Assembly: GCF_000406105.1 (NCBI RefSeq)
Contig: NZ_CM001974.1
Coordinates: 406,186-470,185 of the forward strand
Direction: 5' to 3'
Length of the DNA: 64,000 nucleotides
Origin: Dickeya chrysanthemi NCPPB 402
GTDB taxonomy: Bacteria; Pseudomonadota; Gammaproteobacteria; Enterobacterales; Enterobacteriaceae
The notes below the pieces were generated by a model that worked only from the letters and a program-made list of their open reading frames with translations, had not been told where the DNA came from and searched no databases. The position numbers and the translations under genes are program-made. Below are positions 1 to 64,000 of the stretch, piece after piece; positions within the stretch are counted from its first letter, which is position 1, and each line of letters begins with the position of its first letter.

Positions 1-249
1 TACTCGTTTTTCCTTCGTTTATTTGTTTCCCCCCTTGTCGCCATGCCTGGCAATAAATTTATTTAAATCAATAATTTATTTTTGTGATGTCATTGTTATG
101 CTAAAGATGGATATACAAATCTAATTTCTTATGAAAGATTTTCAACCAGAGGGTTATGTACTCGACATTACTGCAGAAAGTCGCTATCTTCAGCAGCCTA
201 GAAGGCTAAACGTATAAACGTATAAACGTATGCAGTGAGGTGTAAGGTT
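1..249 (+). other. metA upstream region
   Basis: This is the noncoding leader of metA. The first 180 bases are A+T-rich and show no gene I can support. The last 50 bases hold the tandem MetJ boxes listed separately and a Shine-Dalgarno sequence just before the metA start. The rest shows nothing I can name with confidence. Confidence 0.6.
201..232 (+). promoter_or_regulatory. Tandem MetJ (met box) operator of metA
   Basis: Four contiguous 8-base units are seen: gaaggcta, aacgtata, aacgtata, aacgtatg. The last three are nearly identical and the array lies 18 bases before the metA start, where E. coli metA has the related sequence of tandem met boxes. MetJ with S-adenosylmethionine binds tandem 8-base boxes (consensus AGACGTCT) and represses methionine synthesis. 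That MetJ binds here is inferred from position and similarity. Confidence 0.75.
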
Positions 250-1179
250 ATGCCAATCCGGGTTCCTGATGAGTTACCAGCTGTCAGTTTCTTGCGCAAT
301 GAAAACGTCTTTGTGATGACGTCTTCCCGAGCGAAAACACAGGAAATTCGTCCGTTGAAGGTGCTGGTGCTTAACCTGATGCCAAAGAAGATCGAAACGG
401 AAAACCAGTTCTTGCGGTTGCTGTCGAATTCCCCCCTACAGATAGATATTCAACTGTTGCGGATTGATAGCAGAGAGTCGAAGAACACGCCGACTGAGCA
501 TCTCGACAACTTCTATTGTGACTTTGAAGATATTGAGCATGAAAATTTTGACGGGCTGATCGTCACCGGTGCGCCATTGGGATTGGTCGATTTTTGCGAT
601 GTGGTGTACTGGCCGCAGATTGAACGAGTCGTCAACTGGGCTAAAGAGCACGTCACTTCCACTCTGTTTGTGTGTTGGGCGGTCCAGGCCGCGTTAAATG
701 TGTTGTACGGTATTCCCAAGCTGACTCGTGACATGAAGTTGTCCGGTGTGTATTCACACCATACGCTGCAACCCCATGCTTTGCTGACGCGTGGTTTTGA
801 TGAAACGTTTCTGGCTCCGCATTCGCGCTATGCGGATTTCCCTTCCGATGTCATCCGGCAATACACCGATCTGGATATTCTGGTGGAATCTGAGGCAGCG
901 GGTGCTTATTTGTTTGCCAGCAAGGATAAGCGCCTGGCATTCGTGACTGGGCACCCCGAGTATGATGTGCTGACGTTGTCTGGCGAGTACTTTCGCGATT
1001 GCGATGCCGGCCTTAATCCGGTGATCCCGGTAAATTACTTCCCGGATGATGACCCCCAGAAAACGCCGAGAGCGACCTGGCGTAGTCACGGGCATTTGCT
1101 GTTTGCCAACTGGCTGAATTATTACGTTTACCAGATCACGCCATTCGATTTGCGTCATATGAATCCGACGTTGGATTGA
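250..1179 (+). CDS. metA: Homoserine O-succinyltransferase
   Basis: Cytoplasmic enzyme that transfers the succinyl group of succinyl-CoA to homoserine, the first step committed to methionine. The 309-residue protein starts [15 protein letters not shown], as in E. coli MetA (309 residues). The active-site Cys lies in the segment [11 protein letters not shown] near residue 142, and the His-Glu pair in GHPEYD near residues 235-237. An in-frame ATG at 235 would add five residues, but the ATG at 250 has the AAGG ribosome site and matches the family start. It is a single gene with its own MetJ-type operator and terminator. Confidence 0.97.
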
Positions 1180-1202
1180 TTTCCGCTCCATTCTCTCCCG
1201 TC

Positions 1203-1231
1203 AGGCGCCTCACGGCGCCTTTTCTTTTTCC
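1203..1231 (+). terminator. Rho-independent terminator of metA
   Basis: A perfect 7-base-pair stem (aggcgcc, loop tcac, ggcgcct) is followed by a T-rich run. It lies 24 bases after the metA stop. Confidence 0.85.
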
Positions 1232-1277
1232 TGTTGCTATTGCGGCGACATCTCCCATTCTGACCTTTGCTAATGCA

Positions 1278-1292
1278 TGGAATGCATTTCTC
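1278..1292. promoter_or_regulatory. Candidate IclR operator upstream of aceB
   Basis: The 15 bases TGGAATGCATTTCTC match 11 of 15 positions of the E. coli IclR box TGGAAATCATTTCCA as I remember it. A weaker match lies at 1353-1367. The site is about 190 bases before aceB. A similar element precedes iclR itself at 7109-7123, which supports a shared regulator. The intergenic region 1232-1482 is otherwise A+T-rich and carries the aceB promoter, which I did not pin down. Confidence 0.35.
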
Positions 1293-1482
1293 TATTTCAA
1301 ATAACTTTAATTTCAAACTAATCATATGGTTGTTTTTAATTTAAATTAAAAATGGAAATTGTTTTTGATTTTTAATTTTGTTGGATTAGGCTTAGTGCTG
1401 TTGGCTGAAAAACGCTCGGATTAAGTTCACAGATTGAGCAGTCGATGAGACGAAGGTAGCGGGGCAAAAAAGGAACGACGAC

Positions 1483-3081
1483 ATGACACAACAGACGATA
1501 AGCAGGGAACTGGTATTCACCCATACATTGGGTGATGCAGAACAGCAGATTCTGACGGCGGATGCGGTGAATTTCCTTACGGCGCTGGTTAGCCGCTTTA
1601 CATCGCAACGCAATCACTTGCTGGCGGAGCGTCAGGAGGTACAAGGCCGGATCGATAGCGGTGAGTTACCGAGTTTTATTTCGGAAATGGATTCCATAAA
1701 AAATTCAGACTGGAAAATTCGAGGTATTCCATCTGACCTGTTGGATCGCCGGGTAGAGATTACCGGCCCGGTGGAACGCAAAATGGTGATTAATGCCTTG
1801 AATGCCAATGTCAAAGTCTTTATGGCGGACTTTGAAGACTCGCTGGCGCCCAGTTGGTCAAAGGTGATTGAAGGGCAAATTAACTTGCGGGATGCCGTGC
1901 GCGGCACCATTACCTATACCCGTGAGGCGGGAAAGATTTATCAGCTCAAACCCAACCCGGCGGTGTTGATTTGCCGGGTGCGCGGCTTGCACCTGCCGGA
2001 AAAACACGTGCTGTGGAATGATGAGCCCATCCCCGGCAGTCTGTTTGATTTCGCGCTCTATTTTTTCCACAACTACCGCCTATTGTTGGCAAAAGGCAGC
2101 GGCCCTTATTTTTATTTGCCGAAAACCCAATCCTGGCAGGAGGCCGCCTGGTGGAGTGACGTGTTCAGTTATACCGAAGATCACTTTGGCCTGACGCGCG
2201 GCACCATCAAAGCCACCGTGCTGATTGAAACCCTGCCGGCTGTGTTCCAGATGGACGAGATCCTGTACCACCTGCGCGACCACATCGTCGGGCTGAACTG
2301 TGGGCGTTGGGATTACATCTTCAGTTATATCAAAACGTTGAAAAATCATCCGGATCGGGTATTGCCAGACCGGCAGTCGGTAACCATGGACAAGCCGTTC
2401 CTGAGCGCTTATTCGCGTTTGCTGATCAAAACCTGTCACCGACGCGGCGCGTTGGCGATGGGCGGAATGGCCGCCTTCATTCCCAGCAAAGAGGTGGAAC
2501 GCAACGCCTGGGTGCAGGAGAAAGTCAGGCAGGACAAGGAACTGGAGGCTCGCAATGGTCATGACGGCACCTGGATCGCCCATCCCGGCCTGGCTGATAC
2601 GGTGATGCCGGTGTTCGATCGCCTGCTGGGCGGGCGTTCCAATCAACTGGATGTGTTGCGCGAAGACGATGCGCCGGTGACCGCCGACGAACTGCTGGCA
2701 CCTTGTCCGGGAGAACGTACCGAAGCCGGTATGCGCGCCAATATCCGCGTGGCGGTGCAATACATCGAAGCCTGGATTTCCGGCAATGGCTGCGTACCGA
2801 TTTACGGGTTGATGGAAGACGCCGCCACCGCGGAAATCTCCCGTACCTCAATCTGGCAGTGGATCCACCATGGCAAAACCCTCAGCGATGGCCGCGTGGT
2901 GACCAAAGCGCTGTTCCGCCAGATGCTGGCCGAAGAGATGCAAGTTATCCGCGGTGAACTGGGCGATACCCGCTTCGACGGCGGTCGTTTTGAGGAGGCC
3001 GCCCGATTGATGGAACGCATCACCACGCAGGACGCGTTAATCGATTTTCTCACCTTACCCGGTTACGACTTACTTGATTAA
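1483..3081 (+). CDS. aceB: Malate synthase A
   Basis: Condenses glyoxylate with acetyl-CoA to malate, the second step of the glyoxylate bypass used for growth on acetate or fatty acids. The 532-residue protein is colinear with E. coli AceB (533 residues), including the segments [31 protein letters not shown] and [16 protein letters not shown]. The start has an aaggaac ribosome site. It is the first gene of aceBAK, 23 bases before aceA. The operon is expected to be repressed by IclR, encoded just downstream. Confidence 0.98.
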
Positions 3082-3104
3082 TCCTGTTTAAAAAAGGAAT
3101 CGCT

Positions 3105-4412
3105 ATGAGCACCTCTCGTACCCAACAAATCGAGCAACTGGAACAAGAGTGGACAACCCCGCGCTGGGAAGGCATCACCCGCCCGTATCGCGCTGAGGAC
3201 GTAGTCAATCTGCGCGGGTCGGTGAACCCTGCCTGCACACTGGCACAACTGGGGGCGGAAAAGCTGTGGAAGCTGTTGAATGGTAAGTCGCGCAAAGGTT
3301 ATGTCAACTGCCTTGGCGCACTCACCGGCGGGCAGGCGTTGCAGCAGGCGAAAGCCGGGCTGGAGGCGGTGTATTTGTCCGGCTGGCAGGTGGCGGCGGA
3401 CGCCAACCTGGCCGCCAGCATGTACCCGGACCAGTCGCTCTATCCGTCTAACTCGGTGCCGGCGGTGGTGCAGCGTATCAACAATACCTTCCGACGTGCG
3501 GATCAAATCCAGTGGGCTAACGGCATCGGGCAGGATGACCCGCGTTATACCGACTATTTTTTGCCGATCGTCGCGGATGCTGAAGCCGGTTTTGGCGGGG
3601 TGTTGAATGCGTTCGAGTTGATGAAATCGATGATTGAGGCGGGTGCCGCCGCCGTCCACTTTGAAGATCAACTGGCGTCGGTGAAGAAATGCGGGCATAT
3701 GGGCGGCAAAGTGCTGGTGCCGACGCAGGAAGCGGTGCAGAAACTGGTGGCGGCCCGGCTGGCGGCGGACGTGCTGGGCGTGCCGACGTTGCTGGTGGCG
3801 CGTACCGACGCCGATGCAGCCGATTTACTGACCTCGGATTGTGATGATTACGATCGGGACTTTGTTACCGGTGAACGTACGGTGGAGGGGTTTTATCGCA
3901 CTCGCGCCGGGGTGGAGCAAGCGATCAGTCGCGGGCTGGCCTACGCCCCTTACGCCGACCTGGTGTGGTGTGAAACCTCAACGCCGGATCTGGCGCTGGC
4001 ACGACGTTTCGCCGAGGCGATTCACGCCCGTTTCCCCGGTAAATTGCTGGCCTATAACTGTTCGCCGTCGTTCAACTGGAAGAAGAATCTGGATGATCAC
4101 ACCATCGCTCGTTTTCAGGATGAACTGTCGGCAATGGGTTACAAATACCAGTTCATCACGTTGGCGGGGATCCACAGCATGTGGTTCAACATGTTCGACC
4201 TGGCACATGCCTATGCGCAGGGCGAAGGCATGAAGCACTATGTGGAGAAAGTGCAACAGCCGGAGTTTGCGGCTATTGGGCAAGGCTACACCTTCTCCTC
4301 TCATCAGCAGGAAGTGGGCACCGGCTATTTCGACAAGGTAACCACCCTGATTCAGGGAGGCGCGTCGTCTGTGACCGCGTTGACCGGATCGACTGAAGAA
4401 CAACAGTTCTGA
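3105..4412 (+). CDS. aceA: Isocitrate lyase
   Basis: Cleaves isocitrate to glyoxylate and succinate, the first step of the glyoxylate bypass. The 435-residue protein matches E. coli AceA (434 residues) throughout. The catalytic loop with the active Cys reads [11 protein letters not shown] near residue 195. It lies in aceBAK between aceB and aceK, with an aaaggaat ribosome site. A strong hairpin follows the stop and probably lowers expression of aceK relative to aceA. Confidence 0.98.
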
Positions 4413-4431
4413 CGCGGGGTATCCGCACTAT

Positions 4432-4456
4432 CGCGGCCAGCCTGGTGCTGGCCGCG
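4432..4456 (+). other. Intercistronic hairpin between aceA and aceK
   Basis: A perfect 10-base-pair stem (cgcggccagc, loop ctggt, gctggccgcg) sits 20 bases after the aceA stop and 35 bases before aceK. No T-run follows, so it is not a classic terminator. In E. coli the aceA-aceK gap also holds a stem-loop linked to the much lower level of AceK than of AceA. A similar role here, stabilising aceBA mRNA or partly stopping transcription, is inferred. Confidence 0.65.
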
Positions 4457-4490
4457 TGTCGTCATGTCGATGGCCTGAGAGGAGCGTTGG

Positions 4491-6248
4491 ATGAGTCGGG
4501 GACGGGAAAAACTGGTGGCACAGACCATTCTGCAAGGGTTCGATGCGCAGTATGGCCGGTTTCTGGAAGTGACGGCCGGCGCGCAGCAGCGTTTCGAACA
4601 GGCGGACTGGCATGCGGTGCAGCAGGCGATGAAGCAGCGTATCCAGCTTTACGACCATCATGTCGGGCTGGTGGTGGAGCAACTGGGCTGCATTACCGAC
4701 CGGCAGTGCTACGATGCGGCGTTTGTCGCGCGGGTCAAACAGATTTATACCGCGCTGTTGCCGGATTATCCGCGCTTCGAAATCGCGGAAAGCTTTTTTA
4801 ATTCGGTGTATTGCCGGCTGTTTCATCACCGGGAACTGACGCCGGATAAACTGTTCGTGTTCAGTTCGCAACCGGCGCAGCGCTTTCAGGAAATTCCGCG
4901 TCCGCTGGCGCGCACCTACCAGCCCGACAACGGCTGGCCAGCGATGTTGGAAGCGGTGCTGACCGCCTTGCCGCTGCGGTTGCCATGGGAAGATTTGGCG
5001 CGGGACATCGATTATATCGTGAGGTCTTTGCGGGAAATCTTCCCGATGGCATCGTTAGCCAACGCCTCGCTGCAGGTCGCCAACGAACTGTTTTACCGCA
5101 ACAAAGCGGCCTGGCTGGTGGGCAAGCTGCGTTTACCGGGCGGCGTGTTCCCGTTTTTGCTGCCGATTCACCACAACGAGCGCGGCGCGTTGTTTATCGA
5201 CACCTGCCTGACGCGCCACGCGGATGCCAGCATCGTATTTGGTTTCGCCCGTTCCTACTTTATGGTTTACGCCCCGTTGCCGTCGGCGTTGGTGGCCTGG
5301 CTGCGTGAGATTTTGCCGGGTAAAACCACCGCCGAGCTGTATCTGGCGATCGGTTGTCAGAAGCATAGCAAGACCGAGTACTACCGGGAGTACCTCGATT
5401 TCATCGCCAGTACGCAGGAGCCGTTTATTATCGCACCGGGCGTGAAAGGGATGGTGATGCTGGTGTTCACGCTACCGACCTTCGATCGGGTATTCAAAGT
5501 GATCAAGGATCGGTTTGCGCCGCAAAAAGAAGTCAGCGAGGTGCGGGTGCGGGAGTGCTATCGGTTGGTGAAAGAGCATGACCGTGTCGGACGTATGGCG
5601 GATACCCAGGAGTATGAAAATTTCGTGCTGGAGAAAGCACGCATCAGTCCGGAACTGCTGGCGGAGCTGTGGCGGGAAGTGCCGGACAAACTGGAAGACC
5701 TTGGCGATCGGCTGGTGATACGCCATCTGTACATGGAACGGCGCATGACACCGCTGAATCTCTATCTGGAGCAGGCCAGCGGGCAGGCGCTGCGCGACGT
5801 CATTGAGGAGTACGGCAACGCTATCCGGCAACTGGCGGCAGCCAATATCTTTCCCGGCGATATGCTGTTCAAAAACTTCGGCGTTACCCGCCACGGCCGG
5901 GTGGTGTTTTATGACTACGACGAAATCTGCTACATGACCGAGGTGAATTTTCGCGATATTCCGCCGCCGCGCGATCCGGCGGATGAACTGGCGGCGGAAC
6001 CCTGGTACAGCGTCGGGCCGAATGATGTCTTTCCCGAGGAGTTCCGCCGGTTTCTGTGTAGCGATCGCCGTTTGCTGCCGTTGTTCGAAGAACTGCACGC
6101 CGACCTGTTTCGGGCTGAATATTGGCGGGCGTTGCAGCAACGGATCCGCAGCGGTCATATCGAGGATGTCTACGCTTATCGGCGCAGAAAACGCTTTAGT
6201 TTGCGTTATGCCGACCCGGTGACGCCAGCCGATGCGCTGACGTCATGA
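4491..6248 (+). CDS. aceK: Isocitrate dehydrogenase kinase/phosphatase
   Basis: Bifunctional enzyme that phosphorylates isocitrate dehydrogenase to send carbon into the glyoxylate bypass, and dephosphorylates it again. The 585-residue protein is slightly longer than E. coli AceK (578). The ATP loop region is seen in [15 protein letters not shown], and the kinase catalytic core in [23 protein letters not shown]. It is the last gene of aceBAK, preceded by a 78-base gap with a hairpin. Its stop lies 6 bases from that of the convergent iclR. Confidence 0.97.
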
Positions 6249-6254
6249 CGCCGC

Positions 6255-7088
6255 TTAGCGCGCGCCGCCGTACTGGTAGGTGATCTCTTTCGCCGCCTTA
6301 ATCACCAGCGCCCCCAGTTCGGTGATGCGATTATCGGTGATGCGGGATATCGGCCCGGAGATGGAGATGGCGGCAAACGCTTCGTGGTGCTCGTCCAGAA
6401 TGCAGGCGGCGACACAACGCAAGCCTAGTGCGTGCTCCTCATCGTCCAGCGCGTAACCCTGACGGCGAATCGCCGTCAGATTTTCTTTCAGCGTTTGGGC
6501 ATTCAAGGTCTGTGGGGTGTAGCTGTGCAGCCCTTTGCGGTGCAACAACTGGGTGACTTTCTCGTCCGGCAGCATGGCGAGGAACGCTTTGCCGGCGCCG
6601 GATGCGTGCATCGGCAGTTTGCCGCCGATCGGCGCGGACATGCGCATCAGCGCGGTACACTGCACCTGATCGATGATGATGGCCTGATAGTCGGTTTGGT
6701 CCAGCACGGCCAGATTCACCGTTTCACCGGAACTCTCCATCAACTGGCGCAGCATCGGGTGTACCAGGCTGAGCAGATTGCGGCTTTGCAGAAAGCTGCT
6801 GCCGACAATAAACGCATGGGTGCCGATGGTCCATAATCCCAAATCACCGACCTGACGTACAAAGCCTTGTTGTTGCATGGTGGTCAACAGCCGGTGAGTG
6901 GTGGAGTTGGGCAAACCCGCCTGCTGGGCCAGGTCGGTCAGCGCGATGCTGCCGTTGGCTTTAGCGATGTATTCCAGCAAGGTCAGCCCGCGGGTCAGCG
7001 ACTGCACCTGTCCGGCCGGTTGCGCAGGGCTGGCGGCGGCAGCGCGAGGTTTTTTACCACGTTTGGCGGGTTCGGGGGGCGTCATCAT
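6255..7088 (-). CDS. iclR: Acetate operon repressor IclR
   Basis: Transcription factor that represses aceBAK and its own gene. The 277-residue protein has a winged helix-turn-helix at about residues 30-90 (LTRGLTLLEYIAKANGSIAL followed by LPNSTTHRLL) and the IclR effector-binding domain in the C-terminal half, with the expected DEEHALGLRCVAA segment. It is transcribed towards aceK, as in E. coli. Two tandem ATG codons lie at the start, and the upstream one has an aaggaaa ribosome site. The start region faces metH. Confidence 0.96.
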   Translation of the reverse strand: MMTPPEPAKRGKKPRAAAASPAQPAGQVQSLTRGLTLLEYIAKANGSIALTDLAQQAGLPNSTTHRLLTTMQQQGFVRQVGDLGLWTIGTHAFIVGSSFLQSRNLLSLVHPMLRQLMESSGETVNLAVLDQTDYQAIIIDQVQCTALMRMSAPIGGKLPMHASGAGKAFLAMLPDEKVTQLLHRKGLHSYTPQTLNAQTLKENLTAIRRQGYALDDEEHALGLRCVAACILDEHHEAFAAISISGPISRITDNRITELGALVIKAAKEITYQYGGAR

Positions 7089-7108
7089 CGGTTTCCTTTT
7101 TCATATCA

Positions 7109-7123
7109 TGGAATCGATTTTCG
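7109..7123. promoter_or_regulatory. Candidate IclR autoregulatory operator
   Basis: TGGAATCGATTTTCG lies about 20 bases before the iclR start. It shares TGGAAT--ATTT with the candidate site before aceB. IclR is known to repress its own gene in E. coli. Binding here is inferred only from the sequence. Confidence 0.35.
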
Positions 7124-7246
7124 TTTTTTTAGCGCAGAATGCAACCGTCTTATCAGGCTGTTTTATCAACCGTGAGCTGCGCTGGCGCAACGTACTCTTG
7201 TGCTAGGATAAGAATTCGCACAGACGAGGGTGATAACGAGAATAAG

Positions 7247-10933
<3,687 letters not shown>

Positions 10934-10956
10934 TTAAGCCGGATCGACAACAAAAA

Positions 10957-10980
10957 ACAGGCCGGTTTTCCCCGGCCTGT
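10957..10980. terminator. Bidirectional terminator between metH and the DASS transporter
   Basis: A perfect 9-base-pair stem (acaggccgg, loop ttttcc, ccggcctgt) is flanked by an A-run on the left and a T-rich stretch on the right. It lies between two convergent genes and so can stop transcription from both sides. Confidence 0.8.
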
Positions 10981-11010
10981 ATCGTTTGGTTTTTCTGATA
11001 CTCAATCGGC

Positions 11011-12450
11011 TCAATAAAGGCCGATGGTTTTCCACCACAGCAAGCCAACGGACATGAAGATCGCCTGATTGATTAGGCTGATGACAAAGCCGGTGCGCCA
11101 CCAGACGGCGGTAGGCACGTAACCGGCGCCGAACAGAATCGGGCCGCGGGCGTGGGTGTACTGCGTCAGCGAGCAGTACAGGCTGCTGGTGAACGCCAGC
11201 ATCAGCGCCATCGGTGCCGCCGGGATGTGCAGGTTAATGCCCACGCCGAGGAACACCGCGTACAACGCCGCGATTTGCGCGTTGCCGCTGGCGAAGAAAT
11301 AGTGGGTATAGAAGTAGGCGGCGTTGAGCAACAGCAGCACCAGCACCCAACTGGTGTCTTGCATCAGGTGGCCGATGCTGTTGCCGATCAGGTCGCCGAA
11401 CCAGGTGGTGAAGCCCAGCTTTTTTAACTGGTTGGCCATCATCAGCAGCGCGGCGAACCAAATCAGCGTATCCCACGCGCCTTTCTCGCTCTTAATGTCT
11501 TCCCAGCTTAATACACCGGTCAGCAGCAGGAAGGAGAGGCCGACAAAAGAGGCGGTAGTCGCGTCGACGCCCAGCAGATCGCCGAAAATCCACAGCACCA
11601 GCAGAATCACCACCGTGGCGGCCATCAGCCACTCGCCGCGCGACATGCTTCCCATTTTTTCCAGTTCGCTGACCGCCAGTTTCGGCGCGTCCGGCGTATG
11701 GCGGATTTCCGGTTTCGCCAGCACATAGACGCACAGCGGCACCAGCAACAGAGAAATCACGCAGGGAACGATAGCCGCGACAAACCAACTCCCCCAGGTA
11801 ATGGTGACGCCGGCGTTGGCCGCCAGTTTCACCGCCAACAAGTTACCGGTATAACCGGTCATGAACAGCGCGGCGGTGACATCGTTAACGTTGCCGATAC
11901 AGGTCACCAGAAAAGTACCGATCTTGCTGCGGGAGGCGTCATCCGGTCTGGAATCGAAGCTGCGGGCCAGCGAGTCGGCAATCGGATAAATTACCCCGCC
12001 GCAACGGGCGGTGTTGCTGGGCATAGCGGGCGACAGCACCAGGTCGGCGAACGCCAGGCCGTAAGCCAGCCCAAGCGTGCGTTTGCCTAACAGGCGGATC
12101 ATCTGCAAGGCGATACGACGGCCCAGACCGGTTTTGATAAAACCACGGGCAATCATGAACGCCACCACAATCAACCAAATCAGTGAACTGTTTAAGTCGC
12201 TCAATGCGGTTTGAATGGAGGCGCTGGCGGCGTAAGTCAGCGCGAACAAGGTAATACTGATGATGCCGATGGCGCCGATCGGCAATACATTCGCCACAAT
12301 GCTGACAATCGTGGCGACAAACAGTACGGCAGAATGCCAGGCGGCGGGTTTCAGCCCGCTGGGGGGCGTCAGTTGCCAGAAGAAGGCAGCCACAATCACA
12401 ATGACGATCAGTGCCAGCCAGTTCAGGCCATATGCGGTTTTAGTCTTCAT
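11011..12450 (-). CDS. DASS-family anion (dicarboxylate/tartrate-type) transporter
   Basis: Inner-membrane carrier of the divalent anion:Na+ symporter family, which moves succinate, malate, citrate, tartrate or 2-oxoglutarate. The 479-residue protein has about 12-14 hydrophobic segments. The two conserved family motifs are visible as SPAMPSNTARCGGVIYP near residue 145 and SLTQYTHARGPILFGAGY near residue 430. It resembles CitT/TtdT-type carriers. The substrate cannot be fixed from sequence. It is monocistronic and convergent with metH. It is not part of the E. coli metH-lysC neighbourhood. Confidence 0.9.
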   Translation of the reverse strand: MKTKTAYGLNWLALIVIVIVAAFFWQLTPPSGLKPAAWHSAVLFVATIVSIVANVLPIGAIGIISITLFALTYAASASIQTALSDLNSSLIWLIVVAFMIARGFIKTGLGRRIALQMIRLLGKRTLGLAYGLAFADLVLSPAMPSNTARCGGVIYPIADSLARSFDSRPDDASRSKIGTFLVTCIGNVNDVTAALFMTGYTGNLLAVKLAANAGVTITWGSWFVAAIVPCVISLLLVPLCVYVLAKPEIRHTPDAPKLAVSELEKMGSMSRGEWLMAATVVILLVLWIFGDLLGVDATTASFVGLSFLLLTGVLSWEDIKSEKGAWDTLIWFAALLMMANQLKKLGFTTWFGDLIGNSIGHLMQDTSWVLVLLLLNAAYFYTHYFFASGNAQIAALYAVFLGVGINLHIPAAPMALMLAFTSSLYCSLTQYTHARGPILFGAGYVPTAVWWRTGFVISLINQAIFMSVGLLWWKTIGLY

Positions 12451-12768
12451 CCGTATTTCCTTGGCTCAGGTCTGAAGCGGATGCCGTCGCCGGTGTCGGG
12501 CGAAGCGGCTGATGGAAGAAGCATAACGCCGGAAATTCACAGCGTGCGGGAAATACGCTCTGTTCTTGATTTAGGCCGTGATTTTAAAAAATTTACGCTT
12601 ATTTACGCCCGTCAATCCACATAAGAACAGATAAGATATCGGTAAGATGTCAGACTCAAGGCCGGACGCAAGTTAGGGCGTTCACTTGGTTTTGGGGCAG
12701 GAAGCCTATTTTTTTATCGTAATGGTTTTAACTATCGTAATGGTTTTAACTGAAGGAGGCCCGGTTCT
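12451..12768. other. Divergent intergenic region, DASS transporter / yjbB
   Basis: These 318 bases separate two divergent genes and must hold both promoters. The only clear structure is a perfect 18-base tandem duplication next to the yjbB ribosome site, listed separately. I see no credible small gene. Confidence 0.5.
12716..12751. repeat. Perfect 18-base tandem duplication before yjbB
   Basis: The unit atcgtaatggttttaact occurs twice head to tail (12716-12733 and 12734-12751). The second copy ends against the gaaggagg ribosome site of yjbB. It does not resemble a PhoB box. It could be a two-site operator or a recent slip duplication. Confidence 0.85.
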
Positions 12769-14415
12769 GTGTTGACGCTGTTGAACTTGCTGTCTGCCAT
12801 CGCGCTGCTGGTCTGGGGGACGCATATTGTTCGTACCGGGATTATGCGGGTATACGGCGCCCGTTTGCGCCGTACCATCAGCGATAGCGTGAGCCGTAAG
12901 CCGCTGGCTTTTCTCGCCGGCATCGGTGTGACTGCGCTGGTGCAGAGCAGCAACGCCACCGCGCTGCTCGCTATCTCTTTTGTCTCGCAAGGGTTAATTG
13001 CGCTGGCGCCGGCGTTGGTGATTATTCTGGGGGCGGATGTCGGCACCGCATTGATGGTGCGGGTGCTGACGTTTGATCTCAGTTGGCTGTCGCCATTGCT
13101 GATTTTCCTTGGCGTGGTGTTTTTCCTCAGCCGTAAGCAGACGCGCGCCGGGCAGTTAGGGCGCGTTGCCATCGGGTTGGGATTGATTTTGCTGGCGCTG
13201 GAGCTGATTGTGCAGTCGGCAACGCCGATCACCCAGACCGCCGGGGTGAAGGTGGTGTTTTCCTCGCTGACCGGCGATGTGATGCTGGATGCGCTGATTG
13301 GCGCGATATTCGCCATTGTGAGTTATTCCAGCCTGGCCGCGGTGCTATTAACCGCCACGCTGACGGCCAGTCATGTGATTTCGCTGGATGCGGCGCTGTG
13401 TCTGGTGATCGGCGCGAATTTGGGCAGCGGCATTGTGGCGCTGGCAAATGCCAGTGCGCAGGGGCCGGCGGCGCGACAGGTAGCGCTGGGGAGCATGTTC
13501 TTCAAACTGATCGGCAGCCTGCCGGTGTTGCCGGCCATCGGTTATCTGGCTGATTTGATAGAAACGGTGCCCTTGCCGGATGCGGAACGTGTGATTTATT
13601 TCCACCTGTTTTACAACCTGGCGCGCTGTCTGCTGTTGTTGCCCTTTGCCGAGCGGATGGCGGAGTTGTGCAGCAATCTGGTGCGGGTTGAGCCGGAGCT
13701 CGACCCTCGGTTGCGCCCTCGCCATTTGGATGTCAGCGCGTTGGATACGCCGACGCTGGCGCTGGCTAACGCGGCGCGGGAAACGCTGCGCATTGGCGAC
13801 GTGATCGAACAGATGCTGAAAATGTTTCAGGATACGCTGCAGGGCAACAACCCGCAGGCGCGTGAAATCCGCAAACTGGATGACGACGTGGATGTGCTCT
13901 ACAACGCCATCAAGCTCTATCTGGCGCAGATAGAAAAAGCCGGATTGCATGAGCGGGATTCACGGCGTTGGGCGGAAGTGATTGAAATGGCTCTCAATCT
14001 GGAACAGGCCGGTGATATTATTGAGCGGGTGGTCTGCGATCTGGATGCCCATGCGCCTGACGGGTTGCGCGGTTTTTCGACCGCCGGACGGGACGAACTC
14101 AACACCTTGTACGAACAACTGATGAGCAACCTGCGATTGGGGATGTCGGTGTTCCTCTCGGCGGATGTCACCAGCGCCAGACGCCTGCGTCGCGCTAAAC
14201 ACCGTTTCCGTATTCTGAACCGTCGTTATTCCCATGCACATGTTGACCGATTGCACCAGCAGAACATCCAGAGCCTGGAAACCAGCTCGCTACACCTTGG
14301 TTTGTTGGGGGATATGAACCGGCTGAATTCGCTGTTCTGCGCGGTGGCTTACAACGTGCTGCTGATGACGGAAGACGAGGACGAAGGGCGGGAAGAGTCC
14401 TCGGCGTCGGCGTAG
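12769..14415 (+). CDS. yjbB: Na+/phosphate cotransporter family protein YjbB
   Basis: Inner-membrane protein of the Na/Pi cotransporter family; E. coli YjbB has been linked to phosphate export. The 548-residue protein (E. coli 543) has two inverted Na/Pi repeats with the QSS-type motifs ALVQSSNATALL near residue 60 and SYSSLAAVLLTATL near residue 185. A PhoU-like helical domain covers about residues 330-530. It starts at GTG with a strong gaaggagg site 9 bases upstream. The promoter region carries an 18-base tandem duplication. Confidence 0.93.
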   Translation: MLTLLNLLSAIALLVWGTHIVRTGIMRVYGARLRRTISDSVSRKPLAFLAGIGVTALVQSSNATALLAISFVSQGLIALAPALVIILGADVGTALMVRVLTFDLSWLSPLLIFLGVVFFLSRKQTRAGQLGRVAIGLGLILLALELIVQSATPITQTAGVKVVFSSLTGDVMLDALIGAIFAIVSYSSLAAVLLTATLTASHVISLDAALCLVIGANLGSGIVALANASAQGPAARQVALGSMFFKLIGSLPVLPAIGYLADLIETVPLPDAERVIYFHLFYNLARCLLLLPFAERMAELCSNLVRVEPELDPRLRPRHLDVSALDTPTLALANAARETLRIGDVIEQMLKMFQDTLQGNNPQAREIRKLDDDVDVLYNAIKLYLAQIEKAGLHERDSRRWAEVIEMALNLEQAGDIIERVVCDLDAHAPDGLRGFSTAGRDELNTLYEQLMSNLRLGMSVFLSADVTSARRLRRAKHRFRILNRRYSHAHVDRLHQQNIQSLETSSLHLGLLGDMNRLNSLFCAVAYNVLLMTEDEDEGREESSASA

Positions 14416-14435
14416 CGCCTGATAACGGCAAAGCT

Positions 14436-14472
14436 AAAAAAACCGAAACCCTGCACGGATTCGGTTTTTTTT
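14436..14472. terminator. Bidirectional terminator between yjbB and lysC
   Basis: An A-run plus ccgaa pairs with ttcgg plus a run of eight T across a short loop. The stem is flanked by A-run and T-run, so it can serve yjbB on the plus strand and lysC on the minus strand. Confidence 0.8.
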
Positions 14473-14493
14473 GTCGCTACGGCAACCTAAGGC

Positions 14494-15858
14494 TTATTCA
14501 AACAGGTTGTGGTGCAGCGTCTGCACGACCTGTTCCGCATCGCTGGACGGCACCAGGAAGCACAGGTTATGACTGCTGGCGCCATAACAGATAAGACGAA
14601 TGTTGAACGGCTCCAGCACGCCGAACACCTCTTTGCCGACGCCGCAGGCCTGCGACAGCTTGTTGCCGATCAGCGCCACCAGCGACATATTTTCTTCCAC
14701 TTCCACCCGGCACAGCGAAGACAGTTCGGTCAGCAGCGCGCTGGACAGCAGGCTGTCGCCGGTCGAGGTGGAGCCGGTGGTATCCAGCGTTAGCGCCACG
14801 TTAACCTCGGAAGTGGTGATCAAATCCACCGAGATGTTGTGGCGGGCCAGAATACTGAACACTTCCGCCAGGAAACCACGCGCGTGCAGCATGTTGAGGC
14901 TGTGCAGGGTCAGCAGCGTCTGTTTGCGACGCAGTGCCAGCGCGCGGAACAGTGGCGGGTTCTCGGTGTTGTTGCACACCAGCGTACCGCCCGCCGCCGG
15001 GTCTTTACTGGAGCCGACAAATACCGGGATATCGCTGCGTACGGCCGGCAGCAGGGTCGCTGGGTGCAGCACTTTGGCGCCGAAGGTCGCCATTTCGGCG
15101 GCTTCTTCAAAGGTAATCTGGTCGATACGGTGGGCGGACGGCACCACGCGCGGGTCGGTGGTGTAGATACCGGGCACATCGGTCCAGATGTCGATGCGGC
15201 CGACGTTCAGCGCTTCGCCCAGCAGCGCGGCGGTGTAGTCGCTGCCGCCGCGGCCCAGCGTGGTGGTACGGCCTTTGGCTTCGCTGCCGATAAAGCCCTG
15301 GGTAATGACCAGGCCCTGCGCCAGACGTGGCACCAGCTGGCTGCGGGTCAGCTCGCCCAGCATGTCGCAGTCCGGTTCGGCGCGGCCGAAACGATCGTTG
15401 GTACGCATGATTTTACGTACATCGAACCATTCCGCGGCGACGTTGCGCTCGCGCAGGATTTCCACAAACAGCAGGGTGGACATCAGTTCGCCGTGGCTGA
15501 CCAGCTCGTCGGTCAGCGCGTTGGAGGTAGCCAGCGACGCGGCTTCCGACAGGCGGGCTACGTTATCCAGCATACGTTCAATTTCCTCGCGGATAACGGC
15601 AGGCTGGTTGAGGCGATTGATGATGGCGTATTGAATCTGGCGCAGTTTTTCCAGTTGCGCCGCACGTTCCTCCGGCGGCAAACCTTCAGCCAGCGCGACC
15701 AGCAGATTGGTGACGCCGGCGGAGGCGGACAACACCACCACCCGTACCTGAGAATCCGACAGTACGATGTCGGCGCTGCGGTTCATGGCGTCGAAATCAG
15801 CGACGCTGGTGCCGCCGAATTTGGCGATAATCAGTGAGTTATTCGTGTTAGCAGACAT
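14494..15858 (-). CDS. lysC: Lysine-sensitive aspartate kinase III
   Basis: Phosphorylates aspartate in the first step of lysine synthesis and is inhibited by lysine. The 454-residue protein matches E. coli LysC (449). The kinase core begins with KFGGTSVADFDAMNRSADIV, and two ACT domains for lysine binding lie in the last 150 residues (HNISVDLITTSEV, ending LCFLVPSSDAEQVVQTLHHN). It is monocistronic. The 5' leader contains a lysine riboswitch, so expression is controlled by lysine at the RNA level. Confidence 0.97.
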   Translation of the reverse strand: MSANTNNSLIIAKFGGTSVADFDAMNRSADIVLSDSQVRVVVLSASAGVTNLLVALAEGLPPEERAAQLEKLRQIQYAIINRLNQPAVIREEIERMLDNVARLSEAASLATSNALTDELVSHGELMSTLLFVEILRERNVAAEWFDVRKIMRTNDRFGRAEPDCDMLGELTRSQLVPRLAQGLVITQGFIGSEAKGRTTTLGRGGSDYTAALLGEALNVGRIDIWTDVPGIYTTDPRVVPSAHRIDQITFEEAAEMATFGAKVLHPATLLPAVRSDIPVFVGSSKDPAAGGTLVCNNTENPPLFRALALRRKQTLLTLHSLNMLHARGFLAEVFSILARHNISVDLITTSEVNVALTLDTTGSTSTGDSLLSSALLTELSSLCRVEVEENMSLVALIGNKLSQACGVGKEVFGVLEPFNIRLICYGASSHNLCFLVPSSDAEQVVQTLHHNLFE

Positions 15859-15978
15859 TCAAAAAACCTCGTGTCAGGGGCGTCATCGTCGTTATCGACA
15901 ACAGCATTCCATCGTTAAGCCTTGGCACAAGGGAAGAGCGGTAAACGGGGGGCAGGCGTAGGAACTGGCTACGGCACA

Positions 15979-16170
15979 CCCAGAAGCGCTCCACCTTGCT
16001 GATCGTTCCGCCTTGCGGAGCGATGCGGGTGACAACCCAGGGGATTCAGCCCCTGCAGTCGACAGCGTAAACACCGTAGGTTACGTCTGCCTCGGCGCCG
16101 CTCCCCCTCCGGTATCGTCATCGGATACGGTTCCTCCGATACCTTGCCTGGGCGGCGCTCCTCTTCTGGC
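15979..16170 (-). ncRNA. Lysine riboswitch (L box) of lysC
   Basis: On the minus strand the leader closely follows the E. coli lysC L box. Helix P1 is formed by gccagaag (16170-16163) and cttctggg (15986-15979). Conserved pieces between them include AAGAGG, GGAGCGCCGCC-like, the GGGGCTGAATCCCCTGGG hairpin and GGTGGAGCGCTTCTGGG. A separate cttgcgca/tgcgcaag hairpin (16170-16190) precedes the aptamer, as in E. coli. The stretch 15859-15978 is the expression platform. Lysine binding is expected to block translation or end transcription of lysC. Confidence 0.92.
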
Positions 16171-16340
16171 TTGCGCAACGCGTGCGCAAGTAGGCTTTTA
16201 CAAATAGCGGGTAACGCGGCGGCTGTCAATCAACATTGGACCGGCGCGCGGTATTTCGCAAGAAAAGGGCTTCCCAGCACGGCGTTAAGGGATACAATCG
16301 GGAAAAAACGGGCGGGATTCGTCGCCCGGCGACTGATTTA

Positions 16341-16382
16341 TTCTCAAACCGACTTGTTCTCAAACCGACTTGTTCTCAAACC
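16341..16382. repeat. 16-base tandem repeat just before pgi
   Basis: The unit ttctcaaaccgacttg occurs twice in full (16341-16356, 16357-16372), followed by its first ten bases (16373-16382). The array ends 13 bases before the pgi start codon, so it lies in the mRNA leader. The region 16191-16340 upstream shows no gene and must hold the lysC and pgi promoters. Confidence 0.85.
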
Positions 16383-16395
16383 AAAGAGTAGTGTG

Positions 16396-18045
16396 ATGAA
16401 AAATATCAACCCGACGCAGACTGCCGCCTGGCAGGCATTGCAGCAGCATTTCGCTGCGATGAAAGAGGTGCAGATCAGCGACCTGTTCGCGCAGGATCCC
16501 GAGCGTTTCTCGCATTTTTCCGCCACGTTCGGCGATCTGATGCTGGTGGATTACTCCAAAAACCGCATCACTGCCGAGACGTTGGAAAAACTGCAGGCGC
16601 TGGCGCGTGAAACCGATCTGTCCGCTGCCATCCAGTCGATGTTTTCCGGCGAGAAGATTAACCGCACTGAAGATCGCGCCGTGTTGCATGTCGCGTTGCG
16701 CAACCGCAGCAATACGCCGATTGTGGTTGACGGCAAAGATGTGATGCCGGACGTGAACGCGGTGCTGCAAAAGATGAAGCAGTTCAGCGAACGCGTGATT
16801 GGCGGCGAGTGGAAAGGCTATACCGGCAAGGCGATTACCGACGTGGTGAACATCGGTATCGGCGGGTCCGACCTGGGGCCGTACATGGTGACGGAAGCGC
16901 TGCGTCCGTATAAAAACCATCTGACCATGCACTTCGTGTCCAACGTTGACGGCACCCACATCGCTGAAATATTAAAGCGCGTCAACCCGGAAACCACGCT
17001 GTTCCTGGTCGCTTCCAAGACCTTTACCACCCAGGAAACCATGACCAACGCCCACAGCGCGCGTGACTGGTTCCTGAAAGCGGCCGGTGATGAAAAACAT
17101 GTCGCCAAACACTTTGCGGCGCTGTCTACCAATGCCAAAGCCGTTGGCGAATTCGGTATCGACACCGACAACATGTTTGAATTTTGGGACTGGGTCGGCG
17201 GCCGTTACTCACTGTGGTCAGCTATCGGCTTGTCGATTGTGTTGTCGGTCGGTTTCGATAATTTCGAGCAATTGTTGAGCGGTGCGCACGCCATGGACCA
17301 GCATTTCGCCACCACCCCGGCTGAGAAAAACCTGCCGGTGCTGCTGGCGCTGATCGGCATTTGGTACAACAACTTTTTTGGCGCGGAAACTGAAGCGATT
17401 CTGCCGTACGACCAGTACATGCACCGCTTTGCGGCTTACTTCCAGCAAGGCAACATGGAATCCAACGGTAAGTACGTTGACCGCAACGGCAATCCGGTGG
17501 ATTACCAGACCGGCCCGATCATCTGGGGCGAACCGGGCACCAACGGCCAGCATGCGTTCTATCAACTGATCCATCAGGGGACCAAGCTGGTGCCGTGCGA
17601 CTTCATTGCACCAGCGATGACCCACAACCCGCTGAGCGACCACCATAGCAAGTTGCTGTCGAACTTCTTCGCGCAGACCGAGGCGCTGGCGTTCGGTAAA
17701 TCCCGCGAGGTGGTGGAAGCCGAGTTCGCGGCGGCCGGTAAATCAGCCAAAGAGGTCGAGCACGTGGCGCCGTTCAAAGTATTCGAAGGCAACCGCCCGA
17801 CCAACTCCATCCTGCTGCGGGAAATCACGCCGTACAGCCTGGGGGCGTTGATCGCGCTTTACGAGCACAAGATCTTTACTCAGGGTGCCATTCTGAACAT
17901 CTTCACCTTCGACCAGTGGGGCGTGGAGTTGGGCAAACAGCTGGCTAACCGTATTCTGCCGGAATTGCAGGATGACAGCGCGGTTAGCAGCCATGACAGC
18001 TCCACCAATGGGCTTATCAACCGCTTCAAACAGTGGCGCGCGTAA
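16396..18045 (+). CDS. pgi: Glucose-6-phosphate isomerase
   Basis: Interconverts glucose 6-phosphate and fructose 6-phosphate in glycolysis. The 549-residue protein has the same length as E. coli Pgi and begins [16 protein letters not shown]. The family signatures are seen as the sugar-phosphate segment [15 protein letters not shown], the catalytic Glu in [14 protein letters not shown], and the C-terminal [15 protein letters not shown]. The reading frame extends upstream to 16144 without being coding. The ribosome site is weak, and a tandem repeat lies next to the start. Confidence 0.98.
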
Positions 18046-18069
18046 TAACAACCGTGTCATAACGCTATC

Positions 18070-18141
18070 GCGTTGTTATAACTACATTGCGTTGTTATAA
18101 CTATATTGCGTTGTTATAACTACATCGCGTTGCTATAACGA
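18070..18141. repeat. 19-base tandem repeat after pgi
   Basis: The unit gcgttgttataactacatt occurs three times with single changes (18070-18088, 18089-18107, 18108-18126), followed by a partial fourth copy. Each unit contains the 8-base palindrome gttataac. The array lies between the pgi stop and its terminator, so it is transcribed in the 3' untranslated region. Confidence 0.9.
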
Positions 18142-18164
18142 CAGGCCCCGATTTTGGGGCCTGT
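18141..18164 (+). terminator. Terminator of pgi
   Basis: A perfect 9-base-pair stem (acaggcccc, loop gatttt, ggggcctgt) is followed by only a short T-containing tail. It follows the 19-base repeat array. The remaining bases to 18332 show no further gene. Confidence 0.7.
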
Positions 18165-18332
18165 TGATTTGTGGGCGGACGTGATCGCCGTCATGACGAC
18201 GGAAATAGTTGTTCCGTGAACAATGACTGCCATGCTGATGGTGGTAACATGGAATTGTTTCAGCATAAGTTTTCGGTTGTCGGGTCGGGCTAGCCCGGTT
18301 CGGCCGGTGTATTGATCATCACGGAGAGAAAC

Positions 18333-18677
18333 ATGCGGACTCGTATACTGATGGGATTGGCTGCCGTCACGTTACTGGCAGGGTGCAGCACCAATAACGA
18401 ACTCAGTGCGGCTGGTCAGGCAGTGCGTTTTACCGACAGTAAACCGTCGGCACAATGCCAGTTATTGGGTAGCGTGACCGGTACGCAATCCAACTGGTTG
18501 TCCGGCGGCAACAGTGAAGGCAGTTCAATGCGCGGTGCCGCCAACGATCTGCGCAATAAAGCGGCGGCGATGGGCGGTAACGTGATTTATGGGGCGAACA
18601 CGCCGAGTCAGACGTTCCTGTCCAGTTTCGCGCCGTTGGACAGCAAAATGCAGGGTCAGGTTTATAAGTGCCCCTGA
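18333..18677 (+). CDS. yjeI: DUF4156 family lipoprotein (YjeI-like)
   Basis: Small predicted outer-membrane or periplasmic lipoprotein of 114 residues with unknown function. The signal peptide ends in the lipobox LLAGC at residues 15-19, and the mature part keeps the family segments GSMRGAANDLRNKAAAMGGNVIYG (in parts) and GQVYKCP at the end, as in E. coli YjeI. The ATG at 18333 was chosen because it has a ggagag ribosome site and gives a correct signal peptide. It is monocistronic and precedes convergent epmB. Confidence 0.85.
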   Translation: MRTRILMGLAAVTLLAGCSTNNELSAAGQAVRFTDSKPSAQCQLLGSVTGTQSNWLSGGNSEGSSMRGAANDLRNKAAAMGGNVIYGANTPSQTFLSSFAPLDSKMQGQVYKCP

Positions 18678-18728
18678 TGCCGAAGGCAATCAGCGTTGCC
18701 GGCGAACGCCGGTGACGCAGTTGGCGTC

Positions 18729-19772
18729 TCAGTCCTGATTTTCCTGTAATTGCCGCATACCGATATCCAGCAGCGTTTTGCTGGCCTCGCCGCCGATTTC
18801 CCGCGCCAGACTTGGCACCAGATAACCCGATACCTGCGTCATCAATTCCCTGACCAATGTGCGAGCGTCATCATCCGGCACCAAAAAGTGCGCAGCGCCT
18901 TGTACTTTATCCAGCACATGCAGGTAATAGGGCAGAATGCCGGCGTCGAACAAAGCATTGCTGAGCGCCGCCAGCGTATTGGCGTTATCGTTGACCCCAC
19001 GCAGCAAGACGCTTTGGTTGAGTAACGTCACCCCGGCCTGACGCAGGCGCGCCATGCCGTCGGCGAGTTCCGTATCGATTTCATTGGCGTGGTTGATGTG
19101 GGTGACCAGCACCACCCGTAGCGGCGACTGCGCCAGCCGCTGGCAGAGTTCAGCGGTAATACGCGCAGGGATCACCACCGGCAAGCGGGTGTGAATGCGC
19201 AACCGCTTCAGATGAGGGATCTGTTCCAGTTCGGTCAGTAGCCAGGCCAGCTCGTGATCTTTGGCCATCAACGGGTCGCCGCCGGAAAAGATGATTTCGT
19301 CCAACTGCGGATGCTGACGGATATAATCCAGCGCCTGACGCCAGTTAGCTTTGTTGCCCTGATTATCCTGATAGGGAAAATGGCGGCGGAAGCAGTAACG
19401 GCAATTAACCGCACAGCCGCCTTTCACCAGCAACAGGGCACGATTGTGGTATTTATGCAGTAACCCAGGTACGACGCTGTGCTGCTCGTCCAGCGGATCA
19501 TAGCTAAAGCCGGGGGTGGCGATGAACTCGTCCTGTGCGGTCAATACCTGCAATAACAACGGATCCCGCGCATCGCCTGGGCGCATACGGGCGGCAAAGG
19601 CTCGCGGCACCCGCAATGGAAACAATCTGCGCGCTTCGCGTCCGGCGGTCAGTTGCGGGTGGTTATCCAGCGCCAGAAGTCTCAGCAATTCATCAGGATC
19701 GGTAATAACATCGGCGAGTTGCTGCAACCAATCTTCTCGGGAGGGTATATTTAGGGTTACAATGTGTGCCAT
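18729..19772 (-). CDS. epmB: EF-P beta-lysylation protein EpmB (lysine 2,3-aminomutase)
   Basis: Radical SAM enzyme that converts (S)-alpha-lysine to (R)-beta-lysine, which EpmA then attaches to elongation factor P. The 347-residue protein (E. coli 342) has the radical SAM motif CAVNCRYC near residue 120 and a PLP-binding region further on. It is divergent from efp with only 39 bases between starts. The partner epmA lies at 25392 in this window. Confidence 0.96.
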   Translation of the reverse strand: MAHIVTLNIPSREDWLQQLADVITDPDELLRLLALDNHPQLTAGREARRLFPLRVPRAFAARMRPGDARDPLLLQVLTAQDEFIATPGFSYDPLDEQHSVVPGLLHKYHNRALLLVKGGCAVNCRYCFRRHFPYQDNQGNKANWRQALDYIRQHPQLDEIIFSGGDPLMAKDHELAWLLTELEQIPHLKRLRIHTRLPVVIPARITAELCQRLAQSPLRVVLVTHINHANEIDTELADGMARLRQAGVTLLNQSVLLRGVNDNANTLAALSNALFDAGILPYYLHVLDKVQGAAHFLVPDDDARTLVRELMTQVSGYLVPSLAREIGGEASKTLLDIGMRQLQENQD

Positions 19773-19811
19773 TTTTTTGGCTAAGTACCAGTATCAATGT
19801 AGAGGGCCATT

Positions 19812-20378
19812 ATGGCGACTTATTTTAGCAACGATTTCCGTTCCGGTCTTAAAATCATGTTCGAGGGCGAGCCTTATGCTATCGAATCCAGTGAGTTTGT
19901 TAAGCCGGGTAAAGGCCAGGCATTCGCCCGTGTCAAAATGCGTCGTCTGTTGACGGGGTCCCGCGTTGAGAAAACCTTCAAGTCTACCGATTCGGCTGAA
20001 GGTGCTGACGTGATGGATACCAACATGAACTACCTGTATAACGACGGCGAGTTCTACCATTTCATGCACCCAGAAACCTTTGAACAGCACCAGGTTGAAG
20101 CGAAGACGGTGGGTGATTCCGCCAAGTGGCTGCAGGATAACGCCGAATGTATCGTTACCCTGTGGGACGGTCGTCCGATCGCTGTTCAGCCGCCGAACTT
20201 TATCGAAGCTGAAATCACCGAAACCGATCCGGGCCTGAAAGGCGATACCGCGGGTACTGGCGGCAAGCCGGCCACCCTGTCTACCGGTGCGGTGGTGAAA
20301 GTGCCGTTGTTCGTGCAGATTGGCGAAGTGATCAAGGTTGACACCCGCTCCGGCGAATACGTCTCCCGCGTGAAGTAA
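19812..20378 (+). CDS. efp: Translation elongation factor P
   Basis: Rescues ribosomes stalled on consecutive prolines by binding between the P and E sites. The 188-residue protein has the usual three beta-barrel domains. Lys34 in the loop [10 protein letters not shown] is the residue modified by EpmA with beta-lysine. The start has an agaggg-type ribosome site. The gene is divergent from epmB. Confidence 0.98.
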
Positions 20379-20386
20379 TCTTCCCG

Positions 20387-20419
20387 ACGCGTAAACTGTC
20401 CGTCGGGCGGTTTACGCGT
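20387..20419 (+). terminator. Hairpin after efp
   Basis: A perfect 10-base-pair stem (acgcgtaaac / gtttacgcgt) with a 13-base loop begins 8 bases after the efp stop. No clear T-run follows, so it may end transcription with Rho or protect the message. Confidence 0.45.
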
Positions 20420-20533
20420 TGCCGCACGGCTATCATCCCGTCTGAAAAATTCTCTCACACATGCTGAGCGAAGCTTGATGGTATTTTCTCCCGCCTGACG
20501 TAATAATGCCGCGTCTTGGTTAAGGAGAGAGCG

Positions 20534-20887
20534 ATGTCCCCACTCATCATTACGGTATTCATGCTGACTCTCAGCAATGTATTTATGACCTTTGCCTGGT
20601 ATGGGCATCTTCGTTATTTCAGTGGCCGTACCTGGATGGCGGCGGCGCTGGTCAGTTGGGGGATTGCGCTGTTTGAATACCTGTTGCAAGTGCCGGCTAA
20701 CCGTATTGGTTATCAGGTCGCCTCAGCCGGGCAACTGAAAATCTTGCAGGAAGTGATCAGCCTGTCGGTGTTTATTCCTTTCTCGATGATTATTCTCAAA
20801 GAACCTTTCCGCACGGACTATATATGGGCCGGCTTGTGTCTGCTGGGCGCGGTGTTCTTTATGTTCCGCGACAAAATTATGGGCTGA
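20534..20887 (+). CDS. DUF486 (DMT-like) small membrane protein
   Basis: Predicted inner-membrane protein of 117 residues with four hydrophobic helices (about 5-22, 35-52, 70-88, 95-113). It matches the DUF486 family of the drug/metabolite transporter superfamily. Its function is not known. The ATG at 20534 was chosen because it has the ribosome site aaggagaga and gives the family's N-terminus MSPLII. It lies between efp and the convergent blc. Confidence 0.85.
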   Translation: MSPLIITVFMLTLSNVFMTFAWYGHLRYFSGRTWMAAALVSWGIALFEYLLQVPANRIGYQVASAGQLKILQEVISLSVFIPFSMIILKEPFRTDYIWAGLCLLGAVFFMFRDKIMG

Positions 20888-20908
20888 CCTGCTATAACGA
20901 TTTCCCGT

Positions 20909-20935
20909 AAAAACAGCCGGTAGAATAACCGGCTG
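20909..20935 (-). terminator. Terminator of blc (minus strand)
   Basis: An 8-base-pair stem (cagccggt / accggctg, loop agaata on the plus strand) is followed on the minus strand by five T. It lies 94 bases after the blc stop and could also slow transcription arriving from the DUF486 gene. Confidence 0.65.
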
Positions 20936-21028
20936 AAAATACACTGACCGACTGACTTGTCATGACGGGAAATAAGAATATCAAAACAGTGTTTTATTTA
21001 TTTCTCTCTGTAGGTTGATCCCAGCGAA

Positions 21029-21568
21029 TTATTTCCCTGCACCCGCGTTGGTGTTAATCCAGATTAATTTGTCCGCCTGAAAACCATTGCGTTGTGCCGC
21101 TGCCAATAACGCCTGCCTGACAAGCGCAGGAAGCTCAGGAGTCCGGGACAGAATCCAGAGATAATCGCGGTTTGGCCCGCATACCAACGCGTAACGATAG
21201 TCGCTGTCCAGCGCAATCACGTTGTAGCCGCCGTAAAATGGCCCGAAGAACGACACTTTCAGTGCGGCGCGTTGCGGTGAGCCGGTGAAATAAGCTTTGC
21301 CGGTACTTTCGCGCCAGACGCGTTTCACCGGGTCGAAACCCCGGTTCACCACGGTGATGCCGCCATCCTCCCGTGGGCGGTAGGTGGCGGTGACCTGCTC
21401 CAGACCTCGCTCGAAGCGGTTGTCCAGCCGGGCGATTTCATACCAGGTTCCCATATAGCGGGCAGGTTCGAAGTTATCCACCACCTGCACGCCTTGCGGC
21501 GGCGTGGTGCTGCAAGCCGTCGTGAACAAGGTAATCAATGAGGTCAGCAATACGCGCCAATGCTTCAT
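21029..21568 (-). CDS. blc: Outer-membrane lipoprotein Blc (bacterial lipocalin)
   Basis: Lipocalin anchored in the outer membrane, thought to carry lysophospholipids or fatty acids during envelope stress. The 179-residue protein (E. coli 177) has a lipoprotein signal peptide ending TTAC near residue 19. The lipocalin motif reads GTWYEIARLDNRFERG at about residue 40. The gene lies next to the frd operon, as in E. coli. Confidence 0.95.
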   Translation of the reverse strand: MKHWRVLLTSLITLFTTACSTTPPQGVQVVDNFEPARYMGTWYEIARLDNRFERGLEQVTATYRPREDGGITVVNRGFDPVKRVWRESTGKAYFTGSPQRAALKVSFFGPFYGGYNVIALDSDYRYALVCGPNRDYLWILSRTPELPALVRQALLAAAQRNGFQADKLIWINTNAGAGK

Positions 21569-21632
21569 TTACAGCTTCCTGTGTTGGTTTATCTTGGGTT
21601 TAAAGGTAGGAAGCGCAGCGTGAAGATGCAAT

Positions 21633-21657
21633 AAAAAAGGCCCGCACAGTGCGGGCC
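21633..21657 (-). terminator. Terminator of frdABCD
   Basis: On the minus strand a perfect 8-base-pair stem (ggcccgca, loop, tgcgggcc) is followed by six T. It lies 24 bases after the frdD stop. Confidence 0.85.
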
Positions 21658-21680
21658 GTAGAGCATGGATGAGCGTTGTT

Positions 21681-22037
21681 TTACAGCGTGACTACACCAA
21701 TGATAGTGACGACCGAGAGGATCGCCGCCAGGCCGTAAAACACCCATTTACCGGCCGGTACATGGATTTTCAGGTCATGCATGGCGTGATGGATACGGTG
21801 TAGGCCACACCACAGCGGCAGCACGATCATCAGCAGCAGAAACGCACGGCCAATCAGGCTATGACTAAACGCCGCGATACGATCATAGCTCAGCGCTTGC
21901 GGAAACATGCCGAGCGGCAGCAGAACCCCGATCAGCAGGATGATAACCGGCGCGAACATTGCGCTCCACATACCGCCTGCGCCGAACAGGCCCCAGAACG
22001 GTGGTTCGTCGGAGCGTTTGGGTTGTTGATTATTCAC
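21681..22037 (-). CDS. frdD: Fumarate reductase membrane anchor subunit D
   Basis: Membrane anchor of fumarate reductase that, with FrdC, binds menaquinol. The protein is 118 residues (E. coli 119) with three transmembrane helices and the conserved end [21 protein letters not shown] chose the GTG at 22037, preceded by a strong caggagg site. An upstream extension to 22109 would overlap frdC and has no family match. It is the last gene of frdABCD. Confidence 0.96.
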
Positions 22038-22051
22038 GAGATTCCTCCTGT

Positions 22052-22447
22052 TCAGAACAGCAAGGCGATGGCCAGCACCGCCAGCGTGATGACCACAGTG
22101 GCCGCCCACAGTGCTTTAACGACCGGCTCAGGCCCCATCTTTTCCTCTTTCACGATGATGATGGTGGCTTTAGGCGCCAGATCGAACCAGGTTTTGGTAT
22201 GCAACACCGCTGCCAGCAAGGCGACGATGTTGAGCAGCAATACCAGCGGGTTTTGCAGGAAGCCGACGAAATGGCTCCAGCCTTCCGGGCCGGCTTTAAG
22301 CGAAAATACGCCATGCAGCAGCACGATGCTGAACCAGACCGCAGGCACCGCAGTACCTTCGCGCAGCATATAGAAACGGTAGAAACCGAGCTTCTGCCAC
22401 CAGGTGGGCGTCATACCGCGGACATACGCTTTACGTTTGGTGATCAT
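22052..22447 (-). CDS. frdC: Fumarate reductase membrane anchor subunit C
   Basis: Second membrane anchor of fumarate reductase, 131 residues as in E. coli. It has three transmembrane helices. The segment [13 protein letters not shown] near the start and the quinone-side residues in [14 protein letters not shown] are conserved. It lies 12 bases after frdB and 14 bases before frdD. Confidence 0.97.
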
Positions 22448-22459
22448 TTGTTGCCTCCC

Positions 22460-23194
22460 TTATTGTGGTCTCAGCATGGCGATCATGAAGTCTTTGGCGC
22501 TTTCCACCTTGCTTTGCTGGATAGCGGCCGCCGGATCGACGTGCTTCGGACACACTTCAGAGCAGTAACCCACGAAGGTACAGGACCAGACGCCGTTGTC
22601 GCCGTTCAGTTGCGGCATACGCTCTTTCTTGCCGTGGTCGCGATTGTCCAGATTGTAACGGTGCGCCAGCGTAATCGCGGCGGGACCGATGAACTCCGGA
22701 TTCAGGCCGAATTGCGGACAGGCGGCGTAGCACAGCCCGCAGTTGATGCAGCCGGAGAACTGATGGTATTTCGCCATCTCTGCCGGGGTCTGTTTGTTCG
22801 GGCCTTGGTCCGGCGTGCGGCCGTTGCCGATGATATACGGCTTGATGGCTTCCAGACTTTCGATGAAGTGGGTCATGTCCACTACCAGATCGCGTTCGAT
22901 CGGGAAGTTACCCAGCGCTTCGATCTTCATGCCGCCGGTGTAGTCGCGCAGGAAGGTTTTACAGGCCAGCTTCGGTACGTTGTTGACCATCATGCCGCAG
23001 GAACCGCAAATCGCCATACGGCAGGACCAGCGATAAGACAGGTCCGGCGCCAGGTTGTCCTTGATGTAGCCGAGCGCATCCAGCAGCGAGGTTTCGCGGG
23101 TATAGGGCACGTCGTAAGTTTCGACGTGCGGGGCGTTATCCTGCTCCGGGTTATAGCGCATGACTTCCATTTTCAGGGTTTTCATATCAGCCAT
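22460..23194 (-). CDS. frdB: Fumarate reductase iron-sulfur subunit
   Basis: Carries electrons from menaquinol to FrdA through three iron-sulfur clusters. The protein is 244 residues as in E. coli. The [2Fe-2S] ligands are in [15 protein letters not shown] near residue 57. The [4Fe-4S] and [3Fe-4S] ligands are in [12 protein letters not shown] near 148 and [11 protein letters not shown] near 210. The ATG at 23194 gives the family start MADMKTLK and overlaps the end of frdA by 8 bases, indicating translational coupling. Confidence 0.97.
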
Positions 23195-24983
23195 TCGCTT
23201 GCTCCTTCTTGTTTTTCTCCTGAGCTTCCGCTTCGGCGCCATAAACACGTTTCGCCGGCGGCAGCTTGGTGATCTTCACATCGCTGTATTCCAGGCGAGG
23301 TGCGCCTTCCGGGTTATAGAACGCCAGCGTGTGCTTCAGGAAATTGACGTCATCACGCTCGGTGCAGCCTTCATCCAGACGCTGATGCGCGCCGCGCGAC
23401 TCTTTGCGGTTGATGGCGGAGTGCGCCATACATTCGGCAACGTCCAGGCTGTGACCCAGTTCGATGGTATAGAGCAGATCGGTGTTGAACACGCTGGAGC
23501 GGTCGGTGATTTTCACGCGTTTGAAGCGTTCTTTCAGCTCCGCCAGTTTGTCGACGGTTTTCTGCATCAGGTCGGTGGTACGGTAGATACCACAGCCTTC
23601 TTCCATCGACAGCCCCATTTCGTCGCGGATTTTAGACCAGCTTTCGGTCCCTTCCTGCTTCATCAGTGCGTGCAGGCGTTGTTCCACGTCTTTCGCTTGC
23701 GCATCCAGTGCGCTGGCGTTGGCCGGTGCTGCTGACTGCGAACGTTCTACGGCTTTTTCACCGGCTACGCGACCGAACACCACCAATTCTGCCAGCGAGT
23801 TGGAGCCGAGACGGTTGGCGCCGTGCAGACCGACGGACGAACATTCGCCGACGGCGAACAGGCCCTGAATACGGGTTTCACACTGCTGGTCGGTTTCGAT
23901 GCCGCCCATGGTGTAGTGCGCGGTGGGGCGAATCGGAATCGGCTCTTTGACCGGGTCGACGCCGACGTAAGCTTTCGCCAGTTCGCAAATGAACGGCAGA
24001 CGTTCTTTGAGTTTCTTCTCGCCCAGATGACGCAGGTCGAGGTAGACCACGTCGCCCAATGGGGTGGATACGGTGCGCCCGGCGCGCCATTCGTGCCAGA
24101 AAGCTTGCGACACTTTATCGCGCGGCCCCAGCTCCATGTATTTGTTTTTCGGCTCGCCCAGCGGCGTTTCCGGCCCGAGGCCGTAGTCTTGCAGATAGCG
24201 GTAGCCGTCTTTGTTGACCATGATGCCGCCTTCGCCACGGCAACCTTCGGTCATCAGGATACCGGAGCCCGGCAGGCCGGTGGGGTGATACTGGACGAAT
24301 TCCATGTCGCGCAACGGTACGCCGTGGCGGAAGGCCATGCCCATGCCGTCACCGGTGACGATGCCGCCGTTGGTGTTGTAGCGATAGACGCGCCCGGCGC
24401 CGCCTGTTGCCATCACGATAGCGTTGGCACGAATCTGAATCAGCGACCCTTCCATCATGTTGATAGCAACGACCCCACGGGCATGCCCGTCATCCACCAG
24501 GATGTCCAGTACGAAATGCTCGTCGAAACGCTGAATCTGTGGGTATTTCAGAGAAGTCTGGAACAGGGTGTGCAGCATGTGGAAACCGGTCTTATCCGCA
24601 GCAAACCAGGTTCGTTCGATCTTCATTCCGCCGAAACGACGCACGTTGACTGAACCATCCGGCTTACGGCTCCACGGGCAACCCCACTGCTCAAGCTGGG
24701 TCATCTCCCGCGGGCACTGCTGCACGAAGTGATCCACCACATCCTGTTCACAAAGCCAGTCGCCACCGGCCACGGTGTCGTGGAAGTGGAAGTCGAAGCT
24801 ATCATGATCCTGTGTGACCGCCGCCGATCCCCCTTCTGCGGCCACGGTGTGGCTACGCATCGGGTAGACTTTGGAAATCAGCGCAATCTTGAGTTGGGGA
24901 TTTGCTTGTGCCGCAGCAATCGCGGCCCGTAAACCTGCTCCCCCGGCCCCGATAATGGCCAAATCGGCATTAAAGGTTTGCAC
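23187..24983 (-). CDS. frdA: Fumarate reductase flavoprotein subunit
   Basis: Catalytic subunit that reduces fumarate to succinate during anaerobic respiration. The 598-residue protein (E. coli 602) has the FAD-binding [13 protein letters not shown] near residue 12 and the covalent FAD histidine in [13 protein letters not shown] near 44. The active-site Arg lies in [14 protein letters not shown] near 350. It starts at GTG behind a ggagg site, as in E. coli, and heads the frdABCD operon. Confidence 0.97.
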
Positions 24984-25391
24984 TGCATGCCTCCAATTAC
25001 TTAAGTTAAATAAATTAAATTAAGAAAATAATATGAAATCCAACGTCGTCACTTATTTTCCGTTTTAATTTCCAGGACATTAAATCGAGTGAAAAAATAT
25101 CTGAACTACCTATAAAGAGAGAGTCAATCACTCTTTTTTTGTATGGGAATGATTATAGCGATTTGAAGATGCCTTAAATTTGATGTGATCCAGTATTTTG
25201 CTGTTTTTTAATATCTGCACGGACATATTCCGGAAAACGTGACGGGAAAGGTGATTTATTCATAATTATCACTTTTATTTCTTCAATAATCTCGACAAAT
25301 CAAATTGAAGAAAATCTCCCGCTGGATAAATTTGTCTGGCCAGAAGGATGCGGGTAGACTGCTCCTCCAGTTTGAGTGTGGAGTGGAAATC
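24984..25391. other. Divergent regulatory region, frdABCD / epmA
   Basis: These 408 bases are A+T-rich and separate two divergent transcription units. They must hold the frd promoter, which is controlled by FNR and NarL in E. coli. I found no FNR box good enough to place. An inverted repeat gtgat...atcac occurs at 25251-25272. I see no small gene here. Confidence 0.5.
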
Positions 25392-26369
25392 ATGAGCGAA
25401 ACGGTCAGTTGGCAGCCTAGCGCCCCTGTCGCCAATCTGTTGAAACGAGCGTCGATAATGAAAGAAATCCGGCGTTTCTTCTCAGATCGCGGCGTGTTGG
25501 AGGTGGAAACGCCGGCCATGAGTCAGGCGACGGTAACGGACGTGCATCTGTTTCCATTCCAGACCCGTTTTGTCGGCCCCGGCGTCGCCGATGGTATGCC
25601 GCTGTACCTGATGACCAGCCCGGAATATCACATGAAACGCCTGCTGGCGGCAGGCAGCGGGCCGATTTACCAACTGTGCCGCAGTTTTCGCAATGAAGAG
25701 TCCGGCCGTTACCATAATCCTGAATTCACCATGCTGGAGTGGTATCGCCCGCACTACGATATGTACCGCCTGATGAACGAAATGGATGACCTGCTGCAAC
25801 AGGTGCTGGAGTGCGACGGCGCGGAAATGCTGTCTTATCAGCAGGCGTTCCAGCGTCATCTGGAAGTGGACCCGTTGTCGGCGGACAAAGCGCAATTACG
25901 TGAAGCGGCGGAAAAAATCGGCGTAGGCGATGTGGCGAACCGGGAAGAGGACCGCGACACGCTGTTGCAGTTGCTGTTCGCGTTTGGCGTGGAGCCGCAA
26001 ATCGGTCGCGATAAGCCGGCGTTCGTCTATCATTTCCCGGCAACGCAGGCGGCGCTGGCGGAAATCAGCACCGAGGATCACCGGGTGGCGGAGCGATTCG
26101 AGGTGTATTACAAAGGCGTCGAGCTGGCCAACGGTTTTTGCGAACTGACCGACGGCAAAGAGCAGCGTCAGCGTTTCGAACAGGATAACCGCAAGCGCGC
26201 CGCGCGTGGTTTGCCGGTACAACCGATCGACGAAAACCTGCTGGCAGCATTGGAAGCCGGCATCCCGCCGTGTTCCGGCGTAGCGGTAGGTGTGGATCGT
26301 CTGGTGATGCTGGCGCTGAATGCCGAGTCTATCGGCGAAGTGATGGCGTTTACGGTGGATCGCGCCTGA
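25392..26369 (+). CDS. epmA: EF-P lysyltransferase EpmA
   Basis: Class II lysyl-tRNA synthetase paralogue that attaches beta-lysine to Lys34 of elongation factor P. The protein has 325 residues, the same as E. coli EpmA, and lacks the anticodon-binding domain. Class II motifs are seen as [36 protein letters not shown] and [14 protein letters not shown]. The ATG at 25392 gives the family start [12 protein letters not shown]; an upstream frame extension is not coding. Its partners efp and epmB lie 5-6 kb upstream. Confidence 0.97.
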
Positions 26370-26405
26370 CGCCGTTTTTTCATTCTTAATGACTCAGGTT
26401 GACAG

Positions 26406-26441
26406 AAAACCACGGAAGCTATTGCTTGCCGTGGTTTTCTT
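26406..26441. terminator. Bidirectional terminator between epmA and mscM
   Basis: The stem aaaaccacgg / ccgtggtttt with a 13-base loop is bounded by A-rich and T-rich stretches. It lies between convergent epmA and mscM. Confidence 0.75.
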
Positions 26442-26487
26442 TATTCAGCGTAATAACAGTTTAAATATCATGAAAACTTATGTGTCA

Positions 26488-29805
<3,318 letters not shown>

Positions 29806-29834
29806 GGCTGGCCTCCTCAGGTGTGGCGATGGGG

Positions 29835-30749
29835 TCAGGGGGTGGTGTCGGTATCGTCGTTGGCGCTCATGCGTGTCTGAATGTCTTCATCCAGCGCTTC
29901 GGCCATCGCTTCACCCATGCGGGTCACGCTCTGGCTAGCCAAACCGGGCATGAACCGTATACGGTCTTTCGCGAACAGATTAATCACCGTAGAGCCGAGT
30001 TTGAAACGGCCCATTTCATCGCCTTTTTCCAGAATGACGGCACCTTCGCCTCCCATCGGGTAGGCCCAGCGTTTGATGATGCCTTCACGCGGCGGCGTAA
30101 CCACGCCAGCCCAAACGGTTTCGATGCTGCCGACGATGGTAGCGCCGACCAGAATCTGCACCATCGGGCCGAATGGCGTATCAAACAGGCAAATCACCCG
30201 TTCGTTACGGGCGAACAGGTTCGGCACGTTGGCGGCGGTCAGCGGGTTAACGGAAAACAGGTCGCCCGGTACATAGATCATATCGCGCAAAATACCGTCG
30301 CACGGCATGTGCACGCGGTGGTAATCGCGCGGCGAGAGATAAGTCGTGACGAACACGCCGTCGCGAAACAGGTCAGCGAGAATGACATTACCGGCCAACA
30401 GCGCTTCCAGCGAATAGTTGTGCTGTTTGGCTTGCAAGACCTGAAGATCGTCAATGGTGCCCAACTGAGAAATAGCGCCGTCGGCAGGGAAAACCAGCCG
30501 GTTCGCCAGCGGGTCGACCGGGCGAATTCCCGGTTTCAGCGGGCGTACAAAGAAATCGTTGAAAGTACGATAGGACGCCGTATTCGGTTGCTGCGCTTCC
30601 TGCATGTTGACCTTATAGATGCGGGCAAACAGGTCAATCACCAGTTTGGTGAGCATGCCGGCCTGGCGGTCAGCTCCCCAGCCGGCCAGTTGCGTCAGCC
30701 AGACCTTCGGGAGCAGATGTTGTAGAGCAATCTTGATTCTGTCCAGCAC
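29835..30749 (-). CDS. psd: Phosphatidylserine decarboxylase proenzyme
   Basis: Membrane-bound enzyme that makes phosphatidylethanolamine. The proenzyme cleaves itself in the motif LGST near residue 235-240 to create the pyruvoyl group; the motif is intact in [11 protein letters not shown]. The GTG at 30749 was chosen because it has a gagg site 6 bases upstream and aligns with the E. coli start; an ATG at 30797 would add 16 unmatched residues. The C-terminal tail after the catalytic part is shorter than in E. coli. Confidence 0.95.
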
Positions 30750-30820
30750 AGTGAGCCTCGTCGTTTTTTTAAGGGTACGCCGTAAAAAGGGGCGCATTGT
30801 AGCGGTGGATACGATAAATG

Positions 30821-31870
30821 TCAGTTATCCGGAGTTGAAAAGGATTTACGCGTTTTTACCTGCGCCATGCTCTCAAGGATGCGGTGGTAATTGTCGAAAC
30901 GCTCTGCGGCTATCTCCCCGCGTTCCAGTGCGGCGCGGATAGCGCAGCCGGGATCGGTATCGTGCTTACAGTCGCGGAATTTACAACTGCCCAGGTAGTC
31001 GCGGAACTCGACAAAACCGCGCGTTACCTGTTCCGGCTCCAGATGCCACAGGCCGAATTCCCGCACGCCCGGCGAATCGATGACATCGCCGCCGTGGGGG
31101 AAGTGATACAAACGTGCAGCGGTGGTGGTGTGCTGGCCGAGTCCGGACGCATCGGACACGTCGTTGACCAGAATTTTGGCGTCGTCAGGATAGAGCAACG
31201 CGTTGAGCAAACTCGACTTACCGACGCCGGACTGCCCGGCAAAGATACTGACGCGGCCGGTAAGCGCGGCTTCCAGCTCGGCGACGCCCTGCTGAGTGTG
31301 GCTGGATACCATCAGCACCCGATAGTGCAGGTTGCGATAAATATCCATCACCTCTTCTACGAACGCCCGACCTTCGTCATCCAGCAGATCGGTTTTGTTG
31401 AGCACGATCAGCGGCTCGACTTCCAGCGTTTCACAGGCCACCAGATAGCGGTCGATAATATTGAGCGATAGCTCCGGCAAGATGGCGGAGACAATCACAA
31501 TCTGGTCGATGTTAGCGGCGATCGGTTTGATACCGTCATAGTAATCCGGCCGGGTCAACACCGACTGACGTGGGTGTACCGCTTCGACAATACCGCTGAT
31601 GCCGGCCAGCGTTTCATTACCGGCGCGCCAGACGACCCGGTCACCGGTGACCAGCGAGGGGATGGTACGGCGAAGATTACAGCGGTGCAGTTCGCCATCC
31701 GGCGCTTCCACATCGGCATGCATGCCGAAACGGCTGATAATGATGCCTTCCTGCGGTTCGCCTAACTGGTTGTCATCCCACTCGACCTTGCTGTCGGCAT
31801 GCTTCAGGCGGCGCTGATGGTTGGCGCTGACTCGCCGTTGCTGACCTTTTGACAGTTTCTTTTTACTCAC
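30821..31870 (-). CDS. rsgA: Small-subunit ribosome biogenesis GTPase RsgA
   Basis: Circularly permuted GTPase that helps mature the 30S ribosome subunit. The 349-residue protein shows an N-terminal OB-fold and the permuted order of GTPase motifs: NKTD near 160, [12 protein letters not shown] near 215 and DSPG near 265. A C-terminal zinc site is visible as [14 protein letters not shown]. It is divergent from orn, and psd follows in the same direction 71 bases downstream. Confidence 0.96.
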
Positions 31871-32017
31871 GCAGTCTCTCTTGGTTCGACGCTTATCGCC
31901 GGTGGCGATGGAAGCGACTATAATACACGCTATTTTATTTTAATTAACCGCCGCCGGGCCTGTCAGCCTGCCGGTGGAGAAACTTTCAATAGCAATGGCG
32001 ACACGGGAATAGCGACG

Positions 32018-32560
32018 ATGGTAAATGAAAACAACCTGATCTGGATCGATTTGGAAATGACGGGGCTGGATCCTGAACGGGATCGTATCATCGAGATCGC
32101 AACGTTGGTGACCGATGCCAACCTGAACATTCTGGCGGAAGGCCCGACGTTGGCGGTACATCAGTCAGATAGCCAACTGGCGCTGATGGATGAATGGAAT
32201 GTCCGTACTCATACCGCCAGCGGATTGGTCGAGCGGGTGAAAGCCAGCGCTTATGACGACCGTGCCGCCGAGCTGGAAACGTTGCGTTTTCTGCAACAGT
32301 GGGTGCCGGCAGGCAAGTCGCCGATTTGCGGCAACAGCATCGGGCAGGATCGCCGTTTCCTGTTCCGCTACATGCCGGAATTGGAGGCTTACTTCCACTA
32401 TCGTTATCTGGACGTCAGTACGCTCAAGGAACTGGCGCGCCGCTGGAAACCGGAAATGCTGACGGGCTTTAAGAAGCGTAATACCCATCAGGCGCTGGAT
32501 GATATCCGTGAATCGGTGGCGGAACTGGCGTACTACCGCGAACACTTTATTCAGTTGTAA
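32018..32560 (+). CDS. orn: Oligoribonuclease
   Basis: Essential 3'-5' exonuclease that degrades RNA dinucleotides. The 180-residue protein is close to E. coli Orn (181). The DEDDh exonuclease motifs are seen as [20 protein letters not shown] at the N-terminus and [20 protein letters not shown] at the C-terminus. It is divergent from rsgA and precedes the tRNA-Gly gene. Confidence 0.97.
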
Positions 32561-32705
32561 CGGTTGGTTGTCGCTGTTAGCCGTAACGAGGGTATGAGCC
32601 GTTGGCATGACAGTGTAAAAATGTGCCCCGGCCCTCGCTGTTGCGGGGATTTTCAGCGTATTGTTGATTTTGTCGGCACTTGAACACTATTTTTTGTCAG
32701 AGGGG

Positions 32706-32733
32706 TTGCGGGAGAGAAAGTTTCTCGTATAAT
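32706..32733 (+). promoter_or_regulatory. Promoter of tRNA-Gly
   Basis: A -35 box TTGCGG and a perfect -10 box TATAAT are separated by 16 bases. A G+C-rich stretch (ccgctccccg) follows the -10 box, which is typical of stringently controlled stable-RNA promoters. The tRNA begins 50 bases downstream. The preceding bases 32561-32705 show no gene. Confidence 0.7.
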
Positions 32734-32782
32734 CCGCTCCCCGTAACGACAGCAAATTTATGCGACGTTACGCCACACCTCT

Positions 32783-32858
<76 letters not shown>

Positions 32859-32894
32859 AATTCAATTGTGCAGACGAATGTCTACACAATGCAG

Positions 32895-32919
32895 AAAACC
32901 ACCGAAAGGTGGTTTTTTT
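32895..32919 (+). terminator. Terminator of tRNA-Gly
   Basis: A perfect 9-base-pair stem (aaaaccacc, loop gaaa, ggtggtttt) runs into a T-run. It lies 37 bases after the tRNA. Confidence 0.9.
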
Positions 32920-33197
32920 GTTTCTGCCGTTCGTTATAGCGAATAACATCAGCCGATTTTTGCTCACTTTTCTCACATAGCTTCATGCTGTTTGTCCCAC
33001 GTAATAGGTGCGCCAACTCCTTCCTGAAATGCTCTGGCGACAGGCCAGACTGCAGTAAATCTGAGATATGATTATAAATCATAAAAATAATTAATTAATT
33101 CCAAATAAGAATATACAAAACGCTTGTTCGTTTTAATGTCTATATATAGTCTTTAAAAGAACGGATGTGGCTTATTTTGTCCAAAATGGAGGATGAT
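32920..33197. other. Junction region between tRNA-Gly and the chlorothreonine-type operon
   Basis: These bases hold no gene I can support. The last 130 bases are strongly A+T-rich and carry the promoter of the following operon. A 10-base palindrome ctatatatag (33140-33149) lies about 50 bases before the first gene and could be an operator or part of a -10 region. A candidate -35 TTGTTC lies at 33124. No integrase or copy of the tRNA 3' end is seen here. Confidence 0.4.
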
Positions 33198-34733
33198 GTG
33201 AACACTGATACACCCTCATCCATACCGTCAAAAACGTTGCTGGGATGCTTTTTAGACGTAGCGGACAGATACCCGGAACGTATTGCGGTCAAAGATGGCG
33301 AAACCAGTACGACTTATCATGTATTGAAGGCGAAGGTTCTCTCTATTGCTGGCGCATTACGAAACCAGGGGGTTGAACCTGGTCATCGCGTGGCGGTGGA
33401 ATTGACGCCTTCTGTAGATCTGATCACTGCGTTGCTTGCCGTACAATATGCTGGTGCGGCTTATGTCCCTCTGGATAAAAAAGCGCCTCTGGAAAGAAAT
33501 CGGTTGATTGTGGATGACGCTAAACCGGTTTTGACGATTTCCGATAGCGACATGTCTTCTCTTTATTGCATCGATCACGTATCGATACAGACGCTGAAAT
33601 CGGCGGCGGCCTCAACCGACTTTGGTGATCACTCCCGGCTTGATAATACGGCTTATATTATCTACACCTCGGGTACGACAGGAAAACCTAAGGGGGTGCC
33701 GATTACCCATGGCAACCTGGCGGCTTTATTTTGCGTTACTGAGAGCTTATTTCATTTCAGTAATCAAGATGCAACGCTGCTCTACCACTCTTACGCGTTT
33801 GACTTTTCAGTATGGGAAATATGGTCTGTGTTGGGGTATGGCGGGAAATTGGTGATACCCGATGAAGAAATAAAAATAGTTCCTCATGCCCTTGCCGAAC
33901 TTATTAAAGAAGAAAATATTACCTTACTTAATCAGACACCCACTGCATTCTCAGTGAATGCGGAAAAGCTTTGTCAATTTCAACCGGAGGAACTATCGCT
34001 ACGTTGTATTATTTTTGGCGGTGAGCGATTGAATTTCCAGACACTAAAAGTTTGGAGCAAACACTTCGGATTACATTCACCCATACTGGTTAATATGTAT
34101 GGTATTACGGAGACGACGGTTCATGCCAGCTGGCATATTGTCAATGCGGCAGACTTGATGAATCCGGAATCAAACATCGGCTGGGTTTTACCTCATTTTC
34201 ATTACATGATTCGCCCACTCGGTAATGAGCTCTCGATTGAGAACGGGGGAGAGCTTCTTTTATCCGGTCCACAGGTGACGATCGGTTATCTGAATACAGA
34301 AAACGATAATGGCAATAAATTTATATGGCTGGAAACAGAGGGCGTATCCCAAAGGTATTACTGTTCCGGCGATGTCGTAAAACACAACCCCAAAGGGGAG
34401 CTCATCTATCTCGGGCGATGTGATGAGCAGGTGAAAATTAATGGGTTCAGAATCGAAACGGGTGAGATCGAATCTGTCCTGGCACAGCTGGAAGAAATTG
34501 ACGATATCTCTGTGCTGGCGGCAAAGACGGATATACATGGTTATCACCTGATCGGTTTCTTCACGTCTTCATCGGCGCAGGATGAAGAGGAGATAAAAGA
34601 GAAGTTGAAGTCTCAGGCCCGGCTCGCTTTACCGGTATATATGCGCCCTCTGCGCTACAGGCGAATCGATGTCATGCCGAAAACGGTAAATGGAAAGATT
34701 GATAAGAAATTAATTCTGCATTCAATGGAGTAA
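33198..34733 (+). CDS. Stand-alone threonine-type adenylation protein
   Basis: Activates an amino acid as its adenylate and loads it on a carrier protein; cytoplasmic. The protein is about 511 residues. NRPS adenylation motifs are present in order: YIIYTSGTTGKPKG (153-166), FDFSVWE (201-207), NMYGITETT (299-307), YYCSGDVV (387-394), GRCDEQVKINGFRIETGEIE (406-425), and NGKIDKK (498-504). The ten specificity positions read D202 F203 W206 N245 I272 G274 M300 V308 H309 K500, which is the known threonine code. The GTG at 33198 has a ggagg site; ATG 33165 or 33186 are alternatives. No condensation domain is attached. It heads a six-gene operon. Confidence 0.92.
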   Translation: MNTDTPSSIPSKTLLGCFLDVADRYPERIAVKDGETSTTYHVLKAKVLSIAGALRNQGVEPGHRVAVELTPSVDLITALLAVQYAGAAYVPLDKKAPLERNRLIVDDAKPVLTISDSDMSSLYCIDHVSIQTLKSAAASTDFGDHSRLDNTAYIIYTSGTTGKPKGVPITHGNLAALFCVTESLFHFSNQDATLLYHSYAFDFSVWEIWSVLGYGGKLVIPDEEIKIVPHALAELIKEENITLLNQTPTAFSVNAEKLCQFQPEELSLRCIIFGGERLNFQTLKVWSKHFGLHSPILVNMYGITETTVHASWHIVNAADLMNPESNIGWVLPHFHYMIRPLGNELSIENGGELLLSGPQVTIGYLNTENDNGNKFIWLETEGVSQRYYCSGDVVKHNPKGELIYLGRCDEQVKINGFRIETGEIESVLAQLEEIDDISVLAAKTDIHGYHLIGFFTSSSAQDEEEIKEKLKSQARLALPVYMRPLRYRRIDVMPKTVNGKIDKKLILHSME

Positions 34734-34736
34734 ACC

Positions 34737-34988
34737 ATGACTGTCAATGACACTTTAAATCTGAAAGAAGATATCCATAAAGAAAAGGCGCTGGCGCAAT
34801 ATTTGCTGTGGCTGGAGGATATTTTAGAGCAGCCAGTTGAACCTGATGATAATTTCCTTGATGCGGGTGGCCATTCGATGATAGCCATTTCATTAAATGA
34901 AAAAGTAAAAAAAGAGTTTGGACTGACGCTATCCATGGAGCGGTTATACAACACAACATTAAGAAACGTTTTCTTCTCAGCGAAATAA
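34737..34988 (+). CDS. Stand-alone aminoacyl carrier protein
   Basis: Carrier that holds the activated amino acid as a thioester on a phosphopantetheine arm. The 83-residue protein has the signature DNFLDAGGHSMIAISL, with Ser47 as the attachment residue. The gene begins 3 bases after the adenylation gene. In syringomycin synthesis the equivalent domains are joined in one protein (SyrB1); here they are split. A phosphopantetheinyl transferase is required but is not in this window. Confidence 0.92.
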   Translation: MTVNDTLNLKEDIHKEKALAQYLLWLEDILEQPVEPDDNFLDAGGHSMIAISLNEKVKKEFGLTLSMERLYNTTLRNVFFSAK

Positions 34989-35011
34989 CTCTCTAAAAGA
35001 GGATGTGTAAA

Positions 35012-35959
35012 ATGAGTAAGGCACTGCACCTGACAGAAGAACAATTAGATAGCTTTCATCGCAATGGTTATATAGGCCCGTTAACGATTTATTCACCAGA
35101 TGAAATGAGCGATATCTGGAATAAAGTACGTCGACAATTGCCGGATCGAAGCAATGCCGCTTACCCGGCGGATTCCTACGGCGCGGCCACTAACATTTCT
35201 AATTATGACCGTCACCTGGATATCGAGTTGCTGAGTAAACACATAACTAATCCACGTATCGTTGCACCGGTTGCCGATATTCTGGGTCAAGATGTGTTGT
35301 GCTGGCGTACAGAGTTTTTCCCGAAATATCCGGGTGATGAAGGGACTGACTGGCATCAGGCCGACACCTTCGCGAATGCCAGCGGTAAGCCTCAGATTCT
35401 ATGGCCAGGCGAAACAGAAGATCGCTTTGGCAAAGGGACGCTGACCGTCTGGACGGCATTTACCGATGCCACCATTGAAAATGGCTGTCTTGAAATTATG
35501 CCCGGCACGCACCTCAAAATGAACTACGACGAAACGAAAGCAATGGCATATCAGACCGAGATTATTAACAGCCGGGCGAAAGAGGGGAAAAAACGGGGAT
35601 TCTTCGGGTATGACTACCGTGAACTACAGATAGAGCCAGACTGGAAACCAGACGAAAGCAAAGCATTTCCATTGGTCATGAAGGCCGGTCAATGTGTGAT
35701 CTTTTGGTCCACGCTGATGCACGCCTCTTATCCCAACTCGTCTAAAAAAGATTTCCGTATGGGATTCGCCACGCGCTATGCGCCAAGCATCGTCGATATC
35801 TACCCCGATACCGACGTTGTGGAGGAATACGGCGGTAGTATTCCGCTTGATAAGTTTGGGTGCGTGATTGTTTCCGGCCAGAGCCTCAACGCGAGAAACC
35901 GTATCGCGTCGAACAATCTGCTTGGTCAACCTTTCACACCCCTGGCTGAAAGCCGGTAA
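35012..35959 (+). CDS. SyrB2-like non-haem iron / 2-oxoglutarate halogenase
   Basis: Predicted to chlorinate the side chain of an amino acid bound to the carrier protein, using Fe(II), chloride, oxygen and 2-oxoglutarate. The 315 residues align end to end with SyrB2 (310) as remembered, including [20 protein letters not shown] and [13 protein letters not shown]. Iron ligands are H115 and H237; A117 replaces the Asp/Glu of hydroxylases, leaving room for chloride. R255 fits the 2-oxoglutarate-binding Arg. ATG 35012 was chosen over 35003 because the aagagg site is correctly spaced. Most likely substrate: threonine on the neighbouring carrier. Confidence 0.93.
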
Positions 35960-35972
35960 ACAGGAGCCTGAA

Positions 35973-36647
35973 ATGATGCAAATTCAACGCTATCTGGATG
36001 ATACCTACTGTTTTTCTGCTACCAGCGAGGTCATCGCTACCGGCACTGACTCGTATGGGTCATGGCTGGCTCTGCGGGAGAACATCTTTCACCCACAAGG
36101 CGGGGGGCAACCCGCCGATACCGGGTGGATTAATGATATTCCCGTTAGCATCCGTAAAGATGAGTCTGGTTTGGTGGTCGTCTATCCCCAATCTTCACTC
36201 GAGTTTGACGTGGAAACGCGGTTGCAGTGTCGGTTGTCGGCACCGGAACGTATGCGACATGCCGCATTGCATACCGCCGGGCATTTGCTGAATTGGGAAA
36301 TGCGCCGGTATGGATGGCGGGCGACGTCCGGGCATCATTTCCCGGGAGAATCTCGAGTTGTCTTTTCTCCGATGGGGTCCAGCGCGGTATTGGTGGATCG
36401 TTTGCCGCTCCAGGATATAGCTGCGGGCATCAGTTTACGTTTGCTTGCGGGGGGAGAGGTCAAAACATGGCGGGAAGGAGAGAACCGCTACTCCCTGATA
36501 CCCGATACGGAAGCGATGCCCTGTGCGGGGACGCATGTGAATGACATCAGTCAAATTATTAATTTTTCAATAAAATCAGCCAAATTTAAGAAAGATCAAC
36601 TGCGAATCAGCTATGACGCAGAACATTCGGCCCAGAGGAATGATTAA
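35973..36647 (+). CDS. AlaX-type trans-editing aminoacyl-tRNA deacylase
   Basis: Free-standing relative of the editing domain of alanyl- and threonyl-tRNA synthetases, which hydrolyses wrongly charged tRNA. The 224-residue protein has the family segment FHPQGGGQPADTG (39-51) and the zinc/catalytic motifs HTAGH (100-104) and CAGTH (184-188). It lies inside the halogenase operon, 13 bases after the halogenase, and its stop overlaps the next start (TAATG). In this setting the likely job is self-protection: removal of the chlorinated amino acid from tRNA. That target is inferred; ordinary AlaX proteins clear Ser or Gly from tRNA-Ala. Confidence 0.88.
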   Translation: MMQIQRYLDDTYCFSATSEVIATGTDSYGSWLALRENIFHPQGGGQPADTGWINDIPVSIRKDESGLVVVYPQSSLEFDVETRLQCRLSAPERMRHAALHTAGHLLNWEMRRYGWRATSGHHFPGESRVVFSPMGSSAVLVDRLPLQDIAAGISLRLLAGGEVKTWREGENRYSLIPDTEAMPCAGTHVNDISQIINFSIKSAKFKKDQLRISYDAEHSAQRND

Positions 36648-37567
36648 TGTCTAATGAGACGACGCTGTACCTTTCTCGTTCACGGCTGTATCTGGTGGAT
36701 TTAGGATTACTGACCGTCGCCTTGTCGTGGGGGGCGAGTTATTCATTGATGCAGATGATCATCCATGCCGGCGTGGCGGTTCCTCTGTTTCTGATGTTGC
36801 GTTTTGCGTTGGCGGTTCCCTTTATGTTCCTGGGCACCCGAATTCGCCTGCGTGATTTTACACGTGGCGAAGTCCTGAATGGGGTAATTTTCGGTGCGTT
36901 GCTCTATGCCATTTTGACGCTCGAAACCCTGGGCGTGAAATACACAACAGCGGCGAATGCCGGCTTTCTGATCGCGCTATCCGTGGTGTTGGTGCCTTTT
37001 TATGAGCGTGTTCTGGGCAAACGGCGGCAGAGCAAACTCATCTATGTAACCTGTGTTCTTTCACTGGCCGGCGGCGGTTTGATCAGTTTTTCTCATAGCG
37101 GGCCCATAGGCTTTAATTTTGGCGACTGGCTGGTGCTGCTGGCGGCATTAATTCGCGGATTCCAAATCTTCATGTTTGGCCAGCAGACAGCGGGTAAATC
37201 CTATTCGCTTATCAATATTACACTGGTCGAGTTGCTCACGGTTGCTGCGCTTGGCCTGCTATTTATTTGCGTTTCCGACCCGGCATCCATGCAGGCTATT
37301 CCGGCTATTCCCCTTGATGTGTGGGGCTATATTCTCTTTTTAAGCTTGTTGGCGACGGCATTTGCCTTTCTGATGCAACTTTATGCGGCAAAACTGACCA
37401 GCCCGACACGGGTTGGGCTCATTTTATCGATGGAACCCGCTTTTGCCGCCGGTTTTGCCGTCACGCTCATGGGCGAGGTGATTGGCATTTGGCAGGGCAT
37501 CGGTGGAGCGATCATTGTCTCGGCGGCATTGGCTGGGCGTATGCTTGAGGGGAAGCGCTATGAATGA
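36647..37567 (+). CDS. EamA/DMT-family exporter
   Basis: Predicted inner-membrane exporter of 306 residues with about ten transmembrane helices in two EamA repeats (about 15-140 and 160-300). The family includes RhtA, which exports threonine and homoserine in E. coli. Its start overlaps the stop of the deacylase gene by one base and its end overlaps the thioesterase start by eight, so it is translated as part of the operon. Export of the chlorinated amino acid is a sensible inference. Confidence 0.88.
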   Translation: MSNETTLYLSRSRLYLVDLGLLTVALSWGASYSLMQMIIHAGVAVPLFLMLRFALAVPFMFLGTRIRLRDFTRGEVLNGVIFGALLYAILTLETLGVKYTTAANAGFLIALSVVLVPFYERVLGKRRQSKLIYVTCVLSLAGGGLISFSHSGPIGFNFGDWLVLLAALIRGFQIFMFGQQTAGKSYSLINITLVELLTVAALGLLFICVSDPASMQAIPAIPLDVWGYILFLSLLATAFAFLMQLYAAKLTSPTRVGLILSMEPAFAAGFAVTLMGEVIGIWQGIGGAIIVSAALAGRMLEGKRYE

Positions 37568-38270
37568 GCCCCCGTCTCACATGGTATTGTTTCATCATGC
37601 CGGTGGTAACGCCTCATCGATGCAGACGATAGCCCGGCGCTTTTCCTCTGCCTTTTCTACCATGCTGATGGAGATGCCGGGGCGTGGCCGACGCCGACAG
37701 GAAGCACTGATGTATGATGTGAGCGCCATCGTAGACGACTTTGCCGCGCGTATCCCTGAGCAGGGCCGGCTTATTCTGGTTGGGCATAGTCTGGGGGCTT
37801 ATATGGCCTATCTGCTGGCCGGGCATTGTCGACGTATAACACCAGAAAGAGACATCGTACTGGTGGTGATGTCTAACGATCCCATCCATTGCCGCAGACG
37901 CTTCCCGTGGCGGGAGTTGAACCCGGAGTCACAACAAGCGATCTGGCATTTTGCAACCCGACTGGGAGAGCTGCCTGATTGGTTAACGCAGGATGATGTA
38001 CTACGCCAACAGTTTATTCAGGTGCTGGCCGCCGATTTAGCTGTTGCCAATTCTATTCGTACCGAAGATACGGAGCCGCTGAACGGCGTGCCGGTATTAT
38101 TGCTCTATGGAGAAGATGACCCGTATCTGCCCGATGCTCCCGCCCGCTGGTGCGAATGTACCAGCGGTATATACCGAATGGAGAGCGTGCCGGGTGGGCA
38201 TTTTATTCAATCCGGGTCAGATGTCGGCGACATTATTTTCCGCTTTATTTCAGATGTCGACATGGAATAA
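37560..38270 (+). CDS. Type II-like thioesterase (alpha/beta hydrolase)
   Basis: Predicted to hydrolyse the thioester on the carrier protein. The 236-residue protein has the motif GHSLGA with Ser77, an acidic pair in YGEDDP (186-187) and the His in GGHF (214), which form the usual triad. It also has the FHHAGGNA segment typical of type II thioesterases. Syringomycin uses SyrC, a Cys-type transferase, at this step; here a Ser nucleophile suggests release as a free amino acid. A proofreading role is the alternative. Last gene of the operon. Confidence 0.88.
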   Translation: MNEPPSHMVLFHHAGGNASSMQTIARRFSSAFSTMLMEMPGRGRRRQEALMYDVSAIVDDFAARIPEQGRLILVGHSLGAYMAYLLAGHCRRITPERDIVLVVMSNDPIHCRRRFPWRELNPESQQAIWHFATRLGELPDWLTQDDVLRQQFIQVLAADLAVANSIRTEDTEPLNGVPVLLLYGEDDPYLPDAPARWCECTSGIYRMESVPGGHFIQSGSDVGDIIFRFISDVDME

Positions 38271-38304
38271 TAATGTATTAATGAATGGGTGTGCTATTGC
38301 ACAG

Positions 38305-38330
38305 CGGGGCTTCTGTGCCCCGTTTGATTA
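38305..38330. terminator. Terminator between the halogenase operon and its regulator
   Basis: A 6-base-pair G+C stem (cggggc / gccccg, loop ttctgt) is followed by TTTGATT. It separates two convergent genes. The stem is short, so efficiency is uncertain. Confidence 0.5.
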
Positions 38331-38927
38331 AACCTGAATGGAATTGGACATCACGACTGTCGCACTGACGGCATGGTCAGTACAGATATATGAGTGAAAG
38401 ATACTGCCAGAGAAACAATAAAAATCACCGGTCTTAAGTACGATGCTTTCGTCATCGGCAAGTTTAAGCGTGAGTGAACCAGAATGCACCAGAATATGCT
38501 CATGGGTTCCCGATGCGTGCGGAGGGCTATTGATAATAACGCCAGGATTCATTTGCAAATGCCATATTTCTGAAATATTACCCAAACCGATGCGAAATTT
38601 CATCTTTTGGGAATACTCTCCTTGCATAGGCGTATTTCTTTCCATGTAAGGATAGGTGCTGGTGTTAACTGCGAGTAAGTCGCTTAAAGGAACACGTAAA
38701 GCACCGGCAATGGCGTCTAAGGTATCGACACGTGGGTTTGAGTTACCCGATTCCAGTTTGGATAATGCGGCTTTCGACACGCCTGATAACCTGGAAAGAT
38801 CATTAAGCGAGATATTTCTGGTCATTCTTAATTGTTTGATTTTATTTCCAATATTAATGGATGTTGTCTCTGCTTCATGGTGGGGGTGGGAGGTGTTCAT
38901 CAACAAACCAAATACGTTATCAGACAA
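38328..38927 (-). CDS. XRE-cupin transcriptional regulator
   Basis: Predicted DNA-binding regulator of 199 residues. An XRE-type helix-turn-helix covers about residues 27-82 (GNKIKQLRMTRNISLNDLSR, then GVSKAALSKLESG). A cupin domain covers about 125-195 (HEHILVHSGSLTLKL). Such proteins often sense amino acids or sulfur compounds and control exporters. It is convergent with the halogenase operon and divergent from the LysE exporter, so it probably controls one or both. Its target site is unknown. Confidence 0.88.
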   Translation of the reverse strand: MSDNVFGLLMNTSHPHHEAETTSINIGNKIKQLRMTRNISLNDLSRLSGVSKAALSKLESGNSNPRVDTLDAIAGALRVPLSDLLAVNTSTYPYMERNTPMQGEYSQKMKFRIGLGNISEIWHLQMNPGVIINSPPHASGTHEHILVHSGSLTLKLADDESIVLKTGDFYCFSGSIFHSYICTDHAVSATVVMSNSIQV

Positions 38928-39054
38928 GGAACCCAGTTTAGCAGATCCCGATAAAAAGGTGACGGTTTTGTTGAGACGGCGAATTAGGTTGCGATGCCGA
39001 TCTCAGAATAATACTCGCTCAGCGGTGATGACGCTTCATTGAAGGAATATCAGT

Positions 39055-39654
39055 ATGAGTTATGAATACCTGAAAGTGATCTTGTATATCGCATTATTTT
39101 TGATTATACCCGGGCCGACTAACACATTACTTCTTTGTGCCAGTTATACCCAAGGAGTTATTAAAAGCGCCAGACTTGTTCTATCCGAGTGGGCCGGATA
39201 CTTATTGGCGGTAACAGCATGGGGGTTATTATTTACCTATCTGGTACGGTACGGCGGTTTAATGCTGGGTGTGATTAAACTGCTTTCGGCTTTTTATGTC
39301 ATTTATCTGGCGGTGAAAGTCTGGCGGTTCTCATTTCATCAAATAAATGGAACTATAACATCGGGTACGGTGTTTATCACGACATTGCTCAATCCTAAGG
39401 CATTTTTATTTGCCGACTCTATTATTCCACCCTCTGCCTTCATTTATCAGGCGAGCTATATTCACGCGATGGTGAGCTTGTTATTAGCCTTATTCCCTGT
39501 TTCTTTTATATGGCTCTATTTCGGCACGCTGATGCGTCTTAGCAATACATCACAGCGTAGGGTAAAACCGATGCTGTTCTACCGCGGTGCGTCGCTCATC
39601 ATCTCGCTTTTTGCCGCGTCGATGTTTTATCAATCGGCGTCAATGATATTGTAA
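39055..39654 (+). CDS. LysE/RhtB-family amino-acid exporter
   Basis: Predicted inner-membrane exporter of 199 residues with about six transmembrane helices. The N-terminal family motif is seen as PGPTNTLLLCASYTQG (residues 19-34), and the middle motif in LLNPKAFLF. The LysE/RhtB family exports threonine, homoserine, lysine and others. It is divergent from the XRE-cupin regulator with 127 bases between. Together with the EamA protein it gives this small region two exporters of families known to move threonine. Confidence 0.88.
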   Translation: MSYEYLKVILYIALFLIIPGPTNTLLLCASYTQGVIKSARLVLSEWAGYLLAVTAWGLLFTYLVRYGGLMLGVIKLLSAFYVIYLAVKVWRFSFHQINGTITSGTVFITTLLNPKAFLFADSIIPPSAFIYQASYIHAMVSLLLALFPVSFIWLYFGTLMRLSNTSQRRVKPMLFYRGASLIISLFAASMFYQSASMIL

Positions 39655-39958
39655 TGAAACATGCGAGTTGTCTGAACGCGGCACGGGAACCGTTATTGCC
39701 GTGCCAGCCCGTCACTGTGTCATCTTCAATCACTTGCCGGTTGATGTGCCATCATTGGGCGTTGTTGTCACTGAGCGCTGTTATCACTGACCATGACCAC
39801 AAATTCCGCAATCGGGTACTGGACTTACATCGCCTTTCCGCCGTTGCTGGTCTACTATAATTGCAAAAATAAGCATAGTTAATCGGTGGAAATTCAGATG
39901 GTTGGTCTTTATACCTTCTGATTTTGCACACACCTTCGCGCAATCAAGGCAGGTTAGT
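39655..39958. other. Intergenic region before the secretion locus
   Basis: These 304 bases separate the LysE exporter from the next locus. A 7-base-pair hairpin ggcacgg/ccgtgcc (39680-39705) may end the exporter transcript. A TATAAT hexamer at 39856-39861 is a possible -10 box for the next operon, without a clear -35 box. A 68-codon open frame at 39654 has no ribosome site and no family match, so I do not call it. Confidence 0.4.
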
Positions 39959-40762
39959 GTGAACAATTTCAATCACTCCGTTTTCTGTCGGGCTCTGGGG
40001 CTGCTGACGTTTTGCGTCTGGGTTTATCACGCACAGGCGCAGGCTGACGACCCGTTATTGATTAATCCGACTCATCCTGGTCAGTTGACGGCATCGTCGG
40101 ACAATCAGGCGCGTGGGATATTGGTAGCGGTGGAGCAGGCGACGATTTCCAGTGATCTGGCCGGGCGTATCGTAGAAATGCCGTTCCGGGAAGGGGAGTC
40201 GTTCAAAAAAGGTGACCTGTTGGCGCGTTTTGACTGCAGCATCTATCAGGCGCAGTTAGCGGCTTCGCAGGCGGCGATGCGGGCAGCGCAGGCGGAGCTG
40301 GATCAGAATCAGCAACTGGCGCAGTTGAAATCGGTGGGTAAGCATGCCGTGTCTTTGTCTGCCGCGCGTCTGGCGCAGGCACAGGCGGAAAGCCAGGTCT
40401 ATCAGATTCAGGTTAACCGTTGCCGTATTGCGGCGCCGTTTGACGGGCAGGTGGTCAGGCGGCGTGCACAAGCGTATGAAAGCGTAGCGCCAGGGGCGCC
40501 GGTGCTGGATATCGTCAACAATCGCCATCTGGAAATTAACCTACTGGTGCCATCCCGTTGGTTGACCATACTCAAGTCCGGTCTGGTCTTCACGTTTACG
40601 CCGGATGAAACCGGCACGCCGTTACAAGCCCGTGTTTCCCGTCTGGGGGCGCGTATCGACGAAAGCAGCCAGACCCTCGGTCTGACCGGTGTTATCGAAA
40701 CCAAAGACGCCGCGCTGATGGCCGGTATGAGCGGTACGGCCCATTTCCCGGAGAAACCGTGA
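39959..40762 (+). CDS. HlyD-like periplasmic adaptor protein
   Basis: Membrane-fusion-type adaptor of 267 residues, predicted to be periplasmic. The GTG at 39959 has an aggcagg site and gives a signal peptide ending AQAQA near residue 29. A barrel-sandwich (lipoyl-like) half is seen in GRIVEMPFREGESFKKGDLLARFD, split by an alpha-helical hairpin (about 95-150), then the second half RIAAPFDGQVVRRRAQAYES. It has the RND-adaptor build but no pump gene is nearby. It overlaps the next gene by four bases, so three adaptor genes are coupled. Confidence 0.88.
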   Translation: MNNFNHSVFCRALGLLTFCVWVYHAQAQADDPLLINPTHPGQLTASSDNQARGILVAVEQATISSDLAGRIVEMPFREGESFKKGDLLARFDCSIYQAQLAASQAAMRAAQAELDQNQQLAQLKSVGKHAVSLSAARLAQAQAESQVYQIQVNRCRIAAPFDGQVVRRRAQAYESVAPGAPVLDIVNNRHLEINLLVPSRWLTILKSGLVFTFTPDETGTPLQARVSRLGARIDESSQTLGLTGVIETKDAALMAGMSGTAHFPEKP

Positions 40763-42078
40763 GTACTACGCCCCCTGTTGCCGGCGAGCGTATCTTCGCC
40801 CGTTTTTTAGACATTGAGCGTCAGGCGCGTTCGGCAGATACCGCCGAAGCACTGGCGTATTGCATCGTCAACGACAGCCAGACGCTGTTCGGTTTCCGTC
40901 ATGCCGCCTTGGTGATTAATGGGACGGTACGGGCGGTGACCGGCGTCACCCAGCCGGCTCCCCATGCTCCTTTTGTGGCGTTTATCGAACGGGCCTGTGT
41001 GCAGTTGCAGCGTGCTCAACAGCATGAGCAGTGCGCGGTGGTGGATGCGGCATGGCTGGATCAACAAAGCCGCAATGACTGGCTAGCGTTATCGGCGCCT
41101 GAAGTGCTGTGGGCACCGTTGAAAGATAGGCAAGGACGTCTGTTCGGCGGCATCTGGTATGCCCGTGAACAGCCCTGGCAGCCCGCCGAGCAATTACTGG
41201 TGGAACAACTGGCGCATACGTTCAGCCATGCCTGGCTGGCGCTGGAGCCGCAACCGGTCTGGCGGCGCACGCGCCGACGCTGGAAACTGGCTGTCCCGCT
41301 GCTGGTGGTCGTTGGGTGCCTGTTTATTCCGGTGCGACAGTCGGTGCTGGCGCCGGCCGAGGTGATTCCGCTCAACGGGCGTGTAGTGGCGGCACCGTTG
41401 GACGGCGTGATTCAGGCGTTTGCCGTTCAGCCGAATCAGGGGGTACGCAAGGGAGACCTGCTGGTGCGTATCGACGATACCACGCTGAAAGCCCAGGCGG
41501 ATGTGGCTGAAAGGTCGTTGAACGTGGCGGAGGCGGAGTACCGCGCCAGCTCGCAACGTGCCTTTCAGGATGCCGATTCCAAGGCCAGGCTGGATTTTCT
41601 TGCCGCGCAGGTGGCGCAGAAGCGTGCCGAGCGCGATTATGCCAACGCTTTGCTGAGCCGTACCGAGATTCGGGCGGAGCGGGATGGCATTGCGGTGTTT
41701 GCCGATGCCGAACGCTGGACCGGAAAACCGGTCCGTACCGGCGAACGACTGATGGATCTGGCTGATCCGGCTTCCGTGTCGCTGCGTATCGAGCTGGATG
41801 TCGGCGATGCGATTCGGCTGGAGCCGGATGCGCCGATCACCTTGTTTCTTGATAGCGACCCGATAACGCCGCATGGCGCGCTGCTGGATCGTATTGCGTA
41901 TGAATCGGAACAAACCCCGGCGGGCAATCTGGCCTATCGGCTGGATGCCCGTTTTAACGGCGAACCGCCGCGCATCGGGCTGCGTGGTACGGCGAAAATC
42001 TCGGGTGAATACGTGCCGCTGGCGGTGTATCTGTTCCGACGGCCGCTCGCCGTGTTACGTCAGTCGGTTGGATTATGA
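40759..42078 (+). CDS. GAF-like / HlyD-like membrane adaptor
   Basis: Predicted inner-membrane protein of 439 residues. The N-terminal 160 residues look like a GAF-type cytoplasmic domain. One transmembrane helix follows near residue 180 (LAVPLLVVVGCLFIPV). The periplasmic part is an HlyD-like barrel-sandwich split by a coiled coil (PLDGVIQAFAVQPNQGVRKG to residue 310). It starts at GTG overlapping the previous stop and overlaps the next gene by four bases. A cytoplasmic sensor joined to an adaptor is unusual. Confidence 0.82.
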   Translation: MSTTPPVAGERIFARFLDIERQARSADTAEALAYCIVNDSQTLFGFRHAALVINGTVRAVTGVTQPAPHAPFVAFIERACVQLQRAQQHEQCAVVDAAWLDQQSRNDWLALSAPEVLWAPLKDRQGRLFGGIWYAREQPWQPAEQLLVEQLAHTFSHAWLALEPQPVWRRTRRRWKLAVPLLVVVGCLFIPVRQSVLAPAEVIPLNGRVVAAPLDGVIQAFAVQPNQGVRKGDLLVRIDDTTLKAQADVAERSLNVAEAEYRASSQRAFQDADSKARLDFLAAQVAQKRAERDYANALLSRTEIRAERDGIAVFADAERWTGKPVRTGERLMDLADPASVSLRIELDVGDAIRLEPDAPITLFLDSDPITPHGALLDRIAYESEQTPAGNLAYRLDARFNGEPPRIGLRGTAKISGEYVPLAVYLFRRPLAVLRQSVGL

Positions 42079-44198
42079 CCAATGGCGGAACGGGGCATTT
42101 TTTGCCCGCACTGAGAACGGATCTGCAACTGGTGGAGTCGGCGACCGGCCTCGACGGTGCGCCGCAATGGTTGCTGGCCGACCCGGTTACCGGACGCTAT
42201 TTCACGCTGACGCCTTCGGCGATTCGCCTGTTACGCCACTGGTCGCTGCGTCATCCGCAATCGGTGCTGGAGGCGGCTAACCGTGAGCCGGGTCTGCCGT
42301 TGCAGGGCCGCGAGTTGGAGCAGTTATTGCGGTTTCTGCGCAATCACGATCTGATAGCCGCCAGCGACCCGGTGCAACGACAAGGGTATGCCATCAAGGC
42401 GGCGGCATTGCGTGTCAGCCTGTGGAAAACCCTGCTACACCAGTATCTGTTTTTTCGCATTCCGCTATGGCGACCGGACCCATTGCTCAACCGTTGCTGG
42501 CCCTGGCTGCAACGTTACGGCCTGCTATTCCTACGGCTGGCGTTACCGTTAATACTGCTGTTGGGGGGCTTTCTGGTGAGCCGTGACTGGGTGCGCTATA
42601 CCCACTCGTTTCCTCACCTGTTCAGCCTGCAAGGAATGGCGGCTTTCGGCATCGCACTGGTCTTCGCCAAATTTATCCACGAACTGGGGCATGCTTTTAT
42701 GGCTAAGCGTGCCGGTTGCCGGGTGCAGACCATGGGCGTGGCGTTTATCGTGCTGTTCCCGTTGTTTTATACCGATGTCAGCGATGCCTGGAAACTGAAG
42801 GATCAGCGCGCCCGGTTATTGGTAAGCGCCGGCGGTATTCTGGCGGAACTGATGCTGGCTTGCGTTGCGTTACTGGCCTGGGCGCTGTTGCCTGATGGCC
42901 CGGTGCGTACCGCCGCCTTCATGCTCTCCAGCGCCACCTGGATAACGACGCTGGTGGTTAACCTCAACCCTCTGATGCGTTTTGACGGGTACTTTTTACT
43001 GAGCGATTTCTGGCGGGTGGAAAACCTGCAGGAACGCGCGTATGCCCTGTGCCGATGGCGGCTGCGCGAGGTGTTGTTTGGTTATGGTCATCCGGCACCG
43101 CAGACCTGGTCGCCGCCGATGCGGCGCAAGCTGTTGATATGGGGTTATGCCTCATGGGTATGGCGCTTTTTTCTGTTTTTCGGTATTGCGCTGATGGTGT
43201 ATCACTTTTTCATTAAGGTGGTCGGCATTGTGCTGATGTCGGTGGAAATTGGCTGGTTCATCGCGTTGCCGATCGTTAAGGAGGCCCGTATCTGGTGGTC
43301 CATGCGTAAAATTGCTCATCCCGTCAGCCTGTTGCGTTCGGGGCTGATGTTGGCGGCGGTACTGGTGTTGCTGCTGTTTCCCTGGCGCGGCAGCATCCGT
43401 ATTCCCGCCGTACTGGAAGCGGAAAACGTCAGTGCGCTGTATGCGCCGATTCCTGCACAGGTAAAAGCGTTATACGTCGCCGACGGCCAGCAGGTGCAAG
43501 CCGGTGAGAAACTGCTGGAGCTGACATCGTCCGATTTGGACTACCGCATCAATATCGAACGTCAGCAGATTGCCGTTTTGCAACAGCAACGGCAGCGGGG
43601 AGCCGGGCGTCAGGAAACCGCCGGCGAAACCCAGGTACTTGACCGTCAACTGGCGGAATCGTTGGCTCGCTATCGGGGGCTGGATGCGCAACGCCAGCGG
43701 TTGTCTCTCACCGCGCCGCAAGCGGGGCAGGTGAGAGATATGGCGCGGGATATGACGGAAGGTCGCTGGCTGACCACCGACATGCCCTTGTTACGCGTTG
43801 TTGAGCAAGGCGCCGGGAAAGTGCAGGGGTATTTGCCCGAAGACTCCCTGACGCGCGCAAAAGCGGGCATGACGGGCGCTTTTATCGCCGATGATCCGGC
43901 TTATCCCCGTCTGGCGGTACAACTGAAAGACATTGCGCCCACCGGCACCGCCTGGTTACAGCAGGAAATGCTGGCGTCCGATCGCCACGGCCCGATCGCC
44001 GTGCGTCGCGACAGGGATCATAACCCTCAGCCCGTCCAGGCGCAGTACCGTGTGCGTTTCGCGGTTCAGCAGGGGCAGTTCCCGCCGCCGCAACAGCCGT
44101 TACGAGGCAGCGTGATGCTGGAAGGCGAAACGGAATCCATTCTTGGCGCGGTATGGCGTCGAATTGCCGCGCTCGGGATCCGGGAAAGCGGATTTTGA
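42075..44198 (+). CDS. M50 site-2-protease-like membrane protein fused to HlyD-like adaptor
   Basis: Predicted inner-membrane protein of 707 residues. Residues about 15-100 resemble a PqqD-like winged-helix domain (DPVTGRYFTLTPSA). The membrane part (about 150-440) carries the zinc protease motif HELGH (202-206) and the partner NPLMRFDGYF (298-307), the third ligand being D304. The C-terminal 260 residues are an HlyD-like adaptor with a coiled coil. The family occurs in peptide and adhesin export loci. Whether it cleaves a substrate or serves only as a scaffold is not known. Neighbours are two adaptors upstream and a tail-collar protein downstream. Confidence 0.85.
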   Translation: MTNGGTGHFLPALRTDLQLVESATGLDGAPQWLLADPVTGRYFTLTPSAIRLLRHWSLRHPQSVLEAANREPGLPLQGRELEQLLRFLRNHDLIAASDPVQRQGYAIKAAALRVSLWKTLLHQYLFFRIPLWRPDPLLNRCWPWLQRYGLLFLRLALPLILLLGGFLVSRDWVRYTHSFPHLFSLQGMAAFGIALVFAKFIHELGHAFMAKRAGCRVQTMGVAFIVLFPLFYTDVSDAWKLKDQRARLLVSAGGILAELMLACVALLAWALLPDGPVRTAAFMLSSATWITTLVVNLNPLMRFDGYFLLSDFWRVENLQERAYALCRWRLREVLFGYGHPAPQTWSPPMRRKLLIWGYASWVWRFFLFFGIALMVYHFFIKVVGIVLMSVEIGWFIALPIVKEARIWWSMRKIAHPVSLLRSGLMLAAVLVLLLFPWRGSIRIPAVLEAENVSALYAPIPAQVKALYVADGQQVQAGEKLLELTSSDLDYRINIERQQIAVLQQQRQRGAGRQETAGETQVLDRQLAESLARYRGLDAQRQRLSLTAPQAGQVRDMARDMTEGRWLTTDMPLLRVVEQGAGKVQGYLPEDSLTRAKAGMTGAFIADDPAYPRLAVQLKDIAPTGTAWLQQEMLASDRHGPIAVRRDRDHNPQPVQAQYRVRFAVQQGQFPPPQQPLRGSVMLEGETESILGAVWRRIAALGIRESGF

Positions 44199-44475
44199 TG
44201 TGGCTAATGCGATTTTTTAATGACGATAAAACGCGTCATATAATTAATTTTACTGAATTGTTGTTTGTGTGATGGTTCGGGAAATAATTTTATTCAGCCG
44301 GCGGACAATCTCTCCTGCTTCAACTATGTTTTTATTGTGATTGATAAAATATATTTTGTTTCAATTTGAAACTATTTCATATTCTATGTATTTCTCCAGT
44401 ATTTTTGGGGTCATACCAATAATCATCCAATAAATCGCATAGATAACACTTTTACGATGGTGAGGAGAGATATCC

Positions 44476-45294
44476 ATGATGCATGCTAAGAAGGTTTTTA
44501 CCCAAACAGCGATAACTGTAGCCATGGTTGGAGGTATTTTATGGCCTCAGATTGCTTCAGCCTGTGGTTCGGAAGAATACATTGGCTCTGTCTGTTATAC
44601 CGCAGCGCAATTTTGTCCTTCCGGTTTTGTTCCGGCGGATGGACGTGCACTGACTATTCAGCAAAATAGCGCGCTTTATTCCTTATTAAGCACCACCTAC
44701 GGTGGTGATGGCAAAACAACGTTTAACGTGCCTGACTTACGTGGCCGTTTTCCTCTTGGTCAAGGTTCTGGTAGCGCCGACTCCAATAATATAGGGGCAA
44801 AAGCCGGTAAGGCCTCCGTGACATTATCGAACAACCAGATTGCGCCGCATATCCATCCAGCCACCTTTACACCCGGTGGGTCGTCAGTTGATGTTACGGT
44901 TCCGGCACAGCCGAGCACCTTAAGTGTGGCAGCCTCACTACCGCTTGTCACGACCGCCAGCGGTACGGCGACGACAACCCCCGTACCGACAGGAACCAGT
45001 AACTATCTTGGTGCCCTGACGGCCAAAGCGATTAATGGCTTATCAAGTTATAACGTCAGTTTTACCGGATTGTTCTCACAGACGAAACCGAGTCCGGTAA
45101 CGGCATCAGCCCCTGTCGACACCACCGTGTCGGGTTCGGCGGGAACCGCTGCTTTCACGTTTAAAGTGCCGACCGGCGGGTCTGTTAGCGTGCAGCCTAA
45201 TCTTCCTGCGGCAGCGCCTGTGGATATTCGGCCGCAGTCACTGACCTTGTTGCCGTGTATTGCTGTATTGGGGCTCTATCCACCAAGAGATTGA
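44476..45294 (+). CDS. Secreted phage-tail-collar-domain protein
   Basis: Predicted exported protein of 272 residues. A signal peptide (about 1-29, ending QIASA) precedes a phage tail collar domain (about 33-100: CPSGFVPADGRALTIQQNSA, then DLRGRFPLGQGSG). The rest is Ser/Thr/Pro-rich and low in complexity. It resembles microcystin-dependent and tail-fibre-related proteins, but no phage genes are nearby. It has a gaggaga ribosome site. It lies between the export proteins and the large adhesin-like protein. A 7-base-pair hairpin follows at 45308-45332. Role unknown. Confidence 0.8.
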   Translation: MMHAKKVFTQTAITVAMVGGILWPQIASACGSEEYIGSVCYTAAQFCPSGFVPADGRALTIQQNSALYSLLSTTYGGDGKTTFNVPDLRGRFPLGQGSGSADSNNIGAKAGKASVTLSNNQIAPHIHPATFTPGGSSVDVTVPAQPSTLSVAASLPLVTTASGTATTTPVPTGTSNYLGALTAKAINGLSSYNVSFTGLFSQTKPSPVTASAPVDTTVSGSAGTAAFTFKVPTGGSVSVQPNLPAAAPVDIRPQSLTLLPCIAVLGLYPPRD

Positions 45295-45428
45295 GTCTGA
45301 TGTATCTGGCAAGGTTGCCTGGCTTCCTTGCCGGATTATTCGAGCCGGTAAAGGTAAACGTGCGTATAAACCGGTTAATCAGGCTGAATGTATCTGTCGT
45401 TAATTACCGATAAACATCGGAGTTTTTT

Positions 45429-48400
45429 ATGCTGTGGCGTCAATTTTTTAAAAAGCAGGCTAGCCAACCAACCGCTGTCGCTGAAACGGCTGTACAACCT
45501 TTTGTCTGCGGTTATGTACTGGAAGCCCGTATGCTGTTTGACGGCGCAATTGCAGCCACAGTCGAGCAGACGACAGAGACACACACTACCGAGACCCAAA
45601 CGGCCAGCACGGCTACCCACACGACGTCGACTGAGACGGCATCCCAGTCTGATAACAGTAGTCATGCAGGCCAGGATGCCAATCAGAGTGTAGCCGCCAA
45701 GAGTACCTCAACTGACGGTAATTCAACTGACAATCACTCAACGACGAGTACCGCTGCAGATAGCAGTGATGTTGCGGCAGCAACCGTACACAAAGAAGCG
45801 GTGTTTATCGATACCTCGGTGGCCGGTTATCAGACGCTGGCTGCCAACGTTCCGGCCGGGATGGAAGTGGTATTGCTGGACGGCAGCAAAGATGGTTTGA
45901 CGCAGATGGCCGTATGGGCGCAAACGCACAGCGGTTACGACGCCATTCATGTACTCAGTCATGGCAGTGAGGGAACCGCACAACTCGGTACCCTGACGCT
46001 AAACAGCGCCACCGCTCTTGCCCGTGCCAATGATCTGGCGACGCTCGGTGCAGCTCTGAATGCCGATGGTGATTTCCTGCTATATGGCTGTGATGTGGCG
46101 CAGGCGTCCGGGCAACAGTTTGCTTCTCTGCTGGCGCAGTTGACCTCGGCAGACGTGGCGGCGTCAACCAATCCTACAGGGGCATCGGCGCTCGGTGGTG
46201 ATTGGGTAACAGAATTTCATACCGGAGAGATTGGCGTACAGGATTTGGTTATCAGCAGTTATACCAATCTGTTGTCGGTGAATAGCACCTCGGTCACGGT
46301 GACCGCGCTTAATGATCCGAACACGGAGTACTATCCCTCGACGTCGGTAGGTAGCAGTGTTGAATTTGATAACAATGGCAATCCTATTGATATCGACCCG
46401 ACGAATAACACGATTACGATTACTTATAGCAGTGGCGCATCGCTGGACACAGGGTTTGACCTGGTGTTTCAGGGCGGCAGTCTCGACCATTTTACCGGTA
46501 TTAACAAGACCTCCAGTTCAGGGGTAAACACCAACGATGTGACCGCTACCGTTTCCGGTAAAACCATCCATATTGATGTAGGGAACGGCGGGTTTACTAA
46601 TGGGACAATAGTCTTCACGTTCACATCGGTCAATGTATCGACGGATACCGCGCCCACGGTTACCGGTAGCGCGACCAATCCTACCTACACGGAAAATGGC
46701 TCTGGCGTTAGCCTGTTTTCAGGTGTGACGGCTTCTACCAATGACAGCGGGCAGACGTTTAGCGGTGTGGTTTTTACCGTCAGCAATGTGGCCGACAGCA
46801 CGGAATACCTGACGATTAACGGGGTGGATGTTGCACTCACCAACGGTAATAGCCTCTCTCTGGGCAGTGGTTACGGCACCGCCAGCGTCAGCAAGAGTGG
46901 CGGCACGGCAACGGTGACCTTATCTGGCGCGGTTATGAGTGACGCCAGTATGAACACGTTATTGTCGGGTATGACTTACCGCAATAGCAGTGAAAACCCT
47001 TCCGTCACCTCGCGCACGGTGACGCTCAGCCAGCTAACCGATAACGGCAGTACCAATAACACGACTTCGCCCAGTCTCAGTAGTCAGGTGACGGTTCATG
47101 CCGTCAATGATGCCCCAACGGATATCTCGCTCACGTCAAGTAGCATCGGGCAATCGTTGGGCAGCAATGGCACGGTCGGCACGCTCAGTGCGACGGATGT
47201 CGATTCCAATTCCTTTACCTATACGCTGGTATCCGGCACCGGCAGCACCGATAACAGTTTGTTTTCGATTACCGGCAACACGCTGAAAGTGAATAACGCC
47301 GCCACGATGACGGCCGGCACCTATTCTGTGCGGATACAGGTGAGTGACGGTACCGACACCTATCAAAAAGTCTTTTCAGTCACGGTAAGTGATGATGTCA
47401 GGCCGACATTTGACGTAGCGCCTGCGGCGACCAACATCAGCGCGAGCGGTTTTGACCTTTCCGCCAGCATAGATGAAGCGGGTACGATTTATTACGTGAT
47501 TGTCGCTGACGGGGCTTCAGCACCCAGCGTGAGTCAGATTATCGCCGGGCAGAATGCCTCAGGGGCGACGGCAGTCGGTTCCGGCAGCCATGTCGTCGGC
47601 AGCGCACCCTATACCTATTCCTTTAGTGTCACGGGATTAAACGGTGCAAGTAGCTACGACGTGTATGTGGTGGCAAAAGACAGCGCCAACAACCAGATAC
47701 TCAGTGCAACCAAGGTCGATGTCACCACATCGTCCAACACTGCCCCCGTATTCAGCAACCTTAACGGCGGCGCGACCTATACCGAAAATGGCAGCGCGGT
47801 GGTGATGGATAATAATGTCACCGTCGCCGATACCGAACTCGGCGCGCTTAACAGCGGACAGGGCAACTATAACGGCGCGTCGATCACCATCGCCCGCAAT
47901 GGTGGGGCCAGCAGTAACGATACCTTCGGCAATAGCGGGCTGTTGGGGTCGCTGACGCAAGGGCAAAACTTCACGTACAACGGTACTGCCGTGGGCAGCG
48001 TCACGACCAATTCGGGCGGTACGCTGACGCTGACGTTTAACAGCAATGCCACCTCGGCGATGGTCGATGCCGTGCTGCAATCCCTGACCTATGCCAACAG
48101 TTCTGACGATCCACCGGCCAGCGCCACCCTGAACTGGACCTTTAACGACGGCTCGCTCAACAGTAGCGGCAGCAATCAGGCGGTACTGAGCATCACGCCG
48201 GTCAATGATGCGCCGGTCATCAGCAACACGTCGGTCAGCAAAACCTTCAATGAGGATAGTGCGCAGACTTTCAGCGCCGCGGATTTCGGTTTCAGCGATG
48301 TGGACAGCGGCGACACGCTGCAATCTATCACCATCGTCACCGCGCCGACCGCCGGCGAGCTGTTTATTGACGCCAACAGCGACGGTGTGCGCGGCGTCGG

Positions 48401-50942
48401 CGATACGTTGCTTGGCGACGGGGCGGTGGTCGGTTCGGCCAACATCGGCAAACTGACCTTCCGCCCGGCGGCGAATGCCAACGGCGCGGGTTATGCCACC
48501 TTCAACTGGACGGTCAACGACGGCACGGCGTCGTCCGCAAATATGGGGACGATGACCCTCAACGTGACGGCGGTTAACGACGCGCCGGTCATCAGCAATA
48601 CATCGGTCAACAAAACCTTCAATGAGGATAGCGCCCAAACCTTCAGCGCCGCGGATTTCGGTTTCAGTGACGTAGACAGCGGCAATACGCTGCAATCCAT
48701 CACCATCGTCATCGCGCCGACGGCGGGCGAGCTGTTTATTGACGCCAACAGCGACGGTGTGCGCGGCGTCGGCGATACGTTGCTTGGCGACGGGGCGGTG
48801 GTCAGCGCGGCCAACATCGGCAAACTGACCTTCCGCCCGGCGGCGAATGCCAACGGCGCGGGTTATGCCACCTTCAACTGGACGGTCAGCGACGGCACCG
48901 CCTCCTCCGCTAATACCGGCACCATGACGCTGAATGTCACCGCGGTTAACGATGCGCCTACCTTGTCAAACGGCACGACCGTAACGTTGACATCGACGAC
49001 AGAAGACGTGACGTCGTCCGCCACCACGGTATCGTCGTTGCTCAGCAACGCGGGCTATGGCGATGTCGACAGCGGAGCATCCAGCGGCATCGCTATTACC
49101 ACGACGGCAGGGAACGGCGGCTGGCAATACTCCACCGACAGCGGGGCCAACTGGTTTTCTATCGGGACGGTCTCCGGCTCATCGGCACTGTTGCTGAGCT
49201 CGACGGCACAGGTTCGCTATGTGCCGGACAGCGCCAATGGCGAAACCGCAACACTGGGTTTCAGAGCCTGGGATCAAACCAGCGGTACCGCCACGGCGGG
49301 TGCCAGCAAGGGCCTGGCGGATACCTCGACTACTGGCGGCAGCAGTGCGTTTTCGACCAACAGCGCACAAGCGTCGCTGGTGGTAACCAGCGTGAATGAT
49401 GCGCCCACTGTGGGAAGTTCGGTCAGTACCCAAAGCGCCACCAAAGATACGGCGTTCAGTTTCACCGTGCCTGGCGGTGCTTTTGTCGATGTGGATACCG
49501 GCGACACGCTGACGCTGAGCGCGACACAGTCGGATGGCTCGGCGCTGCCGGGCTGGCTGAGTTTTAACCCGTCAACCCGCACCTTCTCGGGTACACCGGG
49601 TAACGGCGATGTGGGCAACCTGACCATCCGGGTGACGGCGACCGACGGCAGCAACGCCTCGGTCAGTACCACGTTCGGGCTGACAGTCAACAACAGTAAT
49701 CTTCCGCCGGTCGTTTCCGTACCGGTAGCGGACCAGGCTATTGCACAGAACGGCGGTTTCAGTTTTACCGTACCGGCCGGCACCTTTACCGATCCGGATA
49801 CCGGCGACACGCTGACGCTGAGCGCGACACAGTCGGATGGCTCGGCGCTGCCGGGCTGGCTGAGCTTTAACCCGGCAACCCGCACCTTCTCGGGCACGCC
49901 GGGCAGCAACGATGTGGGTAACCTGACCATCCGGGTGACGGCGACCGACGGCAGCAACGCCTCGGTCAGTACTACCTTCGGGTTGAACGTCACCAACGTC
50001 AACGATGCGCCGGTGGTATCCGGTTCACTGGCTGCGCAGACGGTGGCGCAGAACGGTAACTTTAGCCTGACCGTGCCGGGCGGCATTTTCACCGATCCGG
50101 ATACCGGCGACACGCTGACGCTGAGCGCGACACAGTCGGATGGCTCGGCACTGCCGGGTTGGCTGAGTTTCAACCCGTCAACCCGCACCTTCTCGGGCAC
50201 GCCGGGCAACGGCGATGTGGGCAACCTGACTATTCGGGTGACGGCGACCGACGGCGGCAACGCGTCGGTCAGTACTACCTTCGGGTTGGTCGTGGCCGCC
50301 GGTACGGTGGACGGCGGCGATCCGGAATTCAGGATCAATGGCGGCACGAGCGTGCAGCCGACGGCTACGCCCGTGCCGGTTGTGACGGTGGCGCCGGCGG
50401 CACCGGTGACGTTAGGGGCGTTGTTCTCATCTACGTCGCTTGGCGCGATGAATACTGGCGCCACCGCAGATAACGCAACGGCGGCGTCAACCATCTTTCA
50501 GGCTGCCCAACGTGCGCCACAAGTCAATAATGGCGCACCGGTCAGCCAGATAGCCGGCGCTTTTGTACAGGGTGCCGTTTCCGGCGGCGCCACTCTGTTT
50601 GAAAGTTCGCTGGGGTCATTCCCCAGCTTTAACACTGGCGGTGCGTTGGGCGGCAGTTCTTCACTGGCGGGGCTGTTTTCGGGCATCACTCTGCCTTCTT
50701 TGTCGCCGATGGCGGTGTTCTCCGGCGGCAGTTGGCGCGACATCAACGCTAACGGTGCGAATACGAATACCGGCCGGTTAACTACCAGCCGGTTAACTAC
50801 CGGCCTGGGAGCGATGCAATTCGCCCCGGATCTGGAACAGCAGCTACAACATCTTGGGGATGATACACAGCAGCGGTTGGCGGCGATGGAGCAGGCGTTG
50901 AATGATATCGGCCAGATCACCCGCGATAGACAACAAGGGTAA
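45429..50942 (+). CDS. Large DUF4347 / cadherin-like repeat surface protein
   Basis: Predicted secreted or surface protein of 1,837 residues. The N-terminus has no ordinary signal peptide but has LEARMLFDGA (31-40), close to the LEPR-xLL motif of large exported repeat proteins. A Thr/Ser-rich linker (43-120) leads to a DUF4347 domain (about 124-280: HVLSHGSEGTAQLG, LLYGCDVAQASG). Many Ig/cadherin-like domains follow, including two near-identical 124-residue repeats and three 101-residue repeats. The last 220 residues are Ala/Gly/Ser-rich and end in a short coiled coil. There are no RTX repeats. It is likely an adhesin or matrix protein exported by the neighbouring proteins. Confidence 0.85.
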   Translation: MLWRQFFKKQASQPTAVAETAVQPFVCGYVLEARMLFDGAIAATVEQTTETHTTETQTASTATHTTSTETASQSDNSSHAGQDANQSVAAKSTSTDGNSTDNHSTTSTAADSSDVAAATVHKEAVFIDTSVAGYQTLAANVPAGMEVVLLDGSKDGLTQMAVWAQTHSGYDAIHVLSHGSEGTAQLGTLTLNSATALARANDLATLGAALNADGDFLLYGCDVAQASGQQFASLLAQLTSADVAASTNPTGASALGGDWVTEFHTGEIGVQDLVISSYTNLLSVNSTSVTVTALNDPNTEYYPSTSVGSSVEFDNNGNPIDIDPTNNTITITYSSGASLDTGFDLVFQGGSLDHFTGINKTSSSGVNTNDVTATVSGKTIHIDVGNGGFTNGTIVFTFTSVNVSTDTAPTVTGSATNPTYTENGSGVSLFSGVTASTNDSGQTFSGVVFTVSNVADSTEYLTINGVDVALTNGNSLSLGSGYGTASVSKSGGTATVTLSGAVMSDASMNTLLSGMTYRNSSENPSVTSRTVTLSQLTDNGSTNNTTSPSLSSQVTVHAVNDAPTDISLTSSSIGQSLGSNGTVGTLSATDVDSNSFTYTLVSGTGSTDNSLFSITGNTLKVNNAATMTAGTYSVRIQVSDGTDTYQKVFSVTVSDDVRPTFDVAPAATNISASGFDLSASIDEAGTIYYVIVADGASAPSVSQIIAGQNASGATAVGSGSHVVGSAPYTYSFSVTGLNGASSYDVYVVAKDSANNQILSATKVDVTTSSNTAPVFSNLNGGATYTENGSAVVMDNNVTVADTELGALNSGQGNYNGASITIARNGGASSNDTFGNSGLLGSLTQGQNFTYNGTAVGSVTTNSGGTLTLTFNSNATSAMVDAVLQSLTYANSSDDPPASATLNWTFNDGSLNSSGSNQAVLSITPVNDAPVISNTSVSKTFNEDSAQTFSAADFGFSDVDSGDTLQSITIVTAPTAGELFIDANSDGVRGVGDTLLGDGAVVGSANIGKLTFRPAANANGAGYATFNWTVNDGTASSANMGTMTLNVTAVNDAPVISNTSVNKTFNEDSAQTFSAADFGFSDVDSGNTLQSITIVIAPTAGELFIDANSDGVRGVGDTLLGDGAVVSAANIGKLTFRPAANANGAGYATFNWTVSDGTASSANTGTMTLNVTAVNDAPTLSNGTTVTLTSTTEDVTSSATTVSSLLSNAGYGDVDSGASSGIAITTTAGNGGWQYSTDSGANWFSIGTVSGSSALLLSSTAQVRYVPDSANGETATLGFRAWDQTSGTATAGASKGLADTSTTGGSSAFSTNSAQASLVVTSVNDAPTVGSSVSTQSATKDTAFSFTVPGGAFVDVDTGDTLTLSATQSDGSALPGWLSFNPSTRTFSGTPGNGDVGNLTIRVTATDGSNASVSTTFGLTVNNSNLPPVVSVPVADQAIAQNGGFSFTVPAGTFTDPDTGDTLTLSATQSDGSALPGWLSFNPATRTFSGTPGSNDVGNLTIRVTATDGSNASVSTTFGLNVTNVNDAPVVSGSLAAQTVAQNGNFSLTVPGGIFTDPDTGDTLTLSATQSDGSALPGWLSFNPSTRTFSGTPGNGDVGNLTIRVTATDGGNASVSTTFGLVVAAGTVDGGDPEFRINGGTSVQPTATPVPVVTVAPAAPVTLGALFSSTSLGAMNTGATADNATAASTIFQAAQRAPQVNNGAPVSQIAGAFVQGAVSGGATLFESSLGSFPSFNTGGALGGSSSLAGLFSGITLPSLSPMAVFSGGSWRDINANGANTNTGRLTTSRLTTGLGAMQFAPDLEQQLQHLGDDTQQRLAAMEQALNDIGQITRDRQQG
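48201..48944 (+). repeat. Two 372-base near-identical repeats in the surface protein
   Basis: Copies start at 48201 and 48573, exactly 372 bases (124 residues) apart. They encode NDAPVISNTS...FNEDSAQTFSAADFGFSDVD and so on with only a few changes. Long runs are identical in DNA, which indicates recent duplication or gene conversion. Confidence 0.9.
49395..50303 (+). repeat. Three 303-base repeats in the surface protein
   Basis: Copies start at 49395, 49698 and 50001, exactly 303 bases (101 residues) apart. Each encodes a putative Ig-type domain with DTGDTLTLSATQSDGSALPG and FSGTPG. The central parts are almost identical in DNA. Confidence 0.9.
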
Positions 50943-50999
50943 ACAGAGCCTCGGGGAACGGTGTTTATGACAATAACAACAAGGGTCAGGAGTGGAATC

Positions 51000-52508
51000 G
51001 TGTTAAAGGGTCGGAAACTGTTCAGTCTCAGCCTGATTGTGGTGGCAATGAGTGGTTGTGCCGTTACCAGCCAGCCAATATCGAAACAGCAAAGCGAGCA
51101 GCGTCTTCAGCAAGATAAAGTCGCCATGTTCAGCCAGCAGGAGCCGGTGACGGCGCCGATTACGCTGTACGATGCGATGGCGCGAGCACTCAAATACAAC
51201 CTGGAAGCCCGGCTTAAAGTGATGGAGCAGGCGTTGTCGCAACAGCAACTGGAGCTGGCGCGCTATGACATGCTGCCCCAGATGGCGATGTCGGCAGGCT
51301 ATGTCGGGCGCAGCAACACCAGCGCGTCCAGCAGCCGCAGTATTCAAACCGGCAGACAATCACTGGAGCCCTCTACCTCGCTGGATCAAAACCGTGACGT
51401 TGCCGACCTGACGATGGTCTGGAACGTGCTGGATTTCGGCGTCAGCTATGTCAGCGCTAAGCAAAAAGCCGACCAGCGCTGGATAGCCGATGAACGCAAG
51501 CGCAAGGTCGTCCACACCATCATTCAGGATGTGCGCTCGGCGTACTGGCGGGCGGTGGCGGCGGAGCGTCTGCTGGGGCGGATTGATAGCCTGATTGACC
51601 GGGTGAATCAGGCGCGTGAAGCCAGCGAACACATGAGTAAACAGCAGGTGGGCGATCCAGTCGAAGCGCTGAGTTATCGCCGCGCGTTGATTGATGCGGT
51701 GCGCCAGTTGGAAGAGCAGCGCCGGGCGCTATCGCTGGCGAAGACCGAACTGGCGACCTTGATGAACCTGCCGTTGGATACCCCCTATACGCTGGCCCTG
51801 CCGGACAGCCGCGAGATGGCGGTGCCGCAGCTAAACGTCGATTTCGGTACGCTGGAGCAAACGGCATTGCTCAGCCGTCCGGAACTGAAGGAACAGGATT
51901 ATCAGGTACGCATCCACGCTGCGGAAACCCGCAAGTCATTGCTGCGTATGTTGCCGGGGCTGGAGGTGAGCGCAGGCGGCCATTACGACAGCAACTCCTT
52001 CATGGCGAATCAAAGTTGGGCGGATGTCGGCGTCAAAGTGACCTGGAACCTGTTCAACCTGTTGTCAGGGCCGACGGCGTATAAAACCGCGCAAGTGAAT
52101 GAAAGCGTATCGGAAGTACAACGTCAGGCGATGTCGCTGGCGATCATGGCACAGCTGTATATCGCCCGGGCCAATTTCAACGAGGCGCTGCGTCAGTATA
52201 AAACCAGTGCCGAGCTGCGCGACCTTGACGGCCAGATTGCCGAGCAACTGAGAAACCGTTATCAGGCGAACAGCATTGGTGAATTGCAACTGATTCAGGG
52301 GGAACTGAATGCCCTGAACGCCAATCTGCGTCAGGATCTGGCTTACGCGGAATTGCGTAATAGCTACGGCCAAATCCTCTCGACCGTCGGGTTGGATTTA
52401 TTGCCGAAAACGCTGCCGTCCGACCGTCTGGCGGATATCAGCCAGGCGTTACGTCAGTCGGAAGCGAACTGGCAACAAGGTAAGATAAGCGCATTGCAAT
52501 CATTCTGA
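51000..52508 (+). CDS. TolC-family outer-membrane lipoprotein
   Basis: Predicted outer-membrane channel of about 502 residues from the GTG at 51000, which has an aggag site 7 bases upstream; the frame is open from 50961. The signal peptide LFSLSLIVVAMSGC ends at a lipobox-like Cys. The body is the double TolC/OEP repeat with long helices (about 60-270 and 280-480). It is likely the outer-membrane exit of the locus. It lies 57 bases after the surface-protein gene. A perfect 9-base-pair hairpin (52526-52548) follows and may end the operon. Confidence 0.88.
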   Translation: MLKGRKLFSLSLIVVAMSGCAVTSQPISKQQSEQRLQQDKVAMFSQQEPVTAPITLYDAMARALKYNLEARLKVMEQALSQQQLELARYDMLPQMAMSAGYVGRSNTSASSSRSIQTGRQSLEPSTSLDQNRDVADLTMVWNVLDFGVSYVSAKQKADQRWIADERKRKVVHTIIQDVRSAYWRAVAAERLLGRIDSLIDRVNQAREASEHMSKQQVGDPVEALSYRRALIDAVRQLEEQRRALSLAKTELATLMNLPLDTPYTLALPDSREMAVPQLNVDFGTLEQTALLSRPELKEQDYQVRIHAAETRKSLLRMLPGLEVSAGGHYDSNSFMANQSWADVGVKVTWNLFNLLSGPTAYKTAQVNESVSEVQRQAMSLAIMAQLYIARANFNEALRQYKTSAELRDLDGQIAEQLRNRYQANSIGELQLIQGELNALNANLRQDLAYAELRNSYGQILSTVGLDLLPKTLPSDRLADISQALRQSEANWQQGKISALQSF

Positions 52509-52525
52509 TGCTCTGAGGCTATTTC

Positions 52526-52548
52526 TGGTGCCTGTGGCGCAGGCACCA
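52526..52548. terminator. Hairpin after the TolC-like gene
   Basis: A perfect 9-base-pair stem (tggtgcctg, loop tggcg, caggcacca) lies between the convergent TolC-like and chemoreceptor genes. No T-run follows. Confidence 0.45.
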
Positions 52549-52626
52549 GAGAAGCCGCGAGTGTTCATCCTGCGTGCGGGTAATGGCAGGATGAACAGCG
52601 TAACGGGGGGTTCCAGCCTGAAAACC

Positions 52627-54219
52627 TCAACGCAGCGCGGCGATGGTCACCGGGGGATTGTCGTTCAGGTTGAAAAAGGTCATGGTGTCGTCCAGATTTC
52701 TTGCCTGTTCATGCAATGAGGCGCTGGCGGAGGCGGACTCTTCGACCAACGCCGCATTTTGCTGAGACGATTGTTCCAGCAGCGTGATCGCCGTATTAAC
52801 CTGCTCGATGCCTTTAGCTTGTTCTGATGACGCCATCGAGATATCCGCCATAAATTCATTCACGCGTTTAATCTCATCCATCAGTTGTGCCATATCCTGC
52901 GTGGAGAGCGACGCCACTTTTTCGCCATGAGCGATTTCATCGGCGGTTTTTTCGATCAACTCTTTGATTTCTCTTGCCGAGCCGGCGCTACGCTGCGCCA
53001 GGCTGCGCACTTCGGCGGCGACAACGGCAAAGCCTTTACCGGCCTCACCGGCGCGAGCGGCTTCCACCGCGGCATTCAGCGCCAGAATGTTGGTCTGGAA
53101 GGCGATGCCATCCATGATGCTGATAATATCGTTGATCTTGTTGGAGCTGTCGGCGATATGCTGGATCCGTTCGATCATCTGGCTAAAGTTGCTGGAGTTT
53201 TTTTCCGCCAGCGTCGCCACCGAGCTGGTTAGCGTCATGGCTTTACTGGTGTTGGCGGTGTTTTCCTGCACGGACGCAGTGATTTGCTCCATGCTGGCGG
53301 CCGTTTGCTCGACGGAGGACGCTTGCGCTTCGGTACGGGCGGCGAAATCCCGGTTGGCGGCGGAAATCTGCTCGGCACCCGCGGCGACGGAGCTGGCCGA
53401 CTCTCGCACATCCAGTACGATTTTGCGGAATGCCTGCTGCATATCTTTGAGCGACAGCATCAACGCTCCCATCTCGGTATTGTGCTGGGGGGGAATATCC
53501 AGCGTCAGGACGCCTTGCTCCATCATGCCGAAATAGGTTCTGACTTTTTGCATCGGGCTCAGTACCACGGTGCGGACGAACCTCAGGGTGAACAGGCTGA
53601 GCAGAATCACCACGATAAGCGTAGCGATCAGGATAGTGAGGGTATGTTGATAGAAGTTATCCGCCTGCGCGATCTCTTCATTCCCGATACCTTCGGCTAA
53701 GGTCACGAACCGCGCCAGCTTCTCGCGGAAAACCGCGCCTTTTTCCAGTGCAATCGGCACCAGCGTCGTATAGAAGCGGTCAAGGTTTCGGTCGCGCAGT
53801 GAAGCCTGCATCGGCGCGACGGCATTGTTCATATAATCGTTAAATACCGCATCGATGTCGTTGCGCAGCGCCTGCCCTTGCGCCGTCTGCGCCTGAACGC
53901 GACGCAGTTCCGCCATCGTGTTGTTGGCCGCAGCGATATAACCGCCGAGTCGTTCCAGACCCGCCTGAATCGTGGCGTCGTCTTTTTTATCTTCAATGGC
54001 CAGTGCCACGTTGATGCCGGCCAGCCTGGCGTTCAGCATTTCCGAGTAAGCGGAATAAAGGGGGACGAGCTGCTCGCCCTCAATGCCATTCACTTTGCGA
54101 ATAGACTGATTGCTTTGTATCGAGGAATGCAGACTGAACGAACACACAGCCAGCAATAGCAGCACAAATACAGCGATAACACAGTAAAGCCCATTTTTTA
54201 TTTTGATTTTTTCTAACAT
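52627..54219 (-). CDS. Methyl-accepting chemotaxis protein
   Basis: Inner-membrane chemoreceptor of 530 residues. Two transmembrane helices (about 11-30 and 190-212) bracket a periplasmic four-helix-bundle ligand domain. A HAMP domain follows (about 215-265), then the signalling domain with the conserved hairpin tip [20 protein letters not shown] near residue 380. The C-terminus lacks the NWETF-type pentapeptide used to tether CheR, so methylation would depend on other receptors. The ligand is unknown. A candidate sigma-28 promoter lies upstream. Confidence 0.95.
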
Positions 54220-54648
54220 CCCCTATCTCCTTTGAACTCCAGATTTTCCCTGCCCGCCGTTATGGTGCCTGCTGTCTTGCAGATATGAAACCAATATCGG
54301 TAAGGCAGTGACTGTGTTTTCATCAGACGCGGCGTACCTGCCCGATAGGGTTAACAGACTAATGCTTTTATAACAAAGGGTTGTTGATGTAGGTCAGACA
54401 GTGTTCCGCAATTGGACGATCGTTCCCCTGTGCGGAGAGTCTCCGACTCTTGTCTGCTTTGGCATAAACCGCATGTCGATTTTCCATTCTGTCTCGCCGT
54501 ATTGCTACCGGCCCAACATTCGGTTATGCAGAGGCATGGCGGCATGATGCGGAAAATCGCCGGAGGCACACTATCACCCGTCTCCGGGAAAAACATCCCT
54601 GTTTAACCGGCTCCTGGTTACTGCGCTTTCCCGGCGGCTGTGGCGCAG
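54220..54648. other. Intergenic region between the chemoreceptor and nifJ
   Basis: These 429 bases hold no gene I can support. On the minus strand ACCGATAT (54301-54294) resembles the sigma-28 -10 box GCCGATAA. An AAAA-containing stretch lies at the right distance upstream (54313-54320), but it is a weak match. Short open frames here have no ribosome site or family match. Confidence 0.35.
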
Positions 54649-57600
54649 TTACCCTTTCGCCAGACGTTTATAGTGCTCGAAGCGTGCTCTGGCGTCCTGC
54701 TCGGTTTTGGCGAAAAGCTGGCTTGCCAGCTCCGGGTACTGGCGTTGCAGCGCGCTGTAGCGCACTTCGCCCATCAGGAAGTCCTGGAAGTCGGCTTCCG
54801 GTTCGTCGGAGTCCAGCGTGAACGGGTTTTTGCCTGCCGCCTGTAATTGCGGGTTGAAGCGGTACAGATTCCAGTATCCCGACTCCACCGCCTTTTGGGT
54901 TTCCCGCTGGCTGCACCCCATGCCGGCTTTCAGGCCGTGGTTGATGCAGGCGGCGTAGGCGATGATCAGCGACGGGCCGGGGTGGGCTTCCGCTTCGGCG
55001 ATGGCGCGCAGCGTTTGCGCTTTGTCCGCGCCCATCGCCACCTGCGCCACGTACACGTAGCCGTAGCTCATCGCCATCAGGCCGAGGTCTTTCTTGCGCG
55101 TGCGCTTGCCTTCAGCGGCGAATTTCGCCATTGCTGCCGCCGGGGTGGATTTGGACGACTGACCGCCGGTGTTGGAATACACTTCGGTGTCGAACACCAG
55201 CACGTTAATGTCCTCACCGGAAGCCAACACGTGGTCCAGCCCGCCGAAGCCGATGTCGTAAGCCCAGCCGTCGCCGCCGAAAATCCATTGCGACCGTTTG
55301 GCGAGGTAATCCCGGTTCTGATAGAGGCGATTGAGCAACGGGTCGTCGCCTTTTTCACGCTCAAGCAGGGCGATGACCTGGTCGGCCCGCTCGCGGGTGC
55401 CGTCGCCGCGCTCTTTCAATTCCAGCCACAGATTGAGCGCGTCGGTCAGTGCCGGGCTGAGCGGCTGCATCAGCGCCGTAGCGGCGTCGCCGGCCAGCTG
55501 TTCGCGGATGGCGTTGCCGCCAAGCAACATCCCCAGCCCGAATTCGGCGTTGTCCTCAAACAGCGAATTGGCCCAGGCGGGGCCGTGTCCGCGATGGTTG
55601 GCGGTATAGGGGATGGACGGCGCGCTGGCACCCCAGATGGAGGAGCAGCCGGTGGCGTTGGCGATCAACATGCGGTCGCCAAACAACTGAGTTACCAGCC
55701 GGGCGTACGGGGTTTCGCCGCACCCGGCGCAGGCGCCGGAGAACTCCAGCAGCGGCGTTTCGAACTGGCTGCCCTTGACGGTGGTTTTATTGAACGGGTT
55801 GGGCTTGGGCGGCAGGCCGAGCACCTGTTCCCACAGCGCGATTTTGGGGTGCTGCGACGTCAGCGGCTGCATGGTCAGCGATTTACCGCGCGACGGGCAG
55901 ATGTCCACACAGTTACCGCAGCCGGAGCAATCCAGCGGCGATACCGCCAGATGATAGTGCAGGGTTTTGGCACCGGTGGCCGGTTTGCTGAGCAGAGCAT
56001 CAGGTGCCTGCGCGCGCTCCTCGTCGGTCAACAACGCCGGACGGATGGCGGCGTGCGGGCAGATGAACGCGCACTGGTTGCATTGGGTGCAGCCTTCCGG
56101 TTGCCAGGCGGGCACGCTGATGGCGATGCCGCGTTTTTCAAACGCCGCGGTGCCGAGCGGAAAGGTGCCGTCTTCCATACCGGCAAAGGCGCTGACCGGT
56201 AAGCTATCGCCTTCCTGCCGGTTCATCGGCGTCAGAATGCGGCGGATAAAGTCGGGCAGCGCGGCGGCGGCGGCGGCCGGTTCCGGCAGGTCGGCCCAGT
56301 GCGCCGGGATCGTGACCTGAACCGGCGCTAACATGCCCTGATCGATGGCGGCCTGATTCATCGTCACCACGCTCTGGCCTTTCTTACCGTAGGACAGGGC
56401 GACGGCGCTTTTCAGGTAGTCGGCGGCGTTCTCGACGGGAATGATCCCGGTCAGCTTGAAGAACGCCGCTTGCATGATCATATTGAAGCGCCCGCCAAGC
56501 CCGAGCTGTTGGGCGATATCCACCGCGTTGACTACGTAGAAGCGGATCTGGTTGTGCGCCAGATAGCGTTTCATCGCCACCGGCAGCGCCTCTTCCAGCG
56601 CCGCCGGACTCCAGGTGCAGTTCAACAGAAACGTGCCGCCGGGTTTCAGCCCTGCCAGCAAATCGTACTTTTCCACGTAGGATTGCTGCGAGCAGGCAAT
56701 AAAATCGGCATTGCGAATCAGGTATGGCGAGGTAATCGGCCGGGTGCCGAAACGCAGGTGCGAGACGGTAATGCCGCCGGATTTTTTCGAGTCGTAGGAG
56801 AAATAGGCTTGCGCGTACATCGGCGTCTGGTCGCCGATGATCTTAATGGCGCTTTTGTTGGCGCCCACCGTGCCATCGGAGCCCAATCCCCAGAACTTGC
56901 AGGCGGTGGTGCCTTCTGGCGCGGTGTCGATATCGTCGAGCGGCAACGGCAGCGAGCTGTGGGTAATGTCGTCCACGATGCCGACGGTAAAGCCGTCTTG
57001 CGGCATCGGATGCAGCAGGTTAGCGAACACCGCGGCGATATGCACCGGCGCGATGTCCTTGCCACCCAACGCATAACGGCCGCCGACGATCAACGGCCGG
57101 GCGTCATGGTTATAGAAGGCGTTTTTGACATCCAGATACAGCGGTTCAGCCTGCGCGCCCGGCTCCTTGGTGCGGTCCAGCACGGCGATGCGCTGCACCG
57201 TGGGCGGAATGGCGGCGAAAAAATGTGTCAGCGAGAACGGGCGGTACAGGTGCACGGTCAGTAGCCCGACCTTTTCTCCGCGCTGGTTGAGGTAATCGAC
57301 GGTTTCCGCGATGGTTTCGCATACCGAGCCCATCGCGATAATCAGGCGCTCGGCATCCGGCGTGCCGTAATAGTTAAACAGATGGTATTCGCGGCCGGTG
57401 AGTCGGCTGATGTGCGCCATCGTCTCTTCCACCAGTTCCGGCAGCGCCTGATAGAAACGGTTAACCGATTCCCGCTCCTGAAAGTAGATATCCGGGTTTT
57501 GCGCGGTGCCGCGCGCCACCGGGTGGTCGGGATGCAGGGCGTGGCGGCGAAAACGGTCCACCGCCTGCCGGTCCAGCAGCGTGGCCAGTTCGTCGTATTC

Positions 57601-58158
57601 CAGCAGTTCGATCTTCTGGATCTCGTGGGAGGTGCGAAAACCGTCGAAAAAGTTGATGAACGGCACCCGGCCTTTAATGGCCGCCAGATGCGCCACGGCG
57701 GACAGGTCCATCACCTGTTGCACGCTGCTCTCCGCCAGCATGGCGCAGCCGGTTTGCCGCACCGCCATCACGTCCTGATGGTCGCCGAAGATATTCAGCG
57801 AGCTGGTGGCCAGCGCGCGGGCGCTGACATGAAACACCGCCGGCAAGAGCTCCCCGGCGATTTTGTAGAGGTTGGGGATCATCAGCAGCAATCCCTGCGA
57901 CGCGGTATAGGTGGTGGTGAGGGCGCCGGCCTGTAGCGAACCGTGCACCGCTGCCGCCGCTCCCGCTTCCGACTGCATTTCCACCATTCTGACCGGCTGG
58001 CCGAACAGGTTCTTTTTACCCTGCGCCGCCCATTCATCCACGTTTTCAGCCATCGGCGTGGAAGGGGTGATGGGATAGATGGCCGCCACCTCGGTAAAAG
58101 CGTACGAGATATACGCTGCCGCCGCGTTGCCATCCATTGTTTTCATCTTTCTTGCCAT
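54649..58158 (-). CDS. nifJ: Pyruvate:flavodoxin oxidoreductase
   Basis: Oxidises pyruvate to acetyl-CoA and passes electrons to flavodoxin (NifF), which feeds nitrogenase. The 1,169-residue protein is colinear with Klebsiella NifJ and begins MARKMKTMDGNAAAAY. It contains the pyruvate-binding start YPITPSTPMAENVDEW and two [4Fe-4S] ferredoxin motifs (CTQCNQCAFICP near 690, CSGCGNCVDICP near 745). The thiamine diphosphate domain has GDGWAYDIGFGGLDHVLASG near 965. ATG 58158 has a gagagg site and matches the family; the longer frame to 58383 covers the promoter. It is divergent from nifH, as in Klebsiella. Confidence 0.98.
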   Translation of the reverse strand: MARKMKTMDGNAAAAYISYAFTEVAAIYPITPSTPMAENVDEWAAQGKKNLFGQPVRMVEMQSEAGAAAAVHGSLQAGALTTTYTASQGLLLMIPNLYKIAGELLPAVFHVSARALATSSLNIFGDHQDVMAVRQTGCAMLAESSVQQVMDLSAVAHLAAIKGRVPFINFFDGFRTSHEIQKIELLEYDELATLLDRQAVDRFRRHALHPDHPVARGTAQNPDIYFQERESVNRFYQALPELVEETMAHISRLTGREYHLFNYYGTPDAERLIIAMGSVCETIAETVDYLNQRGEKVGLLTVHLYRPFSLTHFFAAIPPTVQRIAVLDRTKEPGAQAEPLYLDVKNAFYNHDARPLIVGGRYALGGKDIAPVHIAAVFANLLHPMPQDGFTVGIVDDITHSSLPLPLDDIDTAPEGTTACKFWGLGSDGTVGANKSAIKIIGDQTPMYAQAYFSYDSKKSGGITVSHLRFGTRPITSPYLIRNADFIACSQQSYVEKYDLLAGLKPGGTFLLNCTWSPAALEEALPVAMKRYLAHNQIRFYVVNAVDIAQQLGLGGRFNMIMQAAFFKLTGIIPVENAADYLKSAVALSYGKKGQSVVTMNQAAIDQGMLAPVQVTIPAHWADLPEPAAAAAALPDFIRRILTPMNRQEGDSLPVSAFAGMEDGTFPLGTAAFEKRGIAISVPAWQPEGCTQCNQCAFICPHAAIRPALLTDEERAQAPDALLSKPATGAKTLHYHLAVSPLDCSGCGNCVDICPSRGKSLTMQPLTSQHPKIALWEQVLGLPPKPNPFNKTTVKGSQFETPLLEFSGACAGCGETPYARLVTQLFGDRMLIANATGCSSIWGASAPSIPYTANHRGHGPAWANSLFEDNAEFGLGMLLGGNAIREQLAGDAATALMQPLSPALTDALNLWLELKERGDGTRERADQVIALLEREKGDDPLLNRLYQNRDYLAKRSQWIFGGDGWAYDIGFGGLDHVLASGEDINVLVFDTEVYSNTGGQSSKSTPAAAMAKFAAEGKRTRKKDLGLMAMSYGYVYVAQVAMGADKAQTLRAIAEAEAHPGPSLIIAYAACINHGLKAGMGCSQRETQKAVESGYWNLYRFNPQLQAAGKNPFTLDSDEPEADFQDFLMGEVRYSALQRQYPELASQLFAKTEQDARARFEHYKRLAKG

Positions 58159-58233
58159 GTACGGGTTCCTCTCTGTGGTGGTGAAGGCCGCCAGCCATGC
58201 GTAGCCGGTCGGCGCGCCGTCATGAACTGACCT

Positions 58234-58249
58234 AGCACGGCGTATGCCA
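58234..58249 (-). promoter_or_regulatory. Sigma-54 promoter of nifJ
   Basis: On the minus strand the sequence TGGCATACGCCGTGCT has GG and GC at the -24/-12 spacing of sigma-54 promoters (TGGCAC-N5-TTGC). It lies about 80 bases before nifJ, and a NifA site lies 120 bases further upstream. Confidence 0.75.
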
Positions 58250-58366
58250 GTTAGCGCCGGATACAGGAAAGCCCGAAGATTGAACGGGTTGCGATAGCCG
58301 CCGTGGCGGCTGAGGCGGCATTGCGCCGGTGTGATTGGGCGGAACAAGACACGGACTGCGACATCC

Positions 58367-58382
58367 TGTCGGCCTGCTAACA
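58367..58382. promoter_or_regulatory. NifA upstream activator site for nifJ
   Basis: A perfect TGT-N10-ACA lies about 120 bases upstream of the nifJ -24/-12 element. It is also 190 bases from the nifH promoter, so it could in principle serve both. Confidence 0.75.
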
Positions 58383-58457
58383 AAGTGTCGGGGTCAGCGG
58401 GGCGGGCAACCTGACGATAGCGTCTGACGGCGAACCATCATACCCATCCTGCCGTAT

Positions 58458-58473
58458 TGTCCCTTTTCCAACA
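58458..58473. promoter_or_regulatory. NifA upstream activator site for nifH
   Basis: A perfect TGT-N10-ACA (TGTcccttttccaACA) lies about 100 bases upstream of the nifH -24/-12 element, the usual place for NifA binding. Confidence 0.85.
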
Positions 58474-58539
58474 ATTGGTCTGCCGATTGTCTTGTCCCTG
58501 TGCCGGAACGGCAATCGACGATTTTTAAAAAACAATATA

Positions 58540-58552
58540 AATCAATGCATTG
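58540..58552. promoter_or_regulatory. IHF site upstream of nifH
   Basis: AATCAATGCATTG is a full match to the IHF consensus WATCAA-N4-TTR. It lies between the NifA site and the sigma-54 promoter, where IHF bends the DNA so that NifA touches the polymerase. Confidence 0.8.
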
Positions 58553-58568
58553 ATTGAACTGGCACGGC

Positions 58569-58584
58569 TGGTACGTTCCCTGCA
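58569..58584 (+). promoter_or_regulatory. Sigma-54 promoter of nifH
   Basis: TGGTACGTTCCCTGCA has the -24 GG and -12 GC at correct spacing and is very like the known Klebsiella nifH promoter. It lies 50 bases before nifH. Confidence 0.9.
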
Positions 58585-58592
58585 CTCCTTGA

Positions 58593-59516
<924 letters not shown>

Positions 59517-59575
59517 TGACCCCCGCGCCGGCGGCCGTGAGACGGGCGCCTGGCGAAGCATGAAGGAAAGACGGA

Positions 59576-61024
59576 ATGACAAACGCAACCAGTGAACGTA
59601 ATCAGGCGATCATCCAGGAAGTGCTGGAGGTTTTCCCTGAAAATGCGCGCAAAGATCGCAAAAAACACATGATGGTGACCGACCCGGCGATGGAAAGCGT
59701 GGGCAAATGCATCGTGTCCAACCGCAAATCCCAGCCGGGGGTGATGACCGTGCGCGGCTGTGCCTATGCCGGCTCCAAAGGCGTGGTGTTCGGCCCGATT
59801 AAGGACATGGCCCATATTTCTCACGGGCCGATCGGCTGCGGGCAGTATTCCCGCGCCGGACGCCGCAACTATTACACCGGCGTCAGCGGGGTGAACAGTT
59901 TCGGCACCCTGAATTTCACCTCCGATTTTCAGGAAAAAGACATCGTGTTCGGCGGCGATAAAAAGCTCACCAAACTGATCGAGGAACTGGAGCAACTGTT
60001 CCCGCTGACCAAGGGGATTTCCATTCAGTCGGAGTGCCCGGTGGGGTTAATCGGCGACGATATCGAAGCCGTCGCCAACGCCAGCCGCAAAGCCATCGGC
60101 AAACCGGTGGTGCCGGTACGCTGCGAAGGGTTTCGCGGCGTGTCGCAATCGCTCGGGCACCACATCGCCAACGACGTGATCCGCGACTGGGTGCTGGATA
60201 ACCGCGACGGTAAACCGTTCGAATCCACGCCGTACGACGTGGCGATTATCGGCGACTACAACATCGGCGGCGACGCCTGGGCTTCGCGCATCCTGCTGGA
60301 GGAGATGGGGCTGCGGGTGGTGGCGCAGTGGTCCGGCGACGGTACGTTGGTGGAGATGGAAAACACCCCGAACGTGAAGCTGAATCTGGTGCATTGCTAC
60401 CGGTCGATGAACTACATCTCGCGTCACATGGAGGAAAAACACGGCATTCCGTGGATGGAGTACAACTTCTTTGGGCCGACCAAGATAGCCGAGTCGCTGC
60501 GCAAAATCGCTGCGCAGTTCGATGACGGCATCCAGCAAAACGCCGAAGCGGTGATCGCCCGTTATCAGGCCCAGACCGACGCGGTGATCGCCAAATACCG
60601 GCCGCGGCTGGAAGGGCGCAAGGTAATGCTGTACCTCGGCGGGCTGCGGCCGCGCCACATCATCGGCGCGTATGAAGACCTCGGTATGGAGATCATCGGC
60701 ACCGGTTATGAATTTGGTCACAACGACGATTATGACCGCACGTTGCCGGAGCTGAAGGAAGGCACGCTGCTGTTTGACGATGCCAGCAGTTACGAGTTGG
60801 AAGCTTTCGTCAAGGCGCTGAAACCGGACCTGATCGGCTCCGGCATCAAGGAAAAGTACATCTTTCAGAAAATGGGGGTGCCGTTCCGCCAGATGCACTC
60901 CTGGGACTACTCCGGTCCGTACCACGGCTATGACGGCTTCGCCATCTTCGCCCGCGACATGGACATGACGCTCAATAACCCCAGTTGGAGCGAATTAACC
61001 GCCCCGTGGCTGAAGTCCGCCTGA
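59576..61024 (+). CDS. nifD: Nitrogenase molybdenum-iron protein alpha chain
   Basis: With NifK it forms the MoFe protein; it holds the iron-molybdenum cofactor where N2 is reduced. The 482-residue protein (Klebsiella 483) has the P-cluster region [18 protein letters not shown] and [18 protein letters not shown], the segment [11 protein letters not shown] followed by the cofactor Cys region, and the cofactor His region [20 protein letters not shown] near the end. The gene starts 59 bases after nifH with an aagg site. Confidence 0.99.
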
Positions 61025-61039
61025 TGAGGGTGATGTAGC

Positions 61040-61081
61040 GATGACTGTTTAGTGACGATTGTTTAGCGATGATTGTTAATA
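61040..61081. repeat. 14-base imperfect tandem repeat between nifD and nifK
   Basis: Three units follow each other: gatgactgtttagt, gacgattgtttagc and gatgattgttaata. They lie in the 112-base gap between nifD and nifK, which is long for these tightly coupled genes. Confidence 0.7.
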
Positions 61082-61136
61082 AAACCAGCCTGATATCCCG
61101 TCAGTTCACCGATTAGTGACGCGGGAGGAGAACACC

Positions 61137-62705
61137 ATGAGTCAAACTGCCGAAAAAACCCATTCCTGCTACCCGTTGTTCGAGCAGGAAGAGTACCAGA
61201 CGTTGTTTCGCAACAAGCGCGGTATGGAAGAAGCCCACGACGAACAGCGCGTACGCGACGTGTTCGAGTGGACTACCACCGAAGAGTACAAAGCGCTGAA
61301 TTTCAAACGCGAAGCGCTGACCATCGACCCGGCGAAAGCCTGCCAGCCGCTGGGCGCGGTGCTGTGCGCGCTCGGGTTTGCCAATACCCTGCCTTACGTA
61401 CACGGTTCACAAGGGTGCGTCGCCTATTTCCGCACCTATTTTAATCGTCACTTCAAAGAGCCGATCGCCTGCGTTTCCGACTCGATGACCGAAGATGCCG
61501 CGGTATTCGGCGGCAATAACAATATGAACAGCGGCTTGCAAAACGCCAGCGCGCTCTACCAGCCGGAGGTGATCGCCGTATCCACCACCTGCATGGCGGA
61601 GGTGATCGGCGATGACTTGCAGGCTTTCATCGCCAACGCCAAGAAAGACGGGTTTGTCGCGGCAGACATGCCTATCCCTTACGCCCATACCCCGAGTTTT
61701 ATCGGCAGCCACATCACCGGCTGGGACAACATGTTCGAAGGGTTTGCCCGCACCTTTACCACCGGCGAAGGGAAAAACTACCAACCCGGCAGCCAGCCGC
61801 GGCTGAATCTGGTTACCGGGTTTGAAACCTACCTCGGCAACTACCGGGTGATCAAACGGATGATGGCGCAGATGGGTGTGCCGGCAAGCCTGCTGTCGGA
61901 CCCGTCCGAGGTGCTGGATACCCCGGCCGACGGCCACTACCGTATGTACGCCGGCGGCACCAGCCAGCAGGAGATGCGCGAAGCGCCGAACGCCATTGAT
62001 ACGCTGTTGTTGCAGCCGTGGCATCTGGTGAAGACCAAAAAGATGGTGCAGGAGGAATGGAGCCAGCCCGCCACCGAGGTGCCGGTGCCGATCGGTCTGG
62101 CGGCCACCGACAAGCTGCTGATGACCGTCAGCGAACTGACCGGCAAACCGATTGGCGAGGCGCTGACGCTGGAGCGCGGCCGACTGGTAGATATGATGCT
62201 CGACTCCCACACCTGGTTGCACGGCAAACGCTTCGGCCTGTACGGCGATCCGGATTTTGTGATGGGGCTAACCCAGTTTCTGCTGGAACTGGGCTGTGAA
62301 CCGACGGTGATCCTGTGCCACAACGGCAGCAAGCGCTGGCAAAAGGCGATGAAGAAATTACTGGAAGCGTCGCCCTACGGCCAGGACAGCGAGGTGTACA
62401 TCAACTGCGATCTGTGGCACTTCCGCTCGCTGATGTTCACCAACAAACCGGATTTCATGATCGGCAACTCCTACGGCAAGTTCATCCAGCGCGACACGCT
62501 GGCGAAGGGCGAGCAGTTTGAAGTGCCGCTGATCCGGCTCGGCTTCCCGCTGTTCGATCGCCACCACCTGCACCGGCAGACCACCTGGGGTTACGAAGGC
62601 GCGATGTCAATCCTGACCACGCTGGTGAATGCGGTGCTGGAGAAACTGGATCACGACACCATGAAGCTCGGCCAGACCGACTACAACTTCGATCTGATCC
62701 GTTGA
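61137..62705 (+). CDS. nifK: Nitrogenase molybdenum-iron protein beta chain
   Basis: Partner of NifD in the alpha2-beta2 MoFe protein; it shares the P-cluster. The 522-residue protein (Klebsiella 520) has the P-cluster segments CQPLGAVLCALGFA and HGSQGCVAYFRTYFNRHF, then STTCMAEVIGDD. The ATG at 61137 has a ggaggag site. Two strong hairpins follow before nifT. Confidence 0.99.
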   Translation: MSQTAEKTHSCYPLFEQEEYQTLFRNKRGMEEAHDEQRVRDVFEWTTTEEYKALNFKREALTIDPAKACQPLGAVLCALGFANTLPYVHGSQGCVAYFRTYFNRHFKEPIACVSDSMTEDAAVFGGNNNMNSGLQNASALYQPEVIAVSTTCMAEVIGDDLQAFIANAKKDGFVAADMPIPYAHTPSFIGSHITGWDNMFEGFARTFTTGEGKNYQPGSQPRLNLVTGFETYLGNYRVIKRMMAQMGVPASLLSDPSEVLDTPADGHYRMYAGGTSQQEMREAPNAIDTLLLQPWHLVKTKKMVQEEWSQPATEVPVPIGLAATDKLLMTVSELTGKPIGEALTLERGRLVDMMLDSHTWLHGKRFGLYGDPDFVMGLTQFLLELGCEPTVILCHNGSKRWQKAMKKLLEASPYGQDSEVYINCDLWHFRSLMFTNKPDFMIGNSYGKFIQRDTLAKGEQFEVPLIRLGFPLFDRHHLHRQTTWGYEGAMSILTTLVNAVLEKLDHDTMKLGQTDYNFDLIR

Positions 62706-62716
62706 TGTGGCGGCGT

Positions 62717-62780
62717 CTCCCCGCGGCGGGGAGGTCGCGCGGCCTTTTGCCACAATCAGGCGCCCGGCGTTGTCCGGGCG
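62717..62780 (+). other. Two back-to-back hairpins between nifK and nifT
   Basis: A first perfect stem (ctccccg, loop cgg, cggggag; 62717-62733) is followed by a second (cgcccgg, loop cgttgt, ccgggcg; 62761-62780). A short T-run (cctttt) lies between them. The position at the end of the structural genes suggests mRNA stabilisation or partial termination, which would lower nifT and nifY relative to nifHDK. Confidence 0.65.
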
Positions 62781-62805
62781 GTCCTGTTCCTCGAAGGAGA
62801 AACCG

Positions 62806-63024
62806 ATGCCGGTGGTGATTTTTCGTGAGCGCAACGCGCAACTGTATTGCTACATCGCCAAGCTGGACCTGGAAGCCAAAGTAACGGGCATGGAGTTTGA
62901 AAGGCACGATTATTGGGGCGGACGCATCGAGCTGGAAGGCGGTAAAGCCTATTACGTTAATCCTCAGGACACGAAACCCGTGTTCCCGGTCAGCTTGCGC
63001 GCCAGCCGCGCCGAGCTTGGATAA
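62806..63024 (+). CDS. nifT: NifT/FixU family protein
   Basis: Small cytoplasmic protein of 72 residues, the same length as Klebsiella NifT. Its exact role in nitrogenase maturation is not settled. It begins MPVVIFRERNAQLYCYIAK and ends with VFPVSLRASR. ATG 62806 has a gaagga site. The gene lies between nifK and nifY in the usual order. Confidence 0.95.
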   Translation: MPVVIFRERNAQLYCYIAKLDLEAKVTGMEFERHDYWGGRIELEGGKAYYVNPQDTKPVFPVSLRASRAELG

Positions 63025-63036
63025 GGAGAAAGGAGC

Positions 63037-63699
63037 ATGTCTGCTGATGATGTGTTGTTCTGGCGTCTGTTCGCGCTGATCCAGTGCCTGCCGGAACTGC
63101 CGCCGCCCCAGCTGTTAGGCTGGCTTGGCGATGGCGATGAGACGGCGCTGGATGCCGACCGACTGGCGTCGCTGACGCAGGCGGAACTGGCGGCGCGCTT
63201 CCCGGTCGATGCCGACGCCATGACTCCGGCACGCTGGCGCACGGTGATGGATTGCCTGCGCGGCGTGCTGCCGGCGCACCTGGCGGTTGCGGCGTCTGCC
63301 CGCCGCCAGCCGCAACTGCTGGCGGCGTTCGCGTCGCAGGACGGGCTGACCATTAACGGCCACTTCGGTCAGTGTCGGCTGTTTTTTATCTATGCGTTCG
63401 ATCAGGACGGTTCCTGGCTGCATGACCTGCGCCGCTATCAGCCCGCCGGGGGCGAGCAGGAAGGTAATGAGGTACGTGCGGCGCTGCTGAACGACTGTCA
63501 CCTGTTGTTCTGCGAGGCGATTGGCGGCCCAGCGGCGGCACGCATCATTCGCCATAACATCCACCCGGTAAAGGTGGTGCCCGGCATCCTGATTCAATCC
63601 CAGCGCGACGCGCTGCAAACCCTGCTGGCCAGCACGCTGCCGCCGTGGCTCGCCAAACGGCTGGAGAAAGGCAACCCATTGGAGGATAGGGTATTTTAA
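63037..63699 (+). CDS. nifY: NifY, nitrogenase cofactor-insertion chaperone
   Basis: Binds apo-MoFe protein or its cofactor and helps cofactor insertion. The 220-residue protein has the same length as Klebsiella NifY. The C-terminal half carries the dinitrogenase iron-molybdenum-cofactor domain (DGLTINGHFGQCRLFFIYAF near 105-125). It starts 12 bases after nifT with an aaggag site. It is the last gene of nifHDKTY; an interrupted hairpin follows at 63706-63742. Confidence 0.96.
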   Translation: MSADDVLFWRLFALIQCLPELPPPQLLGWLGDGDETALDADRLASLTQAELAARFPVDADAMTPARWRTVMDCLRGVLPAHLAVAASARRQPQLLAAFASQDGLTINGHFGQCRLFFIYAFDQDGSWLHDLRRYQPAGGEQEGNEVRAALLNDCHLLFCEAIGGPAAARIIRHNIHPVKVVPGILIQSQRDALQTLLASTLPPWLAKRLEKGNPLEDRVF

Positions 63700-63705
63700 T
63701 GCCCG

Positions 63706-63742
63706 GCAAGCATACCGCGCGTTGGTTGGTATGTTTGCTTGC
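63706..63742 (+). terminator. Hairpin after nifY
   Basis: The arms gcaagc-atacc and ggtat-gttt-gcttgc pair with a bulge on the 3' side. It lies 7 bases after the nifY stop and probably ends or slows the nifHDKTY transcript. No clean T-run follows. Confidence 0.5.
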
Positions 63743-63834
63743 GGCGTTTGACGCTCGTTGCCCTGCATCGGGCGTTTGTCGTCCCGCCATGTTTGCGCCC
63801 TGCGTTACCGCTCATCTGCGCCAATTGTCTGCTT

Positions 63835-63850
63835 TGTCGTAAACCTCACA
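63835..63850. promoter_or_regulatory. NifA upstream activator site for nifE
   Basis: A perfect TGT-N10-ACA (TGTcgtaaacctcACA) lies only about 35 bases before the -24 element of nifE, closer than at nifH and nifJ. Confidence 0.65.
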
Positions 63851-63882
63851 TCGCTTTTTCCTTATAAATCAAAACATCAGCG

Positions 63883-63899
63883 CTGGCCTGCGTTTTGCA
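63883..63899 (+). promoter_or_regulatory. Sigma-54 promoter of nifE
   Basis: CTGGCCTGCGTTTTGCA has GG and GC with the 12-base spacing of sigma-54 promoters and a full TTGCA -12 box. It lies about 40 bases before nifE. Confidence 0.8.
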
Positions 63900-63936
63900 G
63901 TACTCGGGTGATATCAACAAACGTGGCGAGGCTGAG

Positions 63937-64000
63937 ATGAAGGGAAGTGAGATTCTGGCATTGTTCGACGAGCCGGCTTGTGAACACAACCACAAGCAAA
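63937..64000 (+). CDS. nifE: Nitrogenase cofactor scaffold protein NifE (5' end only)
   Basis: The window ends 21 codons into this gene. The visible start MKGSEILALFDEPACEHNHK matches Klebsiella NifE. With NifN it forms the scaffold on which the iron-molybdenum cofactor is completed. It has its own sigma-54 promoter and NifA site, so it begins a second nif transcription unit, as in Klebsiella (nifENX). Confidence 0.9.
   Translation, partial: MKGSEILALFDEPACEHNHKQ

Follow-up and report, generated by a model that had tools for sequence, protein, structure and literature searches.

The 64-kb window, by which we mean the whole stretch of DNA that was analysed, carries an operon which, most probably, serves to make 4-chlorothreonine, a toxic mimic of threonine, to export it and to clear the cell's own mischarged tRNA. 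The operon is on a genomic island that we consider probably to be a self-contained pathway for free 4-chloro-L-threonine, together with protection. 4-Chlorothreonine is described in a review as a threonine mimic that inactivates serine hydroxymethyltransferase (PMC13101137).

The operon and its proposed pathway

The six genes are all on the forward strand at 33198-38270, and encode in order an adenylation protein (A), a carrier or thiolation protein (T), a halogenase, an AlaX-like protein, an EamA-family exporter and a thioesterase, with successive gaps of 3, 23 and 13 bases followed by overlaps of 1 and 8 bases. A sequence-only reading of this DNA had described six co-directional genes with short gaps or overlaps, and this is borne out by the coordinates and family matches. 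The span that it gave is right for the six genes but slightly short, as genes for an XRE-cupin regulator and a LysE-family exporter share the island.

The A protein (33198-34733, + strand) is free-standing, has 511 aa and matches the AMP-binding family at 247 bits; its gene starts with GTG after GGAGG, with an in-frame ATG also at 33165. The specificity code is DFWNIGMVHK, which we take to be a code for threonine, and the threonine code is found in all 10 A proteins of the cassettes compared. The protein would adenylate L-threonine and then load it onto the free-standing carrier (34737-34988, +; 83 aa), which has a PP-binding match of 38 bits and a GGHS site with the phosphopantetheine Ser. 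The halogenase gene (35012-35959, +, with an alternative ATG start possible at 35003) encodes a SyrB2-type non-haem Fe/2-oxoglutarate enzyme scoring 440.6 bits against the chlorinating enzyme family TIGR01762, for which the cut-off is 226.3. It has a WHQA motif, the HQA of the active site placing Ala at the carboxylate position, and would chlorinate the carrier-bound threonine at C4. The thioesterase (37560-38270, +; Thioesterase family PF00975, 71 bits) has GHSLG, DDP and GGHF motifs and would free the amino acid by hydrolysing the chlorinated threonine off the carrier. Export of 4-chlorothreonine would be by the EamA-family protein (36647-37567, +; EamA match of 82 bits) and probably also by the LysE-family protein (39055-39654, +), which by family match and island membership is the island's second export gene. 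At the sequence level there is support for each of threonine specificity, halogenation and hydrolytic release, from the code, the halogenase motif and the thioesterase motifs respectively, in agreement with the earlier proposal of threonine loading, chlorination and hydrolytic release, and we infer that free 4-chlorothreonine is the best product candidate.

Relationship to known systems

With regard to novelty, the NRPS-free route to free 4-chlorothreonine, and so the core pathway, is not new, as Streptomyces sp. OH-5093 is described as making this compound with Thr1 (A), Thr2 (carrier), Thr3 (halogenase) and Thr4 (thioesterase) (PMC11253843). Both systems have a free-standing threonine adenylation protein, a carrier, a SyrB2-type halogenase and a thioesterase without an NRPS, and all four sequence features of the Thr1-Thr4 type (threonine A protein, carrier Ser, halogenase and thioesterase) are found in the operon, which however is in a proteobacterium rather than a Streptomyces. 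The A protein has 37% identity to its counterpart from Streptomyces CB02923, which is close to Thr1, and the CB02923 cassette has both AlaX and EamA genes. The SyrB1/SyrB2/SyrC system of syringomycin synthesis, as described in PMC8949500, shares with the operon threonine activation, chlorination on the carrier and a homologous halogenase. However SyrB1 is an A-T fusion whereas A and T are separate genes here, and the chlorinated threonine is shuttled to the A-less module of SyrE, whereas the operon has a hydrolytic thioesterase and is without a linked A-less module.

Genomic island and distribution of the cassette

The island has approximate ends at 32943 and 39660, is absent from the site in 4 of 8 sister genomes, and has a low GC content of 47.5%, against 56.4 and 58.3% on its two sides. 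It adjoins a tRNA-Gly(GCC) gene beside orn (32783-32858, +; identified by ARAGORN), which the empty sites in sister genomes place at the left edge of the insertion site, and it holds the six-gene operon and the regulator and LysE exporter genes. Site-specific integration could have left a repeat at both ends, but a search for exact ones of 10 to 30 bases shared by the tRNA-Gly region and the island's right end gave none.

The grouping of the six genes is more than chance. The AlaX protein served as query in a search from which 80 loci were kept: in 8 of these all six genes are present in the same order, and in 2 more the set is cut by a contig end or has A in two frames. A search for the spread of the gene set had been suggested earlier, and the set does recur in other bacteria, although some loci are split or partial. 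A conjugative Salmonella plasmid also carries the entire cassette. For the Kosakonia halogenase gene, the E. coli collection gave no match. Some actinobacterial AlaX genes have WelO5-like neighbours that at first passed for halogenases, but these keep HxD and so look like oxygenases.

The AlaX-like protein and its proposed protective role

The fourth gene (35973-36647, +) encodes a protein with the HxxxH and CxxxH metal site of the AlaX-type editing fold, and its predicted structure has the AlaX-M fold. It shares the fold and metal-binding motifs with AlaX-M enzymes (PDB 9iuw, 2e1b), but at the GGGQ motif has FHPQGGGQ where they have FYPTGGGQ. It had no Pfam match at E 0.001, and so none to the ProXp/YbaK family (PF04073), and scored 56.6 bits against NCBIfam AlaXM (NF040865), far below the equivalog cut-off of 300. 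Any 4-chlorothreonine within the cell would be charged onto tRNA-Thr by threonyl-tRNA synthetase, and we propose that this protein is a trans-editing deacylase that would remove it from the tRNA.

The AlaX gene is co-inherited with those for the pathway enzymes, and is kept at loci where these are broken or absent. Its presence in all 13 halogenase-AlaX loci is no evidence, since those loci were found through AlaX, but for loci found through the halogenase it lies next to every one of the 5 halogenases with 77-100% identity. It is absent beside all 5 inspected halogenases of 54-65% identity (L115-L117, L128 and L129, with 3.9 kb visible for L115-L117), so that a product cannot be assigned from the halogenase alone. 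The evidence points to protection against chlorothreonyl-tRNA, so that the protective role proposed earlier is supported and is now given a target, which had been left unstated; another mischarged tRNA could be the substrate. We are evenly balanced on the wider proposal that one branch of AlaX is a dedicated chlorothreonyl-tRNA(Thr) deacylase, found both in toxin cassettes and, in non-producers such as Providencia and Enterobacillus, as free-standing AlaX/XRE-cupin units that would give immunity.

There is a parallel in the 4-fluorothreonine producer, where FthB and FthC are described as a halothreonyl-tRNA deacylase and an exporter encoded beside the pathway (PMC7408626, PMC7162832); the operon has the same arrangement, with the roles proposed. 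The idea that FthB is a relative of AlaX was rejected, as a review calls it ProXp-ST1-related (PMC11295145). This kinship is also countered in S. cattleya, where an SHMT-like gene, which we infer to be the fluorothreonine transaldolase, has a PF04073 gene as a neighbour at about 0.5 kb but the AlaX homologue at a distance of about 0.57 Mb. Given the different folds, a shared function would be convergent.

Proposed regulation

The XRE-cupin gene (38328-38927, - strand) is proposed, on family match, neighbourhood and the repeat, to encode an operator-binding regulator. Repeat comparison gave a candidate operator, TTGTTCG-N27-AGAAC, before the operon (33124-33162, +), a stricter form of which has one other match in the genome. 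AlaX and XRE-cupin genes stand together in non-producers, and a TTGTTCG-N26/27-CGAAC inverted repeat often precedes both kinds of locus; in the count made, 3 of 13 cassettes and 6 of 13 stand-alone loci lacked it. The XRE-cupin protein would control the operon through this TTGTTCG...CGAAC repeat, and the stand-alone loci in Providencia and Enterobacillus may sense the same compound, as they share the producers' operator. A shared site was looked for before the XRE-cupin gene itself and not found, and a sigma-70 consensus scan did not find the operon promoter, giving 7 hits as against 9.6 from shuffles.

Alternative explanations

It is quite unlikely that the chlorinated threonine stays on the carrier for hand-over to an NRPS or PKS elsewhere, as in SyrB1/SyrB2/SyrC, with the thioesterase merely clearing the carrier. 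The Streptomyces CB02923 cassette is indeed within an NRPS/PKS cluster, one operon-bearing genome (G003) has 17 condensation-domain matches, and in our own genome a trans-AT PKS has at its end a condensation domain with no adenylation partner. However the A gene is the only adenylation-domain match in the 64 kb and there is no condensation-domain match there, while condensation domains flank only one (L054) of 13 halogenase-AlaX loci from elsewhere, in a local search with two domains of our own genome as queries and flanks of up to 10 kb, shorter at contig ends; this upholds the earlier view of an operon without an NRPS. A product-consuming NRPS elsewhere in the genome had been named as something to check for. 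The unlinked PKS domain is the candidate found, and we judge it an unlikely consumer from its distribution: among 9 genomes of the genus it is in G000, G002 and G005, whereas the operon is in G000, G002 and G003, so that the operon occurs without that domain in G003, while in G005, which has the PKS, just a remnant of the island is left. The other NRPS of our genome has its own adenylation domains, and a free amino acid is more in keeping with an operon that encodes an exporter and a tRNA editor. Our genome has a chrysobactin-like NRPS layout, as would fit Dickeya.

Even with a free amino acid, the product could be another halogenated, a further converted or a hydroxylated threonine. CytC3, which acts on an amino acid other than threonine, is almost as near a relative of the halogenase as SyrB2 is, and regiochemistry cannot be read from sequence, but we find this quite improbable given the uniform threonine code of the A proteins, the Ala at the carboxylate position of the halogenase, and a gene order that leaves no space for a further gene between the six. 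Somewhat less improbable, though still unlikely, is that the AlaX protein is an ordinary editor of Ser/Gly-tRNA(Ala), present by chance and with no part in protection: the fold is that of AlaX-M and of the AlaRS editing domain, and stand-alone AlaX homologues are common. Against this are its co-inheritance and its place beside the closest halogenases, the low AlaXM score, and the upstream repeat common to the cassette and the stand-alone AlaX/XRE-cupin loci.

Implications

We return to the preferred interpretation, of free 4-chlorothreonine with its own protection. Biosynthesis of this compound is then no longer confined to one Streptomyces but extends to enterobacteria, Vibrio, Pseudomonas and a conjugative plasmid. 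We found no description in the literature searched of the protection side, that is the co-inheritance of AlaX, the stand-alone AlaX/XRE-cupin loci and the shared repeat. It offers an explanation, open to test, for the survival of both producers and non-producers in the presence of a threonine mimic, and an example of one tRNA-cleaning task taken on by two different folds, with a shared operator by which the compound may be reported. If true, the picture would be bacteriocin-like, with mobile toxin-making cassettes and separate immunity genes, and a small amino acid as the weapon.

The six-gene operon and its proposed pathway

The operon on the + strand (33198-38270) consists of six genes arranged head to tail; successive genes are 3, 23 and 13 bases apart and then overlap by 1 and 8, in keeping with the short gaps and overlaps seen in the sequence-only reading. 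Pfam and NCBIfam bear out four of its gene identities, giving an amino-acid adenylation protein (A), a carrier protein (T), an EamA transporter and a thioesterase (TE), and they also assign a chlorinating enzyme (Hal). That Hal is SyrB2-like stands as well, as it scores 440.6 bits against the NCBIfam chlorinating-enzyme model (cut-off 226.3), and SyrB2 and CytC3 are its closest solved structures. The fourth gene, described as AlaX-type, is indeed distantly related to AlaX and has no Pfam match. The closest solved structures for the A protein include 5n9w (8e-99), with higher scores in the same list for multidomain NRPS chains; 5n9w is Thr1 from the 4-chlorothreonine producer Streptomyces sp. 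OH-5093.

Thr1 of that strain is reported to activate L-Thr, Thr2 to be a free carrier, Thr3 to halogenate and the thioesterase Thr4 to release (PMC11253843). The A, T, Hal and TE proteins of the cassette correspond to these parts, and as for Thr1-Thr4, A would activate L-Thr, Hal would halogenate the carrier-bound Thr and TE would release the product. Thr1 is closely related to the A protein of Streptomyces CB02923 (946.6 bits across 521 residues), and as the gene for the latter is in the same gene order as in the window, with AlaX and EamA, this protein ties the known pathway to the cassette.

The related 4-fluorothreonine is described as an excellent substrate for threonyl-tRNA synthetase (PMC10250548), and its producer as relying on the tRNA deacylase FthB and the exporter FthC (PMC7408626, PMC7162832). 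By analogy, the cassette fits a model in which AlaX has an FthB-like and EamA an FthC-like role. However FthB is reported to be ProXp-ST1-related (PMC11295145), while the candidate deacylase of the cassette is of AlaX type, and the AlaX solution would be convergent with FthB. The megaplasmid of S. cattleya has a PF04073 gene some 0.5 kb away from an SHMT-like gene.

The island and its insertion site

In four sister genomes of the genus (G001, G004, G007 and G008) the positions equivalent to ~32931 and ~39828 are joined with merely ~40-220 bases between them, giving an empty site. These boundaries enclose an XRE-cupin gene (38328-38927, - strand) and a LysE gene (39055-39654, + strand), which thus belong to the island. 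The cassette is at the same site in G002 and G003 (halogenase 96 and 93% identical respectively), so that, our own genome included, 3 of the 9 genomes of this genus carry it. G006 has different sequence at the site, and all that is left of the island in G005 is the LysE gene and a remnant of XRE-cupin, next to frames read as transposase genes. The GC content of the island is 47.5%, against 56.4 and 58.3% on its flanks, and its start adjoins tRNA-Gly. No integrase was seen among the listed frames of the window, and a search for a flanking repeat of the island found none.

In G002 about 6 kb, with genes read as sulfatase, ABC transporter and LysR-type regulator, lies between tRNA-Gly and the cassette (L107, reversed, 937-7139), and the site may thus take insertions repeatedly. 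Downstream of the island, 39902-50942 encodes two efflux-type adaptor proteins, a match to a daptide-cluster intramembrane metalloprotease family and a 1837-aa tandem-repeat protein; this group is mostly conserved among the sister genomes.

Spread and co-inheritance of the cassette

A single scan of the genome collection, using 22 aligned AlaX proteins, gave 526 confirmed places, of which the best 80 were kept. A halogenase gene is directly upstream of AlaX in 13 of these 80, and the gene set proposed from the sequence (A-T-halogenase-AlaX-EamA-TE) recurs complete and in the same order in 8 of them: Prodigiosinella, Xenorhabdus szentirmaii, a Pluralibacter MAG, Kosakonia arachidis, Photorhabdus tasmaniensis, Pseudomonas trivialis, P. 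floridensis and Streptomyces CB02923. The Vibrio ruber cassette is interrupted by a contig end and the A gene of X. griffiniae is split over two frames. In X. bovienii T228 (L016 3363-6784), a Telmatospirillum MAG (L062 9311-12460) and Frankia R82 (L044 9377-12447) the halogenase is short or broken and no A or T gene was found, nor a thioesterase in X. bovienii T228. AlaX and EamA are present in all three, as expected if protection outlives production. P. trivialis has a second halogenase match ~8 kb past the cassette, at the end of the examined stretch (L030 20322-20651).

The whole cassette with XRE-cupin and LysE is also on the conjugative Salmonella enterica plasmid pSA20021456.1 (NZ_CP030220.1, L127 6190-13320), followed closely by a 4'-phosphopantetheinyl transferase gene, the product of which could activate the carrier protein. 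Among 72,556 plasmid records only pSA20021456.1 itself covers at least 80% of this stretch.

The 13 loci were found via AlaX, so its presence in them is no evidence. With the halogenase as query, 5 of 394 genomes sampled from the order had a match at E <= 1e-60; AlaX adjoins the halogenases of 100 and 77% identity, and none is beside the three of 54-55% (3.9 kb loci). AlaX at E <= 1e-40 was in no further genome of the 394 (no more than 7 candidates were scored for the listed genomes). AlaX also accompanies the halogenase in G002, G003, the Salmonella plasmid (halogenase 81% identical) and Streptomyces CB02923 (65%). Two plasmid halogenases of 64% identity, from Streptomyces and Pseudonocardia, have a carrier and a hydrolase without AlaX (3 of 23 plasmid halogenase records inspected). 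Over 12 cassettes the genes A, Hal, AlaX, EamA and TE have correlated pairwise identities (0.90-0.98), and label permutation reached the observed correlation in 0 of 2000 for each of five gene pairs tested. As the genomes are unequally related, these sequence comparisons show joint descent of the cassette genes, not function.

AlaX outside producers and a candidate operator

In a midpoint-rooted tree of 81 AlaX proteins all 14 operon copies are within one 34-row group (support 99/100). The group also includes 10 halogenase-free copies with an XRE-cupin gene (9 Providencia and Enterobacillus). A further 10 members have neither gene; two of these are from Rouxiella, with neither gene found in the vicinity. 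Another 38 copies, all actinobacterial and with a same-strand XRE-cupin neighbour, are outside the group. A stretch of 141 bases near the AlaX gene end was matched in 18 of 5,426 E. coli genomes; in YJ3, the one inspected, an AlaX 3' remnant has an IS element on one side and a convergent XRE-cupin gene on the other (L135 2501-3283). Some actinobacteria have a unit of WelO5-like 2-oxoglutarate oxygenase (HxD), AlaX relative and MFS exporter, adjoining frames with adenylation domains (L130 5727-9032, L078 9065-12053, L082 8782-12221), possibly a parallel system that deals with a different toxic amino acid.

An inverted repeat, TTGTTCG-N26/27-CGAAC, is upstream of many of the operons; it was first spotted by eye and counted on the same sequences, so that the counts are post hoc. 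Of the 13 cassettes, 8 have exact TGTTC-N27..31-GAAC upstream of A; 4 of 80 loci have it upstream of AlaX, none of the four being in L086-L094. These nine loci were left out of a relaxed count (TTGTTCG and GAAC at fixed distance, one mismatch permitted), which, also post hoc, finds the repeat upstream of A in 10 cassettes out of 13, the exceptions being X. griffiniae, Photorhabdus and Streptomyces. Upstream of AlaX it is at 7 of the 13 stand-alone loci, namely Enterobacillus and six of the nine Providencia. It is absent at Providencia rettgeri YPR31 and P. rettgeri RB151, P. vermicola DSM 17385, both Rouxiella and an Enterobacteriaceae MAG, and none of 45 other regions upstream of AlaX has it (44 actinobacterial, one Parasutterella). 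Of 237 upstream regions taken from the same loci as controls, 2 have it; one of these is the Enterobacillus site again, shared with a divergent gene. A stricter form occurs at two places in our own genome, one being this operon. From the co-occurrence of the repeat with XRE-cupin genes we infer that the XRE-cupin protein binds this candidate operator.

Fate of the product

It is improbable that the chlorinated product is consumed by an NRPS or PKS encoded in the same genome. The Streptomyces CB02923 cassette does sit amid NRPS/PKS genes, and its flanks have condensation domains; however the other 12 of 13 loci gave no match in their flanks (local search, two query domains). Our own genome encodes NRPS and PKS, including a PKS-terminal condensation domain without an adenylation partner, but this domain is present in G005, with its island remnant only, and missing from operon-bearing G003. 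G003 has 17 condensation-domain matches, so there may be another consumer there. Our genome also has a two-module NRPS, which we take to be chrysobactin-like, with its first condensation domain split across two reading frames (L123 6401-15194).

Relation to known systems

Free 4-chlorothreonine and NRPS-free enzymes for making it are already known. Among the titles, abstract starts and matches listed for the open-licence literature, we found no description of an enterobacterial 4-chlorothreonine operon or of an AlaX-type chlorothreonyl-tRNA deacylase, and the terms chlorinat-, halogenase and chlorothreonine are all absent from the main text of a large Xenorhabdus/Photorhabdus survey (PMC9177418). 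The core pathway thus joins a known type, and the novel part would be the proposed AlaX deacylase, with the reading of it as immunity.
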